Origin: an uncultured bacterium
Lineage (GTDB): Bacteria; Cyanobacteriota; Vampirovibrionia; Gastranaerophilales; Gastranaerophilaceae
DNA length: 64,000 nt
NCBI GenBank assembly: GCA_902761735.1
Contig: CACWLL010000001.1
Location: 62,001-126,000, forward strand
Direction: 5' to 3'
The notes below the pieces were generated by a model. The model had not been told where the DNA came from. It saw nothing but the letters and a program-made list of their open reading frames with translations, and did not search any database. Position numbers and translations under genes: made by a program. Below are positions 1 to 64,000 of the stretch, in pieces. Position 1 is the first letter of the stretch. Every line of letters starts with the position of its first letter.

Positions 1-714
1 TACAGGCGCCGGCAATTCGACACGAACACCGACATCAACGGCATTATTAACCATACCGATTTTATTTCTGCCAAATTCTGAGGTTAACCAATCTGCGCCT
101 TCTCTGCCCGGAGCTATAATTGTATACTCCGCTCTTATCTCCTGCCCGTTATCAAGAACAAGTCCTTTTACCTGCTCACATTCAACAATCAGATTTCTGG
201 CAACGGAATTATTTAAAATCGTAATTTTATCTTCCAAATAATCCTGCATAGCCTTTAAAACATCAAGACTACGCTCTGTACCAAGATGTCTTACTGGAGA
301 ATATACAAGTTTTAATTCAGCCAATGCTGCCTGTCTTTCCAACTCCTTGAAGGTATTTATGTCTGTACCGAAAACTTCTTCTGTTGCACCAAATTCTAAA
401 TACAAGTCATCAGAATACCTGATTAAATCTTCAACTTTTTCTCTTGACATATAGTCAACGAGGTGACCGCCTACGTCCGGAGTAAGAGTTAATTTGCCGT
501 CAGAAAAAGCTCCTGCGCCGCCCCAACCGCAAAGTAATCCGCATTTTTTACATGTAGGACATTTCTCATAGCCTTCCCTTAGCAAGCATTTTCTCTTTTC
601 TATCCTTTCACCTTTTTCGATTAAAACGACTTTCCAATCAGGTTTTAACTTCATAATTTCTAAAGCCGCAAAAATACCTGCCGGTCCTGCTCCAACTATT
701 GCTACATTATACAT
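1..714 (-). CDS. FAD-dependent oxidoreductase, C-terminus outside window
   Basis: The reading frame is open from an ATG to the window edge (238 codons), so the C-terminal part is missing. It begins with a classic Rossmann dinucleotide-binding motif, GAGPAG at residues 8-13, followed by an acidic residue at the end of the second strand (LIEKGE). A cysteine-rich stretch (C-P-T-C-K-K-C, then C-G-W-G-G) follows around residues 43-64, and a G-A-F-S-D-G-K-L segment after it. This arrangement is typical of the large uncharacterised NAD(P)/FAD-dependent dehydrogenase family often annotated as FAD-dependent dehydrogenases. Substrate is unknown. It lies downstream of thyX on the same strand with a gap of about 90 bases, so co-transcription is possible but not shown. 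Confidence 0.8.
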   Translation of the reverse strand, partial: MYNVAIVGAGPAGIFAALEIMKLKPDWKVVLIEKGERIEKRKCLLREGYEKCPTCKKCGLLCGWGGAGAFSDGKLTLTPDVGGHLVDYMSREKVEDLIRYSDDLYLEFGATEEVFGTDINTFKELERQAALAELKLVYSPVRHLGTERSLDVLKAMQDYLEDKITILNNSVARNLIVECEQVKGLVLDNGQEIRAEYTIIAPGREGADWLTSEFGRNKIGMVNNAVDVGVRVELPAPV

Positions 715-805
715 ATCAGATTATCCTCACATTAACTCATTACTTAATCAACCGATTAAGTATAACCCGAACAAAATAATTTTTACATAGTATATGAAGA
801 AGATG

Positions 806-1513
806 TTACGAATTAGTTAATTCTTCCAATTTAGGTTTTCTGCCGCAAGATTTATCCTCGTCACAATATCCATACCTGTCACACTTAGCAACCAAATATG
901 GTTTTAACCAAGGTTCTTCTGCGACAAGAGCGTCACACATCCCTTTTACCAGCATACGAATTTCAAATTGCGCTCTTGAACACAACCTTAAATTCGCCAA
1001 ATGAATAAGTTCTCTCAAATTTAAGCTTGCCACCATTGAAGTCGCTGTCGCATTAGGCAAAACTGCTCTTGCATCTTCTGCCGGTATTCCCGCATCAACA
1101 AATTCCTGATAAATATTTGAAATTTCACCCATAAAATCGATGAATTTTTGTTTTAACTCAGGATTTTTATCAATTGTCGGAGGAATTAAATAATCAAATT
1201 GTCCTTTTTCTTTAACATATCTTTGAGATTTTTGCGAAAACGACATATGACGATGGCGAACAAGCTGATGAGTGCAAGCCCTTGAAACATTTGCGATTGC
1301 AAAACTTATTTGAATATGTTCAATAGTTGAATAATGCCCTGAAGAAATAACTCTTTCAATAAGTTTAAGCATTTTCTCTGTATCATCGGTGCTGTTATAT
1401 ATATTTATTGGATAATCCGCACTATAACAAGTTCTGCATGCCGTATAAACTGTTTTCAACATATTCTCCGGCTTTGATATTAAATTTACAATCGGTTTAT
1501 TACTCTCTTCCAT
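806..1513 (-). CDS. thyX: flavin-dependent thymidylate synthase ThyX
   Basis: ThyX makes dTMP from dUMP using methylenetetrahydrofolate, FAD and NADPH. The family signature RHR-x7-S is present as RHRHMSFSQKSQR at residues 86-98. The length of 235 residues suits the family. The ATG is preceded by AAGGA at normal spacing. The gene starts 27 bases after kdsD on the same strand, so the two probably share a transcript. Use of ThyX in place of ThyA is common in anaerobes and in the cyanobacterial lineage. The C-terminus holds several cysteines (C-D-R-Y-G-Y-C-D-E-D-K-S-C) that could bind a metal; that is inference. Confidence 0.96.
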   Translation of the reverse strand: MEESNKPIVNLISKPENMLKTVYTACRTCYSADYPINIYNSTDDTEKMLKLIERVISSGHYSTIEHIQISFAIANVSRACTHQLVRHRHMSFSQKSQRYVKEKGQFDYLIPPTIDKNPELKQKFIDFMGEISNIYQEFVDAGIPAEDARAVLPNATATSMVASLNLRELIHLANLRLCSRAQFEIRMLVKGMCDALVAEEPWLKPYLVAKCDRYGYCDEDKSCGRKPKLEELTNS

Positions 1514-1540
1514 ATGTTCCTTACCCTCTTTAAAAATCTC

Positions 1541-2536
1541 TTACACAACGCCACTGTTAAGGCAGTCATGAATATGAATTACGCCAACAGGTTTGCCGTT
1601 TTCTACCGCAAAAATATTTGTAATTTTCTTTTCGTGCATAAGTTTAACGGCTTCGCTAGCCATTGCATCAGGCGAAATGACTTTAGGATTTTTTGTCATA
1701 ACCTCAGCGGCCTTTCTTGACAAAATATCGCCTGACAAACATCTGCGCAAATCACCATCGGTTAATATCCCAACCAATAGACCATTTTCATCAACAAAAC
1801 CGACACAACCGAGGCGTTTTGAAGTCATTTCTAATAAAGATTCCTGCATACCTGCAGTAACAGGTAAAATAGGCATCTCATCATTTTTATGCATTAAATC
1901 TGATACTCTTTGTAAAACAGAACCCAACTTACCGCCCGGATGCCGTTGATTAAATTGCTCTTTTGAAAACCCGTTACGTTCAATCATAGCAACCGTCAAA
2001 ATATCGCCCAACACAAGAGTAGCTGTAGTTGAAGATGTTGGAGCCAAACCCAAAGGACAAGCTTCCGCACTTGTCGGCAATTTCAAAACAACGTCGCCGG
2101 CTTTTCCCAAAGAGCTTTCCGGATTTTTTGTTATTGCAATCAGTTTAATGCCAAATCTTTTTGAGTAATTCAATATGTCAACGAGTTCTTTTGATTCGCC
2201 GCTGTTGGATATAGCAATAATAACATCATCAGGAGTAATCATCCCTAAATCGCCATGACTGGCTTCTGCAGGGTGTACAAAAAATGACGGAGTCCCAGTA
2301 GAGGCAAGTGACGCTGCAATTTTCTTTGCAATATGCCCTGATTTCCCCATACCCGTTAATATTATTCTACCTTTCGCAGCTTGCATAAGGTTAAGAGCAT
2401 CAGTTAGACTTTGCCCTAATTCACTTTCCAGAACCTTCAAAGCACTTATTTCAGTATCGATTGTACGTTTTGCCGAAATCAAATCACTGTTTGACAGCTT
2501 ATTAATATCACCTGACAAATTGGTTGTTGTCATCAT
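1541..2536 (-). CDS. kdsD: D-arabinose 5-phosphate isomerase (KdsD/KpsF type)
   Basis: The enzyme interconverts ribulose 5-phosphate and arabinose 5-phosphate, the first step toward Kdo in LPS. An N-terminal SIS sugar-isomerase domain (about residues 35-170, with TGMGKSGHIAKK and the S-N-S-G-E motif) is followed by a pair of CBS domains (about 200-331), the standard architecture. I chose the internal ATG because an AGGAG lies six bases before it; the longer reading frame would place that ribosome site inside the coding sequence. With kdsB elsewhere in the window it indicates a Kdo-containing outer membrane. Followed by thyX. Confidence 0.93.
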   Translation of the reverse strand: MMTTTNLSGDINKLSNSDLISAKRTIDTEISALKVLESELGQSLTDALNLMQAAKGRIILTGMGKSGHIAKKIAASLASTGTPSFFVHPAEASHGDLGMITPDDVIIAISNSGESKELVDILNYSKRFGIKLIAITKNPESSLGKAGDVVLKLPTSAEACPLGLAPTSSTTATLVLGDILTVAMIERNGFSKEQFNQRHPGGKLGSVLQRVSDLMHKNDEMPILPVTAGMQESLLEMTSKRLGCVGFVDENGLLVGILTDGDLRRCLSGDILSRKAAEVMTKNPKVISPDAMASEAVKLMHEKKITNIFAVENGKPVGVIHIHDCLNSGVV

Positions 2537-2603
2537 AGTATACTCCTGCACATATCCGTAATCACTTTGAAATAATTATACCAAAGTGAATTAAATAATT
2601 CAA

Positions 2604-2957
2604 TTATTTATTTTTCATAAGTTTATCTGCAAATTTAAGAGCTGCATAATAATTGTGTAAAAATTTTTCATCAGTTGCAGAATTAAGAATTTTTAGTAAT
2701 TTTTGATAAATATGAGTATTTAGTAGAGAGCTACTTGGTAAATCATTTTGTATATTATCCACACAATTAAGGTTTAAATCTAAAATTTTTGATAATTTTA
2801 ATACTGTTTTATAACTAGGATAATGTATGCCATTCTCTATTTTAGAAAGATGTTTAGCATCAATATTGGCAAGTTCAGCTAAGCGTTCTTGCGTAAACCC
2901 TAAAGCTTTCCTTGTATTTTTGATTTTATCGCCAATATTTGACAGATTTGATTTCAT
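2604..2957 (-). CDS. XRE-family helix-turn-helix regulator
   Basis: A 117-residue protein. Its N-terminal 65 residues form a canonical XRE/Cro helix-turn-helix domain (GDKIKNTRKALGFTQERLAE, then a recognition helix ending in H-L-S-K-I-E-N-G). The C-terminal 50 residues are helical with no recognised ligand domain. The start chosen has GAAGG five bases upstream; the longer frame has no such site. It sits beside the duplicated tRNA-Glu end, a typical place for remnants of integrated elements. It may regulate itself; no target is visible. Confidence 0.85.
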   Translation of the reverse strand: MKSNLSNIGDKIKNTRKALGFTQERLAELANIDAKHLSKIENGIHYPSYKTVLKLSKILDLNLNCVDNIQNDLPSSSLLNTHIYQKLLKILNSATDEKFLHNYYAALKFADKLMKNK

Positions 2958-3140
2958 ATAAACCTTCATTACAATTTTTAGTGAAATTTGCAATTATAAA
3001 CACCGCAATGTAACTAGATATAATTATTAAGAAATCGTAGCATATAACGACTTTTTATTTTTCATTTGAACTTAGAATTACTTATGAACCCAAAAGAATT
3101 TTACAAAAATTCTTTTCGTGAAATTCCACAACCACAATAT

Positions 3141-3174
3141 AAAAAAGCCTAGGCTCAACGCCTTAGGCTTTTTT
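3141..3174. terminator. terminator hairpin, left duplicated copy
   Basis: Inverted repeat with arms AAGCCTAGGC and GCCTTAGGCTT, flanked by an A tract and a T tract so it can work on either strand. It is a duplicate of the terminator behind the intact tRNA-Glu. Confidence 0.75.
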
Positions 3175-3331
3175 ATGGCGGCAGTAAGGACTCTGCCGAG
3201 CAAAACAATCCGGTGAATTGTTTTGCGAGAGGTAGTAATTCTTAGTGAAAATTTATTTGAACTTAGAATTACTTATGAACCCAAAAGAATTTGACAAAAA
3301 TTCTTTTCGTGAAATTCCACAACCACAATAT

Positions 3332-3365
3332 AAAAAAGCCTAGGCTAAATGCCTTAGGCTTTTTT
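3332..3365. terminator. terminator of tRNA-Glu
   Basis: Inverted repeat (AAGCCTAGGC / GCCTTAGGCTT) with flanking A and T tracts, starting one base after the encoded CCA end of tRNA-Glu on the minus strand. It is the natural terminator of that gene. Confidence 0.85.
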
Positions 3366-3366
3366 A

Positions 3367-3441
3367 TGGCGGCGGTAAGGGGAATTGAACCCCTGTTTGG
3401 AGAATGAGAATCTCCCGTCCTAACCACTAGACGATACCGCT
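3367..3441 (-). tRNA. tRNA-Glu (anticodon CTC)
   Basis: Full cloverleaf on the minus strand: D arm GTCT/GGAC, anticodon stem GGAGA/TCTCC with loop TTCTCAT (anticodon CUC, reading GAG), T arm with TTCAATT loop, discriminator G and an encoded CCA. The acceptor strands AGCGGTA and TACCGCC pair except for position 1 with 72, which would be A opposite C, unusual for tRNA-Glu. A CUC anticodon suggests that a second, UUC isoacceptor is encoded elsewhere. Confidence 0.93.
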
Positions 3442-3494
3442 ATAAAGTTTTTACATGAATTATTATATTTCAAAAAATTTATTTTTTCAACAAA

Positions 3495-3525
3495 AATCCC
3501 CCTTAATTTAGGGGGATCTTTATTT
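3495..3525 (-). terminator. rho-independent terminator of the tilS-hpt operon
   Basis: Inverted repeat ATCCCCC / GGGGGAT with a U tract when read on the minus strand, about ten bases beyond the stop of the last gene of the long minus-strand operon. Confidence 0.85.
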
Positions 3526-3534
3526 TATTACAAA

Positions 3535-4278
3535 TTATTTTTGTTCATCGATTAATTTTGCAATTTTTTCATCTTCACGTTTCTTTTCTTCTTCTTTTTC
3601 CGGGAAAGTATAAACTTCGTCGCTAATTTGAGCAATATAATTACCCGAAATTATAACATAGAAAACGCCCAATGAACACATCAAATAGTGCCAAAACGGA
3701 TTTTGAAATCCGATAAACAGATAAAAAATGTAAACAAGAAAACCACCTACAAGGAACGACACTATCGCTAATTTTACGAACAAGTATGAGTAAGAAAGAA
3801 ATACTTCTCCATATCCTAAATTAAATTTTTTAAGATTAAACGCTTCAAGCATATTTCTTCTTCTGATAAAAATAGCAAGAGCCGTTACAGGGAAAGAAAA
3901 AGCCAACAAATAGCAAACAATACGAGCGGTATCAGTATATATAGGATGGTCAGGAATCATTATAAACATATTAGTAAAGTAAATAATAATCCATGTTAAG
4001 ACTAAATAAGGTAAAACGGCAACAAGACCCATTCCCCCGTTTACACAAAAGTCAATGAAATTTATCCCAGGGACAACTGTCGGCTTTTTAGTAATTACAC
4101 CGTGTGCCAAAGTAACCATAAAACCAAAAAGCAAAAATGCTGCAATTATACCTACAATATTTCCGAGTGCTGAATGAGAATTAACGGCATAGGCAAAAGG
4201 TATACCCCACAAAAGGACTTTTACCCCCGCAAAGGCTTCTTTCATTGTACTATCAAATGCTTCAAATATTGATGCCAT
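3535..4278 (-). CDS. hypothetical multi-pass membrane protein
   Basis: About 247 residues with roughly six hydrophobic segments: two near the N-terminus (around VLLWGIPFAYAV and IVGIIAAFLLFGFMV), then about 95-115, 125-145, 175-200 and 205-225. The C-terminal tail is short and highly charged (many E and K) and presumably cytoplasmic. The start used has GGAGG five bases upstream. I do not recognise the family. It is the last gene of the hpt-tilS operon, 61 bases after hpt. Confidence 0.75.
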   Translation of the reverse strand: MASIFEAFDSTMKEAFAGVKVLLWGIPFAYAVNSHSALGNIVGIIAAFLLFGFMVTLAHGVITKKPTVVPGINFIDFCVNGGMGLVAVLPYLVLTWIIIYFTNMFIMIPDHPIYTDTARIVCYLLAFSFPVTALAIFIRRRNMLEAFNLKKFNLGYGEVFLSYSYLFVKLAIVSFLVGGFLVYIFYLFIGFQNPFWHYLMCSLGVFYVIISGNYIAQISDEVYTFPEKEEEKKREDEKIAKLIDEQK

Positions 4279-4339
4279 CCCAACCTCCATACTTCTTATT
4301 TACTAGGATTATATTATCATATTTTTTTAAAAATGCAAA

Positions 4340-4888
4340 CTATTGTAATATAGATTTATCAGCATATCCGATAAATTTCAAATTTCTAAAATGTCCGTCA
4401 TAATCTAAGCCATATCCGACAACGAATTTGTCATCAATTTCAAAACAATAATAATCCGGATGTACATCCGCACATCTTGCTATTTTCTTATCAAGCAATG
4501 CTACAAATTTTGTAGATTTAGTTTTAAAATTCATTGCAATATAATCCAAAAGGAATTTGGCAGTTATACCGGTATCGACAATATCCTCAACAATAAGAAC
4601 ATTTTTCCCTGTTAAATCCGGTAATTTTATATCAACGGCATTAACCATACCGCTTGAGGATGTAGAGTGCCCATAGCTGGACAAACGAATAAACTCCATG
4701 GTTAATGGCATGTTTAAATTTCTGACAAGATCTGTAAAAAACATTACCGAACCCTTTAAAACACAAATCGCACAAACTTCTTCTCCGTTATAATCAGAAT
4801 TTAAAATATTCGCTATTTGCTTTACTCGTTCATTGATATCACTTTCCGAAATTAGAACATTTATATCCGATAAATTTACATCTTTCAT
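4340..4888 (-). CDS. hpt: hypoxanthine phosphoribosyltransferase
   Basis: Purine salvage enzyme that converts hypoxanthine or guanine plus PRPP to IMP or GMP. The PRPP-binding loop is clear as VLIVEDIVDTGITA at residues 97-110, and the flexible-loop S-S-Y-G-H-S-T segment lies around 70-76. At 182 residues it has the usual length. Start and preceding stop share ATGA with tilS. The tilS-hpt order is widely conserved in bacteria (for example in Bacillus, followed by ftsH) and supports both names. Confidence 0.95.
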   Translation of the reverse strand: MKDVNLSDINVLISESDINERVKQIANILNSDYNGEEVCAICVLKGSVMFFTDLVRNLNMPLTMEFIRLSSYGHSTSSSGMVNAVDIKLPDLTGKNVLIVEDIVDTGITAKFLLDYIAMNFKTKSTKFVALLDKKIARCADVHPDYYCFEIDDKFVVGYGLDYDGHFRNLKFIGYADKSILQ

Positions 4889-6201
4889 AATTTAGCCTCT
4901 TTATTCTTTATAAATTGTAATCTGTGAGTAACCTTATTTGTAACTTTTATTTTATCACTAATACCAAGTCCGATTGCCCAAAAAATTTCATTATTGCGTG
5001 CCAAAAATAAAAGTGAAGATTTTTCATGTTGAGGTATTTTCTTCTCATTAAGATACTTTTTTAACTTTTGAGAGCCGCAATTACCTAAAGGGAAAATAAT
5101 ATCACCATCTCGCCGAACCCGTAAATCAAAATCAATTTTATTTAAGTTTACGTACGCAATATTATCGGCATCTTTTGGAAAAATTTTGGGAATTTTTGAA
5201 ACTTTTTCAATCTTTAAAGTTCCGTAAACTGTTTCGTATTCACCTTCCGCATCAACCTTTACGGATATTTGGAAATCAGATTTTGGAAATAAGACTTCAA
5301 TTTTTTGAGAATTAACATACAACATCAAATTTGTAGAAAGACTGAGTGTTTTGCCGGATTTGGAAGTCGAATAATTCAATATGGAAGCCCTAATATCAGA
5401 AAGTCTTTCTTTATCATAATCCAACCCGTTTGTGACAAGAAAACGCTTAATATACCTACTCTGAACAGGTACAGGAGAAGAAACGAATCTTTCTGTTGAA
5501 TCTCCGATATCGGACACCAATTCATCCCAAATCAGAGAATCTTCCTTTGCCGTTTCCGAGAGTGAATTTATCGAGCTGACAGCATTCTCGTTAATTTCTT
5601 TTAACAACGGCATAATTTTTTGTCTGATTAAATTTCTTTTATATTTAATATTTGTATTTGAAGAATCGTTATTAGGACAAAGAGAATTATCTATACAATA
5701 TTTTTCAATATCTGTACGCCTGACAGAAAGCAGAGGTCTGTAATATATATCACGATGTTCTGCGATTCCGGATAAGCCGTCAACACCCGTACCTTTAGCA
5801 ATTCTGTATATTAAAGTTTCAGCGTTATCATCAGCATTATGAGCCGTGAATACAATATCGGATAAAAATTCCTCGGCACATTTTTCAAAAAACAAATACC
5901 TTGCATCACGGGCTGCCGTTTCTGTTTTTGGAATTTCAGAGGTTAATTTTTCTGAATAAAAGTCAACGCCGATTTGTTCGCAAAATTTTCTGCAATTATC
6001 TTCTTCCCTATTGCTTTCATTTCCTCTCCAATTATGATTCAAATGAATAGCAATTATTTTTTTATCGGTTAGCTTTGATAAAACATCAAGCAGACACATA
6101 GAATCATATCCGCCGGAAAAAGCAACGATATATGGGGATTTATCCTTTTCTAACTTATACCTGTCTATAAAAGATTTAACAATATCAGAAATATTACTCA
6201 T
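4885..6201 (-). CDS. tilS: tRNA(Ile)-lysidine synthetase TilS
   Basis: TilS modifies C34 of the CAU-anticodon tRNA-Ile to lysidine, so that it reads AUA. The N-terminal PP-loop SGGYDS is at residues 29-34 and the conserved H-N-A-D-D-N-A-E-T segment around 120-128. The C-terminal TilS domain follows (L-R-V-R-R-D-G-D around 365). The 438-residue length is normal. It overlaps the Clp_N gene upstream by eight bases and hpt downstream by four, so the operon is tightly coupled. Confidence 0.95.
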   Translation of the reverse strand: MSNISDIVKSFIDRYKLEKDKSPYIVAFSGGYDSMCLLDVLSKLTDKKIIAIHLNHNWRGNESNREEDNCRKFCEQIGVDFYSEKLTSEIPKTETAARDARYLFFEKCAEEFLSDIVFTAHNADDNAETLIYRIAKGTGVDGLSGIAEHRDIYYRPLLSVRRTDIEKYCIDNSLCPNNDSSNTNIKYKRNLIRQKIMPLLKEINENAVSSINSLSETAKEDSLIWDELVSDIGDSTERFVSSPVPVQSRYIKRFLVTNGLDYDKERLSDIRASILNYSTSKSGKTLSLSTNLMLYVNSQKIEVLFPKSDFQISVKVDAEGEYETVYGTLKIEKVSKIPKIFPKDADNIAYVNLNKIDFDLRVRRDGDIIFPLGNCGSQKLKKYLNEKKIPQHEKSSLLFLARNNEIFWAIGLGISDKIKVTNKVTHRLQFIKNKEAKL

Positions 6202-7558
6202 TTGAGAATTTTTTTATACCTTCTCTAATTTCAAGCGAATCTGTTCCGAGTTGCTCTAAAGCATTCATTGCAAGGGAATCAGGTTCTGTCATAATTGCAA
6301 GCAAAACATGCTGAGATTCTATACGAGATTTTTTTTCGGCTTTAGCCAGTTCCCATGCTTTTTCTAATACTCTTTTGGCTCTTTCGGTAAAGTTAATCTC
6401 TTTATCGTAATACTCATTACCAAAGCCGATTAACCCTTCAACAACCTTACGAGCATCACGGATAGTTATTTCCAACGCGGCTAACACTCGTCCGCCAATA
6501 CCTGTACCTTCAGCAATAATGCCTAATAAGAACATTTCTGTACCCACAATATTTCTTCCCAACCTGCGAGCTTCTTCCTTTGCAAAACGCAAAATTGTAA
6601 GAGTTTCAGGCATCTGCTTTTCAATAGGTTTAATTATGCTGTGTGCCAATTTTTTTTCATCAATTTTCAGTTCTTTTAAAATATCGTATGCAATACCTTT
6701 TCTCGATTTCAAAACCCCCAAAACAATATGCTCGGGTAAAACGACAGAAGAACCGAGTTCTTTTGCTGTTTGTTGAGCAACACTCATCATTCTGAAAGCA
6801 TTCGGGGTAAAAATAATTTGACGACCTTCGTACTCGGAACTTCTGGACTGAACAGTTGAAAGTTTCTCATTAAACCCCTCAATAGTAACACCATTTTGTG
6901 CAAGAATTTGAGAAAGCGAAGACTGACTATCCTCAAGTATTGAGGATATAATCTGCTCGGTTCCCAAAATTTCGTAACCCGATGCTGACAGCTTTGAAAC
7001 AGCTCGTTCAAACACCTGTTTTGATTCTTCACTGTCAAAAGCCAACGAATCAGTTTCTACACTTTTATTTTGAGCATTCTCCGATTTATCTTCACCTTCA
7101 GGATGGACAAGAACTTTTGTTTTTCTTTGAACCAACTTTCTCAACAACCCTCTTGCCGTTGGTACATCAAAACCTAAAGCTTCAAGCGTATTTACATTAT
7201 TTGAATTCTTATCATTTATTACGGATAAAAACAAATGTTCATACAGGATACTCGGGTTTCCTGATTTTGTTGCCAAATCCAAAGTATCCTTTAACAAAAT
7301 TTTTACATGCTGAGAAAAGCCTGAAACATCTCCAACCTTCAAAGATTTTGAATACGACATATTTTTTATGATTTCATCATATAGTTTGTCGTATGAAATG
7401 TTATACATTCTGAAAATTTTTAAGGATACCCCTTTTGCTTCTGCGGCTAAAGCAAGCAAAAGATGTTCGGACAAAATATTTTCAGATTGCATTTTGCAAG
7501 CAATATCTTGAGCTCTGCTAACTACATTAAGTGCCTTTTCGGTAAATCGTTCAAACAA
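6194..7558 (-). CDS. protein of three Clp_N repeat domains without an ATPase
   Basis: The 454 residues consist of three successive Clp N-terminal (double-repeat) domains, about 1-148, 170-315 and 316-454. The first opens with FERFTEKALNVVSRAQ and the S-E-H-L-L-L-A motif, the second has P-E-H-I-V-L-G-V-L, the third F-T-E-R-A-K-R-V-L and S-Q-H-V-L-L-A-I. In ClpA/ClpB/ClpC this domain binds substrates or adaptors and is followed by AAA+ modules. Here there is no Walker motif at all. It could act as an adaptor or as a decoy for Clp machines; that is inference. The start is TTG, with AGAGGAA upstream. It lies three bases after the DUF1292 gene. Confidence 0.85.
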   Translation of the reverse strand: MFERFTEKALNVVSRAQDIACKMQSENILSEHLLLALAAEAKGVSLKIFRMYNISYDKLYDEIIKNMSYSKSLKVGDVSGFSQHVKILLKDTLDLATKSGNPSILYEHLFLSVINDKNSNNVNTLEALGFDVPTARGLLRKLVQRKTKVLVHPEGEDKSENAQNKSVETDSLAFDSEESKQVFERAVSKLSASGYEILGTEQIISSILEDSQSSLSQILAQNGVTIEGFNEKLSTVQSRSSEYEGRQIIFTPNAFRMMSVAQQTAKELGSSVVLPEHIVLGVLKSRKGIAYDILKELKIDEKKLAHSIIKPIEKQMPETLTILRFAKEEARRLGRNIVGTEMFLLGIIAEGTGIGGRVLAALEITIRDARKVVEGLIGFGNEYYDKEINFTERAKRVLEKAWELAKAEKKSRIESQHVLLAIMTEPDSLAMNALEQLGTDSLEIREGIKKFSNE

Positions 7559-7561
7559 TGA

Positions 7562-7843
7562 TTATTCCTCTTCCTCGTCTTCTTCATCCTGTAAAGATTC
7601 AACATAAGCTGCAACTTTATTAAATTCATCATCGTCATCGATTGTTTCGAAGATGTAATCCTCACCGTCTTTTGTTAATCTCATAATAACGATTTCAGCC
7701 TCATCACTTTCATCATCTTCATCAGAAGGTAAAAGTAAAGCATATTCCTGTTCATCAACTTCAACAATATCGTAAAGTTCAAAAGTGATAACATTACCTT
7801 CTTCATCAATCGTTTCAATTAAATGATTTTCTTCGTTTTCCAT
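7562..7843 (-). CDS. DUF1292 family acidic protein
   Basis: A 93-residue, strongly acidic protein whose start (ETIDEEGNVITFELYDIVEV, then E-Y-A-L-L-L-P) matches the DUF1292/YrzB family, small proteins of unknown function that in Firmicutes are encoded with ruvX/yrrK. The same association holds here, since ruvX is immediately upstream. The C-terminus is a run of D and E. An AGAGGT ribosome site precedes the ATG. Confidence 0.87.
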   Translation of the reverse strand: MENEENHLIETIDEEGNVITFELYDIVEVDEQEYALLLPSDEDDESDEAEIVIMRLTKDGEDYIFETIDDDDEFNKVAAYVESLQDEEDEEEE

Positions 7844-7862
7844 CTTTAACCTCTTTCTTTAC

Positions 7863-8267
7863 TTAATTATTTCTCGATAAATATTGTTCTAATATAAGTC
7901 TTGCACTTTCAATATCCACAAGCCCTTTTTCTTTTCTAAAATCAACTTTTCTTTCTCTGAGATTTTCTTCTGCCGTATCAGAAGTTAATCGTTCATCCTC
8001 ATAAATAATATCATAATTATCAAGTTTTTTGGAAAAATTAATACAATCCTCGGCTTGGGAGCCTTTAGTTCCGTCCATATTAACAGGGACACCGACTACA
8101 ATTTTCTCAACTCTGTTTTCTTTTGCGATTTTATTTATAGCATCAATTGCAGAAGACTCAGGAAGTCTTGAAATATAAGAATGACCGGTTGCAAGCATCA
8201 GAAGATAGTCGCTTAATGCGATTCCTATTCGTTTTGTACCAATATCAAGTGCCATAACCTTATACAT
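7863..8267 (-). CDS. ruvX: Holliday junction resolvase-like protein RuvX/YqgF
   Basis: RNase-H-fold protein of the YqgF family, implicated in pre-16S rRNA processing and resolution of junctions. The first catalytic motif DIGTKRIGIALSD is at residues 8-20, and the V-V-G-V-P and Y-E-D-E-R-L-T-S motifs follow. The 134-residue length is typical. Its start overlaps the stop of the preceding long gene by eight bases, and the DUF1292 gene follows, an order known from Firmicutes. Confidence 0.94.
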   Translation of the reverse strand: MYKVMALDIGTKRIGIALSDYLLMLATGHSYISRLPESSAIDAINKIAKENRVEKIVVGVPVNMDGTKGSQAEDCINFSKKLDNYDIIYEDERLTSDTAEENLRERKVDFRKEKGLVDIESARLILEQYLSRNN

Positions 8268-9858
8268 TTTCTACCCATTTACTTTCTATAGATGCAATAA
8301 TACCATCAAGCTGATTTAATGTAAATTTATTCTGATTTTCATCGGTGTTATACTTTAACGTAAAATAATATTCATATATACTACGTCTTAATATATGTTT
8401 AAGGAAATCCGCATATCTGTCTTTGTCATAATACAAACGGTACAATTTATCCGCTATATCTCTATTTTCAGAAAAATGCTCCATATAAGAACAAACAAGT
8501 AAGCGTTCCCTACGAATCTCATATTCTTCAGGATAAAAGATACTGCTAAGATATTTATTAATTAAGACATCAAAATCAAAACCTTTTGATAGGACTTCAG
8601 CATCGGCAATTTCTAAGAATGCTTCAAACTCAGAACTGTAATGAGAATCTAAAAACCAATGAGCACAAAAGTCCGCAGACAATAAGGCTTTATAATCCTT
8701 ATCGGATAAAGTTTTTTCTTTATAAACTTCAGATAAGAGTTTAACCAAATCTGTACTATCCGGTTCAATATCAGCCATTATATTTTTCCAACACACATAT
8801 TCATACGGCAACAACCAACCGGAATTTGCGGAATAAGAAATTTCTTCGCCTCTTTTTATGAGAGTAGACAATGCTTCTGCAGGTAACGGAACGTTTTTTT
8901 CATCCTTGTAGAATCGTTCAATAATTTTATCGCACTCAAATTCTGAAATATCATTAAAACCAAAGCAATCTCTTATACCCGTATAATCATTTATTACCAC
9001 AGCAACAAACTGTATTCTTGAGGTTTTGATATTTTTTCTGGAAAAAATAAGTGCTTGATTCCCGTGTCCGTCAGGATACGTTGCACAACAACGATAAGGA
9101 ACTGACGAAGACAGCAGTTCTTTATAAAACTGTATTGTATTATCAGTTCTTATCCCGCTCAATTTCAGCATTGAAAGATTTTTCTTAACCAAATTTTGTA
9201 ATGCGCCATCTAGAGAACCCACCACGCTGTTTAGAGCATGATATGCCAACTGAGAACGTGACGAGCCTAATATATTAAGTGCCTCCTTACCAATATTTGA
9301 GGCAGGAGCCGACAAAAATACCGGAATCAAAACATTTGCAAGCGCATCCTCTTTATAATCATCCGATAGTGATTTTATTAACAGCAAACGGTCTTTTTCG
9401 TTAACAGATGAAACAAAATCTAAAAAATCAATTTGAACCTCGGGATTGGCAATTGCATTTTCTAACAATTCTTTTGTATCGTGATCAACGATATCAACCT
9501 CCAATCCTGAAAGATTTTCAAAATCTTCATACTTCCAATCAGTTTCCAATTCCCTCAAATAGCTCAAGACAATAATTTTAACTTCACTAGAAGTAAGATT
9601 ATTTTTTAACACTTCCCACAATTTTGAGATTAAAGCTTCCTTTGAAACATACCTTTTTAATAAAAATCTTATTATTTTTTCCTTTGAGGTATTAGCATGA
9701 AGCAACTCCTTAAATAAAATTTTTTCAATTGTCTGCTTATCAGTTTGAGAATCCAAACGAGCAACCCTTTGCAATAGAATCTGAGGATTGTCTACATCTT
9801 TACAATCTTCAATAATACTTAGTATTTCTGCTTTAATTTCAAAGGGATTCAATTGCAT
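8260..9858 (-). CDS. hypothetical protein, HEAT-like helical N-terminus
   Basis: A 532-residue protein I do not recognise. Residues 1-240 look like repeated amphipathic helix pairs, suggestive of a HEAT-type solenoid. From about 255 onward the sequence is mixed, with a C-C-A-T-Y-P-D-G-H-G patch near 270 and a probable strand-rich segment (I-Q-F-V-A-V-V-I-N-D). The start was set at an ATG five bases after the stop of the zinc-finger gene, because the longer frame runs into that gene. No signal peptide or membrane segment. It lies between a ClpX-type zinc finger and ruvX, so a role in protein quality control or RNA maturation is possible but unproven. Confidence 0.75.
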   Translation of the reverse strand: MQLNPFEIKAEILSIIEDCKDVDNPQILLQRVARLDSQTDKQTIEKILFKELLHANTSKEKIIRFLLKRYVSKEALISKLWEVLKNNLTSSEVKIIVLSYLRELETDWKYEDFENLSGLEVDIVDHDTKELLENAIANPEVQIDFLDFVSSVNEKDRLLLIKSLSDDYKEDALANVLIPVFLSAPASNIGKEALNILGSSRSQLAYHALNSVVGSLDGALQNLVKKNLSMLKLSGIRTDNTIQFYKELLSSSVPYRCCATYPDGHGNQALIFSRKNIKTSRIQFVAVVINDYTGIRDCFGFNDISEFECDKIIERFYKDEKNVPLPAEALSTLIKRGEEISYSANSGWLLPYEYVCWKNIMADIEPDSTDLVKLLSEVYKEKTLSDKDYKALLSADFCAHWFLDSHYSSEFEAFLEIADAEVLSKGFDFDVLINKYLSSIFYPEEYEIRRERLLVCSYMEHFSENRDIADKLYRLYYDKDRYADFLKHILRRSIYEYYFTLKYNTDENQNKFTLNQLDGIIASIESKWVENV

Positions 9859-9862
9859 TTGA

Positions 9863-10126
9863 TTATTTTCTAGCCTTTCCCCAGAAAGCATCCAGAATTT
9901 GCTGAGCCTCAGCAGATGGGACTCTGTCATTTAATATCAAGTATTGAACAGCAATCATGGCACATTCTGAGCATATATTAACTCCGGGGCCCTGAACCAT
10001 TTTTAAGACCTGTGTATTTGGGCGTCCGCAAAAGCTGCAATACACCGCTTCATCAGATACAGAAGCTTCTTTATGGCTATGTTTATCTCTTTTTGCTCCT
10101 AATGCAACCACTTTATCTTTAGACAT
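9863..10126 (-). CDS. stand-alone ClpX-type C4 zinc-finger protein
   Basis: An 87-residue protein consisting of a basic leader and a ClpX zinc-binding domain: Y-C-S-F-C-G-R-P at about 29-36 and I-C-S-E-C-A about 22 residues later, with the G-P-G-V segment between, as in the N-terminus of ClpX. In ClpX this domain dimerises and binds substrates and adaptors. The AAA+ part is absent, as the reading frame ends 30 residues after the finger. It is the first gene of the operon that also encodes the triple Clp_N protein. A strong promoter lies directly upstream. Confidence 0.85.
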   Translation of the reverse strand: MSKDKVVALGAKRDKHSHKEASVSDEAVYCSFCGRPNTQVLKMVQGPGVNICSECAMIAVQYLILNDRVPSAEAQQILDAFWGKARK

Positions 10127-10170
10127 ATATATCTCCTTATAACCGAAAAACCAAATTCTTTTGTATATTT

Positions 10171-10198
10171 AGTATAACACAAAATATAATTTTAACAA
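10171..10198 (-). promoter_or_regulatory. sigma-70-type promoter of the zinc-finger/tilS operon
   Basis: Read on the minus strand: TTGTTA, a 16-base spacer, and TATACT. It sits 45-70 bases before the first gene of the operon. Confidence 0.65.
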
Positions 10199-10257
10199 CG
10201 GCGTTCACAATAACAAAGTTTTTAAATAAAATATAAAATATCATACAATTAACCGAT

Positions 10258-10286
10258 TTGACTTGAACAAAAATATATAGTAGAAT
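10258..10286 (+). promoter_or_regulatory. sigma-70-type promoter of the TPR lipoprotein-lgt operon
   Basis: TTGACT at 10258-10263, a 17-base spacer and TAGAAT at 10281-10286, placing the transcript start about 30 bases before the ATG. Confidence 0.7.
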
Positions 10287-10321
10287 TAGTGATTATTGGA
10301 GAGATTTAAGAGGGTTTATTG

Positions 10322-10918
10322 ATGAAAAAAGCATTTTTGCTTATATGTATACTGACTATTTCTGTTGTAACAACAGCATGTATAAATAACTTTGCAGTCC
10401 AAGAATTAAACAATAAGGCTATGTCATTTATGGAACAAGGTAACTATCAGGAAGCTATCGAAAGATTACGTTCCAGTATCGACCTTGACGATTCGGTATT
10501 TGAATCACATTATAACCTTGCAGTTGCTTACACAAAATCAGAAGATTACGCCAATGCAATGAAATCTTATCAAAAAGCAATTTCTTTAAAACCTGAATTT
10601 GCTGACAGTTATTACTCTTTAGCTGTTACAGAAGAAAATTTGGCTACTGATTTGAAGTCAGGATTATTAACCCTTGATGATGACGGCAATATAATTAAAA
10701 AAGAAGAGCCAAAAACAGAAGAAGAAAATGATGAAGAAGATTTTCTCACACCGGTAAAGCTTACGAAGGCAGAAGAAATTTATTATAAAGATTTATTAAC
10801 CGATGCAGTTAAGAATTACAACTTATACCTAACAAAAGGTGAAAAAATCGACGACATTGAGGAAGTGAAAAAGCATATTTCCGAATTAGAAGCAAAAATT
10901 AATCCTGTTGAAGAGTAA
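10322..10918 (+). CDS. TPR-repeat lipoprotein
   Basis: A 198-residue protein with a lipoprotein signal peptide: a short basic start, a hydrophobic stretch (AFLLICILTISVVTT), and a lipobox ending T-T-A-C. Two to three tetratricopeptide repeats follow (around 28-95, with N-Y-Q-E-A-I-E-R-L and D-Y-A-N-A-M-K-S-Y-Q-K-A-I), then an acidic low-complexity linker and a C-terminal helical part. It is probably anchored in the envelope as a scaffold. The lgt gene, which lipidates such proteins, starts two bases after its stop. I chose ATG over the TTG one codon earlier because AGAGGG is better spaced. Confidence 0.88.
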   Translation: MKKAFLLICILTISVVTTACINNFAVQELNNKAMSFMEQGNYQEAIERLRSSIDLDDSVFESHYNLAVAYTKSEDYANAMKSYQKAISLKPEFADSYYSLAVTEENLATDLKSGLLTLDDDGNIIKKEEPKTEEENDEEDFLTPVKLTKAEEIYYKDLLTDAVKNYNLYLTKGEKIDDIEEVKKHISELEAKINPVEE

Positions 10919-10920
10919 AA

Positions 10921-11709
10921 ATGATATTTAAATCTCCTGGCAGCGTTATACTTTCAATTGGGAATTTTGATATATACACATACGGTGTAATCATGGCAAT
11001 TGCGTGCCTTGTTGGGATATTTGTATCATATCTTGTATTCAAAAAGTTTTATCCCGAAGAAAACAGCAGTGACATTTGGGATTTTTCCGCAATTATACTT
11101 ATAGCAGGCATATTTGGGGCAAGATTATATTTTTGTATGCTGAATCCCATATATTACTTTAACGAACCTTTAGAAATCTTGAATTTCAGAGAAGGCGGAT
11201 TATCTATCCATGGCGGGTTAGCTGCAGGAATCGGGGCATTAATCGTAATCTGTAAAAAACGACAAATAAGTATACTAAAAATCCTGGATGCTTTTTCATG
11301 CGGAACAGCATTAGCCCAAAGTATCGGGCGCTGGGGAAATTTCTTTAATTCTGAAGCTTTCGGAGCTCCGACAAATTTACCTTGGAAACTTTTTATCCCC
11401 CCATCGAACCGTCCTATGGGAATGGAAGATATTGAATATTTTCATCCGACATTTTTATATGAAAGTTTACTTGATATAGTCGTATTCTTTGTGTTGCTAA
11501 CAATAATCAGAAAATTTAGCAAAAAATTCAACGGCTTAACCTTCTTTAGCTATCTGATATTGTATTCAACCGTAAGATTTTTTGTTGAAGGATTAAGAAT
11601 TGACAGTGCCCTGAATATTTGCGGAATACCATTTGCTCAGGTGGTATCAGCACTTCTTTTTATTACAGGCGGAATTGGCATTACCGTTATATATCTTAAA
11701 AATAAATAA
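10921..11709 (+). CDS. lgt: prolipoprotein diacylglyceryl transferase
   Basis: Inner-membrane enzyme that adds diacylglycerol to the lipobox cysteine of prolipoproteins. The Lgt signature is present: H-G-G-L-A-A-G near residue 97 and GRWGNFFNSEAFG around 138-150. The sequence has about seven membrane segments and 262 residues, normal for the family. It starts two bases after the TPR lipoprotein, probably translated from the same message. Confidence 0.96.
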   Translation: MIFKSPGSVILSIGNFDIYTYGVIMAIACLVGIFVSYLVFKKFYPEENSSDIWDFSAIILIAGIFGARLYFCMLNPIYYFNEPLEILNFREGGLSIHGGLAAGIGALIVICKKRQISILKILDAFSCGTALAQSIGRWGNFFNSEAFGAPTNLPWKLFIPPSNRPMGMEDIEYFHPTFLYESLLDIVVFFVLLTIIRKFSKKFNGLTFFSYLILYSTVRFFVEGLRIDSALNICGIPFAQVVSALLFITGGIGITVIYLKNK

Positions 11710-11718
11710 AGTCGGGTA

Positions 11719-11747
11719 GTGCAAAATATTAAAATTTAATGTATAAT
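11719..11747 (+). promoter_or_regulatory. probable glgC promoter
   Basis: TATAAT at 11742-11747 with a weak -35 (GTGCAA) 17 bases upstream, between lgt and glgC. The -10 matches consensus exactly; the -35 is poor. Confidence 0.5.
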
Positions 11748-11781
11748 TTTTATATAAATTTGGTTTCATAGGGGGAAAAAC

Positions 11782-13017
11782 ATGTCTATAGATGATGCTT
11801 TGGTTATGATACTTGCAGGCGGAGAAGGTAAACGCCTTTTACCTCTTACAAAGGACAGAGCAAAACCTGCAGTTCCGTTTGGCGGCAGATACAGAATTGT
11901 TGACTTTGTATTGAATAATTTTATTAACTCGGGATTTTTCAAGATAAAAGTTCTTACACAATACAAGTCTGATTCTTTAAACAAGCACATAACCAGAGGT
12001 TGGGCATTATCGCCGTTTCTCAATCAATATGTTGACTTAGCCCCAGCACAAATGAGAACAGGACAAGATTGGTACAAGGGAACTGCGGATGCAATTTTCC
12101 AAAACATCTTTCATATACACGATGAAGACCCTGACTATGTTTGCATTTTCGGAGGAGACCATATATATAAAATGGATGTTTCTCAAATGTTGGATTATCA
12201 CAAAGAACGTAATGCGGATTTAACAATTTCTGCAATCCCAATTCCGATAGAAGAAGCTTCTGAATTTGGAATCATAGAGGTAGATGACAACTGGAAACTG
12301 ATAAATTTTGTAGAAAAGCCTGAGGATAAACCAAAATCCATACCGGGCAACCCGAATATGTGTTTAGCATCAATGGGTAATTATATATTTGATAAAAATA
12401 TTCTTGTAGATGCAATTACAAGGGATGCTCAAATAGAAACATCAAACCACGATTTTGGGAAAAACGTCATACCGATGCTCTTGCGTGAAGAAAAAAATAT
12501 TTATATTTATAACTTTGCAGACAATGCCTTCCCCGGTATCTCTGAAGCTGAACGCGGATATTGGAGAGATGTAGGGAGTATTGACGCCTATTGGCAAGCT
12601 AATATGGATTTACTTTCAGCGAACCCTGAATTAAACCTGTATTCAAAGGATTGGCCGCTCAGAACATTTAACTACAACTACCCGCCGGCAAAATTTATAT
12701 GGCAGGAGGGCGACCGTGTCGGGATGGCAACTAATTCAATGGTTTCTGAAGGTTGTATTGTATCAGGCGGAAGTATTTCACGCTGTGTACTTTCTCCAAA
12801 AGTCAGAATAAACAGTTATTCGCAAGTTTATGAGAGCATATTAATGGAGAACGTTGAGGTGGGCAGATACTCAAAGATACGTCGTGCAATTATAGACAAA
12901 AATGTTATAATACCGCCAAATACCAGAATAGGTTTTGATAGAGATGAAGATGAACGCAGAGGCTTTCATGTTTCTGCAGGCGGCGTAACAGTAGTTCCAA
13001 AAGGTGCAATTTTATAA
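11782..13017 (+). CDS. glgC: glucose-1-phosphate adenylyltransferase
   Basis: Makes ADP-glucose for glycogen synthesis. The N-terminal nucleotidyltransferase domain has [13 protein letters not shown] and the [11 protein letters not shown] segment (residues about 11-38), G-G-D-H-I-Y-K-M-D near 128-136 and E-K-P around 178. A left-handed beta-helix C-terminal domain follows. The 411-residue length fits. Glycogen storage agrees with a fermentative lifestyle. GGGGG precedes the ATG. Confidence 0.96.
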
Positions 13018-13093
13018 TTGTTTATATCTATTTTTGCTGATAGCCTGTATATACAATTGCAATTAGTTAAATAACAGGATAAAATTGTTTATC

Positions 13094-14089
13094 ATGAGTG
13101 ATGCTCTTATAAAAATAAAAAATTTGTTTGTTGAATATACTTCTCAAAAAGGTATTTCCGGAGATAAGCAAACTATACATGCGGTAAACGGAGTAACTCT
13201 TGAAATATTCAAGGGTGAAATATTAGCCGTTGCAGGAGAATCAGGCTGCGGCAAATCCACTCTTGCAAAAGCCATTTTACACTTGGAAAAATCAAAATCC
13301 GGCTCGATATTGTACAACGACAAAGATGTACTAAAAATGGATAAAAAACAATTAAAAGAATACCGCAAATCCGCACAAATGATTTTTCAAAACCCGTATT
13401 CAAGCTTAAATCCGAAGATGAAAATTATAGACACTCTAAAAGAACCGCTTGATATAAATACTGACCTGCCTGATTTTGAAAAATTTAACATTATAAAAGA
13501 AAAAGTCGAAAAAACAGGCTTAGATATTAATTCTTTAAATCAATATCCGCACGAATTTTCAGGCGGGCAAAGGCAAAGAATAGCCATAGCAAGAGCCTTG
13601 GTTCTCAATCCGGGATTCATTCTTGCAGATGAGCCCGTAAGTGCATTAGATGTCAGCATTCAGGCACAAATTCTCAATTTACTAAAGACATTAAAAAGAG
13701 ATTTTAATTTAACTTTTATGCTGATAACACACGATATAAGCGTAATAAAATATCTGGCGGACAGAGTTGCTATTATGTATCTTGGAGAAATAGTAGAAAT
13801 AGGCTCTAAATCACAGATTTTTATTAATCCTAAACATCCGTATACAAAAGCATTATTAAGTGCAGCTCCACATATAGACGGAGAAAAGTCCGAACGAATA
13901 CTTCTAAACGGGGATTTACCTTCTCCTTCAAAATTGCCATCCGGATGTAAATTTCATACTCGTTGCCCTTATTGCATGGATGTTTGCACAAAGGCAAGTC
14001 CTGAAGACATAACTATCAATGAAGGGCATCTCGTAAAATGCTTTTTATACTTAAATAAAGCAGAAAGTTGTACTGCACCAAACACATAA
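13094..14089 (+). CDS. oligopeptide ABC transporter ATP-binding protein (OppF/DppF type)
   Basis: ATPase subunit of a peptide/nickel-type importer. Walker A GESGCGKST is at residues 48-56, the signature S-G-G-Q-R-Q-R around 153-159, Walker B with L-A-D-E-P-V-S-A-L-D close after. The C-terminal oligopeptide/dipeptide domain with L-P-S-G-C-K-F-H-T-R-C-P-Y-C is present, which separates it from other ABC classes. No permease or binding-protein gene is adjacent, so the partners must lie elsewhere. The ATG is used in place of an upstream in-frame TTG; neither has a strong ribosome site. Confidence 0.88.
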   Translation: MSDALIKIKNLFVEYTSQKGISGDKQTIHAVNGVTLEIFKGEILAVAGESGCGKSTLAKAILHLEKSKSGSILYNDKDVLKMDKKQLKEYRKSAQMIFQNPYSSLNPKMKIIDTLKEPLDINTDLPDFEKFNIIKEKVEKTGLDINSLNQYPHEFSGGQRQRIAIARALVLNPGFILADEPVSALDVSIQAQILNLLKTLKRDFNLTFMLITHDISVIKYLADRVAIMYLGEIVEIGSKSQIFINPKHPYTKALLSAAPHIDGEKSERILLNGDLPSPSKLPSGCKFHTRCPYCMDVCTKASPEDITINEGHLVKCFLYLNKAESCTAPNT

Positions 14090-14109
14090 CTTTGTGGTAG
14101 AATAAAACT

Positions 14110-14562
14110 ATGGATAAAAAGGTAATTACAACTAACAGAAAAGCTTTTCATGACTTCTTAATTTTCGATAAATATGAAGCCGGAATTGTTCTGACCGGAA
14201 CAGAAATTAAATCTGTAAGAAAAGCCGCGATAAACTTAAAAGACAGTTTTTGTAAAATTGAAGATAACGAAATTTATTTATATAATTGCCACATTTCACC
14301 GTATGAACAAGGCAACAGGTTTAATCATGAAGCCGAACGTACAAGAAAACTCCTTTTAACCCAAAAAGAGATTTTAAAAATTCAAAATAAAGTTAAGCAA
14401 GACGGATACACAATAGTTCCCCTTGAAGTGTACATACTAAAAGGTTTTGCAAAAATGCAAATTGGTTTAGCAAAAGGTAAAAAACTTCACGATAAACGAG
14501 ATGCTATGGCTAAAAAAGACCAACAAAGAGAAATGGATAGAGCCTCAAAGATTTCATGGTAA
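14110..14562 (+). CDS. smpB: SsrA-binding protein SmpB
   Basis: Partner of tmRNA in rescue of stalled ribosomes. The start (NRKAFHDFLIFDKYEAGIVL, then T-G-T-E-I-K-S-V-R) and the central H-I-S-P-Y motif are diagnostic, as is the basic C-terminal tail (A-K-G-K-K-L-H-D-K-R). The 150-residue length is normal. Twenty bases follow the preceding ABC gene. No tmRNA gene was found in the window. Confidence 0.96.
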   Translation: MDKKVITTNRKAFHDFLIFDKYEAGIVLTGTEIKSVRKAAINLKDSFCKIEDNEIYLYNCHISPYEQGNRFNHEAERTRKLLLTQKEILKIQNKVKQDGYTIVPLEVYILKGFAKMQIGLAKGKKLHDKRDAMAKKDQQREMDRASKISW

Positions 14563-14712
14563 TTATATTATCCAACCTGTCGGAATAGCCGTCTAACACA
14601 ATATACAGGCAAATTTTATTTTGTAAACTTTACAAAATAAACACAAAAATTTGCAAAGGATTAATGTTTGATATATGATATCATAGTAATAGGATTTTTA
14701 GGGATATATTAT

Positions 14713-15576
14713 ATGACTATACAAGATTGGTTTGAAAAACGTAAAGAGGCTCAAATTCAACGCAGAGCTTTAGAAGCACGAGTAGAATCAGATACGGACC
14801 CTGCTTTATGGACAAAATGTGTTCACTGCGATGCCCAAATTCTAAAAGAGGATTTGGATAATAATGATATGGTTTGTCCTCTATGTGATTACCACTACAG
14901 AATAAATGCCAAAAGACGTATTCAACAATTATTTGATGAAAACTCTTTTGAAGAATTGTTTGCTGACGTAAAGCCAACAGATCCTTTAGAATTCGTGGAT
15001 ACTGAATCATATAAGGACAGATTACAAAGAGCAAAAGATAAAACGAATCTTGATGACGCTGTATTAACCGGTATTGCCAAAATTGAAGGCCATAAAATTG
15101 CAGTTGCAATTATGGACTTTGATTTTATGGGCGGTTCTATGGGAAGCGTTGTAGGAGAAAAAGTTACAAGACTAATGGAAAAAGCAATAGAATTAAGACT
15201 TCCTGTTTTAGCTATTACTTCTTCCGGCGGAGCAAGAATGCAGGAAAGTGCATTAAGCTTAATGCAAATGGCAAAAACTTCTTGTGCCGTTTCCAGATTG
15301 GATGATGAAGGAATTTTATATGTAAACCTTATTACCGAGCCTACATTTGGCGGCGTAACCGCAAGCTTTGGGACATTAGGTGATATTATCGTTGCAGAAC
15401 AAGGTGCAAGAGTCGGGTTTGCAGGCAGACGTGTAATAGAACAAACCATTCGACAAAAATTACCATCAGATTTCCAAACTGCTGAATATTTGCTTAAATA
15501 CGGACAAGTGGATGTTGTTTCAAATCGTAAGGATTTGAGAGATACTCTTGCTAATATTTTTGCAATGCATGAATAA
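14713..15576 (+). CDS. accD: acetyl-CoA carboxylase carboxyltransferase beta subunit
   Basis: Carboxyltransferase half of acetyl-CoA carboxylase in fatty-acid synthesis. The N-terminal C4 zinc finger is at C36, C39, C55 and C58. The crotonase-like core follows, with S-S-G-G-A-R-M-Q-E and F-G-G-V-T-A-S-F motifs. The internal ATG was chosen because AGGGA lies eight bases before it, and the 15-residue upstream extension of the longer frame begins with TTG and lacks a site. The product is 287 residues, typical length. It is directly followed by accA, its obligate partner. Confidence 0.95.
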   Translation: MTIQDWFEKRKEAQIQRRALEARVESDTDPALWTKCVHCDAQILKEDLDNNDMVCPLCDYHYRINAKRRIQQLFDENSFEELFADVKPTDPLEFVDTESYKDRLQRAKDKTNLDDAVLTGIAKIEGHKIAVAIMDFDFMGGSMGSVVGEKVTRLMEKAIELRLPVLAITSSGGARMQESALSLMQMAKTSCAVSRLDDEGILYVNLITEPTFGGVTASFGTLGDIIVAEQGARVGFAGRRVIEQTIRQKLPSDFQTAEYLLKYGQVDVVSNRKDLRDTLANIFAMHE

Positions 15577-15596
15577 TTTATCGGAGACAAAACAAA

Positions 15597-16553
15597 ATGG
15601 CAATAATATTGGATTTCGAAAAACCTATTGTAGAAATAGAAAAAAAGATTGAGGAATTAAAAAAAATGAGTGCAGAATCTGGAATTGACTACTCTAAACA
15701 AATAGACAGTTTTATGGAAATGGCAGAAGCTCATAAAGAACAGCTATACGGAGGCTTAACTCCTGCTCAGAAATTGCAAATAGCAAGACATCCCGAACGC
15801 CCAAACTTCTTGGATTTTGTAGACGGGATATGTACTGATTTTATAGAACTTCACGGGGACAGGCAAGGCATGGATGACCGAGCTATTATAGGCGGGCTGG
15901 CAAAACTTAATGGCAGAACCGTTATGATAATCGGTACAATGAAAGGCAAATCCACTAAAGAAAATTTAGAATATAATTTTGGGATGCCGCAACCTCAAGG
16001 GTATAGAAAAGCTTTAAGATTAATGAAACATGCCGACAAATTTAATATGCCGATAATCACACTGATTGACACTCCGGGGGCATATCCGGGCATAAGTGCA
16101 GAAGAAACCGGACAGGGGGTTGCTATTGCAACAAACCTTAGAGATATGGCAAAACTAAAAGTTCCGGTTATCGCAATAATTACCGGTGAGGGATGCTCCG
16201 GTGGTGCATTGGGACTTGCTGTCGCAGATAGAGTTTATCTGCTGGAACACGCTTACTATACTGTTATTTCTCCTGAAGGTTGTGCATCAATTTTATGGAG
16301 AGATGCGGCAAAAGCACCTGAAGCTGCAGAAGCATTAAAAATTACGGCTCCTGATTTATTAAAATTCGGTATTATTGACGGGGCAATAAAAGAACCTGTC
16401 GGCGGGGCACATCATGATTATGCTCTTATGTGTGAAGAAATGAAGTCTACGATTGAAAAAGCACTTGATGAACTTTCACTTCTTTCTCCGGAAGAATTGA
16501 AAACTCATCGTTACGAAAAATTCCGTAAAATGGGAAAATATATTGAAGGCTAA
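15597..16553 (+). CDS. accA: acetyl-CoA carboxylase carboxyltransferase alpha subunit
   Basis: Partner of AccD in the carboxyltransferase. Motifs include the L-T-P-A-Q-K-L-Q-I-A-R-H-P segment near residue 56, D-T-P-G-A-Y-P-G near 165 and G-E-G-C-S-G-G-A-L around 200. The 318-residue length is the usual one. GGAGA precedes the ATG and the gap to accD is 20 bases, so accD-accA form one unit, as in many bacteria outside the Enterobacteria. Confidence 0.96.
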   Translation: MAIILDFEKPIVEIEKKIEELKKMSAESGIDYSKQIDSFMEMAEAHKEQLYGGLTPAQKLQIARHPERPNFLDFVDGICTDFIELHGDRQGMDDRAIIGGLAKLNGRTVMIIGTMKGKSTKENLEYNFGMPQPQGYRKALRLMKHADKFNMPIITLIDTPGAYPGISAEETGQGVAIATNLRDMAKLKVPVIAIITGEGCSGGALGLAVADRVYLLEHAYYTVISPEGCASILWRDAAKAPEAAEALKITAPDLLKFGIIDGAIKEPVGGAHHDYALMCEEMKSTIEKALDELSLLSPEELKTHRYEKFRKMGKYIEG

Positions 16554-16575
16554 TATATTTCACAGTTGAGGCTTT

Positions 16576-17472
16576 ATGTATTCAGATAAATATTACGAAC
16601 TACAGTTAAAAATAAATCCTGAAATGGAAGATATTATAACGGATATTTGCTTTGATGTGTTTCCATGTGAAGGGGTTGTTTTGGCGGAAGAAACATATAA
16701 GGATTTAGAAATGGTTTCCACAACAGAAGGAACCTTGAGGATTTTTTTGACTGACGACACAGATGTTGAATCGATTTTACGTCAACAGAGATTGCTTCTT
16801 ACTGAACGTGGCTTTAGTGACAGCGATTTAGGCAGTTGGGAATATACTTATGTTCAAAAGAACAATGAAGACTGGTCAAAAAAATGGAAAGAAAAATGGG
16901 ATGTAACCCATGTAAGTAATAATATTACCGTTGTTCCTGATTGGTTAGAATATACTCCAAAGTCAAAAGATGAAATTATAATACGGATGGAACCGGGATG
17001 TGCATTTGGCACAGGGACACACCAAACCACGCAAATCTGCATGACAGGAATGGAAAAATATCTGCAAAAGGGCATGACAGCTGCCGATATTGGAATGGGG
17101 TCAGGGATATTATCAATTTGTGCAATGAAAATGGGAGCTAAATCAGCTTTCGGTTGCGATATTGATGAATCTGTTATTGAGGTTGCAAGAGGGAATGCTC
17201 AAAAAAACAATGTGCATTGCACATTTGAACTTTGCACCGTTGACAAGATAAATAAAAAATTTGACTTTGTAATGGCCAATATTCTTCATAATGTTCTTGA
17301 TGAAATCATGCACGATTTGAAGAATCTTATAAATAAAGACGGCTATTTAGTGTTAAGCGGAATATTGCAAGAAAAATCATCAATAGTTTTATCTGCAATA
17401 AGTCGGGAAAAACTCAATATAATTAAAGAAATACATCAGGATCAATGGGTCGGATATGTTGTGACTTTATAA
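16576..17472 (+). CDS. prmA: ribosomal protein L11 methyltransferase
   Basis: SAM-dependent methyltransferase that trimethylates lysines of L11. The family motif G-T-G-T-H-Q-T-T is at about 141-148, motif I as A-D-I-G-M-G-S-G-I-L about 30 residues later, and N-I-L-H-N-V near 235 (usually N-I-L-A). The 298-residue length is normal. It follows accA by 22 bases and is probably in the same operon. Confidence 0.93.
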   Translation: MYSDKYYELQLKINPEMEDIITDICFDVFPCEGVVLAEETYKDLEMVSTTEGTLRIFLTDDTDVESILRQQRLLLTERGFSDSDLGSWEYTYVQKNNEDWSKKWKEKWDVTHVSNNITVVPDWLEYTPKSKDEIIIRMEPGCAFGTGTHQTTQICMTGMEKYLQKGMTAADIGMGSGILSICAMKMGAKSAFGCDIDESVIEVARGNAQKNNVHCTFELCTVDKINKKFDFVMANILHNVLDEIMHDLKNLINKDGYLVLSGILQEKSSIVLSAISREKLNIIKEIHQDQWVGYVVTL

Positions 17473-17485
17473 TTGAAGGAATATT

Positions 17486-18052
17486 ATGGAAACTCAAGCA
17501 TTTGATATAAGAGAAATTTGGCTTTTGGTAACATTAATTGTTGCAATAGTTTTAATGGCAATAATGTTTCTAAAATACCAAAATGATTTACTAAATAAAC
17601 TTTTTCCTAAAAAATATGATGAGTTATTTGACCCGTTTGAGGTTCCTGTTGCCAAAATAGAAGGCTGCGTGCATCAAATTCCTGTTTTCAGAGGGGTTTT
17701 TACGGACTGGCTTACAAGAATCGGTTATAACGTAAAAATTTTAGTTTACAAAAAATATGTACTTATAAGCCGATTTGGCAAGGCAACGATTCTCACCCCA
17801 CAACTCGAAAATTTTGTAATTAGCGAAAATAAAACGGCAATTCAGCTTTTTGACAAAAAAGATAATTATTTTTTAAACATATATTTTCTTGAATACGAAA
17901 AATATACTCAAAAATTAGAAAAAATGTTTAAGGTTCTTGAACCTGAAAAATATGGCACATTAAAAAATAAGAACAAAAGTAACGAAGAAGAAACACTTGC
18001 GCAAAAAATTGACAGAAAAATAAAAGCAGAAGATAACGAAGGTTATATATAA
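17486..18052 (+). CDS. hypothetical protein with one N-terminal membrane helix
   Basis: 188 residues. One strong membrane segment lies at about 12-30 (LLVTLIVAIVLMAIMFLKY). The rest is soluble, with aromatic strands around 60-130 and a lysine-rich, probably disordered tail. I recognise no family. It sits 13 bases after prmA and 24 before kdsB with good ribosome sites on both, so it belongs to this operon. An envelope role is possible given kdsB. Confidence 0.75.
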   Translation: METQAFDIREIWLLVTLIVAIVLMAIMFLKYQNDLLNKLFPKKYDELFDPFEVPVAKIEGCVHQIPVFRGVFTDWLTRIGYNVKILVYKKYVLISRFGKATILTPQLENFVISENKTAIQLFDKKDNYFLNIYFLEYEKYTQKLEKMFKVLEPEKYGTLKNKNKSNEEETLAQKIDRKIKAEDNEGYI

Positions 18053-18076
18053 GCAAATAACAACGGAGATGATTAA

Positions 18077-18802
18077 ATGACAAAAACAGCAATAATTATA
18101 CCGGCAAGATACGGTTCATCAAGATTAGAAGGGAAACCGTTAATAGAAGTAAATAATAAGCCAATAATCCAATGGGTATATGAAAAAGCAATGCAGGTAA
18201 AATCTGCGGATATTGTAATTGTCGCGACAGATGATGAGCGAATCTATAACAGGGTAAAAAGTTTTGGCGGAGAAGTTGAAATGACTTCGTCCGAACACAA
18301 ATGCGGCAGCGACAGAATCCGAGAGGTTGCGGACAGACATCCCGAATTTTCATACATAGTAAACTTGCAAGGGGATGAACCAATGATAAAACCTGAAAGT
18401 ATAAGTGCAGTTATCGATAATATAAAAAATGACAAAGTAGCAGATATATCTACATTAGTAAGAGTTATTGAAGAAGAAGAAGAAATAAAAAGTCCAAATC
18501 TAGTAAAGTGCGTGTTCGATATGAACGGATATGCAATGTATTTTTCACGTTCAGGAATTCCGTACCACAGGAATTTAGGGATATCAAAAACATACGGGCA
18601 TATTGGAATATACGGCTACAAAAGAGAAGCTCTTATTAAAATGACTACTTTAAGTCAAACCCCGCTTGAACAAGCGGAAAGTTTGGAGCAATTAAGAGCA
18701 CTCGAAAACGGGATGAAAATAAAAGTTTCTATTGTAGACTTTGTTCCTGTTGGGATAGATACACTTGAAGATTTGGCTAAATTTAAGGCCATGGTAGCTT
18801 AA
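18077..18802 (+). CDS. kdsB: 3-deoxy-manno-octulosonate cytidylyltransferase
   Basis: Activates Kdo to CMP-Kdo for LPS core synthesis. The N-terminal nucleotide-binding motif IPARYGSSRLEGKPL is at residues 7-21, A-T-D-D-E at about 50, N-L-Q-G-D-E-P near 95-101. The 241-residue length is typical. With kdsD it points to a Kdo-based outer membrane. GGAG lies nine bases before the ATG. Confidence 0.95.
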   Translation: MTKTAIIIPARYGSSRLEGKPLIEVNNKPIIQWVYEKAMQVKSADIVIVATDDERIYNRVKSFGGEVEMTSSEHKCGSDRIREVADRHPEFSYIVNLQGDEPMIKPESISAVIDNIKNDKVADISTLVRVIEEEEEIKSPNLVKCVFDMNGYAMYFSRSGIPYHRNLGISKTYGHIGIYGYKREALIKMTTLSQTPLEQAESLEQLRALENGMKIKVSIVDFVPVGIDTLEDLAKFKAMVA

Positions 18803-18957
18803 GAAACTTTTTGGGAAATTTAAGAAAAAGTGCTTGCAATTTTTCTTAAACTATATTAATATAAGTACATAATATTACGAGATTGAAAAAAAACTCAAAA
18901 ATTTGTAATATTACTGGATTTTATTAGTGTAATTATTAAATGTAAGGAATAACGAAA

Positions 18958-19707
18958 ATGACAGAGAATTTGGAATTTCAGGGGGAAACGGAAGAGCGTC
19001 AAAGAATTTTACTTGCTGATGATGAAGCAAGTATCAGACGTATCTTGGAAACCAGATTAAAAATGGCCGGATATGATGTATACACTGCTGCTGACGGTGA
19101 AGAAGCAGTTAATGCATTTAACAAATATAACCCTGACTTAGTTGTTTTGGATGTTATGATGCCAAAAATGGACGGTTACGGAGTAACAAGAGAAATAAGA
19201 AGAACCGCTGACGTTCCGATTATTATATTAACAGCATTGGGCGATGTTTCTGAAAGAATTACAGGTTTGGAACTTGGTGCTGATGACTATGTTATCAAGC
19301 CATTTTCTCCAAAAGAACTTGAAGCTCGTGTTAAAGCTGTGCTTAGAAGAACAAATAACAGAGAAAGTGTTACACCGACAGGAAAAGTTACTAAAAATGT
19401 AATTACAACAGGTAACATTAAAATTGATACAGCTCGTCGCCAAGTATTCAGAAAGAATGAAAGAATCCGTTTGACGGGTATGGAATTCAGCTTGTTAGAA
19501 TTGTTAGTAAACAATTCCGGTCAAGCATTTTCAAGAAACGAAATATTACAACATGTATGGGCATATCCGCCTGACCATAGAATTGATACAAGGGTTGTTG
19601 ACGTTCACATTTCAAGATTACGTTCAAAACTTGAATCAGATCCGGCAAATCCGGAATTGATATTAACAGCTCGTGGTATCGGGTATATGTTCCAAAGAAT
19701 AAGCTAA
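18958..19707 (+). CDS. rpaB: OmpR-family response regulator, RpaB-like
   Basis: A 249-residue two-component regulator. The receiver domain (about 17-135) has acidic residues D21 and D22, phospho-acceptor D65 in L-D-V-M-M-P, and the conserved lysine in V-I-K-P-F-S. A winged-helix DNA-binding domain follows (about 150-247, with L-T-G-M-E-F-S-L-L-E-L-L and R-V-V-D-V-H-I-S-R-L-R-S-K-L). The wording of both domains, including R-I-L-L-A-D-D-E-A-S-I-R-R-I-L-E-T-R-L, closely resembles cyanobacterial RpaB (ycf27), an essential regulator. No histidine kinase is adjacent, as in Cyanobacteria. The symbol is by resemblance. Confidence 0.85.
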   Translation: MTENLEFQGETEERQRILLADDEASIRRILETRLKMAGYDVYTAADGEEAVNAFNKYNPDLVVLDVMMPKMDGYGVTREIRRTADVPIIILTALGDVSERITGLELGADDYVIKPFSPKELEARVKAVLRRTNNRESVTPTGKVTKNVITTGNIKIDTARRQVFRKNERIRLTGMEFSLLELLVNNSGQAFSRNEILQHVWAYPPDHRIDTRVVDVHISRLRSKLESDPANPELILTARGIGYMFQRIS

Positions 19708-19712
19708 ATTTT

Positions 19713-19739
19713 AAAGGAGGTTTTAAAACCTCCTTTTTT
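19713..19739 (+). terminator. terminator of the RpaB-like gene
   Basis: Perfect inverted repeat AAAGGAGGTTT / AAACCTCCTTT followed by a T run, six bases after the stop codon. Confidence 0.9.
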
Positions 19740-19777
19740 AATATTGTATTTTAGCAAATTAATGATATCATAATAAT

Positions 19778-20419
19778 ATGAATAGCGAGACAAAATATAC
19801 ACCGGCAGAAGAGTTTGCAAATGCGTTTACACATTCAATTGGAGCATTATTTTCTATATATGCAATAGTTATGCTGGCAGTTTATTCAACAACGCCTATG
19901 GAAGTAGCATCAACAGCAATTTTTGGAGCTACTTTATTTATACTGTTTCAATCCTCTGCTCTGTATCATGCAATGATTAACCCAACAGCAAAAAAGGTTT
20001 TCAGAAAAATTGACCATAGTGCAATATTTATGCTGATAGCCGGAACATATACACCAATATTACTACTTGTGGTAGATTTCCCGCTTTCGGTTGCACTGCT
20101 TGCAATGACGTGGTACTTGGCAATAACCGGAATAATATATTCTTGTTTGACATTAAAATTCAAATATTTGTCAACGGGATTATATTTGGTAATGGGTTGG
20201 CTGTCCTTGTTCTTGGTATATGCAATATGGAATAATGCAAGCCATCATGCGGTTTGGCTACTGTTAGCCGGCGGACTTATGTATTCCACAGGATGCATAT
20301 TTTATTTACTAAAGCAAAAATTTATGCACTGTATTTGGCATATATTCGTAATTGCCGGGGCAATGACACATTATTTTGCAATAGTTGAGATATTGAAATC
20401 AGTCAATAAAGCCTCTTGA
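19778..20419 (+). CDS. hemolysin III / YqfA family membrane protein
   Basis: 213 residues with seven predicted membrane segments and the family hallmarks: N-A-F-T-H-S-I-G-A near the start, S-A-L-Y-H-A around 61-66, D-H-S-A-I-F-M-L-I-A-G-T-Y-T-P about 82-96, and H-x-I-W-H-I-F-V near the C-terminus. The conserved S, D and H residues match the PAQR/hemolysin III metal site. Function in bacteria is uncertain; haemolytic activity should not be assumed. No clear ribosome site precedes the ATG. Confidence 0.9.
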   Translation: MNSETKYTPAEEFANAFTHSIGALFSIYAIVMLAVYSTTPMEVASTAIFGATLFILFQSSALYHAMINPTAKKVFRKIDHSAIFMLIAGTYTPILLLVVDFPLSVALLAMTWYLAITGIIYSCLTLKFKYLSTGLYLVMGWLSLFLVYAIWNNASHHAVWLLLAGGLMYSTGCIFYLLKQKFMHCIWHIFVIAGAMTHYFAIVEILKSVNKAS

Positions 20420-20460
20420 TTTTGAGTATTTATTTGATATGATAAACATACACGAGATAT

Positions 20461-20534
20461 GGCGGGTTTCGTCAAGTGGTTAAGACCACGGATTGTGGTT
20501 CCGTTATGCGTGGGTTCGAATCCCACAACCCGCC
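20461..20534 (+). tRNA. tRNA-His (anticodon GTG)
   Basis: Cloverleaf with acceptor strands G-GCGGGTT and AACCCGC-C, including the extra G at -1 opposite C73 that identifies tRNA-His. Anticodon stem ACGGA/TCCGT encloses TTGTGGT (anticodon GUG). T arm GTGGG-TTCGAAT-CCCAC. No complete CCA is encoded. A terminator follows directly. The accessory island begins just beyond. Confidence 0.96.
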
Positions 20535-20542
20535 CATTTTTA

Positions 20543-20570
20543 CAAAAAGACCTCATTTGAGGTCTTTTTG
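20543..20570 (+). terminator. terminator of tRNA-His
   Basis: Inverted repeat AAAAAGACCTCA / TGAGGTCTTTTT, nine bases after the tRNA. Confidence 0.9.
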
Positions 20571-20761
20571 CTTATAATTCAATGTTTTCAAGGGTTCTGT
20601 AGTTAGACGAGTAGTTTGGTTTTGTCAGTTTGACTATTTTATTTTCTAAAACTCGCTCGTTGTAGGTGGTTTGCTGGTCGGAAGTGCAACTTTACCCCAA
20701 AAAACGATTTACTCATATTTACTCATTATTTACTCACACCGGTCGGCTACTTTACAATAAT

Positions 20762-20791
20762 AGTTATTGTTGGGTTGAAAACCCAACCTAC
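20762..20791 (+). repeat. REP-like palindrome, copy 1
   Basis: AGTTATTGTTGGGT and ACCCAACCTAC around a short loop. Related copies are at 20829, 21472 and 34322. Each forms a GTTGGGT/ACCCAAC hairpin. Confidence 0.75.
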
Positions 20792-20828
20792 TAACTTATT
20801 TGCACTTTTTGTTTAAATATATGCATAC

Positions 20829-20858
20829 AAAAGTTATTGTTGGGTTTCACCCACCTAC
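20829..20858 (+). repeat. REP-like palindrome, copy 2
   Basis: AAAGTTATTGTTGGGTTTCA followed by CCCACCTAC. Nearly identical to the copy outside the right end of the transposon. Confidence 0.75.
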
Positions 20859-20897
20859 AAGCTACTTACTTTTCATTATTTATGTTATAATCTTCGT

Positions 20898-21434
20898 ATG
20901 AAAAAATTTGATTTTGAAAATCCAAAGGTTAGAATAAAAGCTGATGTTATTACTTTGATTTTATTAACATTATTTGCTTTTTGCATGGTTTTATATAATG
21001 TACTTTTACCTAACAATACAATCATAAAATGTGATAAGAATATTGATGAATGTAAAGTTATTTATACAAATATTTTAGGAAGTACAAGTATTCAAAAGGA
21101 CATTGTTTTTAAAATTTCAAATATTGATGATGTAGTATTTTTGCCACGTCGTGGTAAGTGTGGAAATCTACCACCGAATATAAGTGTTGTTACTGGAAAT
21201 GTCTTGTATCACGCTATAATACACCCTAGTATAAACGAAGATGATACTAAATTTTTAGCAAAGAGAATAAGTGATTATAAAAATAATACGAATCATATTT
21301 TCATTTTTAATAGAAATGAAGAAATAAATTCAAAAACAAGAACAGGTTTTATACTTGGGATTTTAATTTATTATCTAATTGGCTTTATCATGATAATTTC
21401 TGATATTTACTATTACAAGAAAAAATTTAATTAA
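20898..21434 (+). CDS. hypothetical membrane protein between tRNA-His and the transposon
   Basis: 178 residues. One membrane helix near the N-terminus (about 18-38) and one near the C-terminus (about 150-170), with a soluble middle part that should be on the outer face. The middle has C-D-K-N-I-D-E-C and a later C-G-N-L-P-P, so a disulfide is conceivable. No family recognised. Very AT-rich, like the neighbouring accessory genes. Confidence 0.65.
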   Translation: MKKFDFENPKVRIKADVITLILLTLFAFCMVLYNVLLPNNTIIKCDKNIDECKVIYTNILGSTSIQKDIVFKISNIDDVVFLPRRGKCGNLPPNISVVTGNVLYHAIIHPSINEDDTKFLAKRISDYKNNTNHIFIFNRNEEINSKTRTGFILGILIYYLIGFIMIISDIYYYKKKFN

Positions 21435-21471
21435 TGCCACTTTTTTGATATTTATTAATCTCAATTAGTAT

Positions 21472-21497
21472 GTAGGTTGGGTGAAACCCAATGTAGG
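21472..21497 (-). repeat. REP-like palindrome, copy 3 (inverted)
   Basis: GTAGGTTGGGT / ACCCAA, the reverse orientation of copies 1, 2 and 4. It lies about 75 bases outside the inferred left end of the transposon. Confidence 0.7.
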
Positions 21498-21573
21498 TTT
21501 TTATAAGAATGATAAAGGGGGAAATAGGGGAAAGAGTGGCTTTATGTTTAGAACAAAGGCTAGTTAGTAAAAT

Positions 21574-21925
21574 TGACATAAATGGCACAAAACGTCACTT
21601 TTCTGTCCGGTATTTTCCATTGTCTAAAATTTTTTCCAATAAATAATCAGCCTGTAACTCAAATATAATCGGATAATTCAGCATAAAGTTTAAAGTGCAG
21701 ATAATAGGACATTTGGTCAAAGGGGAACCAAAGAGGAACCGAGTTCCGCCTAAACATCAAACTTGTGCCGATTTCAACATCCGAATTGAAGTCAATAATA
21801 GCAATATTTTGCATACAAAAATAGCCGTTTGAGGCAGATTTTGAGAGATTTTCGGCAAAATATTAAGCAAGCTTATGCAGAAATACCCTTTTAAAACGGA
21901 CATCTGTCAAGAGAGGTGGACATTT
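21574..21925 (+). repeat. inferred left-end repeat array of the transposon
   Basis: Non-coding region with GGACATTT at 21707, GGACAT at 21898 and GGACATTT at 21918, plus TTGACATAAATGG at the outer edge near 21574. The same motifs appear in opposite orientation at the right end. Such spaced repeats are how TnsB/MuA-type transposases bind transposon ends. The rest of this stretch holds nothing else I can name. Confidence 0.5.
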
Positions 21926-21934
21926 AAGTATAAA

Positions 21935-22456
21935 TTATTTGTTTTCCTGTTTACAAATTTCGTAATAAATATCTAAAATTTCTTTCTGAATTTTAGACTC
22001 AGATAATTGATAATCCAAATATTTTTTTATATCTTTTGCATTAAAAGAAACTTTCCTGTTATAAAATCGATTATAAAAAATTTTACGAGCCGTTTTTAAT
22101 TTATTACTAAATGTCGCATCCGGATGTTTTTTCTCGATAAAATTTTTAATTCCTTCAATATAAATTCCGTATGCATCTAATATTATTTGAAAATTCTTTT
22201 GGTCTTGATCTGAATATAAAATCCTAGTCACATAATCTTCTTCTTGGCGGAACATTTGACTCGCAGTTCCAAACATCCATTCAAAAGAAATTTTATACTC
22301 ATTGCAAAAAGTAACTATTTTTTCTTTACTGAGTTCTGTCATACCATTTTCGACTTTACTCAAGTATTGTTTTGAAACTCCAAGTTTGTCTGCGACCTCT
22401 TGCTGAGTGAGGTTTAGTTGTTTTCTAACTGCTTTAATTTTTTCATTTTCAAACAT
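21935..22456 (-). CDS. XRE-family repressor of the transposon
   Basis: 173 residues. An N-terminal helix-turn-helix of the Cro/CI type (KAVRKQLNLTQQEVADKLGV, then Q-Y-L-S-K-V-E-N-G-M) is followed by a helical region of unknown function. It is divergent from the transposase operon, the arrangement of the c repressor and transposase in Mu-like elements. The consensus promoter of the operon lies only about 20 bases from its start codon, so it probably controls that promoter and itself. Confidence 0.85.
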   Translation of the reverse strand: MFENEKIKAVRKQLNLTQQEVADKLGVSKQYLSKVENGMTELSKEKIVTFCNEYKISFEWMFGTASQMFRQEEDYVTRILYSDQDQKNFQIILDAYGIYIEGIKNFIEKKHPDATFSNKLKTARKIFYNRFYNRKVSFNAKDIKKYLDYQLSESKIQKEILDIYYEICKQENK

Positions 22457-22474
22457 ATTGTAAACCTATTAGTT

Positions 22475-22503
22475 GACAAATATAATTTTGTAATCTATAA
22501 TTT
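22475..22503 (+). promoter_or_regulatory. consensus sigma-70 promoter of the transposition operon
   Basis: TTGACA at 22475-22480, 17-base spacer, TATAAT at 22498-22503: a perfect match in both boxes. The untranslated leader to the transposase is about 180 bases and carries CCAAAC/GTTTGG pairing arms near 22615-22646. Confidence 0.8.
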
Positions 22504-22535
22504 AGAAAAAATATAGCATGTAAATTTATAAAAAT

Positions 22536-22561
22536 CAACATGTGAGTTTACACGAATGTTG
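22536..22561. promoter_or_regulatory. inverted repeat, candidate repressor operator
   Basis: CAACAT and ATGTTG separated by 14 bases, enclosing a smaller TGTGA/TACA symmetry, between the divergent repressor and transposase genes. A binding site for the XRE protein is plausible but unproven. Confidence 0.4.
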
Positions 22562-22692
22562 AATTAAAACCTGATTTATATGCGACACAAAAGTTAAATA
22601 AAGCCCTAATAAACTCCAAACCACACCGATTTAGAGGTAATGTTTGGTGTAGTTTAAGGCGGAATTTCTATACCCAAAAAAGGAGTAAATTC

Positions 22693-24669
22693 TTGAACAA
22701 CGAATGGTTATCAGTAAATGAAGTAGCAGGCATTGAGGGCGTTACCCCAAGAGCTGTTCGTAAAGGTATAAGCAGAGATAAATATATAACAAGAAAAGTT
22801 AAGACTCCAACAGGTTTTAAATATGAAATTATGCCTGAATCATTAGGTTATAATGCACAAAATTTAATCGATTTTGAGAAAAGTAAAAATGAGATTGAGA
22901 AAAATAGGGAACCAAGTTTGCAAAAAACAAATCCCATTCCGACTCACGCAAAACAAATAGCACTAGCAAGATATGATCTGGTCAACTTATGGGTTGATTA
23001 TAGAAAAATATCGAAAAAGAAAACGGAAGCAGGACAAGAATTTTTAGATGCCTATAACGGAGGCAAAATGTACCCGGTTCTATTTAATGTGCTGGGCAAG
23101 GTTTCCATTGGTACAATTTACAGATGGCATAAGAAAATAAAAATCAAAAACGATTATACCTTCCTTATACCAAATTATGAATATGGAGAAAAAGAAGGTA
23201 GTACAACTCTTACAAAAGAAGAAGAGGTAATTTTTAAATCTTTGTTATTATCTCCTAATAAAATGAATATTGGCAAAGCTACATCATTAACTAAACATAT
23301 TCTTGAAAAACGAGGACATAAATCTACAACTAGTTCACGTTCATTTAGAAGATACGCAAATCAGTTTATGCGTAAGAATTATGATAAATGGATTCTTGCT
23401 CGTGAAGGAGAAAAAGCATTACGAGATAAAGTTTTGCCATACATTTCAAGGGATATTTCTAAACTTGAAGTTGGCGATGTTTTAGTGGCAGACGGACACC
23501 GTTTGGCGATTGAATGTATAAATCCGTTTACAGGCAAACCATGCCGACCAATATTAATTGGATACCTCGATTGGAAATCAACAGCTTTAGTCGGCTACGA
23601 AATTATGCTTGAAGAAAATACGCAAACTATAACTTCCGCATTAAGAAATGCAATTATTAATCTTGGTAAAATACCAAAAATTTGTTATCAGGATAATGGC
23701 AAAGCTTTTCGAGCAAAATTTTTCACAGGGGATTTACAAGAATGTGGAATTAACGGCTTATTCGATAAACTAAAGATTATACCTGTATTTGCTCAACCAT
23801 ATAACGCAAGAGCAAAGGTTATAGAAAGATTTTTTAGGGAACTGCAAGACGGATTTGAAAGATTATTACCATCATTTGTAGGTGCAAATATTAACGATAA
23901 ACCTGCATATAAAAAAAGAAATGAAAAATTCCATAAAGAAAATCATAACGAATTTATTCCGACCATTGAACAATTAAATAAAATGCTTGAGGCATATATG
24001 GATTACTACAATAAACTTGATTGTCCTAATGTTAAAGGTAAAAGTATCGGGGAAGTTTTTGATAGTGGCAAAGGTTCCGGAGTAAACATTGAAGAACTTG
24101 ATGAACTAATGCTGCATGAAGAAACAAGAACTGTGTATAGAAATGGCGTCAGATTTTTAAATGCAAATTATTACAGCGAAAATTTATACGGTATATATGA
24201 CAGGGTTTTAATAAAATACAGCCTTTCAGATATTACAAAAATTAAAATTTATACAGCAAATAATGAATTTATATGTTATGCCAAAAGAACGATTCTGACT
24301 CATCCGATGGCACAGCATCTTGGCAATGTACAAGATCAGGAACAACTTAAATTTGAAATTAATAAGCAGAAAAAATTATTAAATAAAACTAAAAAAGAGG
24401 TTAAAAATTATTTCAAAACAGAACAGAAAAAACCTGTAGAATGGCAGAATGTCCCTCAAATAGAAACAAAAAATACATCGGATAACGACGGTAAAGATAT
24501 AAACACTGAATATTCAGATGGAAGACCTATTTTTAATTCAAACTTTGAACGTTATGAGTGGCTTTCAGTACATGGTTTTGAAAACGATAAAGATGTCGCT
24601 TGGTTTAAGGCATTTGGATATTCAGATGAATATAAACAAATGTATGGGAGAAAAGTAAATGAAAAGTAA
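22693..24669 (+). CDS. Mu/TnsB-like DDE transposase
   Basis: 658 residues. The N-terminal 45 residues resemble the Mu A winged-helix DNA-binding domain (WLSVNEVAGIEGVTPRAVRK). Helical DNA-binding regions follow to about 250, then an RNase-H-fold integrase core with D267 (A-D-G-H-R-L), D334 (Q-D-N-G-K-A-F-R) and E378 (K-V-I-E-R-F-F-R-E-L), giving an intact DDE triad. A Mu-transposase C-terminal barrel comes after about 470. The tail includes a lysine-rich helix and probably contacts the ATPase. Start is TTG with AGGAG seven bases upstream. It overlaps the ATPase gene by 11 bases. Confidence 0.92.
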   Translation: MNNEWLSVNEVAGIEGVTPRAVRKGISRDKYITRKVKTPTGFKYEIMPESLGYNAQNLIDFEKSKNEIEKNREPSLQKTNPIPTHAKQIALARYDLVNLWVDYRKISKKKTEAGQEFLDAYNGGKMYPVLFNVLGKVSIGTIYRWHKKIKIKNDYTFLIPNYEYGEKEGSTTLTKEEEVIFKSLLLSPNKMNIGKATSLTKHILEKRGHKSTTSSRSFRRYANQFMRKNYDKWILAREGEKALRDKVLPYISRDISKLEVGDVLVADGHRLAIECINPFTGKPCRPILIGYLDWKSTALVGYEIMLEENTQTITSALRNAIINLGKIPKICYQDNGKAFRAKFFTGDLQECGINGLFDKLKIIPVFAQPYNARAKVIERFFRELQDGFERLLPSFVGANINDKPAYKKRNEKFHKENHNEFIPTIEQLNKMLEAYMDYYNKLDCPNVKGKSIGEVFDSGKGSGVNIEELDELMLHEETRTVYRNGVRFLNANYYSENLYGIYDRVLIKYSLSDITKIKIYTANNEFICYAKRTILTHPMAQHLGNVQDQEQLKFEINKQKKLLNKTKKEVKNYFKTEQKKPVEWQNVPQIETKNTSDNDGKDINTEYSDGRPIFNSNFERYEWLSVHGFENDKDVAWFKAFGYSDEYKQMYGRKVNEK

Positions 24670-25354
24670 ATTTGTAATGACAAATAACGCAAAGAATTTT
24701 ATTACTTTAACAAACAACTTATTAAACAGAGGTAAAAATGTTTCAGGAATGGCTCTTGTTTACGGAGAACCCGGAGTTGGGAAAAGTCATACTGCACTTT
24801 GGTGGGTAGCAAATAATGATAATGCTATACACGTTCAAGTAACTCAAACTATGACACCAAGATGGCTGTTGAGTGAAATTGTAAAAGAGCTTGGCGAATA
24901 TCCTGCTGCAAGAACTTCAGATTTATTTAATCAGATAGTAAAATCTCTAATTTTAGATCCTAAAATACTCATGATTGATGAAGTTGATTACTTAATAGAT
25001 AAGAAAGGATTTATAGAGGTTTTACGAGATATTTACGATAGAACAAAAACCCCAATAATAATGATTGGTATGGGAGTCGCAAATAAAAAACTAGAACAAT
25101 ATAAACATTTTAAGGATAGACTTTTAGCGTTTTTAAGATTTAAACCGTTTGAATTGAAAGAAATTGATTTATTCATAAAAGAATTATCTGAAGTTAATTT
25201 TTCGCCGGAGGCGATAGATTTTTTATACAAAATGAAGGTCGGATTCAGGCAAATCGTTAATATTATTGATAGAGCAGAAATTATCGCTCATGCCAACGAT
25301 TTAACTGAAATTAATTTAAATATTGTTACTAAACTTTTTAAGGAAGGAGATTAA
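24659..25354 (+). CDS. TnsC/MuB-like transposition ATPase
   Basis: 231-residue AAA+ ATPase. Walker A GEPGVGKS is at 36-43 and Walker B I-L-M-I-D-E-V-D at 102-109. Sensor and lid helices follow with P-F-E-L-K-E-I-D. The size matches the short MuB/TniB-like ATPases that bring the transposase to target DNA and give target immunity. It overlaps the transposase gene and abuts the next gene with no gap. There is no N-terminal helix-turn-helix of the long MuB type. Confidence 0.9.
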   Translation: MKSKFVMTNNAKNFITLTNNLLNRGKNVSGMALVYGEPGVGKSHTALWWVANNDNAIHVQVTQTMTPRWLLSEIVKELGEYPAARTSDLFNQIVKSLILDPKILMIDEVDYLIDKKGFIEVLRDIYDRTKTPIIMIGMGVANKKLEQYKHFKDRLLAFLRFKPFELKEIDLFIKELSEVNFSPEAIDFLYKMKVGFRQIVNIIDRAEIIAHANDLTEINLNIVTKLFKEGD

Positions 25355-26086
25355 ATGAAAAAAGTTAAATTTTTAGCAAGAAAACTAAAAGCATTTTCTT
25401 TTAACGATATCTTTTCTTTAGCTGAATTGCCAAAAGAAGAACTGCAAGAAAAATTAGACAAATTAGTAGAAGAAAATATTTTGAAAAAAACTACTCAAGG
25501 CTATATTTATTGCGAATTTGATTATGTGCCGCCACCAACTGCTCCTACAGTAAAAGGAGAAGCTGTCACATTTGTTAGAGATGATGATTATGTCAAATTT
25601 TCGGAAAATGATTACGGCAAGATGAAAAGTTTATCATTGGCAGAATTAGGCAACATTCCTGAATATAATCGTAAAAAATATACAAAATTCTTTGGATTAC
25701 TTAAACTTACAAGAGGTTTATACGGTAAACAGTTGGTTGAGTTCATCAAAGAATATAATAAACAAAATCCTGATGACAAAACAAGTTACGCAAATATTAT
25801 TCGTAAAAGAAATCTTTATGTGAAATACGGTCCGGAAGCACTTGTTGCAAAATTTGGCAAGCCAAGAAAGTTATATTATCCGGATATGGAAAAATATTAT
25901 ATGGTATTCAAAAAATATTATTTTTCGCCAAAGAAGTTAAATATTGAGGCTTGTAGACAATTAACTGCAAAAGAATTACATATCCCTTTAGAACAATTTC
26001 CGCATCGAATAACCTTTAGAAGACGATTATTAAAGGATTACACAACAATAGAAATGAAAAATAAAAGGAATTTCCTATGTTTCTAA
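25355..26086 (+). CDS. transposase-DBD-like protein lacking a catalytic core
   Basis: 243 residues. The N-terminus looks like a winged helix (FSFNDIFSLAELPKEELQEK, then strands). From about 105 it reads like the helix-turn-helix regions that precede the integrase core in Mu-type transposases: L-T-R-G-L-Y-G-K-Q-L-V-E-F-I-K-E-Y-N, then S-Y-A-N-I-I-R-K-R, Y-G-P-E-A-L-V-A-K-F-G-K, and Y-F-S-P-K-K-L-N-I-E-A-C-R-Q. The chain ends where the DDE domain would begin. It occupies the place that TniQ has in Tn5053/CAST elements. An end-binding or target-choosing accessory role is inference. It overlaps the next gene by ten bases. Confidence 0.7.
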   Translation: MKKVKFLARKLKAFSFNDIFSLAELPKEELQEKLDKLVEENILKKTTQGYIYCEFDYVPPPTAPTVKGEAVTFVRDDDYVKFSENDYGKMKSLSLAELGNIPEYNRKKYTKFFGLLKLTRGLYGKQLVEFIKEYNKQNPDDKTSYANIIRKRNLYVKYGPEALVAKFGKPRKLYYPDMEKYYMVFKKYYFSPKKLNIEACRQLTAKELHIPLEQFPHRITFRRRLLKDYTTIEMKNKRNFLCF

Positions 26087-26271
26087 AGAAAAGAGAAAAT
26101 AATATTCGTGCCGCAATGCACTATAAAAGAATATCTCAAAAGAAAATGGCACAAAAACTAAATATTTCTGAATCGTACATTACAAGATTAATTAACGGAG
26201 AACGATACAACAGAGAATTTGAGATATTCATCCGTTATGAACTTGGAATTAGTTACACTAACTTTAAATAA
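26077..26271 (+). CDS. small XRE-type helix-turn-helix protein
   Basis: 64 residues, essentially one helix-turn-helix domain (I-S-Q-K-K-M-A-Q-K-L-N-I-S-E-S-Y-I-T-R-L). In Mu-like elements a small Ner-type regulator accompanies the transposase; this may be its counterpart, although here it lies after the ATPase. It overlaps the preceding gene by ten bases. Confidence 0.75.
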   Translation: MFLKKRENNIRAAMHYKRISQKKMAQKLNISESYITRLINGERYNREFEIFIRYELGISYTNFK

Positions 26272-26282
26272 GGAGAAAATTT

Positions 26283-26909
26283 ATGGCAAATAAAATTGAA
26301 GAAAAGAAAGAAATTTTTAATCAAAAAAGACAAGAGTACAAAGATATGAAAGATAAAAAATCAAACTACAGCAAGCGTATTGAAGATTCAAAAATAAACA
26401 TTATAAATTTGGAAGAAGAAAGAGAAGAATTAAAAGCTAAAAGACCGACTATGCTTGCTGAGAATGAAGATATATCCGAATTAAATCAAAGATTGAAAGA
26501 TATAGATGACGAAATTGAAATAAATAAAGATACAATTGCCGGAGTCGAAGTTAAAATTAAAGAAATCCATAACCAAGTAATTAATGCAAGACAAAACGCT
26601 AATATTGCTTATCAGGAATATATTCAAATGGTTCTTACCCAAGTAGCTAATGAATATATGAAAATTGCCCCAAAATTAGCAGAATTAATTAATGATTTTA
26701 TAGTCCTTGAAGATATGAGAGATGGCGATGGCTATCATAGAGTATTTTTTACACCAGAGAAAATAAAATGCTTGCCAACTTTTGGAGATAAAGTATTATT
26801 TTATAATGATTATTATGATATTGTTAGATCTCATACAGCAAGAGTTTTAAAAAAATATGATGTTCCGGAATATTATGTTACAAGAATAAGACAAAGCGAC
26901 TACATTTAA
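26283..26909 (+). CDS. coiled-coil protein of the transposition operon
   Basis: 208 residues. About 1-120 is a long, highly charged coiled coil (K, E and D rich). A globular C-terminus follows with H-R-V-F-F-T-P-E-K-I-K and Y-D-V-P-E-Y-Y-V-T-R-I-R. Position and length recall Gam-like nuclease inhibitors of Mu-like elements, but I see no Gam motif, so the function is open. It is the last gene of the operon and is followed by a terminator. AAGGAG precedes the ATG. Confidence 0.7.
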   Translation: MANKIEEKKEIFNQKRQEYKDMKDKKSNYSKRIEDSKINIINLEEEREELKAKRPTMLAENEDISELNQRLKDIDDEIEINKDTIAGVEVKIKEIHNQVINARQNANIAYQEYIQMVLTQVANEYMKIAPKLAELINDFIVLEDMRDGDGYHRVFFTPEKIKCLPTFGDKVLFYNDYYDIVRSHTARVLKKYDVPEYYVTRIRQSDYI

Positions 26910-26933
26910 TCTTTATAAATTTTATAATCGTTT

Positions 26934-26961
26934 AAACCCCGTTTTTCGGGGTTTTATTTTT
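26934..26961 (+). terminator. terminator of the transposition operon
   Basis: AAACCCC / GGGGTTTT hairpin followed by a T-rich stretch, 25 bases after the coiled-coil gene. Confidence 0.85.
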
Positions 26962-27050
26962 ATAAAGAACAATTTATCCAAATATGATTTTAAATTTAAT
27001 AACGAGCCTGTTGAACACTTTTTGAACAACATTTGAAACCACATTAACAA

Positions 27051-27272
27051 TTAATTTTTATTTTCTTCTGTATCAATAAAAAATGCATTTAATAAATCTG
27101 CGTTATTTCTTAAATTTTTAACTACCGGAGCAAGATTATAGCATTCTTCTATCTCCGGTTGATTACCGACAAAATAATCAACAACTACAGCAATATTATA
27201 TATATCTTCCGCCCACTTACTTATTTTCTTAAATTCTTTTTCGCTGATATTGTATCCGCTGACTTCTTTCAT
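27051..27272 (-). CDS. small hypothetical helical protein
   Basis: 73 residues, acidic and probably all helical, opposite in direction to its neighbours. A strong AAGGAGG precedes the ATG. No motif recognised. Its place between the transposition operon and the restriction cargo suggests an accessory function of the element, perhaps anti-restriction or regulation, but nothing in the sequence shows this. Confidence 0.6.
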   Translation of the reverse strand: MKEVSGYNISEKEFKKISKWAEDIYNIAVVVDYFVGNQPEIEECYNLAPVVKNLRNNADLLNAFFIDTEENKN

Positions 27273-27406
27273 ATTTCCTCCTTATATCAGGAAACACATT
27301 AGCTCGAAAGACAGCAAATAGCATTTAAATGTTTACATAGCAACACATTCGGTTGATTTCCTATTTATTGTAATCGATTAATGTTAATAACCGAAAGGAG
27401 CACAAT

Positions 27407-27607
27407 ATGGTTGAAAAAGATTATCAATTATACGGGACAAAGATTTTGAATTTAAAAACTCAAGAAATCGGTTTGCTGATTTGCATTTGGCAAAACAAAT
27501 TTGCTGATAAAACTGTGGACTTTGCAACCTGTGTTGATAAAACCGGCAAGCGATACAACATTGAACTTGATAATATCAGAGGGTTCGAAGATGATTTTGA
27601 AAAATAA
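27407..27607 (+). CDS. small hypothetical protein
   Basis: 66 residues with GAAAGGAG before the ATG. Predicted small beta-rich fold (I-L-N-L-K-T-Q-E-I-G-L-L-I-C-I-W). Overlaps the next small gene by 17 bases, so the two are translated together. Family unknown. Confidence 0.6.
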   Translation: MVEKDYQLYGTKILNLKTQEIGLLICIWQNKFADKTVDFATCVDKTGKRYNIELDNIRGFEDDFEK

Positions 27608-27818
27608 AAGAACCAGAGAAACATTAGAATTAACCTTACATGAATTTAAAACTCGCTTTGCGAAAGAGCTTAAAAGAGCATTTGAAAGTTATAAACAAAC
27701 AGAACTGGCAAAGCCATATTTCAAAATAAAAAATGTCGATGAAGGCGATTTTTATTTTGACCTGCAATGGAATTTCAATCACCATGCCTGTTCTGATTGG
27801 TATATTGCCAAAATATAA
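27591..27818 (+). CDS. small hypothetical protein overlapping the previous one
   Basis: 75 residues from the internal ATG; the longer frame starts inside the previous gene with no ribosome site. GAGGG lies before the chosen start. It has a basic amphipathic helix (L-T-L-H-E-F-K-T-R-F-A-K-E-L-K-R-A) and an aromatic C-terminus (W-N-F-N-H-H-A-C-S-D-W-Y). Family unknown. Confidence 0.6.
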   Translation: MILKNKRTRETLELTLHEFKTRFAKELKRAFESYKQTELAKPYFKIKNVDEGDFYFDLQWNFNHHACSDWYIAKI

Positions 27819-27831
27819 TTTATGTCCGTTT

Positions 27832-27859
27832 TTGACATAGCAATCTTCTAATATAAATT
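27832..27859 (+). promoter_or_regulatory. possible promoter of the restriction-modification genes
   Basis: TTGACA at 27832-27837, then TAAATT after 16 bases (27854-27859). The -35 lies inside a TATGTC/GACATA inverted repeat (27821-27839), so it could be controlled or be a transposase-type site. Confidence 0.45.
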
Positions 27860-27929
27860 TATAAGAGTAACAATTTACAAATTGCCATGAATGTACTCTT
27901 GTTGTAATATTAATATAGGGGAGAATTGC

Positions 27930-30900
27930 GTGTTAATCAGGGAACTGGTAGAAAAATATGAAAGCGATCGGGAATATTATCTTTCTGACAGATACAATGA
28001 GACACTTTTAAGAAGTGATTTTCTGGATGTATTTTTTGAATTACTTGGTTGGGATATAAAAAACACATCAGGTAAATCGACTTTCGAAAGAGAAGTAATT
28101 CTTGAAGAAGGTTTACATACTGGAAATTCCTCTAAAAAACCTGATTATACTTTTAGATTATTTAATGATAGGAAATTTTTTCTTGAAGCTAAAAAACCGC
28201 ATGTAAAAATTGAATCTGTAGATGAACCTGCATTTCAAGTTAGGAGATATGGCTTTACTGCGAAATTGAAGATTTCTGTCCTTTCAAACTTTGAATATTT
28301 AATTATTTATGACTGCTCTGCTCCGGTAAAAGAACAAGATAATCATAATACATATTGTGTAAAAAAATATCATTATACGGAATATGAAGAAAAATTTGAA
28401 GAAATTAAAAGTATACTTGGAAAAGAAGCTGTATATAATGGTACTTTTGATAAACATTGGGAAAGTATAGAAAATCAAATTCAAACATACAGTGTAGATA
28501 ATTTATTTTTAGATCAAATCAATAAATGGAGAACTTTGTTAGGTCAGGCTTTATTTGAGATTAAAGATAATATTGACGAAACGCAATTAAATGATGTCAT
28601 TCAGGCATACATAAATAGTATTGTATTTTTGAGAGTCTGTGAAGATAGAAATATTGAGCAATATCAGTCATTACTTAATATTAAAGATTCAAATGAAAAT
28701 AGCAATAAATTAATTGAAAAATTACAAAACGCTGACAATTATTACAATTCAGGTATATTTGAGCTTCCGTATATAAATGAGTTTTTATCTAAAAAATCTA
28801 ATATTTTTTGGCAGATAATTTCAGATTTATATTACCCAAATAGTTCCTATTCTTTTTCAGTATTATCATCTGAAATTCTAGGAAATATTTATGAAATCAT
28901 GCTTCAAGATAAGCTTTATATTAAAAATGGTGTAGTTGAATTAGGTAGAAAACCGGAAAATATTGACCGAGATATTGTTACAACCCCCAGTTTTATAATA
29001 CGGGAGATAATAAACAAAACCATTAAACCCTATATTGAAAGTAATGGAAATGATGTTTTTAAAATTAAAATTGCAGATATAGCTTGTGGTTCAGGAGCCT
29101 TTTTATTAGAAAGTTTCCAATACTTAAATGATTATCTTATTGACTATTATAAAATTCACGATACATCAAAACTATTATCAACTGGTGTTGGAACATATAA
29201 GTTAAAATACGAAATAAAAAAAGATTTGTTAACAAAATGTTTTTATGGTGTCGATAAGGATTATAATGCTGTAAAAACAACTGAATTTGGTTTACTACTA
29301 AAACTATTAGAAGATGAAAACACAGAATCCCTTCCCCAAAGACAAGTATTACCAAAGTTAAATAAAAATATATTTTGGGGAAATTCCTTAATATCAAATG
29401 ATATGGTTAATAATAATGACATTGCTTGTACTATCAATGCTTTCGACTATGGAACTAAAAAATTTGATATAATCATTGGCAATCCGCCCTATATGAAAAC
29501 AGAAGATATAAAAACCTTTACCCCATTAGAAAAACCTATCTATGAGGATAGATATAGATCTGCTTACAAGCAATATGATAAATATTTTCTTTTTATTGAA
29601 AGAAGTCTACAGTTACTTAATAAAAATGGGATAATTGGTTATATTTTACCTAATAAATTTATGAAGGTTGGTGCAGGATTAGAATTAAGAAAATTATTAA
29701 AAGAAAATAAAAATATCAATGAGATTTTATCTTTTGGTGCAAATCAAGTTTTTAAGGACAAAACTACTTATACAAATATATTAATATTAACAGAACAACA
29801 GAATCAGCAAATTCAGTATTCAGAAGTAAATAATTTAAATGATTGGTTACTACGTCATTATAATGTTGACGAATATTCTAATCAGATTGATTTTTCAAAT
29901 TTATTAGATGATGTTTGGGTTATGTATCCAAAATATTTAGAAACCATATATAACAAAATCATTCAGAATACTACTTGTCTAAAAGATTTCGTAGGTAGTA
30001 ACAATATTTTAAATGGTATACAAACTAGTCGTAATGATTATTTTGTATTTAAGCCTAAAAGGGTAGACGAAAAATATTATTATTTTGATAAAAATGAAGA
30101 AGAATTTAAAATTGAAAAAGAAATTGTAAGACCATATTATGAAACCCCTAATGCAGAATCTGATGATAGTTTAAGTACATATAAAAGATTTGTCCCAAAT
30201 AGTTTTGTAATATACCCATATAAGCTAGATAACGAGCAAATCAAATTTATTGAGATGGGTGAATTAAAAGAGAATTATCCATATTGTTATGAATACTTTA
30301 CTGAAAATAAGGAAAAATTTATCTACTCTGCAAAAGGAGGAAAGAGGGACATTAAACCTGCTGTAACTACAGAAAATGAATGGTATCGGTATGGTCGGCA
30401 ACAAGCTTTAAAAATTGGAGATATTAAAAAGAAAATAATTGTAGGAGTTCTTTCTCAAGGTGACAAATATGCTATTGATAAATGTCAAACGCTTATATCA
30501 TCAGGAGGTACTGCTGGATATTGCATGATAGTTCTACCGGAAAATTCCCAATATTCAATATATTACTTGCAGGCAATATTAAATTCAAAGTGTTTGGAAT
30601 GGCTTGCATCACTTAATGGAGAAATTTTTAGAGGTGGTTATATTGCCAGAGGTACTAAAGTTTTAGAGAAACTTCCTATAAAAACAATTGATTTTACAAA
30701 TAAACATGAAAAATTATTGCACGATAATATTTCTTTGTATCAAGAAAAATTAATAGAAATTAATGAAAAAATGATTTTAAACAAAGATAATCATAGGCAA
30801 TATGAAGTACATGAGAATGAGTTTAAAAGAACTAAACAAATGCTTGATAATGCACTGTTATCATTGTATGGTATGACACAAGAGGAATATAACAAAATTC

Positions 30901-30932
30901 CTAATATAAAGGATTTTTATGCAGTTAATTAA
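27930..30932 (+). CDS. bifunctional restriction-modification enzyme, Eco57I type (type IIG)
   Basis: 1000 residues. The N-terminal nuclease domain has a PD-(D/E)xK signature, P71-D72 and E86-A-K88. A helical linker follows, then a gamma-class N6-adenine methyltransferase with motif I A-D-I-A-C-G-S-G-A-F at 382-391 and catalytic N-P-P-Y at 518-521, and a C-terminal TaqI-like recognition domain (about 650-980). The architecture and size match R.Eco57I. I start at GTG because AGGGGAG lies six bases before it; an ATG 13 codons upstream has no such site. The last 14 bases overlap the second methyltransferase gene. Confidence 0.88.
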   Translation: MLIRELVEKYESDREYYLSDRYNETLLRSDFLDVFFELLGWDIKNTSGKSTFEREVILEEGLHTGNSSKKPDYTFRLFNDRKFFLEAKKPHVKIESVDEPAFQVRRYGFTAKLKISVLSNFEYLIIYDCSAPVKEQDNHNTYCVKKYHYTEYEEKFEEIKSILGKEAVYNGTFDKHWESIENQIQTYSVDNLFLDQINKWRTLLGQALFEIKDNIDETQLNDVIQAYINSIVFLRVCEDRNIEQYQSLLNIKDSNENSNKLIEKLQNADNYYNSGIFELPYINEFLSKKSNIFWQIISDLYYPNSSYSFSVLSSEILGNIYEIMLQDKLYIKNGVVELGRKPENIDRDIVTTPSFIIREIINKTIKPYIESNGNDVFKIKIADIACGSGAFLLESFQYLNDYLIDYYKIHDTSKLLSTGVGTYKLKYEIKKDLLTKCFYGVDKDYNAVKTTEFGLLLKLLEDENTESLPQRQVLPKLNKNIFWGNSLISNDMVNNNDIACTINAFDYGTKKFDIIIGNPPYMKTEDIKTFTPLEKPIYEDRYRSAYKQYDKYFLFIERSLQLLNKNGIIGYILPNKFMKVGAGLELRKLLKENKNINEILSFGANQVFKDKTTYTNILILTEQQNQQIQYSEVNNLNDWLLRHYNVDEYSNQIDFSNLLDDVWVMYPKYLETIYNKIIQNTTCLKDFVGSNNILNGIQTSRNDYFVFKPKRVDEKYYYFDKNEEEFKIEKEIVRPYYETPNAESDDSLSTYKRFVPNSFVIYPYKLDNEQIKFIEMGELKENYPYCYEYFTENKEKFIYSAKGGKRDIKPAVTTENEWYRYGRQQALKIGDIKKKIIVGVLSQGDKYAIDKCQTLISSGGTAGYCMIVLPENSQYSIYYLQAILNSKCLEWLASLNGEIFRGGYIARGTKVLEKLPIKTIDFTNKHEKLLHDNISLYQEKLIEINEKMILNKDNHRQYEVHENEFKRTKQMLDNALLSLYGMTQEEYNKIPNIKDFYAVN

Positions 30933-32523
30933 GAATGCAACAAAACAAAAATTAAGAGGTGGATTTTATTCACCAAAAACAATATCTGATTTTATTCTCA
31001 GATGGGCTTTTAATGGCAATAAACACTGCGATATATTAGAACCTAGTGCTGGGGATGGTGTTTTTATTGAATCTTTAGTCGATGGGAAATATGAATATAA
31101 TTCAGTTACTGCAATTGAAATCGAAACAGAAGAAGCTAATAAAATAAAAAAGATCCCGGCAAAAAACTTAAATGTATTTGAGCAGGATTTTCATAAGTAC
31201 TGCAATAATACAAAAGATGCTTATGACATTATTGTTGGTAACCCCCCGTATATTAGATATCAATATTTTGATAAAGATCAACAAAAAGAGGCTGGAAAAA
31301 TATTCGATAAAAATAAAATAAAATATTCAAAATTAATGAATTCGTGGTGTGCATTTGTTGTAGGGTGTACGAATTTATTAAAAGAAAACGGTAAATTAGG
31401 ATTTGTGTTACCTGCTGAATTATTGCAAGTTTCACATGCAAAATTAATAAGAGAATTTTTAATTAAAAATTATGAAAAAATTTCTATTGTTTCATTTAAG
31501 AAATTAGTATTTGATACTATTCAACAAGATGTAGTTTTATTATTGTGCCAAAAGGGTAGTGGAATACCACATATAGAATACATAGAGACAGAAGATGATA
31601 AAACTTTGCAGGATTTGGATTTATATAAATTAAAAAATCCAATAAAAAACATTCATAATTCTTCGAAGTGGACAAATTATTTTTTAGATCAAAAAGAGCT
31701 GGATTTTTTAGAAGAAGTAAAAAACAGAAAAGATTTATATAGGGTAAAAGATTTGGCTGATGTAGAAGTCGGCATCACCACTGGCGCAAATGACTTTTTT
31801 ACAGTGAATAAAAGCATTATAGATGAATACAACCTTTCTAAATATTCATATCCATTAATAGGGAGAAGTGTTTTAGTAAGTGGAATAACTTTTAACACAA
31901 AGAAAGCTAAACAAAATATTGATAACAATGCCAAAGCTAATATTTTAATTTTTCCTAAATTACAAGAATTGAAAAAAAATAAATCTGCAATGAAGTATAT
32001 AGAGTACGGAATTCAAGAAGGCTTTGCAGATGGGTACAAGTGTAGAATAAGAGATGAGTGGCAAATTATACCATCCATTTCATTATCAAATGCATTCTTT
32101 TCCCGCCGTAACAACAAATATGCAAGAATGATTTTAAATGAAGCGAATGCATATACAACTGACACTATGCACAGAGTGCATATTAAGGATGGTATTAATA
32201 GAAAAGCTTTTGTAGCTAGTTATTATAATTCATTATCATTTTGTTTTGTTGAACTTGAGGGCAGGAGCTTTGGTGGAGGTGCACTTGAACTTATGCCATC
32301 TGAAGTGTCCAACATAATTATTCCATATGTTGAATCTGCAGAAGATTTATTTAATGAGATAGAAAGTGTATTTAGCAAGAAAAAAGATGTTAATAAACTT
32401 TTAGACTATACAAATAAAATTTTACTTAAAGATGAACTTGGTTTTGATATTAAAGATATAGAATTGTTTGTATCGGTTCATAATAAATTATTAGAAAAAC
32501 GTCTAAGAAGAAAAATGAATTAA
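30919..32523 (+). CDS. companion N6-adenine DNA methyltransferase, M.Eco57I type
   Basis: 534 residues. Motif I I-L-E-P-S-A-G-D-G-V-F-I at 39-50 and catalytic N-P-P-Y at 108-111 in I-I-V-G-N-P-P-Y-I-R-Y. The recognition domain follows the catalytic part, with V-G-I-T-T-G-A-N-D-F-F around 288-298. Size and partner match M.Eco57I, which protects DNA alongside the bifunctional enzyme. Overlap with the preceding gene implies coupled translation. Both genes are unusually AT-rich, consistent with transfer. Confidence 0.9.
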   Translation: MQLIKNATKQKLRGGFYSPKTISDFILRWAFNGNKHCDILEPSAGDGVFIESLVDGKYEYNSVTAIEIETEEANKIKKIPAKNLNVFEQDFHKYCNNTKDAYDIIVGNPPYIRYQYFDKDQQKEAGKIFDKNKIKYSKLMNSWCAFVVGCTNLLKENGKLGFVLPAELLQVSHAKLIREFLIKNYEKISIVSFKKLVFDTIQQDVVLLLCQKGSGIPHIEYIETEDDKTLQDLDLYKLKNPIKNIHNSSKWTNYFLDQKELDFLEEVKNRKDLYRVKDLADVEVGITTGANDFFTVNKSIIDEYNLSKYSYPLIGRSVLVSGITFNTKKAKQNIDNNAKANILIFPKLQELKKNKSAMKYIEYGIQEGFADGYKCRIRDEWQIIPSISLSNAFFSRRNNKYARMILNEANAYTTDTMHRVHIKDGINRKAFVASYYNSLSFCFVELEGRSFGGGALELMPSEVSNIIIPYVESAEDLFNEIESVFSKKKDVNKLLDYTNKILLKDELGFDIKDIELFVSVHNKLLEKRLRRKMN

Positions 32524-32587
32524 TACAATATCATCATTATAACTCATATAATATAATAAAATAAATACTAGAGAAAAAATACAATAA

Positions 32588-33727
32588 ATGGGCAGAGAAA
32601 TAAGTAAAGATATTCAAAGAAGGTTATTTGCAGAATCTATGGGGCGATGCATGAATCCTGATTGCAAAAAAGAGTTATTTTCAAAAAATGGAGACATTAT
32701 TGAAAAAGCTCACATAAGACCATATTGTGATACTGCTGATAATTCTTTTGAAAATTTAATTGTTTTATGTCCCAATTGTCACACGGACTTTGATAAAAAC
32801 TTCGCATATAAAGCCAAGGAAGTTAAACAATGGAAACAAATTAGAGAGAGTGAGTTAAATTCATTTTTTAGTATAAGGTGTTCATCTTTTAATGATTTAA
32901 AAGATAAAGTTAAGCCATTGTTATGTGAAAATAAAACTATTTACGAAAACTATTATTTAAGTGGGAATAAAGATTTATGGGACAAGTTTGAATTTAAAAT
33001 ATTAGTTAATAATCGAAAATTAAAAAATATATTATCTAATAATTTGGCATTAATACAAGATTCCGAAGATAAAGATAACTCAAACTTGAATCTAGTTCAA
33101 TTATTTTTAACTCATGTAGATGAATTTGAACAAAGTAGATTGGATGAAGAAAAGAAAAGGCAAATTTTGTTTCCTGAAAAAATTAATTCTTTGTTTGAAG
33201 TTGCTCCTATAGATGATTCTTTTATACCATCTGTCGAATCATTGGAAATATTTATATCAAAATTGCAAAATGAAAATAAATTTATAAATATTTTTTTGGG
33301 AATTGATTTACCCTATATATCGATATGTAATTCTGGGAAAGTATCAAAGATTTACTTAAAAGATACCCCGAGATTAAGACAATATTATTATGATTACAGG
33401 TGTTATCGTCGTTCCTCAGTCCGTTTGAATAGTCTCAATTTTGCATTAAAATATATCAAATCCAGAGGGATAGAGTTTAAATTTTATGAGTATAACAATT
33501 TGCGAGAAATTGAAATTAAAAATAAGAAAATGATATTTGTTTATGAGTATTGCCTAAGTAAAGTTTTTTTAGCAAATTTATGCCCCGATTCTAGTAGTAT
33601 TATAGTTAATCTTCATAATTGGAATGGATCACTTTGTATATCGAATGAAGCATATGAATTTGCAAACTTAATAAATGTTGAACTACTTGATATGGACATG
33701 TTTTATAAATATGTTAAACAATTGTAA
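32588..33727 (+). CDS. HNH endonuclease with long uncharacterised C-terminal region
   Basis: 379 residues. The first 85 form an HNH nuclease: H42 (E-K-A-H-I-R-P), N56 (F-E-N-L-I-V-L) and H65 (C-P-N-C-H), with zinc-type cysteine pairs C21/C26 and C61/C64. Residues 90-379 match nothing I know; they contain several strand-rich stretches and may sense or bind a partner. The final 17 bases overlap a minimal nucleotidyltransferase gene. It stands 64 bases after the methyltransferases but has its own spacing and a weak ribosome site, so it may be a separate module. Confidence 0.85.
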   Translation: MGREISKDIQRRLFAESMGRCMNPDCKKELFSKNGDIIEKAHIRPYCDTADNSFENLIVLCPNCHTDFDKNFAYKAKEVKQWKQIRESELNSFFSIRCSSFNDLKDKVKPLLCENKTIYENYYLSGNKDLWDKFEFKILVNNRKLKNILSNNLALIQDSEDKDNSNLNLVQLFLTHVDEFEQSRLDEEKKRQILFPEKINSLFEVAPIDDSFIPSVESLEIFISKLQNENKFINIFLGIDLPYISICNSGKVSKIYLKDTPRLRQYYYDYRCYRRSSVRLNSLNFALKYIKSRGIEFKFYEYNNLREIEIKNKKMIFVYEYCLSKVFLANLCPDSSSIIVNLHNWNGSLCISNEAYEFANLINVELLDMDMFYKYVKQL

Positions 33728-34022
33728 TAATAAAAATTATGCTTTGAATTTAATCAAACAAAATATTAATTTGTTTGAACCATTTAGCAATGTTTTTTTA
33801 TTTGGTTCTGTTTTACATTCAAGAAAAAAACATCATGATATTGATATTTTGTTAATATATTCAGTTTATTCAGAACAGTTATTAGAAAATGTAAATTATA
33901 TATACAACACCTTAAATAATACAAGTAAATTACCAGTGGATTTAACAGTACTTAGCATAGTCGAAGAAAAAGAGCTTCAATTCCTTAAAAAACAAAATTC
34001 AAATTATTTAAGAATCAAATAA
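33711..34022 (+). CDS. minimal nucleotidyltransferase (MNT type)
   Basis: 103 residues. The nucleotidyltransferase signature is complete: G32-S33, D43-x-D45 (H-H-D-I-D-I-L-L-I) and a third acid D77 (L-P-V-D-L-T-V-L). Such small MNT proteins are usually the antitoxin of HEPN/MNT toxin-antitoxin pairs, where they AMPylate the toxin. Here the partner in the overlapping gene is an HNH nuclease and no HEPN gene is visible. The start was moved to an ATG 12 codons into the longer frame, giving a 17-base overlap and coupled translation. Last gene before the right end. Confidence 0.82.
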   Translation: MLNNCNNKNYALNLIKQNINLFEPFSNVFLFGSVLHSRKKHHDIDILLIYSVYSEQLLENVNYIYNTLNNTSKLPVDLTVLSIVEEKELQFLKKQNSNYLRIK

Positions 34023-34245
34023 TCTTCTGCCAACATTTTCTTAAAATACCCTGTCACTTTTTCTCAATATCGGTGTCAATTTACACCCAACAATAACAGG
34101 ATAAAGCGATGCTTTTTATATTGAAAATTATCAAATCCGCTGTTCTTTCTTCTCAAATCGACTGTTATTTTATACATTGCGAGGGCGAAAGCCCGAAGCA
34201 ATCCAGACTTTGCCGACTTTATAAGTGCGGAAATATGTTGAGTAT

Positions 34246-34316
34246 AAATGTCCGAAATGTCAGATTACTGTAACAAAATTGTCCGCTCTTTTACATTTTT
34301 TGTCACAATATTGCAC
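34246..34316 (-). repeat. inferred right-end repeat array of the transposon
   Basis: AAATGTCC at 34246, AAATGTC at 34255, AATTGTCC at 34277 and TTTTTGTCACAAT at the outer edge, the inverse of motifs at the left end. The preceding 34023-34245 is gene-free and contains a GAGGGCGAAAGCCC-type palindrome near 34180-34200. Confidence 0.5.
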
Positions 34317-34321
34317 TTAAA

Positions 34322-34353
34322 AAAGTTATTGTTGGGTTTCACCCAACCTACGA
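34322..34353 (+). repeat. REP-like palindrome, copy 4
   Basis: AAAGTTATTGTTGGGTTTCA followed by CCCAACCTAC, just outside the inferred right end; twin of copy 2 on the other side of the island. Confidence 0.75.
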
Positions 34354-34380
34354 GTTCTCCATACTATTATTATACAACAT

Positions 34381-34665
34381 TTATACAATAAAACTTTTTG
34401 AATTCATTTTTGTTTGTCTTACTTCTATCAGTTTTTTTGTTATTGCGCCGTTTATTTTAGGCGTTATATCTATGCTTTTGCAAAATTTCGTAAACTCAGC
34501 AGAGTCTAAAAATATATTGTTCGGTAAAGTTTTAATTTTTTCAATAATTTTATTTTCTGCTGCAAAAGCTTCTGGAGTCAAAAATTTCCCATTAAAGGAT
34601 ACTTTTGATTTTAATGTATAATTAGTATTTTTATTCACCATATTGCTTTGAATAGATAAATACAT
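34381..34665 (-). CDS. small leaderless protein with N-terminal F-N-G motif
   Basis: 94 residues from the ATG preceded by AAGGGA; the longer frame has no site. No signal peptide. Residues 22-30 read S-K-V-S-F-N-G-K-F, a short motif that recurs in several other unrelated leaderless proteins in this window (34922, 46265, 54442, 54805). The remainder is a basic helical domain. Function unknown. Confidence 0.6.
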   Translation of the reverse strand: MYLSIQSNMVNKNTNYTLKSKVSFNGKFLTPEAFAAENKIIEKIKTLPNNIFLDSAEFTKFCKSIDITPKINGAITKKLIEVRQTKMNSKSFIV

Positions 34666-34871
34666 ATAATTCCCTTTCATTTTAAAATAAATTATCCCTT
34701 GTGCATATGCACAATTCAATAATATAACAACTATTAAAATTTTTTATTCTCCGGTCGGGTAATAATCTCATCTCAAGAAAAATTATTAAATCAACAAAAA
34801 ACCCGTTTTTTGATTTTCAAGCTCTATGTTAAAAATCCTCAAACAATATCTTCTTTTATAGAAATAACTTG

Positions 34872-34903
34872 AAAAAATAGGTCGGGCTGAAGCTCGACCT
34901 ATT
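34872..34903 (-). terminator. terminator of the following minus-strand gene
   Basis: AAATAGGTCGGGCT / AGCTCGACCTATTT inverted repeat with a U tract on the minus strand, 19 bases beyond the stop of the 154-residue protein. Confidence 0.8.
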
Positions 34904-34921
34904 TGGTTGTTTATTCTTTTA

Positions 34922-35386
34922 CTACTTATTTGTCAACATTTTATCAAAATCTTTTATGTCCTCAATAGCTTTTGCCAAGATATCTTCCGAAGTTTCTTTT
35001 GGGGCAACAAATAATAAATCTTCGCCGGCTTTTGGCACACTTCCGGCTCTTCGCCTAACTCCATTTTGTACATTACCAAGCGTTAAAAATCTATATTTTT
35101 TATTTTTCTTGCCAAATTCAAACGTTACTGTATCATTTTGAGCAAATTTGTCAAATTTTGATGTTTTTTGGGTGCGATAATAAACATCCAAAATTTCATC
35201 AGCTTTAAAGAAATCTAATATTTTCCCAATCAAACTTTTTGGAGTTCCTTCTTTTAAAAAGGTATCTATTGCTTCACTTTTACATATTGCATCATGTATT
35301 TTATCAGGAAAATTTTCAGGCTTGTTGATTTTTAAATATCGAGCGCTAAATGAAATATTATTTGTATCGTTTATAGAATTAATCAT
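34922..35386 (-). CDS. leaderless protein with N-terminal F-S-A motif
   Basis: 154 residues, no signal peptide. N-I-S-F-S-A-R-Y at residues 10-17 is the short motif shared with other small proteins of the window. A single globular domain follows, with a basic patch (K-K-N-K-K-Y-R-F) in the middle. AAGGAAGG precedes the ATG. Family not recognised; likely specific to the lineage. Confidence 0.65.
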   Translation of the reverse strand: MINSINDTNNISFSARYLKINKPENFPDKIHDAICKSEAIDTFLKEGTPKSLIGKILDFFKADEILDVYYRTQKTSKFDKFAQNDTVTFEFGKKNKKYRFLTLGNVQNGVRRRAGSVPKAGEDLLFVAPKETSEDILAKAIEDIKDFDKMLTNK

Positions 35387-35596
35387 GTTTTACCTTCCTT
35401 TTCATATTATTCTGTACATAAATAAAACTTATAATAAAATTTTTTTGCTAGCATGATTAAATTATATTTTATAAATTTTTATATCGAGACACGTCACAAC
35501 ATAATAGTTTACGCTAATTTATATTTGTAGCACAGTGAAATAACCAGTTTTTCAAATTCATGATAGAATAGTCTTATACAAACGAAAGGGGTTTTT

Positions 35597-36100
35597 ATGC
35601 AAAAAAGATTATTAATTCTTGGCGGGCTTATGGTTTGTATGGCTGTTTTGACACAAGCCGTATACGCTTTGGGTGATGACACAATGGCTTTAAAAAGAAA
35701 TTTGAAAGTGTTTACTAAGGGAGAACCTATTCCTTATCCTATTCCTAACGGAACAACCATTGAGTGTTACGCTACAAAATTAGATGGCAGTATTGATGCA
35801 TTTAGCGAGTATAATGATTATTTTTACATGAAAGACGGAGCTTTATATTCTGATTCTATGAAAAAAATATACAAGCCTGACGCTAAAAATCATATGAAAA
35901 AACTAAAAAATGTTAAACTTGTAGACGGAACAACTATTCAAATGTATGATCCGCTTTTTGAATGGTCTATGAGGCATCATAAACGTGTTGTTAAAATCAA
36001 TAAAGACACCGGAGTATATTTTATGAAAGGGATGCAAGATAATTGGAGATGGTACAGAAATATCATTGCAACAGGTTATTGCAGAGTGGTTAAACCGTAA
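35597..36100 (+). CDS. secreted hypothetical protein
   Basis: 167 residues with a Sec signal peptide (basic MQKR, hydrophobic LLILGGLMVCMAVL, likely cleavage after V-Y-A). The mature part is beta-rich and looks like two related halves (N-G-T-T-I-E-C-Y and D-G-T-T-I-Q-M-Y, each following a K-rich stretch). Function unknown. AAAGGGG precedes the ATG. Confidence 0.75.
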   Translation: MQKRLLILGGLMVCMAVLTQAVYALGDDTMALKRNLKVFTKGEPIPYPIPNGTTIECYATKLDGSIDAFSEYNDYFYMKDGALYSDSMKKIYKPDAKNHMKKLKNVKLVDGTTIQMYDPLFEWSMRHHKRVVKINKDTGVYFMKGMQDNWRWYRNIIATGYCRVVKP

Positions 36101-36135
36101 AATATCAGAGGCATACTTGGATAATATTTAATAAT

Positions 36136-36163
36136 AAAGGGTGTATCAAAAGATACATCCTTT
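36136..36163 (+). terminator. terminator
   Basis: AAAGG(G)TGTATC / GATACATCCTTT hairpin followed by T-rich sequence, about 35 bases after the secreted protein gene. Confidence 0.75.
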
Positions 36164-36199
36164 ATTTTATACATAATTTATGAGCAAAGCGGGTCATTA

Positions 36200-37042
36200 T
36201 TATTGAGTGTATTCCTTTATTTTATCAAGTTTCTGAGTGCAGTCAGATACCCCTAAGTCATACATGCTTTGCAATTTCTTTGTATTTTTTTCCACTCGTT
36301 TTATTTTAATTAACTCCGACGGACGCAAGACAATAATTTTATTTTCTGACTCATATTTTTCTATTAAATCCATTGTTTCATTATATTCTTTGTAATAATT
36401 TTTTGCAGTCTCCACCAAGTTTGGATAATTCCCGTAAACAAGCCTATATGGAAGATAAGATTTTTTCTTTCTGTAGCCCGTAGGCCTTGTTAATACAACT
36501 ATAATTTTTTCACAATTTGTTTCAAGTACCTTCTTGAAAGGAACCGCATCACTCATTGCCCCATCCAAATACAGCTTCCCGTCTATTTCAACAGGTTTTG
36601 ATACAAAAGGCATAGAACCTGATGCTCTAAAATATTCCATATCTTTTTGAGCATCATCAATCTTTATATATTCCGGCTTACCTGTCTGCAAATTAGTCAC
36701 AACAGTATAAAAATCGACAGGATTGCTTCGGTATGTTTCAAAATCAAGTTTATCCAATTCATAAACAAGCTTATTAAAACAAAACTCTCTGTTCATTATA
36801 TCCCCCGTTGTAAAAAGCGAATATAATCCCATATAATTCTTTTCATGTGCGTATTTTAAATTGTATCTTAAAGCTCGTCCTATTTGGCGTGATTTATAAT
36901 TCAAACCAAACAAAGCCCCTGCAGATACACCATATATAACATCAACATTTATATTATTTTTCATAAAAACATCAAGAACACCTGCTGAATACAAGCCTCT
37001 CATTGCTCCGCCTTCTAATATTAATGTTGTTTTATTCACCAT
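36200..37042 (-). CDS. patatin-like phospholipase
   Basis: 280 residues. Oxyanion-hole motif G-G-A-M-R-G and nucleophile elbow G-V-S-A-G are within the first 45 residues, and the catalytic dyad partner is in L-D-G-A-M-S-D-A. These define bacterial patatin-like (YjjU/RssA type) lipid acyl hydrolases. No signal peptide, so it is cytoplasmic or exported by another route. The start has AGGGA upstream; an ATG seven codons earlier has none. Confidence 0.9.
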   Translation of the reverse strand: MVNKTTLILEGGAMRGLYSAGVLDVFMKNNINVDVIYGVSAGALFGLNYKSRQIGRALRYNLKYAHEKNYMGLYSLFTTGDIMNREFCFNKLVYELDKLDFETYRSNPVDFYTVVTNLQTGKPEYIKIDDAQKDMEYFRASGSMPFVSKPVEIDGKLYLDGAMSDAVPFKKVLETNCEKIIVVLTRPTGYRKKKSYLPYRLVYGNYPNLVETAKNYYKEYNETMDLIEKYESENKIIVLRPSELIKIKRVEKNTKKLQSMYDLGVSDCTQKLDKIKEYTQ

Positions 37043-37071
37043 TGTATTTTCCCTACTTACCATTTTACAAT

Positions 37072-37107
37072 AAAAAAAACACCGTATAAATATTACGGTG
37101 TTTTTTA
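37072..37107. terminator. bidirectional-looking terminator
   Basis: AAAAAACACCGTA / TACGGTGTTTTTT inverted repeat between two minus-strand genes; it ends the gene on its right. Confidence 0.85.
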
Positions 37108-37851
37108 TTAAACCTTGGCTTGATTTTTGGGACTAAACAAATTTAAACTTTTTGTCAATTCCAAAAAATCGTCTATCTGATTTTGATTTTCCTCAAAATC
37201 AACGGCTCCTGACGTAATTATCTGTTCGGCTTTATCCAAGTATTCCGGTTTATTTACGACTCTTCTTTGCATTCCCGGAATTTGAATTAATTGACTGAAC
37301 ACTCTGCCGTTTACAGATTTTGTTTCAACAACTGTTCCAACCGGCATTTCAAATTCTTCTTCGTTAATTCTCATTTTCCCGCCATTAGAAAACGAAACAT
37401 AACTAATTTGCGAACCATCATTAAAACTTATCTCCTGCTGCCTTATCCCGTCATCAAGAGCCTTACATTTAATCTCAACGGGCTTTTTCTTATATGATGC
37501 TGATACTACATCAGATGAAGCTGAAACTAAATCATTAAGTTCAGGATTTATATATGCGGTATACTCCGGTAAAAGTTTCTCATATACACTATCAATTTCC
37601 GCTGAACGATTAATTTCAGCAGCAAGTCTTACAATATTTGCTTCATTAGACTTCATAACAGCGGTACAAGTACGTTCTTCTGATGAACGTGGCTTAGAAT
37701 CAGAATAATTAAATTCATCACCCGTGTCATCATACAACCATCTTGCCTGCCTACGAGGCTTGCGCGGCACAAGCAGACTCACCCTTGAGCCAAATTCTCT
37801 AATTGTAGTTTTTACATCCGTAAATGAGATATTATCAATACGAAAAATCAT
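37108..37851 (-). CDS. hypothetical leaderless protein
   Basis: 247 residues, no signal peptide or membrane segment. Begins F-R-I-D-N-I-S-F-T-D. Residues 25-60 are basic and arginine-rich, the middle is strand-rich (I-S-F-N-D-G-S-Q-I-S-Y, then M-R-I-N-E-E-E-F), and the tail is acidic and helical. I do not recognise the family. Confidence 0.65.
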   Translation of the reverse strand: MIFRIDNISFTDVKTTIREFGSRVSLLVPRKPRRQARWLYDDTGDEFNYSDSKPRSSEERTCTAVMKSNEANIVRLAAEINRSAEIDSVYEKLLPEYTAYINPELNDLVSASSDVVSASYKKKPVEIKCKALDDGIRQQEISFNDGSQISYVSFSNGGKMRINEEEFEMPVGTVVETKSVNGRVFSQLIQIPGMQRRVVNKPEYLDKAEQIITSGAVDFEENQNQIDDFLELTKSLNLFSPKNQAKV

Positions 37852-38159
37852 CTTATCTCTTTCTCTTTATAGCTTAAGCACTTTTATATATTAACTATAA
37901 AAATTTTTATTATATATAATTGACATATTATATAAATATTGTTACAATAATTTACAAAATTATAATAATTTTATAGTTATTAAAAAATTTATTATAAAAA
38001 ATATCAATAAGCCTTAAAAAATTTAACATGCACGGATAGTTCAACTTATATGGACATAAGCAAAATCTAATACCTAATAAAAATTCACCCATTTTACCTA
38101 TTTGATAGATTATCATTTTTATGATATATTTAACCAATAATCAGTTTAGGAGATATATA
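37852..38159. other. AT-rich gene-free stretch
   Basis: Very AT-rich. An AGGAG at 38148-38152 belongs to the following gene. Otherwise only weak -10-like boxes for the diverging genes; nothing else supportable. Confidence 0.6.
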
Positions 38160-38609
38160 TTGAGAAAGTTCGCTATAACTTTTGTATCAGCTATAATATT
38201 ATCGGTTGTACCTGCTATATCAGTTACTGCGGATAACGTGAAACAGGCTATTATTAAACAATCAGTTGCAATGGGGGTTGAACCCGCAATTATGCTTAGT
38301 ATAGCAAAAACAGAATCCGGATTTCGCCAAGACGTAAAGGGGGCTTCGGGTAATGTCGGAGTATTTCAGTTATATCCTGCGACAGCAAAATCTATGGGTT
38401 ATAATGCATATAATTTAGACGAAAACATTAAAGCAGGCATAACATATTATAAAAATATGTATAAGCATTTTGGGTCTATGGAAATGGCCGTTGCAGCATA
38501 TAACAGCGGACCGGAAGCCGTCAAAAAAGCAAACGGGGTTCCCGCTCATTCAAGAAGCTTTGTTAACCGTATAATGAAGGATTACAGGTATTACAAAGCT
38601 CAAAAATAG
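38160..38609 (+). CDS. secreted lytic transglycosylase (SLT domain)
   Basis: 149 residues. Signal peptide with cleavage near V-T-A, then a compact SLT lysozyme-like domain: A-K-T-E-S-G-F with catalytic E52, G-N-V-G-V-F-Q-L, and A-A-Y-N-S-G-P. Cuts peptidoglycan in the periplasm. I use TTG, which has AGGAG seven bases before it and gives a clean signal peptide (M-R-K-F); an ATG 13 codons earlier lacks both. Confidence 0.9.
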   Translation: MRKFAITFVSAIILSVVPAISVTADNVKQAIIKQSVAMGVEPAIMLSIAKTESGFRQDVKGASGNVGVFQLYPATAKSMGYNAYNLDENIKAGITYYKNMYKHFGSMEMAVAAYNSGPEAVKKANGVPAHSRSFVNRIMKDYRYYKAQK

Positions 38610-38739
38610 CGGAAAGTGTACAAAATACTCTATTTCAATATCGTTACATCTGCCCTGTCAGGGGTTGAAATAGGTATAAAATACGTTATAATAATAATAG
38701 CAGTTAAAAATACTGCATTATGTTCATCAAATCGAATGG

Positions 38740-38762
38740 AAAGGGGCGACGAGCCCCTTTTC
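38740..38762 (+). terminator. terminator, convergent genes
   Basis: AAAGGGGC / GCCCCTTTT hairpin between the transglycosylase and the convergent minus-strand gene. Confidence 0.8.
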
Positions 38763-39230
38763 TTATGCTCTGATTTTCTTTAAAAACTTTCTAAAGGCTT
38801 GACGGCATTTACGCATATACAATCTGTAAAGCGGTAATGGTTTTACTTTTCCAAAAACTACCCTTTTTTGTTTTATTAAAAATTTTTTAATTTTTCCCGT
38901 TCTCTTGTATAACTCGTTATTAAATTTGTTGTTAAATATTTCCCTTTTTGCTTTTATTGCAGGAAAAGTTAACATTAATCTTATATTATTTCTATAAAAT
39001 TTCGGAGCAATATAAGCTGAAGAACTTTGTTCAGCTCTTGCAATAAGCCCTCTTACCGGACAAGCAATACAATCATCAAAATGTGCCAGATTACCCGCAA
39101 TGTCCCCTTCGTACGCAGGCAACGCTCTATCAAGCTCAATATGAGCGATATATGCATTATGTCTTATTTTATCTATAGTATTAGTCTTAGATGCAGAAGG
39201 ATATATTAACATATTAATATCAAAACACAT
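38763..39230 (-). CDS. hypothetical basic protein
   Basis: 155 residues from the ATG chosen; the start is uncertain because no good ribosome site is visible. The N-terminal half has A-H-F-D-D-C-I-A-C-P-V-R, the C-terminal half is strongly basic and helical. No signal peptide. TGCTAGCAAAAAAA directly upstream also occurs before the 34922 gene. Confidence 0.55.
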   Translation of the reverse strand: MCFDINMLIYPSASKTNTIDKIRHNAYIAHIELDRALPAYEGDIAGNLAHFDDCIACPVRGLIARAEQSSSAYIAPKFYRNNIRLMLTFPAIKAKREIFNNKFNNELYKRTGKIKKFLIKQKRVVFGKVKPLPLYRLYMRKCRQAFRKFLKKIRA

Positions 39231-39342
39231 AAAATTTTTTTTTGCTAGCACAATAAATAAAAGTTTTAAAAAATATACAAAAATTTTTCTTGCATATTTT
39301 TTCTGATAATTGTATAAATAAATATGGAATAGAGGAAAAAGT

Positions 39343-40692
39343 ATGAATAATTATTTAAATAATGTTTTAACAAACGTAAAAGCAAAAAATATCAATGAGC
39401 CGGAATTTATACAGGCCGTTAATGAGGTTTTATCTTCGGTAGAGCCTATATTAGATGTTCACAAAGACTATGAAGATTTGTCTATACTTGAACGCATGGT
39501 TGAACCTGAGCGTATCATAATGTTCAGAGTACCTTGGGTTGACGATAATGGGAAAATTATCGTTAACAGAGGGTATAGAGTTCAATTCAGTTCACTTATA
39601 GGACCATATAAAGGCGGATTGCGTTTCCATCCCAGCGTTAATTTAAGCATAATTAAATTTTTGGGTTTTGAACAAATTTTTAAAAATGCTTTGACAGGAT
39701 TGCCTATCGGCGGTGCAAAGGGTGGGAGTGATTTCGATCCAAAAGGTAAATCTGATGCTGAGGTTATGAGATTTTGCCAAAGCTTTATGACGGAGTTATA
39801 CAGACATATAGGACAAGATGTAGATGTACCTGCCGGCGATATAGGCGTAGGCGGCAGAGAAATAGGGTACCTTTTCGGACAATATAAACGCATTAGAGAT
39901 GCATACGAAGGGGGAGTATTAACCGGTAAAGACATCTGCTATGGCGGCTCATTAGCAAGGAAAGAAGCAACCGGATACGGTTTGCTGTTTTATATGAGAG
40001 AAATGCTAGCAGCTCACGGTAAAAATCTTGAAGGCAAAAGTATCATCATATCAGGGTCAGGTAATGTTGCTATATATGCTGCAGAAAAAGCAACCCAAAT
40101 GGGTGCTAAAGTTGTTGCAATGAGCGACTCTAACGGTGCTATCTTTGATAAAAACGGTATTGATTTAGATTTGGTTAAACAAATTAAAGAAGTCGAACGC
40201 GGACGTATTAAAGAATACTTGAGAGTTCATTCTGACGCTTTATATACCGAAAGCGCACCTGATTGCTCACCTATTTGGGGGTATCGTGCAGATATTGCAT
40301 TACCTTGTGCAACTCAAAACGATATTAAACTTGAAGATGCAAAAAAACTTGTAGCAAGCGGTATTATGGCTGTCGGGGAAGGTGCAAATATGCCATGTAC
40401 ATATGATGCGATTGAATATTTCCAAAAGAACGGAGTTCTTGTTGCACCGGCAAAAGCAGCTAATGCAGGAGGGGTAGCAACCTCTGCAATAGAAATGTCT
40501 CAAAACAGCATAAGATATTATTATACATTTGAAGAAGTAGAAAGAAAACTTGAAAATATTATGATAAATATTTTCAATGAATGTAAATCTGCTGCCAATA
40601 CATATAATTTAGGTTCAAATTATGTTGCCGGGGCAAATATTGCAGCCTTCAAAAAGTTAGCGGAAGCTATGAAAATGCAAGGTGTTGTATAA
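39343..40692 (+). CDS. gdhA: NADP-type glutamate dehydrogenase
   Basis: Converts 2-oxoglutarate and ammonia to glutamate. 449 residues, the hexameric bacterial type. Substrate site P-I-G-G-A-K-G-G-S-D-F-D-P-K (about 123-136), catalytic region P-A-G-D-I-G-V-G-G-R-E, and Rossmann motif I-S-G-S-G-N-V-A around 235. GAGG lies before the ATG and a terminator follows, so it is transcribed alone. Confidence 0.96.
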   Translation: MNNYLNNVLTNVKAKNINEPEFIQAVNEVLSSVEPILDVHKDYEDLSILERMVEPERIIMFRVPWVDDNGKIIVNRGYRVQFSSLIGPYKGGLRFHPSVNLSIIKFLGFEQIFKNALTGLPIGGAKGGSDFDPKGKSDAEVMRFCQSFMTELYRHIGQDVDVPAGDIGVGGREIGYLFGQYKRIRDAYEGGVLTGKDICYGGSLARKEATGYGLLFYMREMLAAHGKNLEGKSIIISGSGNVAIYAAEKATQMGAKVVAMSDSNGAIFDKNGIDLDLVKQIKEVERGRIKEYLRVHSDALYTESAPDCSPIWGYRADIALPCATQNDIKLEDAKKLVASGIMAVGEGANMPCTYDAIEYFQKNGVLVAPAKAANAGGVATSAIEMSQNSIRYYYTFEEVERKLENIMINIFNECKSAANTYNLGSNYVAGANIAAFKKLAEAMKMQGVV

Positions 40693-40709
40693 TAAGAATA
40701 CATATATAT

Positions 40710-40745
40710 AAAAAAGATGCAGAGGTAACCTCTGCATCTTTTTTT
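40710..40745. terminator. terminator between convergent gdhA and DedA genes
   Basis: AAAAAAGATGCAGAGG / CCTCTGCATCTTTTTT perfect inverted repeat, usable from both sides. Confidence 0.9.
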
Positions 40746-41370
40746 AGCTTTCTTTTAAATTCTTAAAATGTTTGTACACATACAGACAGCCCAAAACTAA
40801 AAAGATTCCGATAATTAACGCATCAAATTTATGCCAAATATGCTTGAAAGCCTCGATATTTTGCCCCATTTTAACACCTACATATATCAGCAAATAACTC
40901 CAAACAAGAGAACCTAAAAAAGTAAAAGTAAAGAAAAATCTCTTTTTTGCTCTCAAAATTCCTGCAGGAAGTGAAATAAAAGTTCGGACAACAGGTAACA
41001 TTCGGCACAAGAAAAACGCCCAATCTCCATATTTATCTACCCATTTATCAGCTTCTTGCAAATCTTTATTTGATACAAGAAAATATTTCCCATATTTTTC
41101 TACAAAAGTTCTGCCGCCGAAATATCCAATATAATATGACGGCAAAGAACCCAAGACACATCCGATAGCACTTGCAAAAGCTGCTACGTGAAAATTCATT
41201 TCTCCTTTACTCACAATATATCCTGCAAACGGTAAAACAGCCTCGCTCGGTAACGGAATATTACAAGACTCGATAGCCATTAAAAGTGCAACACCCGCAG
41301 GTCCAAGCTGAGTAACAACGTGCTCTATCCAACTAATCAGGTGAGCCAACAATAAATTTATATATTCCAT
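40744..41370 (-). CDS. DedA family membrane protein
   Basis: 208 residues with the DedA/VTT pattern: P-L-P-S-E-A-V-L-P-F-A-G near residue 36, a G-x-x-x-G-Y-x-x-G motif around 80, and F-L-C-R-M-L-P-V-V-R-T-F-I-S-L-P-A-G about 120-137. Known members act as undecaprenyl-phosphate or lipid flippases. Its ATG directly follows the stop of the PLD-like gene, so the three minus-strand genes form an operon. Confidence 0.92.
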   Translation of the reverse strand: MEYINLLLAHLISWIEHVVTQLGPAGVALLMAIESCNIPLPSEAVLPFAGYIVSKGEMNFHVAAFASAIGCVLGSLPSYYIGYFGGRTFVEKYGKYFLVSNKDLQEADKWVDKYGDWAFFLCRMLPVVRTFISLPAGILRAKKRFFFTFTFLGSLVWSYLLIYVGVKMGQNIEAFKHIWHKFDALIIGIFLVLGCLYVYKHFKNLKES

Positions 41371-43212
41371 TTACTTTCTCCTCTTTGTATTACTTTTACA
41401 ACCGCTATCAGCATTATCAATTTTACCATCAAAATTATTATCAATACCATCATAGCATGAGCCGACAGAATCTTTACCCTCAGGTCTTATATAAGTTGTT
41501 AAATATTTATCGGGTATTCTTGCCCACAAATATTTAAAGAAATCTCTGTACAAAACGGCTAACTTTGAATTTTTTATAACAATTAAATTTTCATCATTTT
41601 TATTTTCTCCGCTATATGAGAAATTTTCCGAACCGACAACTAAGTACTCATCATCGGCTATAATAGATTTTGCATGCATTTTACCGGCGTAATTTTCTAC
41701 CTTTAACGGGATATTAGCTTTCCGTAATTCACTGAAAGCCTTTGTTTTGGTATTGTTTGCATCAATGATTATCTTTACATCAACACCACGATTATGTGCA
41801 TTTATAAGTTCATTTTTTATACCATCATGACTGATTAAAAATGTTGGGACATAAACATACTTTTTACTTTTCCTTATAATTGGCACTACACCTTCTGTTA
41901 ACCCCTTGTCTTGCGGAGAAAAATATATCGAAAGAGAACTCGTACCGCTTATTATATCAACATTATTTTTTGAGGACATTTTTTGCGTATGGAATTTACC
42001 CTTATACATTTGGTTAAATTCTTTTTCAAACAAATCTGCGACTTGTCTTGAATTAATAATTAATGTACTGTTCTGATTAAATCCCGATAAACCTGTTGCA
42101 GAAAAATTCATAGAACCCGTATAAACTTTTTGACCATCAAATATTGCAAATTTATTATGCATCAGCATATTTGTTAATTTCGTATTATTTTCAACCTCAT
42201 CAGACCGCAGATTTTTAAATTTTGAGAGGAACGATTGCGTTTCCGAATAATAATTCTCACGTTTCGCATTGGTATCATATATCATTCTAATTTCGACTCC
42301 GCGTTTTTGAGCTAAATCAAAAGCTTTTACCACTGCAGGAATTTCAGCCCAACCATACGCAGCTACATCTATGGATTTCTTTGACGAATTAATACAATTG
42401 ACAAATTCTTTGCAAACTGCATGGTTACAATTTTTATCCGGTTTTATTATACGAGTAAAATCAGTCAGAATAAGAGTAATATTTTCATTAGTTATTTTAC
42501 CGGGTGGAGGCGGGATATCCGGAATAGAACCATAAACACTGTTTGAATCTTCGATACCCGAATTTTTTGAATTTATATGCCTATTCACATGACAAAACTG
42601 ACAAGGTTTAGCATCCTTAGGCACTTCTGCCGCGGGAATTATAATTGCATCATGTGCAATCTGTCCGTATTTACAGTCAATAGTATGGTATTTGCCGCTA
42701 TGATGATTTAAAATTACAAGCTTTAACTTTTCAGCCTTCTCTTTAATTTCGTTAAATTTTATTTCATTTAGCAGCTTGAAATTTTTTGCATCAATTGCAA
42801 ATCCGGAATTTTTTAATTCCTTATTATAACTGCTATCTTCCACATATATATTTGCGTATCTGCATTCCGGAGTAACCACCTCTGTCGGCTCAATTTTTAC
42901 TTTTTTATAATCAAGAAATTTATGAGCAAAGTCATCTGCCAAATATCCTATTGCAAGAGATTGCCCATAAGTAAGCCCGTTTTCCTTTGCGGCAATATCA
43001 GAGTTCTTTGAAGAATCTGCCGTAAATGTAATAATATCAGGAACACAAAAAGTTTCATTTTCATCAACCAATTTGTTTCCATTAGTATCAATTTGAATCA
43101 TTGTTGGAGTTATAACATTTAACACCGTAGCATTTCGCCCAATCAATATCTGATATACGGCAAATAACACAAACAATATTAATATTATAATCGCTGATAT
43201 TTTTTCTCTCAT
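41371..43212 (-). CDS. phospholipase D-like protein with Ada-type Cys motif and calcium-type tail
   Basis: 613 residues. An N-terminal membrane or signal segment (7-25) sends it out of the cytoplasm. Two complete HKD motifs, H352-x-K354-x4-D359 and H513-x-K515-x4-D520, make one PLD active site. Between 165 and 207 lies Y-H-T-I-D-C then C-Q-F-C, the Y-H-x3-C...C-x2-C motif found in other secreted nuclease-like proteins. The start (I-D-T-N-G-N-K-L-V-D-E-N-E) and tail (C-Y-D-G-I-D-N-N-F-D-G-K-I-D) look like calcium loops. Substrate may be phospholipid or DNA. The start overlaps the YdjC stop by one base. Confidence 0.88.
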   Translation of the reverse strand: MREKISAIIILILFVLFAVYQILIGRNATVLNVITPTMIQIDTNGNKLVDENETFCVPDIITFTADSSKNSDIAAKENGLTYGQSLAIGYLADDFAHKFLDYKKVKIEPTEVVTPECRYANIYVEDSSYNKELKNSGFAIDAKNFKLLNEIKFNEIKEKAEKLKLVILNHHSGKYHTIDCKYGQIAHDAIIIPAAEVPKDAKPCQFCHVNRHINSKNSGIEDSNSVYGSIPDIPPPPGKITNENITLILTDFTRIIKPDKNCNHAVCKEFVNCINSSKKSIDVAAYGWAEIPAVVKAFDLAQKRGVEIRMIYDTNAKRENYYSETQSFLSKFKNLRSDEVENNTKLTNMLMHNKFAIFDGQKVYTGSMNFSATGLSGFNQNSTLIINSRQVADLFEKEFNQMYKGKFHTQKMSSKNNVDIISGTSSLSIYFSPQDKGLTEGVVPIIRKSKKYVYVPTFLISHDGIKNELINAHNRGVDVKIIIDANNTKTKAFSELRKANIPLKVENYAGKMHAKSIIADDEYLVVGSENFSYSGENKNDENLIVIKNSKLAVLYRDFFKYLWARIPDKYLTTYIRPEGKDSVGSCYDGIDNNFDGKIDNADSGCKSNTKRRK

Positions 43213-44051
43213 TATTTATAATTATGGTTAACTATATCGTATCCCATTCTTGCGATGCTATCCTCAAGCAATTTATTTTGAGTAAGTTTAAATTCTTTAG
43301 AATACTTATCATTCAAACTTCTCAGATAACTTCTAGGGTGAATAACGCCTTCTACAATAATATTATCCGTATCGGAAACAATTTTTAAGCCATACTCAAG
43401 AACTTTTGAATCCATTACTCCTTTGTATGTAAGGCCTACCATAAAATCATTTATATTTAACCCGTAACTTCTTGCGACGGTTTTATTCTTCTTTGCCCAA
43501 GAATTTATTTTAATTGTTTTCGGGATATTACCGATAACATTGATATTTACAATATGTTTTATATCCGGAACTATAAATAATTCCTCAACTGGAACTCTTA
43601 TATTAGGTATTTTATATTCTTCCGCCAATTTACAAACCAACTCAAAAACCTCAGGAATAGAATGTAAATTATTAACTTCATTGATATGAGATATAACAGT
43701 AACACCGAGACATTTTTCAATTTGCGCTCGAATTTCTTTCTCTAAATCACTTATTACATCGCTTCTGTCAGTCATATTAGCTAATTTTGACAATGATAAG
43801 CAAAAAGAGCTTTGCTCGTTAGTTAGAGTTCGCACACTTGTTAACGATTTACCATATGATAAATTCAAATTTACACCAACCGTAAGTTTTTGGCATTCCG
43901 GAAGGATTTCCGTAATAGCAGTACTGAAAGATTCTCCATTTGGGAGAAGAGATGCACTTTTAACAAAACCGTTATTATATCCGTTTAGAACTGCTCTGTT
44001 TGAATCTTGCGAACACCCAAATTCGTCGGCGCAAAGAATAAATTTTTTCAT
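43212..44051 (-). CDS. YdjC/ChbG-family carbohydrate deacetylase
   Basis: 279 residues. A-D-E-F-G near residue 9 is the metal-binding DDxG-type motif of YdjC deacetylases (second residue D, third E here), with H-I-N-E-V-N-N-L-H further on and I-H-P-R-S-Y-L near the C-terminus. Known members remove acetyl groups from chito-oligosaccharides. The start has AAGGG and AGGA upstream; the longer frame runs into the SRP RNA promoter region. First gene of a three-gene operon. Confidence 0.85.
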   Translation of the reverse strand: MKKFILCADEFGCSQDSNRAVLNGYNNGFVKSASLLPNGESFSTAITEILPECQKLTVGVNLNLSYGKSLTSVRTLTNEQSSFCLSLSKLANMTDRSDVISDLEKEIRAQIEKCLGVTVISHINEVNNLHSIPEVFELVCKLAEEYKIPNIRVPVEELFIVPDIKHIVNINVIGNIPKTIKINSWAKKNKTVARSYGLNINDFMVGLTYKGVMDSKVLEYGLKIVSDTDNIIVEGVIHPRSYLRSLNDKYSKEFKLTQNKLLEDSIARMGYDIVNHNYK

Positions 44052-44144
44052 CCTACAACCCTTCAAATCATCGTTAATATTATAACGCTTATAATAATTG
44101 AATGCAAGCAGACTTGATAACACATTTTTTTATGTTAATATAAT

Positions 44145-44407
44145 AAAGCCGTACTCCACGGGGAAATGCAATCCCTCGACCCGAAGCTGATGCGGGGTGC
44201 AGAGCCTGTTGTGAGGATTTGATAATAGTATATTGATAAAGCGATTTTTGCAGATAGCCGAATTTATTTTGGCGTAAGCTGTCGAACCGTGTCAGGATGG
44301 AAACATAGCAGCACTAAGGCAATACTTGCGGGTAAGGTACCTTCGGAAGGAGAAAATGCCTTTTGATAATATTATTGTTTTATTCGATAGACAGTGGTAC
44401 GGCTTTT
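44145..44407 (+). ncRNA. ffs: signal recognition particle RNA, long form
   Basis: The S-domain signature is clear at about 44295-44316: GTCAGGATGGAAACATAGCA followed by GC, with the GGAA tetraloop and the AGCAGC internal loop that bind Ffh. The ends pair (AAAGCCGTAC with GTACGGCTTT), defining a transcript of about 263 bases, much longer than the 4.5S RNA of proteobacteria. The extra 5' half (around 44160-44230) is consistent with an Alu-type domain. Confidence 0.85.
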
Positions 44408-44419
44408 AATATATATTTT

Positions 44420-44447
44420 CTGACTTTTAGGTTATTTATGTTATAAT
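44420..44447 (+). promoter_or_regulatory. possible flhB promoter
   Basis: CTGACT at 44420-44425, 16-base spacer and TATAAT at 44442-44447, between the SRP RNA and flhB. Confidence 0.5.
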
Positions 44448-44500
44448 TACATGGTAGATACATAATCTGTATCGGAATTATCAGAAAGGGTAACAAGTCC

Positions 44501-45574
44501 ATGGGTGACGAGGACAAGCAATATGACGCCACGCCGCGTAAATTGGAACAGGCTCGTAAGGAAGGTCAGGTTGTAAAATCTAAAGACTTTTCCATGGCAG
44601 TGTCTTTGTTGGTACTGTTTTCCGTTATTTTTGGTTTGGCAAGTTTCATTTGGAATCAAATATCTCAGCTATATACCCTTTTATATGAACAAATTCCGAA
44701 TGCACACCTCGGGAAAATCGGATTAACATACATCTTCACCGTAACAGCTAAATCTGCGGTTCTAATTATTGGTCCAATCCTTTTTATTGCCTGGTTGGTT
44801 GCAATCCTAGCAGATTTTATACAAGTGGGACCGCTCGTTGCAATTGCTCCTTTAATGCCTAAACTTGATAAATTAAATCCGACAAAATACTTTAAAAATT
44901 TGATGTCTGTTAAAACTTTGTTTGAACTGTTTAAAAATATAGTAAAAGTTTCTTTATTAGGATTTATAGGCTACTCCGTTTATATGTCACACATTGAAAA
45001 CATTCTTATGCTTGCTGCTATTGATAACAATTTCTCAGTTATGATTGAATTCGGGAAACTGATTACAGAATTTATTTTTAAAGCGTGCATTGCGTTTTTG
45101 GTTATTTCTGCAGCAGACTACGGTGTAACAAAATGGAAGTTCTTAAAAGACCAAAAAATGTCATTTAAAGAAATTAAAGATGAATATAAAAATACAGAAG
45201 GCGATCCAAATGTAAAAGCAGCACTCAGACAACGTCGTATGCAAATGTTGCAAAGAGGGATGATGGATGCTGTACCCGAAGCGGATTTCGTTGTAACAAA
45301 TCCTATTCACGTAGCCTGCGCATTAAAATATAAACAAGAGGAGATGGAATCACCTACACTTATAGCAAAAGGTACAGAGTTAATAGCTAAAAAAATAATA
45401 TCTATTGCAAGAGAACACGGAGTTCCGGTTATCGAAAACCCTCCGGTTGCACGTGCATTGTTCAAGATGGTAGATTTAAACCAGCAGATACCTCCTGAAA
45501 TGTACAAAGCAGTAGCCGAAATTTTACTTTTTGTTTACAACTTGAAAAATAAACAAAATCAAGGTAATATATGA
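44501..45574 (+). CDS. flhB: type III export switch protein FlhB
   Basis: 357 residues: a charged start (Y-D-A-T-P-R-K-L-E-Q-A-R-K-E-G-Q) typical of FlhB/SctU, four membrane segments within 31-205, and a cytoplasmic C-terminal domain with the self-cleavage site N-P-I-H at 267-270 (usually N-P-T-H). In flagella and injectisomes this protein switches export substrate class after cleavage between N and P. The next gene is a FliA-like sigma factor, which favours a flagellar origin. No other export gene lies in the window. Confidence 0.88.
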   Translation: MGDEDKQYDATPRKLEQARKEGQVVKSKDFSMAVSLLVLFSVIFGLASFIWNQISQLYTLLYEQIPNAHLGKIGLTYIFTVTAKSAVLIIGPILFIAWLVAILADFIQVGPLVAIAPLMPKLDKLNPTKYFKNLMSVKTLFELFKNIVKVSLLGFIGYSVYMSHIENILMLAAIDNNFSVMIEFGKLITEFIFKACIAFLVISAADYGVTKWKFLKDQKMSFKEIKDEYKNTEGDPNVKAALRQRRMQMLQRGMMDAVPEADFVVTNPIHVACALKYKQEEMESPTLIAKGTELIAKKIISIAREHGVPVIENPPVARALFKMVDLNQQIPPEMYKAVAEILLFVYNLKNKQNQGNI

Positions 45575-45596
45575 AAAGGATAGTAGTACCTTTATT

Positions 45597-46262
45597 ATGA
45601 TTATGCAAGACAAAAACAATAAAATTCAAGAATATATAGATTTGGTTCAAAAAGTAGCCAGAGTCGAATTTAATCGTATTCCATCGCATATGCTGGATTA
45701 TGAGGAACTGTTATCCATAGGTATAATCGCTATCCATGCCCTTATCAAAAACAAAACTCCTGAGCAGCTTGAAAGATACAACAATGCATATGTTGCAACA
45801 GGTGTACGTTGGGCTATCCGTAACGAATTAAGAAGAAGGTACAAATGGTATACTCTCAAGTATAAAAATGAAGCTGAAGAAAGTGAAGAACTTGAGGAAA
45901 GCGAAGGAGATACACAGAAATCAAAAGTTCGTGAGGCTATCTATGAAACGGTCTTGTCAATAGAAGGTCTATCCGAAGCTGCCAGTGAAAATGATTCTCC
46001 GTTTGACTTTTTAAAAGACAATCATGCTATGCCTGACGAGAATGCAGAAATCTCCGAAATGGGCAGAATGATAAGGGAAGCCATTTCGAAACTCCCGCCG
46101 AAAGAAAGAACAGTAGTAGAATATCGTTTTTACAGAAATATGCAGGTAAAAGATATTGCTACTCAAATAGGGCTATCTCCCTCTCGAGTTACTCGTATTG
46201 TCCAATCATCCCTAAATACAATAAAAGAATATTTGCACGAACATGAACAGTATGATTATTAA
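45597..46262 (+). CDS. FliA/WhiG-like sigma factor
   Basis: 221 residues with sigma regions 2 (V-E-F-N-R-I-P-S-H-M-L-D-Y-E-E-L-L-S-I-G near 23-42, W-A-I-R-N-E-L-R-R-R near 72) and 4 (L-P-P-K-E-R-T-V-V-E-Y-R-F-Y, then I-G-L-S-P-S-R-V-T-R-I). Region 1 is absent. The R-I-P-S...D-Y-E-E-L pattern is characteristic of the sigma-28 family. A glutamate-rich insert lies between. The gene follows flhB by 22 bases, so it probably belongs to a motility or secretion regulon. Confidence 0.85.
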   Translation: MIMQDKNNKIQEYIDLVQKVARVEFNRIPSHMLDYEELLSIGIIAIHALIKNKTPEQLERYNNAYVATGVRWAIRNELRRRYKWYTLKYKNEAEESEELEESEGDTQKSKVREAIYETVLSIEGLSEAASENDSPFDFLKDNHAMPDENAEISEMGRMIREAISKLPPKERTVVEYRFYRNMQVKDIATQIGLSPSRVTRIVQSSLNTIKEYLHEHEQYDY

Positions 46263-46264
46263 CC

Positions 46265-47869
46265 CTATTTGCTTGTTGAAGGGACAATTTCTACACGTTT
46301 GTCATCAATGATTTCAAACGGTTGCGGAAGCTTTTTGATATATTCGCAAGCTAATTTATTTTTGTCAAAATCATATTTCTTGATTACAAAATCAGGGTTT
46401 GCGTTTGTCGGTAAGTAATTGTCACCGCCGGTTGCAAAGAAATCATCCGAGGCTACCGTAAATTTACGTTCCGTACTTGGGTTATTAACATCAATAGGAT
46501 GTTCTGTACCATTTTTGTCAATATATGTTAATGAAAGCAATTCACCTTTGTCACTCAATTTATATTTCATCCCGGAGAAATATAAGATACCCGGTTTGTG
46601 GCTGCTGCGGGTAAGAGATTCCGCGCCTACTTTAATAGCGTCTACCAAATCCTTTTCGCTTAATTCATTAACCCAAATTTTATCTTCAAAAGGTGTAATA
46701 TCATTAATCAATCGGGAATCAACTGGGCCTTCGCTAAAGTGTCCTCTTATATTTCCCGCATTGAGAACTGCTATATCCACACCCAATTCAGCTCTCATAG
46801 CATCAACAATCAAACCACCGTGAGGATTATATTCGATAAGTCTGTTTGTTGGTGGTTTTGGAGCTTTGGATACACGTCCTATAATTTCAGGCTTACCTAT
46901 TATACCCTCGACAGCCGTTCTTATAGGAAGGGTTCTGTTAAAGCTTCTTGTTTTTACCGTATTATTTTGAACTTTTGTAATAACACCGTCTTTGTTAAAT
47001 TCAACATTCAAAATTCCGACATTTTCACCATCTTTACCATATTCTGTCAGAATTACGGGTTCTCCAGATTTTGAATATAACAAGTTTTTACCTTTTTCTA
47101 TTCCGGAAACCAGCTCGTGGGTATGCGCACTATGTATAATATCTATTCCATCCGTACTTTGTGCAAGCTTTCTGTCATTTTTCAAACCGCTATGAGAAAG
47201 AACTATTATTTTATTAATTCCTTCTTCTTTTTTTAGCCTGTCAACTTCTTCTTGAACAAGATTTATCGTAGTATCCAAATCATCAACAGTAACATCTTTT
47301 ACAGAATCATTTAGCTTCACACGTTCTGCCATATCCGAAGGCGCTATACCGATAATTCCGTATTTATGACCGTTATCTTCGTATATAAGAGATTTGCCGA
47401 TTTTTCCATACATAGGACTGTCTTTGGCAACATGTGCATTTATTGCAAGGAGTTTATAATCGGCTTCTCCCATTAATTGTGCCAGTTTTGAAGGGACAAC
47501 ATCAAGCTCATGGTTTCCTAGAGTATTTGCTTTTACTCCAACCCAATTCATAAATTTGTTTGCAACTTGATTTGAAACAAAATTTGCGCCCAAAATAAAA
47601 TCACCCGAAGAAACTTTTAAAGAGTCTGTATCTTTTGGTAAAGTTCTGTCAAATTGCTTTGATACGGAATAAATTCTTTCCATATTGGTCATTTTTCCGT
47701 GAACATCATTTATCGCCAGAATTGAGGTTTTAACAACACCGTTATTATCGGCATCCGCACTATCCGGTTTAGGATTAACCGGAGTCGCAACGACTTGCGG
47801 AGTCTGCAAATTCCCAAATTTTACTTTGGAATTATATTTTGTATAAAATGCCGGTGTTATGGTATTCAT
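46265..47869 (-). CDS. 5'-nucleotidase/UshA-type metallophosphoesterase without signal peptide
   Basis: 534 residues. Metallophosphoesterase domain: N-D-V-H-G near 54, S-G-D-F near 87, G-N-H-E-L-D near 117, H-S-G and H-S-A-H-T-H-E further on. The 5'-nucleotidase C-terminal domain follows (N-A-G-N-I-R-G, then A-S-D-D-F-F-A-T-G-G-D-N-Y). Members are normally secreted, yet this one starts with a polar segment (Y-N-S-K-V-K-F-G-N at 12-20) and no Sec signal. The S-K-V-x-F motif matches the 34381 protein. Converges on the sigma factor, two bases between stops. Confidence 0.9.
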   Translation of the reverse strand: MNTITPAFYTKYNSKVKFGNLQTPQVVATPVNPKPDSADADNNGVVKTSILAINDVHGKMTNMERIYSVSKQFDRTLPKDTDSLKVSSGDFILGANFVSNQVANKFMNWVGVKANTLGNHELDVVPSKLAQLMGEADYKLLAINAHVAKDSPMYGKIGKSLIYEDNGHKYGIIGIAPSDMAERVKLNDSVKDVTVDDLDTTINLVQEEVDRLKKEEGINKIIVLSHSGLKNDRKLAQSTDGIDIIHSAHTHELVSGIEKGKNLLYSKSGEPVILTEYGKDGENVGILNVEFNKDGVITKVQNNTVKTRSFNRTLPIRTAVEGIIGKPEIIGRVSKAPKPPTNRLIEYNPHGGLIVDAMRAELGVDIAVLNAGNIRGHFSEGPVDSRLINDITPFEDKIWVNELSEKDLVDAIKVGAESLTRSSHKPGILYFSGMKYKLSDKGELLSLTYIDKNGTEHPIDVNNPSTERKFTVASDDFFATGGDNYLPTNANPDFVIKKYDFDKNKLACEYIKKLPQPFEIIDDKRVEIVPSTSK

Positions 47870-47886
47870 TTGCTTATCCTTTCGGG

Positions 47887-49347
47887 TTATGCCGCAGATT
47901 TTATTTGTGGTTTATTGTTTAATTCTTGTTCTTTTTTCATTTCTTTGTAGTTTTTAAGTCCTTCAACCCAATTTTCAACTAATTCAACATCGTTTTCTAC
48001 AACTTCTTTCGGCAAAGCTGCATGATGAATTTTTGGGAGAAGATAATCTTCCGTATATTCAATCGGTTTAGATAAATTATCGTCAGTATCATTACAGATA
48101 AAGGTTAATTTTCCTGTATTACTGTCTTTCTTATAACCCACAACAGTAATTTCATGACCGTTAATTATTATATTATCATTATCTGTTTGAGTATAACCGA
48201 GAATTACATTTTCACCCATATTTATCGAGTCAGTTATGTGTTTCTTTAATGTTTCCATATCGGTTTCATAACCTACCAAACGAGCATTTTCATCTACGTT
48301 TTGATAAGTAACTGAAATCTTATTTTTATCTTCTACAATAGATTCAACAAATGTTTTTTCAAACTCAATCAAACCCTTTTCATTTTGATTAAATTTACCT
48401 GCCCTCTTATCAGAAAGAGCATTATATGCTTGTTGAGAACCTACCTGCATAAATGTTGACTGCATAAGAACATCAATCGGAGTTCTTTCTTCAGGGTCTT
48501 TATCTACTGTTTGAATTTTTGCTCTTACAAGAGCATTTTCATCAGGTTTAAAGTTTAATACAGAAGTTTTAAAATCATTTTCCTTGTGCGGGATTTCAAA
48601 TGCATTCAAAAGCCAAATAGCATCAAGAGCATTATCTGCAAGCTTATCCAAATGGATTTCTTTTTCTACCTGATTTTTAGAAGACGATAATCCTTCCGCA
48701 AATCTTGCAAACTCGGCAGGTTGAGCCTGAGCAAGATTAAATTCAATACTGGCAGCAACACAAGTCCCTGAATGAGTAATATTTATCTCGTTCATTGAAA
48801 CAATTTTTGCATTATTGTCTGATTTATTTCTGTTTGTTGAAGTCATATATTTATCAAGAGCAGCTTCCTTCATATTCGTCGGGATATTTCCGAATTGTTG
48901 TGTAATCAAATAGGGATTATCAAGAGTGTCAATAACGTCTTTCACAAGAGATTTAGCATCCAAACCCTCTGCTCTTGGAGTGCTTAAAATATTATATAAA
49001 TTGTCTAATACAGATGAATTATCATTTGAGGATGAATTTAATAAAATACCGCTTTTTAGCAATGAATCCAGTTTTTTGCGGGTATGCTTATCTATTGATT
49101 GTTGGAGTGTATTATACTTACGCACCTCATCACCGGAAGAAAGTTGTGTTCTTAATTGTGATGCACAAAAAGCCGGATTGAAAGGTACATTTTTCATCGA
49201 GTTTTTATGAAAATCCAATTTAGTTTTTTGTACATTAGCATCGACGTCAACCTTATCAACAGGAGCTGTATCTACTGCCCTTGATGAATCCTGACCGTAA
49301 GCGCAATTATAATAATTTTGATTTACATAATTATTGTATGTGAACAC
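47887..49347 (-). CDS. putative papain-like cysteine protease, leaderless
   Basis: About 486 residues. I see a possible Cys-His-Asn/Asp triad: C196 in H-S-G-T-C-V-A-A-S at the start of a helix, H398 in I-I-I-N-G-H-E-I-T-V-V-G-Y, and N419/D420 in F-I-C-N-D-T-D-D-N, an order and context like papain-fold (C39/C1-type) peptidases. The first 190 residues are polar and helical with no signal peptide. It is 17 bases before the nucleotidase on the same strand. Start GTG chosen because GGAG stands eight bases upstream; another GTG three codons earlier lacks spacing. Confidence 0.65.
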   Translation of the reverse strand: MFTYNNYVNQNYYNCAYGQDSSRAVDTAPVDKVDVDANVQKTKLDFHKNSMKNVPFNPAFCASQLRTQLSSGDEVRKYNTLQQSIDKHTRKKLDSLLKSGILLNSSSNDNSSVLDNLYNILSTPRAEGLDAKSLVKDVIDTLDNPYLITQQFGNIPTNMKEAALDKYMTSTNRNKSDNNAKIVSMNEINITHSGTCVAASIEFNLAQAQPAEFARFAEGLSSSKNQVEKEIHLDKLADNALDAIWLLNAFEIPHKENDFKTSVLNFKPDENALVRAKIQTVDKDPEERTPIDVLMQSTFMQVGSQQAYNALSDKRAGKFNQNEKGLIEFEKTFVESIVEDKNKISVTYQNVDENARLVGYETDMETLKKHITDSINMGENVILGYTQTDNDNIIINGHEITVVGYKKDSNTGKLTFICNDTDDNLSKPIEYTEDYLLPKIHHAALPKEVVENDVELVENWVEGLKNYKEMKKEQELNNKPQIKSAA

Positions 49348-49456
49348 TACTGACACTCCACTATTATATATTAATAAAAAACAAAACTCAGAAAAAATTG
49401 CTATTTTTATTCTGTTATTTTAATTTATGTAAACTATTGTAATATTCAATATATCC

Positions 49457-50464
49457 ATGTACAATTTACTTGTGGATATGGAGAAATTAAAATTTAAACC
49501 AATGGCTTGGGAGAGGCTTATTATATCTTTTGATAGGCTTACTCGCTTTAAACATCCCGAGGAAAAATATACAAGAGTTTTCAGAGATATTTTAACATCA
49601 AATCTGATAGCACCAAAATTTAAAAAATCTGAATTAGAGAAAATGGGTTATCGAGATTTAACAGAAATTGCGCAGTATATAATAAATGAATCTTTAAAAT
49701 TGTTACTTGACGATTACACTGGGTCTGACGGTTATATAAATTATCTTTTGCACACATTTGAAAATTCCGTATTTTTTATTGACGAGAATACATCTGTTTT
49801 GTTAGATAATAAAATTAACTACGGAGCATTTATAACTTTATTAGATAATGATATTCCGTTAAATTTAAAGTGGTTGAAGCTTATTGCAGCGGCAGAAAAC
49901 CCTATTGAAGATAGTTATAAATTAGGATTTAGGTATCCTTTAAAGAAACTTGTTCTGTGCGAAGGTATCACAGAAGAAATTTTGTTACCTGCGTTTGCAG
50001 ATTTACTGGATTATAATTTTGATAAAAACGGGGTACAATTAATTTCCGCAGGCGGTAAAAATCAGGTTGTAAAGTTGTTTTATAAGTTTGCAGAGCAATT
50101 AAAAATTCCGATATTTGTTCTGCTTGATTCGGATGCAGAGCAGAATGCAATTGAAATTGAGCCGAAATTAAGAAAACATGACAAAATATACAGAATTGAA
50201 TCGGGTGAATTTGAGGACATATTACCTAAAAAACTTGTCGAAAAATCATTAAAATCTTCAATAAAAAACATTTCCCTATCCCCTGAAAAAGAAAGCGATT
50301 ATTCAGAAGGCACAGTTCATTATTTGGAAGAATTTTACAGAACAAGAGGAGCCCATGAATTTAAAAAAGCCGAATTTGCCCATATTGTAAAAGAAAATAT
50401 AAGCGGTGTTTCTGATGTGTCCGAAGAATTTGTAAAAATTATAAACGAATTAAAATCCCTATAA
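49457..50464 (+). CDS. TOPRIM-domain protein (OLD-like, no ATPase)
   Basis: 335 residues. The C-terminal part from about 170 is a TOPRIM fold: L-C-E-G-I-T-E-E-I with the catalytic glutamate, then L-L-D-S-D-A-E with the paired aspartates, and E-S-G-E-F-E-D-I-L-P, as in OLD-family nucleases. The ABC-type ATPase that normally precedes it is missing; the N-terminal 165 residues are helical and unrecognised. Could be a nuclease acting in repair or defence. Start uncertain: ATG codons at 49457 and 49475 are both weak. Confidence 0.7.
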   Translation: MYNLLVDMEKLKFKPMAWERLIISFDRLTRFKHPEEKYTRVFRDILTSNLIAPKFKKSELEKMGYRDLTEIAQYIINESLKLLLDDYTGSDGYINYLLHTFENSVFFIDENTSVLLDNKINYGAFITLLDNDIPLNLKWLKLIAAAENPIEDSYKLGFRYPLKKLVLCEGITEEILLPAFADLLDYNFDKNGVQLISAGGKNQVVKLFYKFAEQLKIPIFVLLDSDAEQNAIEIEPKLRKHDKIYRIESGEFEDILPKKLVEKSLKSSIKNISLSPEKESDYSEGTVHYLEEFYRTRGAHEFKKAEFAHIVKENISGVSDVSEEFVKIINELKSL

Positions 50465-50494
50465 CCTCTTGACAAGTAGTAGTAGATTATCCTT

Positions 50495-50959
50495 ATGGAC
50501 CATTTATTAAAATTTTGTGGAATTATATTATCTATTTTTATGTTTGCATCTTTAAGCAGTAATGCTCAAGATACTATTTTATTACATAAAATAGGTGGTA
50601 AAAATAATACTTTAAATAATTCATCTCAGCCTGTAATTAGCAAAAATCAGGAATTAAGCGAAAAGCCAAGTAGTGTTAACATCTATCAATATATGCGTGA
50701 TTTGGACAGGAGAATAAGATTAAACTGGAATACGCCAAGAGGCAAAGTTTCAAATAATGTTGTTACGTTTTTCACTATCACTAAAGACGGAAATGTAACA
50801 AATATCAAAATTTTAGAATCCTCCGGTTCAAAAGCAGCTGATGATGCCACTGTTAAAGCAATTTCTGACACACAAGTTTATCCGTTACCCGAAGATTTTG
50901 CCGGTGATAAAATTGATGTAAAATTTACCTTTCATTATACAATACATCCGTCTTATTAG
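50495..50959 (+). CDS. TonB C-terminal-domain protein
   Basis: 154 residues. A signal peptide or anchor (I-I-L-S-I-F-M-F-A-S-L, cleavage near S-N-A) precedes a TonB-type C-terminal domain (about 70-150): D-R-R-I-R-L-N-W-N-T-P, F-T-I-T-K-D-G-N-V-T-N-I-K, S-S-G-S-K-A-A-D-D-A-T-V-K-A-I. No ExbB/ExbD or receptor gene is nearby. The short linker suggests a periplasmic protein rather than an energy transducer. Converges with hydG, sharing four bases. Confidence 0.82.
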   Translation: MDHLLKFCGIILSIFMFASLSSNAQDTILLHKIGGKNNTLNNSSQPVISKNQELSEKPSSVNIYQYMRDLDRRIRLNWNTPRGKVSNNVVTFFTITKDGNVTNIKILESSGSKAADDATVKAISDTQVYPLPEDFAGDKIDVKFTFHYTIHPSY

Positions 50960-52374
50960 TATCTGAAATCTCTTTCACCTGCGTGAATTTTTTCTAATTT
51001 CCCTGAAACATCTTTTGATGTATTTTTGTTTTCAAATAATTCCAATTCTTTTACAATAAGTTTTTCCCCTGCAGCTTTAGTTTCAGGTGATGCATAATCT
51101 TCCAAGTATTCTTTCAATGTTAAAAGAGCGTTTGGATGACAGAAATTATGTATTTGTTCATCTTTGCATATAGCCATAAACCTGTCGCCCGTTCTGCCTT
51201 CTCTATAACAAGCCGTACAAAAACTCGGAATATAACCTAAATCAATCAGCCAGTGCATAACTTCATCCAAAGGACGTCTGTCGGACACATCAAATTGTGC
51301 GGATTCTTCTTTTTCAGCCATTGGTTCATAATATCCGCCGACACTTGTTTTGGACCCTCCGCTTATTTGTGAAATTCCAAGCTGCAAAACCCGTTCTCTG
51401 CACTCTTTTGATTCTCTTGTCGAAATAATCATACCCGTATAAGGAACGGCAATTCTTATACAAGCAACGATTTTCGCAAAAGTATCATCGTCAATTCCGT
51501 TTTCAAATGCTGTCGGGTCAATATCATCTGCCTTTCTTATTCTTGGAACACTGATTGTATGCGGCCCCACACCGTGAACAGCCTCAAGGTGCTCCGCATG
51601 CATCAACTGTGCCGCAAACTCATACTTATATGTTGATAGTCCGTATAAAACACCTAAACCGACATCATCAATACCGCCTTCCATGGCTCTGTCCATAGCT
51701 TCCGTGTGGTATGCGTAATTGTGTTTCGGTCCTGTCGGATGAAGTCTTTCGTATCTTTCTTTGTCATAAGTTTCTTGGAATAAAATATATGTTCCGATTC
51801 CGGCTTCTTTTAATTTTCTGTAATTCTCAACGGTTGTCGCTGCAATATTTACATTCACACGACGTATAGCACCGTTTTTATGCTTTATTGAATAAATTGT
51901 CTTAATAGACTCAAGTACATATTCAATCGGGTTATTGACAGGGTCTTCTCCTGTTTCAATAGCCAAACGCTTATGCCCCATATCTTGCAGAGCAATAACT
52001 TCTTTTACTATTTCTTCCTGTGTAAGCTTTTTACGTGGAATGTGTTTATTTTTGGCATGATAAGGACAATATACGCAACCGTTTACGCAATAGTTTGACA
52101 AATATAGCGGCGCAAACAGAACAATTCTGTTTCCATAATAATCCTGTTTTATTTCTTTTGCCAGTGCAAAGATTTCTTCATTTTTCTTTTCGTCATCACA
52201 AGCCAACAAAACAGAGGCTTCTCTGTGTGACAAACCTTTTTTTAATCTCGCTTTTTCTAAAATTTTATCTACAAGTTCAATATTATTTTTATTCTTTTCT
52301 GCAAATTCTAATGTATCAAGTACTTCTTGATTATCTATAAATTCTTCGGCTTTAAGTGATTTTGGATTATACAT
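50956..52374 (-). CDS. hydG: [FeFe] hydrogenase H-cluster radical SAM maturase HydG
   Basis: 472 residues. Radical SAM motif C96-x3-C100-x2-C103 in Y-C-V-N-G-C-V-Y-C-P-Y. The C-terminal second cluster site C-T-A-C-Y-R-E-G-R-T-G-D-R-F-M with a later C (H-N-F-C-H-P-N-A) separates HydG from ThiH. The enzyme cleaves tyrosine to give CO and cyanide for the H-cluster. Implies an [FeFe] hydrogenase and anaerobic hydrogen metabolism. HydE and HydF are not in the window. GGGGAG precedes the ATG. Confidence 0.93.
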   Translation of the reverse strand: MYNPKSLKAEEFIDNQEVLDTLEFAEKNKNNIELVDKILEKARLKKGLSHREASVLLACDDEKKNEEIFALAKEIKQDYYGNRIVLFAPLYLSNYCVNGCVYCPYHAKNKHIPRKKLTQEEIVKEVIALQDMGHKRLAIETGEDPVNNPIEYVLESIKTIYSIKHKNGAIRRVNVNIAATTVENYRKLKEAGIGTYILFQETYDKERYERLHPTGPKHNYAYHTEAMDRAMEGGIDDVGLGVLYGLSTYKYEFAAQLMHAEHLEAVHGVGPHTISVPRIRKADDIDPTAFENGIDDDTFAKIVACIRIAVPYTGMIISTRESKECRERVLQLGISQISGGSKTSVGGYYEPMAEKEESAQFDVSDRRPLDEVMHWLIDLGYIPSFCTACYREGRTGDRFMAICKDEQIHNFCHPNALLTLKEYLEDYASPETKAAGEKLIVKELELFENKNTSKDVSGKLEKIHAGERDFRY

Positions 52375-52466
52375 AACTTCTCCCCATATTCAACACCATG
52401 ATAGAACGCTGAATATTTAAAGTAAAGGTTAAAATCAAACTTTAATTTATAAAGGAAAGGTTAAAA

Positions 52467-52601
52467 CTAAACAATAGTAAACAATAATGCAAACATAACA
52501 CCTATAGATATACCGCTAAAAACAAACCATTTATGCATAACAGGATGTTGTAAATTCCAAATTTCCTTTATTGCAACCGTAGCGTTTGATATTGTTTGCA
52601 T
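52467..52601 (-). CDS. small single-helix membrane protein
   Basis: 44 residues with GGAG six bases before the ATG and one C-terminal membrane helix (W-F-V-F-S-G-I-S-I-G-V-M-F-A-L-L-F). It lies upstream of hydG on the same strand. Function unknown. Confidence 0.5.
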   Translation of the reverse strand: MQTISNATVAIKEIWNLQHPVMHKWFVFSGISIGVMFALLFTIV

Positions 52602-52713
52602 TGTTTCTCCAAAAATAACTCTCTCTACATTATCTATTTTCGTCAAAATCAAAAAAAAGACATCACCCGATTAGTTGATTATTTATAATCTTTTAGGTAT
52701 TATACAGTAGGAT

Positions 52714-53955
52714 ATGAAAAACGTAGAATTACTGATGCCTGCGGGCAATTTGGAAAAACTTGAATATGCGATCAGATATGGCGCAAATGCCGTTTACCTT
52801 GGGGTTGTTGACTTTAGTTTACGAGCAATGAGAAAGGGTAGCATCATAACGCTTGATAATCTAAGCCATGCGGTTGAATTAGCTCATTCTCTTGGGGCAA
52901 AAGCATACTTAACACTAAATATTTTTGCCTTCAATGATGATATAAAACTATTGGAAGAAAATATAGATAGATTTGCTGACGCTAAACCCGATGCCGTTAT
53001 TCTCAGCGACTTTGGTATCTTTAATCTTGTCAAAAAAAATATGCCAAATGTTGATATCCACGTCAGCACACAAACAAATACACTTAATTATGAGAGCGTT
53101 AAATTTTGGCAGGACTTAGGGGCAAGCAGAGTTATCCTTGCAAGAGAACTACCCATAAAAGATATTGCCCAAATTCGTAAACATGTCCCGGATATTGAAA
53201 TAGAAACCTTTGTTCATGGTTCCCAATGCGTATCCTTTTCAGGAAGATGTTTGCTGAGTGATTATTTTACGGATGGGGAAAGAAAAGCTAATCACGGGAA
53301 TTGTTCACAACCATGCAGATGGAGTTATAAACTTGTTGAGGAAACAAGACCCGGACAGTACTATGAGATTAATCAGGACGAAAGAGGCTCTCATATTCTT
53401 AGCCCTAAAGATTTATGCCTTGTTGAATATCTTCCTCAGCTGATTGAAGCAGGTGTTGATTCCTTAAAAGTAGAAGGAAGAACAAAAAGTTTATACTATG
53501 TATCTGCTGTTGCAAAAGCGTACAGAAACGCAATTGATGATTACATGAAAGATACTAATGCTGATTTAAGCAAATATTTTATTGAACTCCAAAAGGTTGG
53601 AAATCGCGGCTACACAACAGGATTTGCTCTCGGAGAAAACAAACCCGACAGTTACAGCTATGATATCTCAAAAGGACTTGCAGGGGCTGATTTCTTATGC
53701 GAATTTAAGGGTGAAGAAAAAGACGGCACATACTTTGTAAAAGTAAAAAACAAAATGCTTAAAGGAGATGAAGTGGAAATTATTTCTCCTGATGAGCAAT
53801 TTAGAGCAACCGTTAATAAAATTATTGACGAAGAAGGAGATGAAATACAAGTAGCCAATACAAATGCAGACGTATGGATTGAATTTTCTCAAAATCCTCA
53901 AAATTACAAGTATGCGATGGCAAGAACAGTGGGGGTAAAAGCTCATGTTTCTTAA
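52714..53955 (+). CDS. peptidase U32 family protein
   Basis: 413 residues. Typical U32 start (L-M-P-A-G-N-L-E-K-L-E-Y-A-I-R-Y-G-A-N-A) and the signature E-T-F-V-H-G-S-Q-C-V-S-F-S-G-R-C near 170, with R-K-A-N-H-G-N-C-S-Q-P-C-R after it. Some U32 members (RlhA, TrhP) are RNA hydroxylases, and the cysteines fit that role better than a protease. Overlaps the YqeG-like gene by 11 bases. Confidence 0.92.
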   Translation: MKNVELLMPAGNLEKLEYAIRYGANAVYLGVVDFSLRAMRKGSIITLDNLSHAVELAHSLGAKAYLTLNIFAFNDDIKLLEENIDRFADAKPDAVILSDFGIFNLVKKNMPNVDIHVSTQTNTLNYESVKFWQDLGASRVILARELPIKDIAQIRKHVPDIEIETFVHGSQCVSFSGRCLLSDYFTDGERKANHGNCSQPCRWSYKLVEETRPGQYYEINQDERGSHILSPKDLCLVEYLPQLIEAGVDSLKVEGRTKSLYYVSAVAKAYRNAIDDYMKDTNADLSKYFIELQKVGNRGYTTGFALGENKPDSYSYDISKGLAGADFLCEFKGEEKDGTYFVKVKNKMLKGDEVEIISPDEQFRATVNKIIDEEGDEIQVANTNADVWIEFSQNPQNYKYAMARTVGVKAHVS

Positions 53956-54424
53956 ACCTGATTATAATTTAAAAAGTATTTACGATATAAATCTTGAAGA
54001 ATTAAAATCAAAAGGTATAACAGCGATGCTGTTTGACTTAGACAGTACGCTAATGGCATCAAAATCGGCAAAATACGATACAAAAACTTTACAATGGTTA
54101 GAAAAAGTGCAAAAAAATTTTTTCATAGGTGTTGTATCAAATAACCACAATCCTGAATACATGGAAAAAGTTAAACTCGTCACAGAGTTTCCGATTGTAT
54201 TTCAGGCAGCAAAACCCGACACAAAGGTCGCTAAAACCTTTATGTCAGAGCATGCCCTAAAAGGGGAAACAACGGCCTTTGTCGGCGACAGACCACTTAC
54301 CGATACTTTATGCGGGAAAAGGTTAGGGTGCACAACGATTCTTGTAGATTCAATAACGGCAGACACAGAGAAGCCTATCGTTAGATTTGCCAGAAAAATC
54401 GAACGATTAACAGTCAAGAAATAG
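53945..54424 (+). CDS. YqeG-family HAD phosphatase
   Basis: 159 residues. HAD motif I D-L-D-S-T-L at about 30, motif II V-V-S-N-N-H-N-P, a lysine in A-A-K-P-D-T-K, and V-G-D-R-P-L-T-D with the last acids. The start L-K-P-D-Y-N-L-K-S-I-Y-D-I is typical of YqeG, a family often near shikimate or ribosome genes. Translation is coupled to the U32 gene. Confidence 0.92.
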   Translation: MFLKPDYNLKSIYDINLEELKSKGITAMLFDLDSTLMASKSAKYDTKTLQWLEKVQKNFFIGVVSNNHNPEYMEKVKLVTEFPIVFQAAKPDTKVAKTFMSEHALKGETTAFVGDRPLTDTLCGKRLGCTTILVDSITADTEKPIVRFARKIERLTVKK

Positions 54425-54441
54425 CAATTAAAGGAGTAAAT

Positions 54442-54792
54442 ATGAGTCGCATAAACAGGATAGAGCCCAGTTTCGGGGCAGTAAAACTTAACCCGAATTG
54501 TCCAAATATTGCAAACTATCTCGATAGTTTACCAAAATCGCAAGCTTTGGCAATTGAATCAATGGCAGAAAAGGCCAAATTCGATAAAATCGATGTTTAT
54601 CTTTCAACAATATTTAAAAGCTTTAAAGAACGTCTTGTGGCTGAAGTTGGAAGCAAAAAATATACGGAAAATTTTCTGCAAGCCCCTGACTATGTAGTAT
54701 ATAGAGCAATTGCAAGAGCAAAAAAAATCGAAGCTCAACAAAATTTTCAAAATGAAGTCAGCAAAGGAAGAACAAGACCAACAATAAAATAA
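54442..54792 (+). CDS. small leaderless protein, N-terminal F-G motif (paralog A)
   Basis: 116 residues. P-S-F-G-A-V-K-L at 9-16 is the short motif found in several window proteins. The C-terminal half, V-G-S-K-K-Y-T-E-N-F-L, aligns with V-G-D-K-I-F-V-E-N-F-F of the next gene, so the two are paralogs. No signal peptide. AAAGGAG precedes the ATG. It could be co-transcribed with the U32 and YqeG genes. Confidence 0.65.
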   Translation: MSRINRIEPSFGAVKLNPNCPNIANYLDSLPKSQALAIESMAEKAKFDKIDVYLSTIFKSFKERLVAEVGSKKYTENFLQAPDYVVYRAIARAKKIEAQQNFQNEVSKGRTRPTIK

Positions 54793-54804
54793 GAATGGCA
54801 AAAT

Positions 54805-55167
54805 ATGAAAACAAGCTTGCAAACATATAATCCGACATTCGGAATGCCGGTCAATAATTTAAAGGAAATTCCCGTTGTAAATAGAATTATAAAATATAAC
54901 TATGCAAGGGAAGGGAAGCTTTTTGGAACTTCTTATGACAAAATTCATAAAATTGCAAAAGCTGAAACAAATAATCCCTATAACATAAATCTATCCGTTA
55001 TTGAAAAAAAAGATGGAGAAAAATTGCGTGCAATTGTAGGGGATAAAATTTTTGTAGAGAATTTCTTTAATGACCCTGTTGATGTTGTATCTAAAGCCGT
55101 AAAATACTCGCATAAGCTTATAAAAGAAAATGGCAATACTGAAAGCAAATTTAAAATATTCGAATAG
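54805..55167 (+). CDS. small leaderless protein, N-terminal F-G motif (paralog B)
   Basis: 120 residues. N-P-T-F-G-M-P-V at 9-16. Shares its C-terminal half with the preceding protein. No signal peptide or membrane segment, and a weak ribosome site. Function unknown. Confidence 0.65.
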   Translation: MKTSLQTYNPTFGMPVNNLKEIPVVNRIIKYNYAREGKLFGTSYDKIHKIAKAETNNPYNINLSVIEKKDGEKLRAIVGDKIFVENFFNDPVDVVSKAVKYSHKLIKENGNTESKFKIFE

Positions 55168-55243
55168 TGTTACATAATGTAAAATTACTTAATTTTATTA
55201 TAAAGAAAACTATAAAAACTCCGTAAATTATTATGGAGTTACT

Positions 55244-58200
55244 ATGTCTGTAAACAATATAAAAAACCAACTACAGAATTTTAAAACAGCAGAAGACATC
55301 ACCGCTGCAAGGAAAAGCGGCAAGATTGACGTATCTGTTGAAACTGAATTGCGTAAATTTTTTGGGAAAATAGATTCTAATGGAGATGGTAAAATCTCAG
55401 ATGACGAGTGGAGCAAGGGAGATAAAATAATTGAAGATAACCTAAATAATGAAATAAAACAAAAAAATAAATCAGATGCTGCATCTGAGACTCATGCTGC
55501 GCATGAGTCTAATAATTCCTCAACAGATGAATTTCCGAAAGATGAAGATGGCAATATTATTACATACCCTAAACATGGCGAAACTTTTCAAAAAACCGCT
55601 GAGCGTTTAGGTTTTAAAGAGGGTACTCCGGAATATGAAGAGTTTGCAAAGGCAAATAAAGATGCTCAGAAACGTAAATGGTTTAACGTTGGTGATGAGG
55701 TAAAAATTCCTCCGTCAATACAAGATAAAATTGATAAAAACGGCATAATCTCGAAAGAAGAAGGTGACGCTGAAATAGATAAATATTGGGAGTGGGAAAA
55801 TGAACGTAGTCGAGATGCTGGAAGTTCAGAAGAGAGTGGCGGAGAGCCTACGCTAACAGAAAAAGGCAGACCTAAAGGTTCAGGTTCAGTATCAGGTGGG
55901 GGCAAGTCTTCAGGAACCGGAGAAATTCCACGTTCAGGAAGACATTCAAGGTCAGGAGAAGTTGGCAAGACAGACAATACACCGTCGCAGGATAAAACAA
56001 GAACCACTCCCGAAAAAAATAAAAATTCTGCTCCAAAAGTTCAACCTAGAGAAAAGGCTAACGAAGCTCAAAGAAAACAAGCAAAAATTTTAGCACAAAA
56101 ATTACATAAACAAATTCAAGGTGCCAGCATGAATTCTAATACTATTGCCATGCTGAAAGAAATAAATGATGAGAATGTTGTATATGTAATGGATGAATAT
56201 AAAAAGCTTACCGGCGGTAAAGAAACCCTCGCACAGGCTGTTGAAGCAGAATGGGGGTTAGATAGCAATACGGTAAAACAGTACATATGTAAACCCCTTG
56301 TCGGATATGCTAAAAAGCACGGTGTTACGGGAGTGTATTACGGCGACTATATGAAAAAAAATGATATGGAGCAAATCAATAAATGGATTCATAACGCAGA
56401 AACCAGAATTAATCAAAAAGTTGAAATCAAACCTATGGCAAATGCTCAACAGGTCAAGAAAAAAGAAGCTGCAGCTCCCACACATGTTAAACAGATTGCA
56501 GAAGATTTTAAAAAACGATATGGAGGCAATGCCAAAGTCACATACAATCCAAAAACCGAATATTATGAAGTAACACTTACAGACGTAAATAATAAAGATA
56601 TAAAACAAATGAAATGGGTTGTATCAGAAAAGCCTTGGCAAGACAGCAACAGTTTTGACGGTTCTGTTTCCAGAGCATACGAAAAAGGTAAAGCTACCGT
56701 AAACAAGGGAACATACAATAACGGAATAGCAGTACTCGCCGGTGCATATAAAGGAATAAAAGCCGGTATAAAAAGTGCATATAATGACTACACGGCAGTA
56801 AAAAATATTCAAGCAAAAGATTATATTGTTTCCGAACAAATAACCTATGCTGATGGTAAAGTTACAGATGGAAACTATGGACGAGGTAGCGTTAAACAAA
56901 ACAAATTAACAAAAAGTTCTAGCACAAAAACAAAAGAGGAAGCAAAACTAAATACCGCAGCAGATATCTCAATTGAAAATACTATTGGAATGCATAAAAA
57001 CGGTAGAGATTTTTCTAAGTCTCTGACTAAAAATAAAGCAGATTTAATGAGGACTTTAAATATAGATAACGATACATATAACATGCTCGCTCAAACCGCA
57101 ATCGGTATAGCGGGTAAAGAAACCCGTTACGGAGCTTGGGTAACGAAAGATGAAAATGGGGACACTGATATCAACTACAGTCTTATAGGAAAAGACTCAT
57201 TGGATTATATTGGTGCAAGATCTGTAGTAAAAGAAATGGCCGCAAATGGCAGTGCAAACTCTGTAGGTCTGACTCAATTAAAATTCGGTTTACACTCTAA
57301 AGACCCAAAAATTAAGCAACAACTTGCTCACTTTGGAATAACCAAAGAAGAAGATTTAAAAGACCCTGATAAGTCAGCTATCGCAACGGTAATTGTTCTT
57401 AACAGCATGAACAATCAATTAGACAGCCAACATTATAAAAATGCTATGGCTGCCGCAGAAGGAAGAACTGTTTATGTCAAAGGTTGGAAAATGGGCGAAG
57501 ACGGCATAGCTAAAAAGACTAATGACGGGTCAACTAAACCATGGAAAAACCACGTTTCAAGACAAGATGCTTTATGTGCTCTTTGGAATGGTGGACCTAT
57601 GGCAGAATCGCTCTCGAACGGTAGATTTGAGCCTCAAACTTGGGCTTATTGCAGAGAAGTTCGCGGTTTCTCTAATAAATATAATGTTAAAGAAACAAAA
57701 GAGTCAAGGGCAGCTGCAGTTCAAAAAGAGGAAGAAACAAGAGCCTTTAAGAATATGGATAATACTGGTGAAATGGGCGGGATTTCTTTCATGCCTGCAA
57801 TGTACACTGATAAGCAAAAACACATGAATACACCTGTTGAAATAAAATCATTAAGAGATACCTTAACTGCAAAAGGCTTAGATTCTAGTCTTACAAGACA
57901 ACTTTGCAATGCAATGCAAAACGGAGAAATTGGATTTGATTTCGGCTTAACTAAAGAAGAAATAAATTCGCTTACAAACGCTGATATCAAACTTATACTC
58001 AAGCATTTAAATCAATTAAAATTAAAAATTAATGTAAACACCGGAGATGGAATAAGTGCAAATGAAGCATCCACATTAAGAAATACCTATGCATCGACCG
58101 TAGGTAATGCTGACAATGCATTCAGGACAGAATATCTTAACAATCACAGTAAAGTATATAATGATAACGGCAGCAACAGCGTATTAAGAGAACAGAGTAC

Positions 58201-58819
58201 CGACCCTGGTTCCAGTAACTATGTAGACAAATACGGTCAAAGACGAGGCTTTCGACATGAGCAAAATCGCGGAGTAAACACGCGAACTACAAAAGGAACT
58301 ATCAGTCCTCAACAAAACGTACTTGCACAATCTGCATATAATGTTGCAATGGATAATCCTAATAATTTAAAATCCGGCAACTGTTTGGATGGAGTAAAAA
58401 GAGCAATGAGAAACGCCGGTATTGACGTTAGCGGAATGTCAAAATACGGAAACACTCCTAAATACGTTAAAAATTGGTTTGATGCAAACCCTAAAATGTT
58501 TACACAGGTAAAAACCGTTGCAAATGCTGACGGATCAACAAGAGCATTAAACTATTCTGATTTAAAAACCCTTCCTGCGGGATATATAGTTCTTTGGATG
58601 CCTGATAGCAATAGCGAATATGCGGATCAAGCAGGACATTCAGCAATTACAAACGGATATGGTCAAGGTAGCGGAGATGCTACAGACAATCTTGAATGGG
58701 GAGCCTATACTACATCAAACAATACTTCGGGTAAAGGTGAACACGGGCATTTTGTAGTTTACAAATTATCTGACAATTGGGAAGTAGATGCCAATGGCAA
58801 ACTTGTATTTAAGGGATAA
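55244..58819 (+). CDS. large leaderless protein with EF-hand, LysM-like, lysozyme-like and CHAP-like domains
   Basis: 1191 residues. A canonical EF-hand loop D-S-N-G-D-G-K-I-S-D-D-E is at 44-55. A LysM-like segment lies about 100-150, then a Ser/Gly/Pro-rich linker to 270. A lysozyme-like transglycosylase domain appears near 610-830 (G-I-A-G-K-E-T-R-Y-G with candidate E625, S-V-G-L-T-Q-L). The last 160 residues resemble a CHAP/NlpC amidase with C1047 (G-N-C-L-D-G-V-K) and H1131 (A-G-H-S-A-I-T-N-G). So it should cut peptidoglycan, yet no signal peptide is present. GGAG precedes the ATG. Converges with uvrB without a gap. Confidence 0.75.
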   Translation: MSVNNIKNQLQNFKTAEDITAARKSGKIDVSVETELRKFFGKIDSNGDGKISDDEWSKGDKIIEDNLNNEIKQKNKSDAASETHAAHESNNSSTDEFPKDEDGNIITYPKHGETFQKTAERLGFKEGTPEYEEFAKANKDAQKRKWFNVGDEVKIPPSIQDKIDKNGIISKEEGDAEIDKYWEWENERSRDAGSSEESGGEPTLTEKGRPKGSGSVSGGGKSSGTGEIPRSGRHSRSGEVGKTDNTPSQDKTRTTPEKNKNSAPKVQPREKANEAQRKQAKILAQKLHKQIQGASMNSNTIAMLKEINDENVVYVMDEYKKLTGGKETLAQAVEAEWGLDSNTVKQYICKPLVGYAKKHGVTGVYYGDYMKKNDMEQINKWIHNAETRINQKVEIKPMANAQQVKKKEAAAPTHVKQIAEDFKKRYGGNAKVTYNPKTEYYEVTLTDVNNKDIKQMKWVVSEKPWQDSNSFDGSVSRAYEKGKATVNKGTYNNGIAVLAGAYKGIKAGIKSAYNDYTAVKNIQAKDYIVSEQITYADGKVTDGNYGRGSVKQNKLTKSSSTKTKEEAKLNTAADISIENTIGMHKNGRDFSKSLTKNKADLMRTLNIDNDTYNMLAQTAIGIAGKETRYGAWVTKDENGDTDINYSLIGKDSLDYIGARSVVKEMAANGSANSVGLTQLKFGLHSKDPKIKQQLAHFGITKEEDLKDPDKSAIATVIVLNSMNNQLDSQHYKNAMAAAEGRTVYVKGWKMGEDGIAKKTNDGSTKPWKNHVSRQDALCALWNGGPMAESLSNGRFEPQTWAYCREVRGFSNKYNVKETKESRAAAVQKEEETRAFKNMDNTGEMGGISFMPAMYTDKQKHMNTPVEIKSLRDTLTAKGLDSSLTRQLCNAMQNGEIGFDFGLTKEEINSLTNADIKLILKHLNQLKLKINVNTGDGISANEASTLRNTYASTVGNADNAFRTEYLNNHSKVYNDNGSNSVLREQSTDPGSSNYVDKYGQRRGFRHEQNRGVNTRTTKGTISPQQNVLAQSAYNVAMDNPNNLKSGNCLDGVKRAMRNAGIDVSGMSKYGNTPKYVKNWFDANPKMFTQVKTVANADGSTRALNYSDLKTLPAGYIVLWMPDSNSEYADQAGHSAITNGYGQGSGDATDNLEWGAYTTSNNTSGKGEHGHFVVYKLSDNWEVDANGKLVFKG

Positions 58820-60814
58820 TTACTTATCATTAACCATTTCCCGTAGTTTTTTTAGTTGATCCCGAATTTCGGCTGCTCTCTCAAAATCAAGTATTTTAGC
58901 AGCCTTATGCATATCTTTTTCAAGTTTATCTATAAGTTTTGGTAAGTCTTTTTTCTCAACACCAAGCTCAACCATTTCCTCTGCAACAATATCCTCTAAA
59001 TCTCTGTAACTCGCTACAAGAGAAAGTAAATTATTCTCAATCGGCTTTTTAATTGTTCTTGGAATTATTCCGTATTTTTTATTGTGCTCCATTTGAATTT
59101 TTCGACGGCGTTCGGTTTCATCTATTGCATTTTTCATAGAATCCGTAACTTTGTCCGCATACATAATAACTTCACCGCAGGCATTTCTTGCAGCACGTCC
59201 TATTGTTTGTATCAAACTTGTCTCGGAACGTAAAAAACCTTCTTTATCTGCATCCATTATTGCGACAAGAGATACTTCCGGTATATCCAAACCTTCCCTA
59301 AGCAAGTTTACACCTATAAGCACATCAAACTCACCAAGACGCAAATCTCTGAGTATTTCGACACGTTCTAAAGATTGAATGCCGCTATGCAAATATCTGA
59401 CTCTGATACCTTCCTGTATAAAGAAATCCGTTAAATCTTCCGCCATACGTTTCGTTAATGTAGTAATAAGGACTCTTTCATTTTTTTCACAACGCTTTTG
59501 GATTTCTGCTTTCAAATCATTAATCTGCGATTCAATAGGCCTTACGGATATTTTAGGGTCAACAAGCCCTGTCGGACGAATAATTTGCTCTACAATTTGA
59601 GAAGATGTATCTTTCTCAAAATCCCCAGGAGTAGCTGAAATATAAATTTTTTGATGAACTCTGTCAAAAAACTCCTTATTCCTCAATGGCCTGTTATCTT
59701 TAGCACAAGGCAATCTAAAACCGTACTGGATAAGTACATCTTTTCTTGCAGCATCACCGTGAGCCATACCCTTCAATTGAGGTAATGTAACATGTGACTC
59801 ATCAACTACCGTAAGAAAATCACCCCTGAAATAATCCAACAAAGTTGCGGGAGGAGAACCTTGAGGACGACGCTCAATTATTCTTGAATAGTTTTCAATA
59901 CCTGAACAATACCCCATCTCTTTTATCATTTCAATATCATACTTAACCCGCTGTTCAAGTCTTTGCGCCTCAATTAATTTATTTTCATTTTGGAGTTCTA
60001 CGAGGCGATGTTGTAACTCTTCCCTTATTAAAGCAATAGTTTCTTCCTGATTTTCGTCATAAGAAAGATAATGTACCGCCGGATAAATCACAACTTTATC
60101 CGGAGCTTCAATAATTTCACCTGTTACATTATCAATCCTGACTATTTTTTCTATTTCGTCACCAAAGAAATAAAGTCTTGTAACAATCTTTTCATACGCA
60201 GGCATAATTTCTACGACGTCACCTTTGGCACGAAAAGAAGAACGTTCCAAAACCAAATCATTACGCTTATACTGTACGCTAATCAAATGCCTTAGCAAAT
60301 CATCACGCTCAATATTATCCCCGACATTAATTTCAACAGAACCTTTAAAATAATTTTCAGGTAAACCTAAGCCGTATATACAACTTACAGAAGCGACGAT
60401 TATAACATCATCACGCTCATACAGACTACGTGTAGTATTATGACGCAGTCTGTCAATTTCTTCATTAATTGATGCAGATTTTTCTATATAAGTATCAGTT
60501 CTTGGAATATACGCCTCAGGCTGGTAATAATCGTAATAACTTATAAAATATTCAACGGCATTGTCAGGGAAAAGCTCTCTAAATTCATTATACAATTGAG
60601 CTGCAAGAGTTTTATTATGAGCAATAATAAGTGTTGGCTTTTGGACTTGCTCAATAACATTAGCTATTGTAAAAGTTTTACCTGAGCCAGTGATACCTAA
60701 AAGGGTCTGAGCATCATCACCCTTATTTATTCCCGCGACAAGCTCTTTTATTGCTTTAGGTTGATCCCCCGCAGGAGAGTATTTTGAATTAATTTTAAAC
60801 AGCTTATGTTCCAT
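58820..60814 (-). CDS. uvrB: excinuclease ABC subunit B
   Basis: Damage-verifying helicase of nucleotide excision repair. 664 residues with Walker A G-I-T-G-S-G-K-T near 40, beta-hairpin region [10 protein letters not shown] near 92, helicase motifs D-E-S-H-V-T-L-P-Q and Q-T-I-G-R-A-A-R-N, and a C-terminal UvrC-binding UVR motif. Normal length. Divergent from metK. Confidence 0.97.
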
Positions 60815-60910
60815 ATTAGAATTTTATATTAAAAATATTATTAAGAAAAGTGTATTTTTTACACACAAATTTGCTTTTAAAATATTTCTGATGTAAACTA
60901 CAATGATAGT

Positions 60911-60974
60911 AACGGCCGGGTCGGAATTAAAAACCTTACCGGCAGGTGGAAAATAAAAATTAAGGAGAAGAAAA
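60911..60974 (+). promoter_or_regulatory. structured metK leader, candidate SAM-responsive element
   Basis: After a TACAAT box (60899-60904) the leader begins with GCCGG (60915-60919), then ACCT (60933-60936), CCGGC (60939-60943) and AGGT (60944-60947). GCCGG can pair with CCGGC, and ACCT with AGGT; these pairings cross, so they form a pseudoknot or are alternatives. AAGGAG follows at 60962. No named SAM riboswitch class fits by eye. Confidence 0.35.
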
Positions 60975-62249
60975 ATGACACCAAGAAACTTTTTATTTAC
61001 TTCGGAATCTGTTACCGAAGGACACCCCGACAAAGTATGCGATCAGATTTCTGATGCTATTTTGGATGAATTTTTGACTAAATACCCACAATCAAGAGTA
61101 GCGGCTGAAACCACAGTAACAACAGGTATGGCTTTAGTTTGCGGCGAAATTACTTCGGATTGTTATGTAGATATTCCGTCAGTTGTAAGAAATACCATTA
61201 AAAATATCGGCTATACCGGTTCTCACGGCGGAGGATTTGATGCTGATACTTGTGCAGTTATTACAAGCATAGACGAACAATCTTGCGACATAGCTGGCGG
61301 GGTAAACAAATCACTTGAAGCGAGAAACAACAATGCTGATACTTCAACCTCAGAAACCGCAAATATCGGAGCAGGAGACCAAGGTATTATGTTTGGTTAC
61401 GCTTGTAACGAAACCCCTGAATTAATGCCGTTACCGATAAGCCTTGCTCACAAATTAGCATACAGATTAACTCAGGTTAGAAAACAAGGTATATTACCTT
61501 ATTTAAGACCTGACGGAAAATCTCAAGTAACGGTAAGATATGTTGACGGGAAACCGCACAGCATTGACACAGTTCTAATCTCAACACAACACGACCCGTC
61601 AATTAACGGAATTTCAGATAACGTGAAAATTCAAGAAATTATAAGAAATGATTTGAAAAAATACGTAATCGATTACGTGTTTGAAAACGAATCACCGATA
61701 GGTTTATCAAGCGATACAAAGATTTTGGTAAATCCGTCTGGTAGATTTGTTGTGGGCGGACCTCAAGGTGATGCAGGATTAACAGGCCGTAAGATTATTG
61801 TTGACACATACGGCGGCTATTCTCGTCACGGCGGCGGAGCATTTTCAGGGAAAGACCCGACGAAAGTTGACCGTTCCGCAGCATACGCAGCAAGATACGT
61901 CGCAAAAAATATTGTTGCCTCAGGATTAGCTGAAAGATGTGAAATCGAATTAGCATACGCAATCGGCGTAGCTGAACCTGTATCAATAATGGTTGACACT
62001 TTCGGAACAGGTAAAATTTCAGATGATGAAATTTCAGAAATTGTTTCTAAAAACTTCGATCTCAGACCTGCTGCAATAATAAGTCAATTTGATTTAAGAG
62101 GTTTACCTGCTAAAAACGGCGGTAAATTTTATCAGCTGCTCGCTGCGTACGGACATATGGGCAGAACTGATATTGTCGTTCCTTGGGAACAAACCGATAA
62201 AGCTGAAAGCATAAAATCACAAGCTTTAAGCGGTTGCGCCTGTGTATAA
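60975..62249 (+). CDS. metK: S-adenosylmethionine synthetase
   Basis: Makes SAM from methionine and ATP. 424 residues, with S-V-T-E-G-H-P-D-K near 12-20, [11 protein letters not shown] near 130 and [16 protein letters not shown] near 290. Slightly longer than the usual 380-400. Ends in G-C-A-C-V. Preceded by a structured leader and followed by a terminator. Confidence 0.96.
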
Positions 62250-62262
62250 TGAAAACATTTAC

Positions 62263-62299
62263 AAAAAAAGAGATTACCTTTATTGGTAATCTCTTTTTT
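62263..62299 (+). terminator. terminator of metK
   Basis: AAAAAAAGAGATTACC / GGTAATCTCTTTTTT perfect inverted repeat, 13 bases after the stop. Confidence 0.92.
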
Positions 62300-62361
62300 G
62301 TAATAATTTTGTGATAAAATTAAACTGAAAGTTATTTACTAAAACTACAATGAGGGAAATT

Positions 62362-63603
62362 ATGGGACTAACGATAGCAGAAAAGATTATATCAGAACAC
62401 GCAGGACACACTGTAAAAGCGGGAGAGCTTGTCATTGCAAATGTTGATGTTGCAGCCGTTCAAGACGGGACGGGACCTCTAACAGTACAAGAATTTAAAA
62501 AACTTGGAGTTGATAAACTGCACAATCCTGAAAGAAGTATTTTGTTTATTGACCACGCTTCACCGAGTCCCAGAAAAGAATTATCCAACACACATAAAGT
62601 ATTAAGAGAATTTTCAAAAGAGTACGGTGCTGTTCTTTCCGATGTTGGAGCCGGAGTTTGCCATCAGCGATTAGTAGAAACCTTTGTCAATCCGGGAGAA
62701 ATACTTGTCGGTGCGGATTCGCACACATGTACATCTGGTGCATTAGGCGCCTTTGCAACGGGTATGGGCTCAACCGATATTGCAGTTGCAATGGCATTGG
62801 GCAAAACATGGCTCAAAGTTCCTGCAACATTTAAAATCGAAGTTACAGGGAGCTTCAACCAAGGGATTTGTTCTAAGGATTTGATGTTATACCTGATAGG
62901 ACTAATCGGCGCTGATGGAGCAACATACAAGGCTCTTGAGTTTTGCGGAGACACTATTGAGAATATGTGTATGTCCGAACGTTTTACTTTAGCTAATATG
63001 GCAGTAGAAGCTGGCGCTAAAGCAGGATTATTTGCTACCGACGACAAAACAAAAGCATTTTTAGCAGAACGAGGAAGAGAAGATAAATTTAAATTAATTG
63101 AGCCGGATGAGGACGCTGTATATGAAAGAGTTATTAAAATATATGCAGAAGACATTCCGCATACGGTTTCTTGTCCGCATACCGTTGATAACACAAAAAC
63201 GGCAGAAGAATTAAAGGATATTAAAGTTAATCAAGTATATGTCGGAACATGTACAAACGGCAGAATTGAAGATTTGAGAGTTGTTGCAGACATACTAAAA
63301 GGGAAAACGGTTAATCCAGACGTCAGAATGCTTATTTGTCCCGCATCAAAAGACGTATACCTCAAAGCGCTTGAGGAAGACTTGATAAAAATATTTGTTG
63401 AAGCAAACGCAACAGTTCTTCCTCCAGGATGCGGGCCATGTGTCGGGGTTCACGCCGGAACGTTGGCTGATGGAGAAGTTTGCCTTGCTACACAAAACAG
63501 GAATTTTCAGGGCAGAATGGGAAATACCGAAGGCAGCATATACCTTGCGTCCCCATATGTTGCGGCTTATACGGCTTTAAGAGGTCACATAGCTGACAAA
63601 TAA
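62362..63603 (+). CDS. leuC: 3-isopropylmalate dehydratase large subunit
   Basis: 413 residues of the aconitase family, with V-D-V-A-A-V-Q-D-G-T-G near 28, G-A-D-S-H-T-C-T-S-G-A near 118 and the cluster cysteines C-T-N-G-R and C-G-P-C-V-G-V-H. The short, archaeal/cyanobacterial-type length suits LeuC, though homoaconitase of the same subfamily cannot be excluded. The start has GAGGG upstream; an ATG four codons earlier does not. LeuD is not adjacent within the window. Confidence 0.88.
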   Translation: MGLTIAEKIISEHAGHTVKAGELVIANVDVAAVQDGTGPLTVQEFKKLGVDKLHNPERSILFIDHASPSPRKELSNTHKVLREFSKEYGAVLSDVGAGVCHQRLVETFVNPGEILVGADSHTCTSGALGAFATGMGSTDIAVAMALGKTWLKVPATFKIEVTGSFNQGICSKDLMLYLIGLIGADGATYKALEFCGDTIENMCMSERFTLANMAVEAGAKAGLFATDDKTKAFLAERGREDKFKLIEPDEDAVYERVIKIYAEDIPHTVSCPHTVDNTKTAEELKDIKVNQVYVGTCTNGRIEDLRVVADILKGKTVNPDVRMLICPASKDVYLKALEEDLIKIFVEANATVLPPGCGPCVGVHAGTLADGEVCLATQNRNFQGRMGNTEGSIYLASPYVAAYTALRGHIADK

Positions 63604-63666
63604 TTCAAATTGTTAATAGGATAAAATAGTCCTAAAATTTTATAAATTTGCATAATTTATATTTAT

Positions 63667-63699
63667 AAAATCTCCTTATGATATTAATAAGGAGATTTT
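63667..63699 (+). terminator. hairpin ending leuC and overlapping the next ribosome site
   Basis: Perfect 13-base arms AAAATCTCCTTAT / ATAAGGAGATTTT with a 7-base loop. The right arm contains the AAGGAG of the sigma factor gene that starts two bases later, so the structure can both stop transcription and hide the ribosome site. Confidence 0.75.
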
Positions 63700-63700
63700 T

Positions 63701-64000
63701 ATGTCCTCACAAAATACCCCGTATAAAACAATGACTCAACTGGAGCTTGTTACTCTTGCGCAAAATGACGACTTAAAAGCGCTGGAAGAACTGTTGCGCA
63801 CAGAGCAAAAAAATATTTTTGCGACATTTTCATACCTGTCAAACAAAAGAGAGGATGTTTTTGACCTTACACAAGAAGCAATGCTGAAAATTGCCAAAAA
63901 TTTAAAAAAGCTTAAAGAACCCAAAAATTTTAAAAGCTGGATTAATAAAATAGTAACAAATCTTTTTTACGATGAATTAAGAAAGTGCTCAAAAAGGCCT
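63701..64000 (+). CDS. ECF-type sigma factor, C-terminus outside window
   Basis: 100 codons, cut by the window edge. Sigma region 2 is visible: L-E-E-L-L-R-T-E-Q-K-N-I-F-A-T, D-V-F-D-L-T-Q-E-A-M-L-K-I, F-K-S-W-I-N-K-I-V-T-N-L and D-E-L-R-K. This is the ECF pattern. Region 4 and any anti-sigma factor are not included. Confidence 0.85.
   Translation, partial: MSSQNTPYKTMTQLELVTLAQNDDLKALEELLRTEQKNIFATFSYLSNKREDVFDLTQEAMLKIAKNLKKLKEPKNFKSWINKIVTNLFYDELRKCSKRP

What the first reader, a model, noticed from the sequence alone, without database searches (positions are those of the whole stretch)
44501..49347. FlhB and a sigma-28-like factor next to leaderless enzymes that look like secreted effectors
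flhB and a FliA-like sigma gene are followed on the opposite strand by a nucleotidase without signal peptide and a putative cysteine protease without signal peptide. FlhB governs substrate class in type III export, whose substrates have disordered N-termini and no cleaved leader. The neighbourhood raises the possibility that these are substrates of a flagellar-type or injectisome-type system.
Basis: inference. Interest (0 to 1): 0.6.

Follow-up and report, generated by a model that had tools for sequence, protein, structure and literature searches.

The report
Flagellum-derived export machine without flagellum
This gut bacterium has no flagellum, yet it and almost all its relatives keep a complete, separate flagellum-type protein-export machine, and beside its flhB gene sit two enzymes that look as if this machine sends them out of the cell, which nobody has yet tested in the laboratory.

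Summary
FlhB, a divergent FliA-like sigma factor, a leaderless 5'-nucleotidase and a leaderless papain-fold protease lie at 44501-49347. The genome is Gastranaerophilales (Melainabacteria). Flagellin, FliG and FlgI were searched for and not found. In 56 order members this 'B set' is near-universal; flagellin and a second, true flagellar gate ('A set') occur in half. Flagellated G044 carries both sets, so the B set is not a flagellar relic; FlhB dN/dS is 0.01-0.03. The nucleotidase-protease pair stays beside flhB-sigma through many genera. Orthologues lack signal peptides and carry polar, disordered N-terminal tails. A short N-terminal motif around an S/T/N-F pair is enriched in leaderless proteins of three order genomes, not in two other class members. 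Substrate status is inferred, not shown (about 0.5). The open literature reads these genes as incomplete or lost flagella. Best reading: a rod-only, flagellum-derived export system whose leaderless substrates include these two enzymes.

The parts
44501..45574 (+). flhB of the non-flagellar B-set export gate (357 aa)
   Evidence: PF01312 1.8e-113; only FlhB in the genome
45299..45310 (+). FlhB autocleavage-type motif NPIH (residues 267-270); 56 of 84 FlhB relatives read NPTH
45597..46262 (+). FliA-like sigma factor, adjacent to flhB also in other class families
46265..47869 (-). leaderless 5'-nucleotidase (UshA/CD73 superfamily), candidate substrate
47735..47869 (-). polar variable N-terminal tail of the nucleotidase (about residues 1-45)
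   Evidence: alignment; identity 26% against 76% in the rest between two genus members
47810..47824 (-). N-terminal F-motif VKFGN of the nucleotidase (residues 16-20)
47887..49347 (-). leaderless papain-fold cysteine protease, candidate substrate; likely start GTG at 49347
49156..49347 (-). disordered N-terminal tail of the protease (pLDDT under 50) with a conserved island (consensus QYNYNT)
49394..49403 (-). conserved upstream box TAGCAATTTT
49363..49368 (-). TATAAT, -10-like element
49457..50464 (+). OLD-like TOPRIM protein, conserved neighbour of unknown relevance

Best explanation
FlhB at 44501 belongs to a dedicated, non-motility type III export apparatus that is distinct from the flagellum and near-universal in the order Gastranaerophilales. 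Shown by sequence: an MS-ring protein (FliF), FliE, FlgB/C/F/G-like rod proteins, the gate (FliO-P-Q-R, FlhA, FlhB with an NPxH site), the ATPase complex (FliH-I-J), a FliN-like and a FliK-like protein; no flagellin, FliG or FlgI found. Inferred: leaderless proteins with polar, disordered N-terminal tails are passed unfolded through the FlhAB-FliPQR gate and the rod instead of the Sec pathway. The 5'-nucleotidase and the papain-fold protease beside flhB are two such substrates and act outside the cytoplasm. The sigma factor next to flhB probably helps to regulate the system. The outer-membrane exit is unknown. My estimates: a separate B-set apparatus about 0.93; these two enzymes as its substrates about 0.5.
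For: Export genes present in this genome. Flagellin, FlgI and FliG not found. B-type FlhA in 27 of 28 order members without flagellin. Flagellated G044 carries both sets: B-set FlhA 78%, FliP 76%, FlhB 66% identical to this genome's, A-set 37%, 46%, 35%, and its B genes form one run from flgB to flhA. B-set FlhA forms its own clade. FlhB dN/dS 0.014-0.028. Conserved synteny of the enzymes with flhB-sigma. No leader in 70 of 70 nucleotidases, although solved relatives are CD73, UshA and similar extracytoplasmic enzymes. Disordered tail with a conserved island in the protease. N-terminal F-motif enriched in three order genomes, not in G078 (no FlhB family match) or G057.
Against: No secretion data. 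The enzymes are convergent to flhB-sigma, not in one operon. Two family genomes keep flhB-sigma without them nearby (L127, L128). The F-motif was framed after viewing sequences of this order, is carried by few per cent of proteins, and its spread could be shared ancestry. G057 has a B-type FlhB-sigma pair but no F-motif enrichment. The Salmonella-type gate recognition motif FxxxPhi is not evident. No outer-membrane pore was identified.
Confidence: 0.55

Rival explanations
1. The export genes are decaying remnants of a lost flagellum, and the neighbouring enzymes have nothing to do with them. This is close to the published reading of incomplete flagellar gene sets.
For: Flagellin, FliG and FlgI are missing here. 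Soo 2014 and Di Rienzi 2013 read such sets as loss.
Against: Flagellated relatives hold a second, different gate besides this one. B-set FlhA is its own clade. FlhB dN/dS is 0.014-0.028. 27 of 28 members without flagellin keep an intact-looking B-type FlhA.
Confidence: 0.05
2. The B-set apparatus is real and works, but the nucleotidase and the protease are cytoplasmic enzymes; the apparatus builds a rod-like structure or exports other proteins, and the gene order is inherited without a functional link.
For: Convergent rather than co-transcribed genes, and no secretion data. The C-terminal TOPRIM neighbour, equally conserved in place, has no evident link to export.
Against: Outer flanks of the block change between genera while the block stays. 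5'-nucleotidases of this type act outside the cytoplasm in solved relatives. Variable disordered tails with a conserved island fit a targeting tag.
Confidence: 0.3
3. The N-terminal tails are targeting tags for a different route, such as another secretion system or a surface or compartment anchor, and the B set is not involved.
For: The motif-bearing set is much broader than proteins encoded near export genes, and its receptor is unknown.
Against: No other exporter was noticed in the stretches read, though the genome was not read whole. Motif-bearing proteins include the M16 peptidase just after fliR and the flagellar FliK of G044, expected to be a type III substrate.
Confidence: 0.1

Closest known systems
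Filament-less flagellar basal bodies of Buchnera aphidicola (PMC8109811)
   Same: Flagellar gate, rod and ring genes kept without flagellin or motor genes; export role proposed there
   Different: Buchnera keeps remnants of its only flagellum, with hook genes and flgH, and no secreted proteins are known; here the set is a separate lineage that coexists with a true flagellum in relatives, and candidate substrates exist
Flagellar type III genes of non-flagellated Lysobacter enzymogenes (PMC7277350)
   Same: Functional flagellar-type export without a flagellum
   Different: There the reported role is in twitching motility and the substrate shown is a heterologous flagellin; here the set is order-wide and distinct from flagellar genes
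Myxococcales secretin-less NF-T3SS (Abby and Rocha 2012, PMC3459982)
   Same: Secretin-less type III set once annotated as a relic, conserved in a clade
   Different: Myxo systems lack FliE and FlgB/C; here FliE and FlgB/C/F/G-like proteins are present, and the gate is nearer flagellar than SctV models
UshA/CD73 5'-nucleotidases
   Same: Both domains and the metal-site residues
   Different: No signal peptide; a variable polar tail instead
Papain-fold peptidases (interpain A, staphopain, C39-like, phytochelatin synthase)
   Same: Fold match Z 10-11 with invariant Cys and His
   Different: No Pfam family, no significant sequence match in PDB, leaderless

Membership tests
Bacterial flagellum | Export gate FlhA, FlhB, FliP, FliQ, FliR and ATPase FliI | tested here: met
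   FliQ and FliR by position, size and relatives
Bacterial flagellum | MS ring FliF, FliE and rod proteins | tested here: met
   FliF and FliE, FlgEFG subfamily and FlgB/FlgC-like proteins; FliF is under its equivalog cut-off
Bacterial flagellum | Flagellin filament | tested here: not met
   genome 99.98% complete
Bacterial flagellum | FliG rotor protein and FlgI P-ring | tested here: not met
Bacterial flagellum | FlhA reaches the flagellar equivalog cut-off | tested here: not met
   695 against 772 bits here; the A-set FlhA of G044 reaches 857
Non-flagellar T3SS (Abby and Rocha definition) | Own secretin | tested here: not met
   one secretin, beside PilB/PilC-like genes
Non-flagellar T3SS (Abby and Rocha definition) | No flagellum-specific genes such as fliE, flgB, flgC | tested here: not met
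   FliE and FlgB/FlgC-like genes present
Non-flagellar T3SS (Abby and Rocha definition) | SctV-type gate protein | tested here: not met
   582 against 692 bits for SctV
Type III export substrate (nucleotidase, protease) | No cleaved Sec leader | tested here: met
   0 of 70 nucleotidases; five protease rows flagged, all from an over-long first start codon by my reading
Type III export substrate (nucleotidase, protease) | Disordered polar N-terminus | tested here: met
   protease model, alignments
Type III export substrate (nucleotidase, protease) | FxxxPhi gate recognition motif of early flagellar subunits | tested here: inconclusive
   protease 37 of 80 against 25.5 shuffled, nucleotidase 5 of 58 against 10.2
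Type III export substrate (nucleotidase, protease) | Gate-dependent secretion | not testable with these tools
   needs an experiment
5'-nucleotidase (UshA/CD73) superfamily | Metallophosphatase plus 5'-nucleotidase C domain with metal-site residues | tested here: met
Papain-like cysteine peptidases | Papain fold with Cys and His | tested here: met
   activity not tested
FliA (sigma-28) | Reaches the FliA/WhiG subfamily cut-off | tested here: not met
   79.3 against 189.6 bits, although FliA/WhiG is its best family match

The most novel reading that the evidence does not exclude
A third lineage of type III secretion, neither flagellum nor injectisome: a rod-only machine, accompanied in the order by a soluble protein made of the FlhA C-terminal domain, is the general Sec-independent secretion route of gut Gastranaerophilales and delivers dozens of leaderless proteins marked by a short N-terminal motif, among them a nucleotidase and a protease that meet the gut environment or the host.
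Probability: 0.33. Interest if true: 0.87.

Novelty: new variant of a known kind. Interest (0 to 1): 0.7.

Why it matters
Gastranaerophilales are common, mostly uncultured gut bacteria whose incomplete flagellar genes have been read as loss. If those genes form a separate secretion machine, the order has a near-universal way to send enzymes to its surroundings, and the step by which flagella give rise to secretion systems has a large living example. It also yields a concrete list of candidate secreted proteins that can be tested.

Tried and rejected
Free dipeptide and tripeptide enrichment of N-termini gave only a polar N/S/T/Q bias. A looser F-G pattern was not enriched in this genome; the narrower motif was chosen after looking at sequences, so its P value in this genome is not independent. 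Link between the TAGCAA box and the F-motif, leaving out the two enzymes: not significant; box genes are more polar at the N-terminus (P=2e-4) and have fewer leaders (1 of 25 against 352 of 1565, P=0.015). FxxxPhi test inconclusive. Class member G057 has proline-rich N-termini throughout, so it says little. A profile of the protease found no significant PDB sequence. No paper on a type III secretion system in this group was found in the open library.

Full report
WHERE. The window is contig 1, 62001-126000, of a 2.0 Mb genome in 24 contigs, 99.98% complete. Relatives of the protease in public genomes are mostly labelled Candidatus Gastranaerophilales, Melainabacteria, Scatousia or unnamed gut bacteria, with a few filed under other names. 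I therefore place the genome in Gastranaerophilales.

THE OBSERVATION. All four genes are there. The nucleotidase and the protease lack a hydrophobic leader.

THE REST OF THE APPARATUS. The genome holds one FlhB, a full-length FlhA on contig 2 and one FliP on contig 4. Reading those places gives FliE, FliF, an unknown 356-aa protein, FliH and FlhA in one run, and a FliN-like protein, FliO, FliP, FliQ and FliR in another. FliJ, a FliK-like protein and a FlgF/G-like protein sit in a third place, a cluster of two FlgF/G-like, a FlgB-like and a FlgC-like protein in a fourth, and FliI in a fifth. Flagellin, FlgI and FliG give no match. The one secretin lies beside type IV pilus-like genes.

TWO SYSTEMS IN THE ORDER. 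FlhA occurs in 56 of 57 relatives, in three score classes: about 870 bits, about 720 bits, and about 150 bits covering only the C-terminal part. FliP falls in two classes. Flagellin is found in 28 genomes; the high-scoring A-type gate genes occur in 27 of those and nowhere else, while B-type FlhA is in 27 of the 28 order members without flagellin. The genomes without a B-type FlhA hit are mostly incomplete. Flagellated G044 carries both sets. Against this genome its B set is 78% (FlhA), 76% (FliP), 66% (FlhB), 57% (FliR) and 50% (FliF) identical, with lower values for FliE, FliH, FliN-like and FliO; its A set is 37%, 46%, 35% and 30% for FlhA, FliP, FlhB and FliR. Its B genes run from flgB to flhA in one stretch, which ties together the clusters that are scattered in this genome. 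A tree of FlhA puts the B set in its own clade (100/100), outside the flagellar FlhA of three other phyla and of the order itself (85/86), but with long branches, so its depth is unsure. FlhB dN/dS is 0.014-0.028 (synonymous sites are near saturation). A relic is hard to reconcile with this.

THE ENZYMES. flhB-sigma are followed convergently by nucleotidase and protease in many genera of the family while outer neighbours change. Among 80 loci found through the protease, 61 also hold FlhB and 60 of them keep the order. That set is biased by its query; two genomes found through FlhB (L127, L128) lack the enzymes there. All 70 nucleotidases lack a leader; five protease rows flagged as hydrophobic begin at an over-long first start codon. 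The protease model has residues 1-67 at pLDDT under 50 and a well-formed body that matches papain-fold peptidases at Z 10-11, with C199 and H401 invariant. Within the tail a consensus QYNYNT is kept while the linker varies. The nucleotidase keeps its metal-site residues; its solved relatives are CD73, UshA and similar enzymes.

A COMMON N-TERMINAL MOTIF. Leaderless proteins of the order often begin like MQIQKFDNTTFQGY or MINSINDTNNISFSAR. The motif [VPTI][STN]F[GKTQRSN][AGN] in residues 6-35 is commoner than inside proteins in this genome (odds ratio 4.3), G104 (5.3) and G044 (10.3), and not significantly so in G078, which has no FlhB-family match, or in G057. The M16 peptidase just after fliR and the flagellar FliK of G044, a protein expected to be exported, carry a looser form of it. 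This is correlation, and shared ancestry could explain part of it.

REGULATION. A box TAGCAA followed by a T-run lies upstream of the protease in most orthologues. It occurs upstream of starts about eight times more often than expected (37 against 4.7), many of these being the protease itself. Its regulator is unknown.

LITERATURE. Di Rienzi 2013 (PMC3787301) lists two flhA genes in ACD20 and reads MEL.A1 as losing its flagellum. Soo 2014 (PMC4040986) speaks of incomplete sets and loss. Searches of the open library found no account of a type III secretion system in the group; subscription papers were not searched. Abby and Rocha 2012 (PMC3459982) define non-flagellar systems by a secretin and by the lack of flagellum-specific genes; this set meets neither. 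Bryant 2022 (PMC8983047) describes the two export signals of early flagellar subunits; only the polar tail with some hydrophobic residues at its start resembles them here, and the second signal was not evident.

CONCLUSION. The apparatus is real and separate from the flagellum. The substrate role of the two enzymes is the best current reading but remains an inference.

Noticed in passing
L008:16376-17854 (contig 10 of this genome); L099:13538-15019: A protein of about 490 aa with only the cytoplasmic C-terminal domain of FlhA, a DUF4177-like start and no membrane segment, found across almost the whole order. In G044 it lies beside FliJ-FliK-FlgD-FlgE-like genes. Its role is unknown.
   Followed up: partly
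L013:17260-18018, L016:12310-13434, L017:3828-5507: A family of proteins that start MG(L/M)(A/S)ASQARLL.(I/L)TA, with otherwise varied bodies; related short ones occur in class member G057. No Pfam family above cut-off.
   Followed up: partly
L005:9706-10776; L098:14491-16024: Unknown proteins between FliF and FliH, at the usual place of FliG but without a Pfam match; two copies in G044.
   Followed up: partly
window 55244-58819: Leaderless 1191-aa protein with EF-hand-like and weak lytic transglycosylase (SLT) matches, both under the Pfam cut-off. A peptidoglycan-acting enzyme without a leader would be another candidate substrate.
   Followed up: partly
window 34922-35386, 54442-54792, 54805-55167: Short leaderless proteins with the N-terminal F-motif and no Pfam family.
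   Followed up: partly
L008:17892-19931 and L019:15156-17972: A 4-alpha-glucanotransferase-like protein right after the FlhA C-domain gene and an M16 peptidase right after fliR, both leaderless with extra polar N-termini.
   Followed up: partly
window about 22693-34022: Low-GC stretch (26-31%) with a transposase-like and an ATPase-like gene, two large methylase-like genes and an HNH-like gene by eye; a similar transposase-ATPase pair is at L022:918-3649.
   Followed up: no
L097:4563-5219 (G044): A second sigma factor, 37% identical to the flhB-linked one, in a flagellated relative.
   Followed up: no
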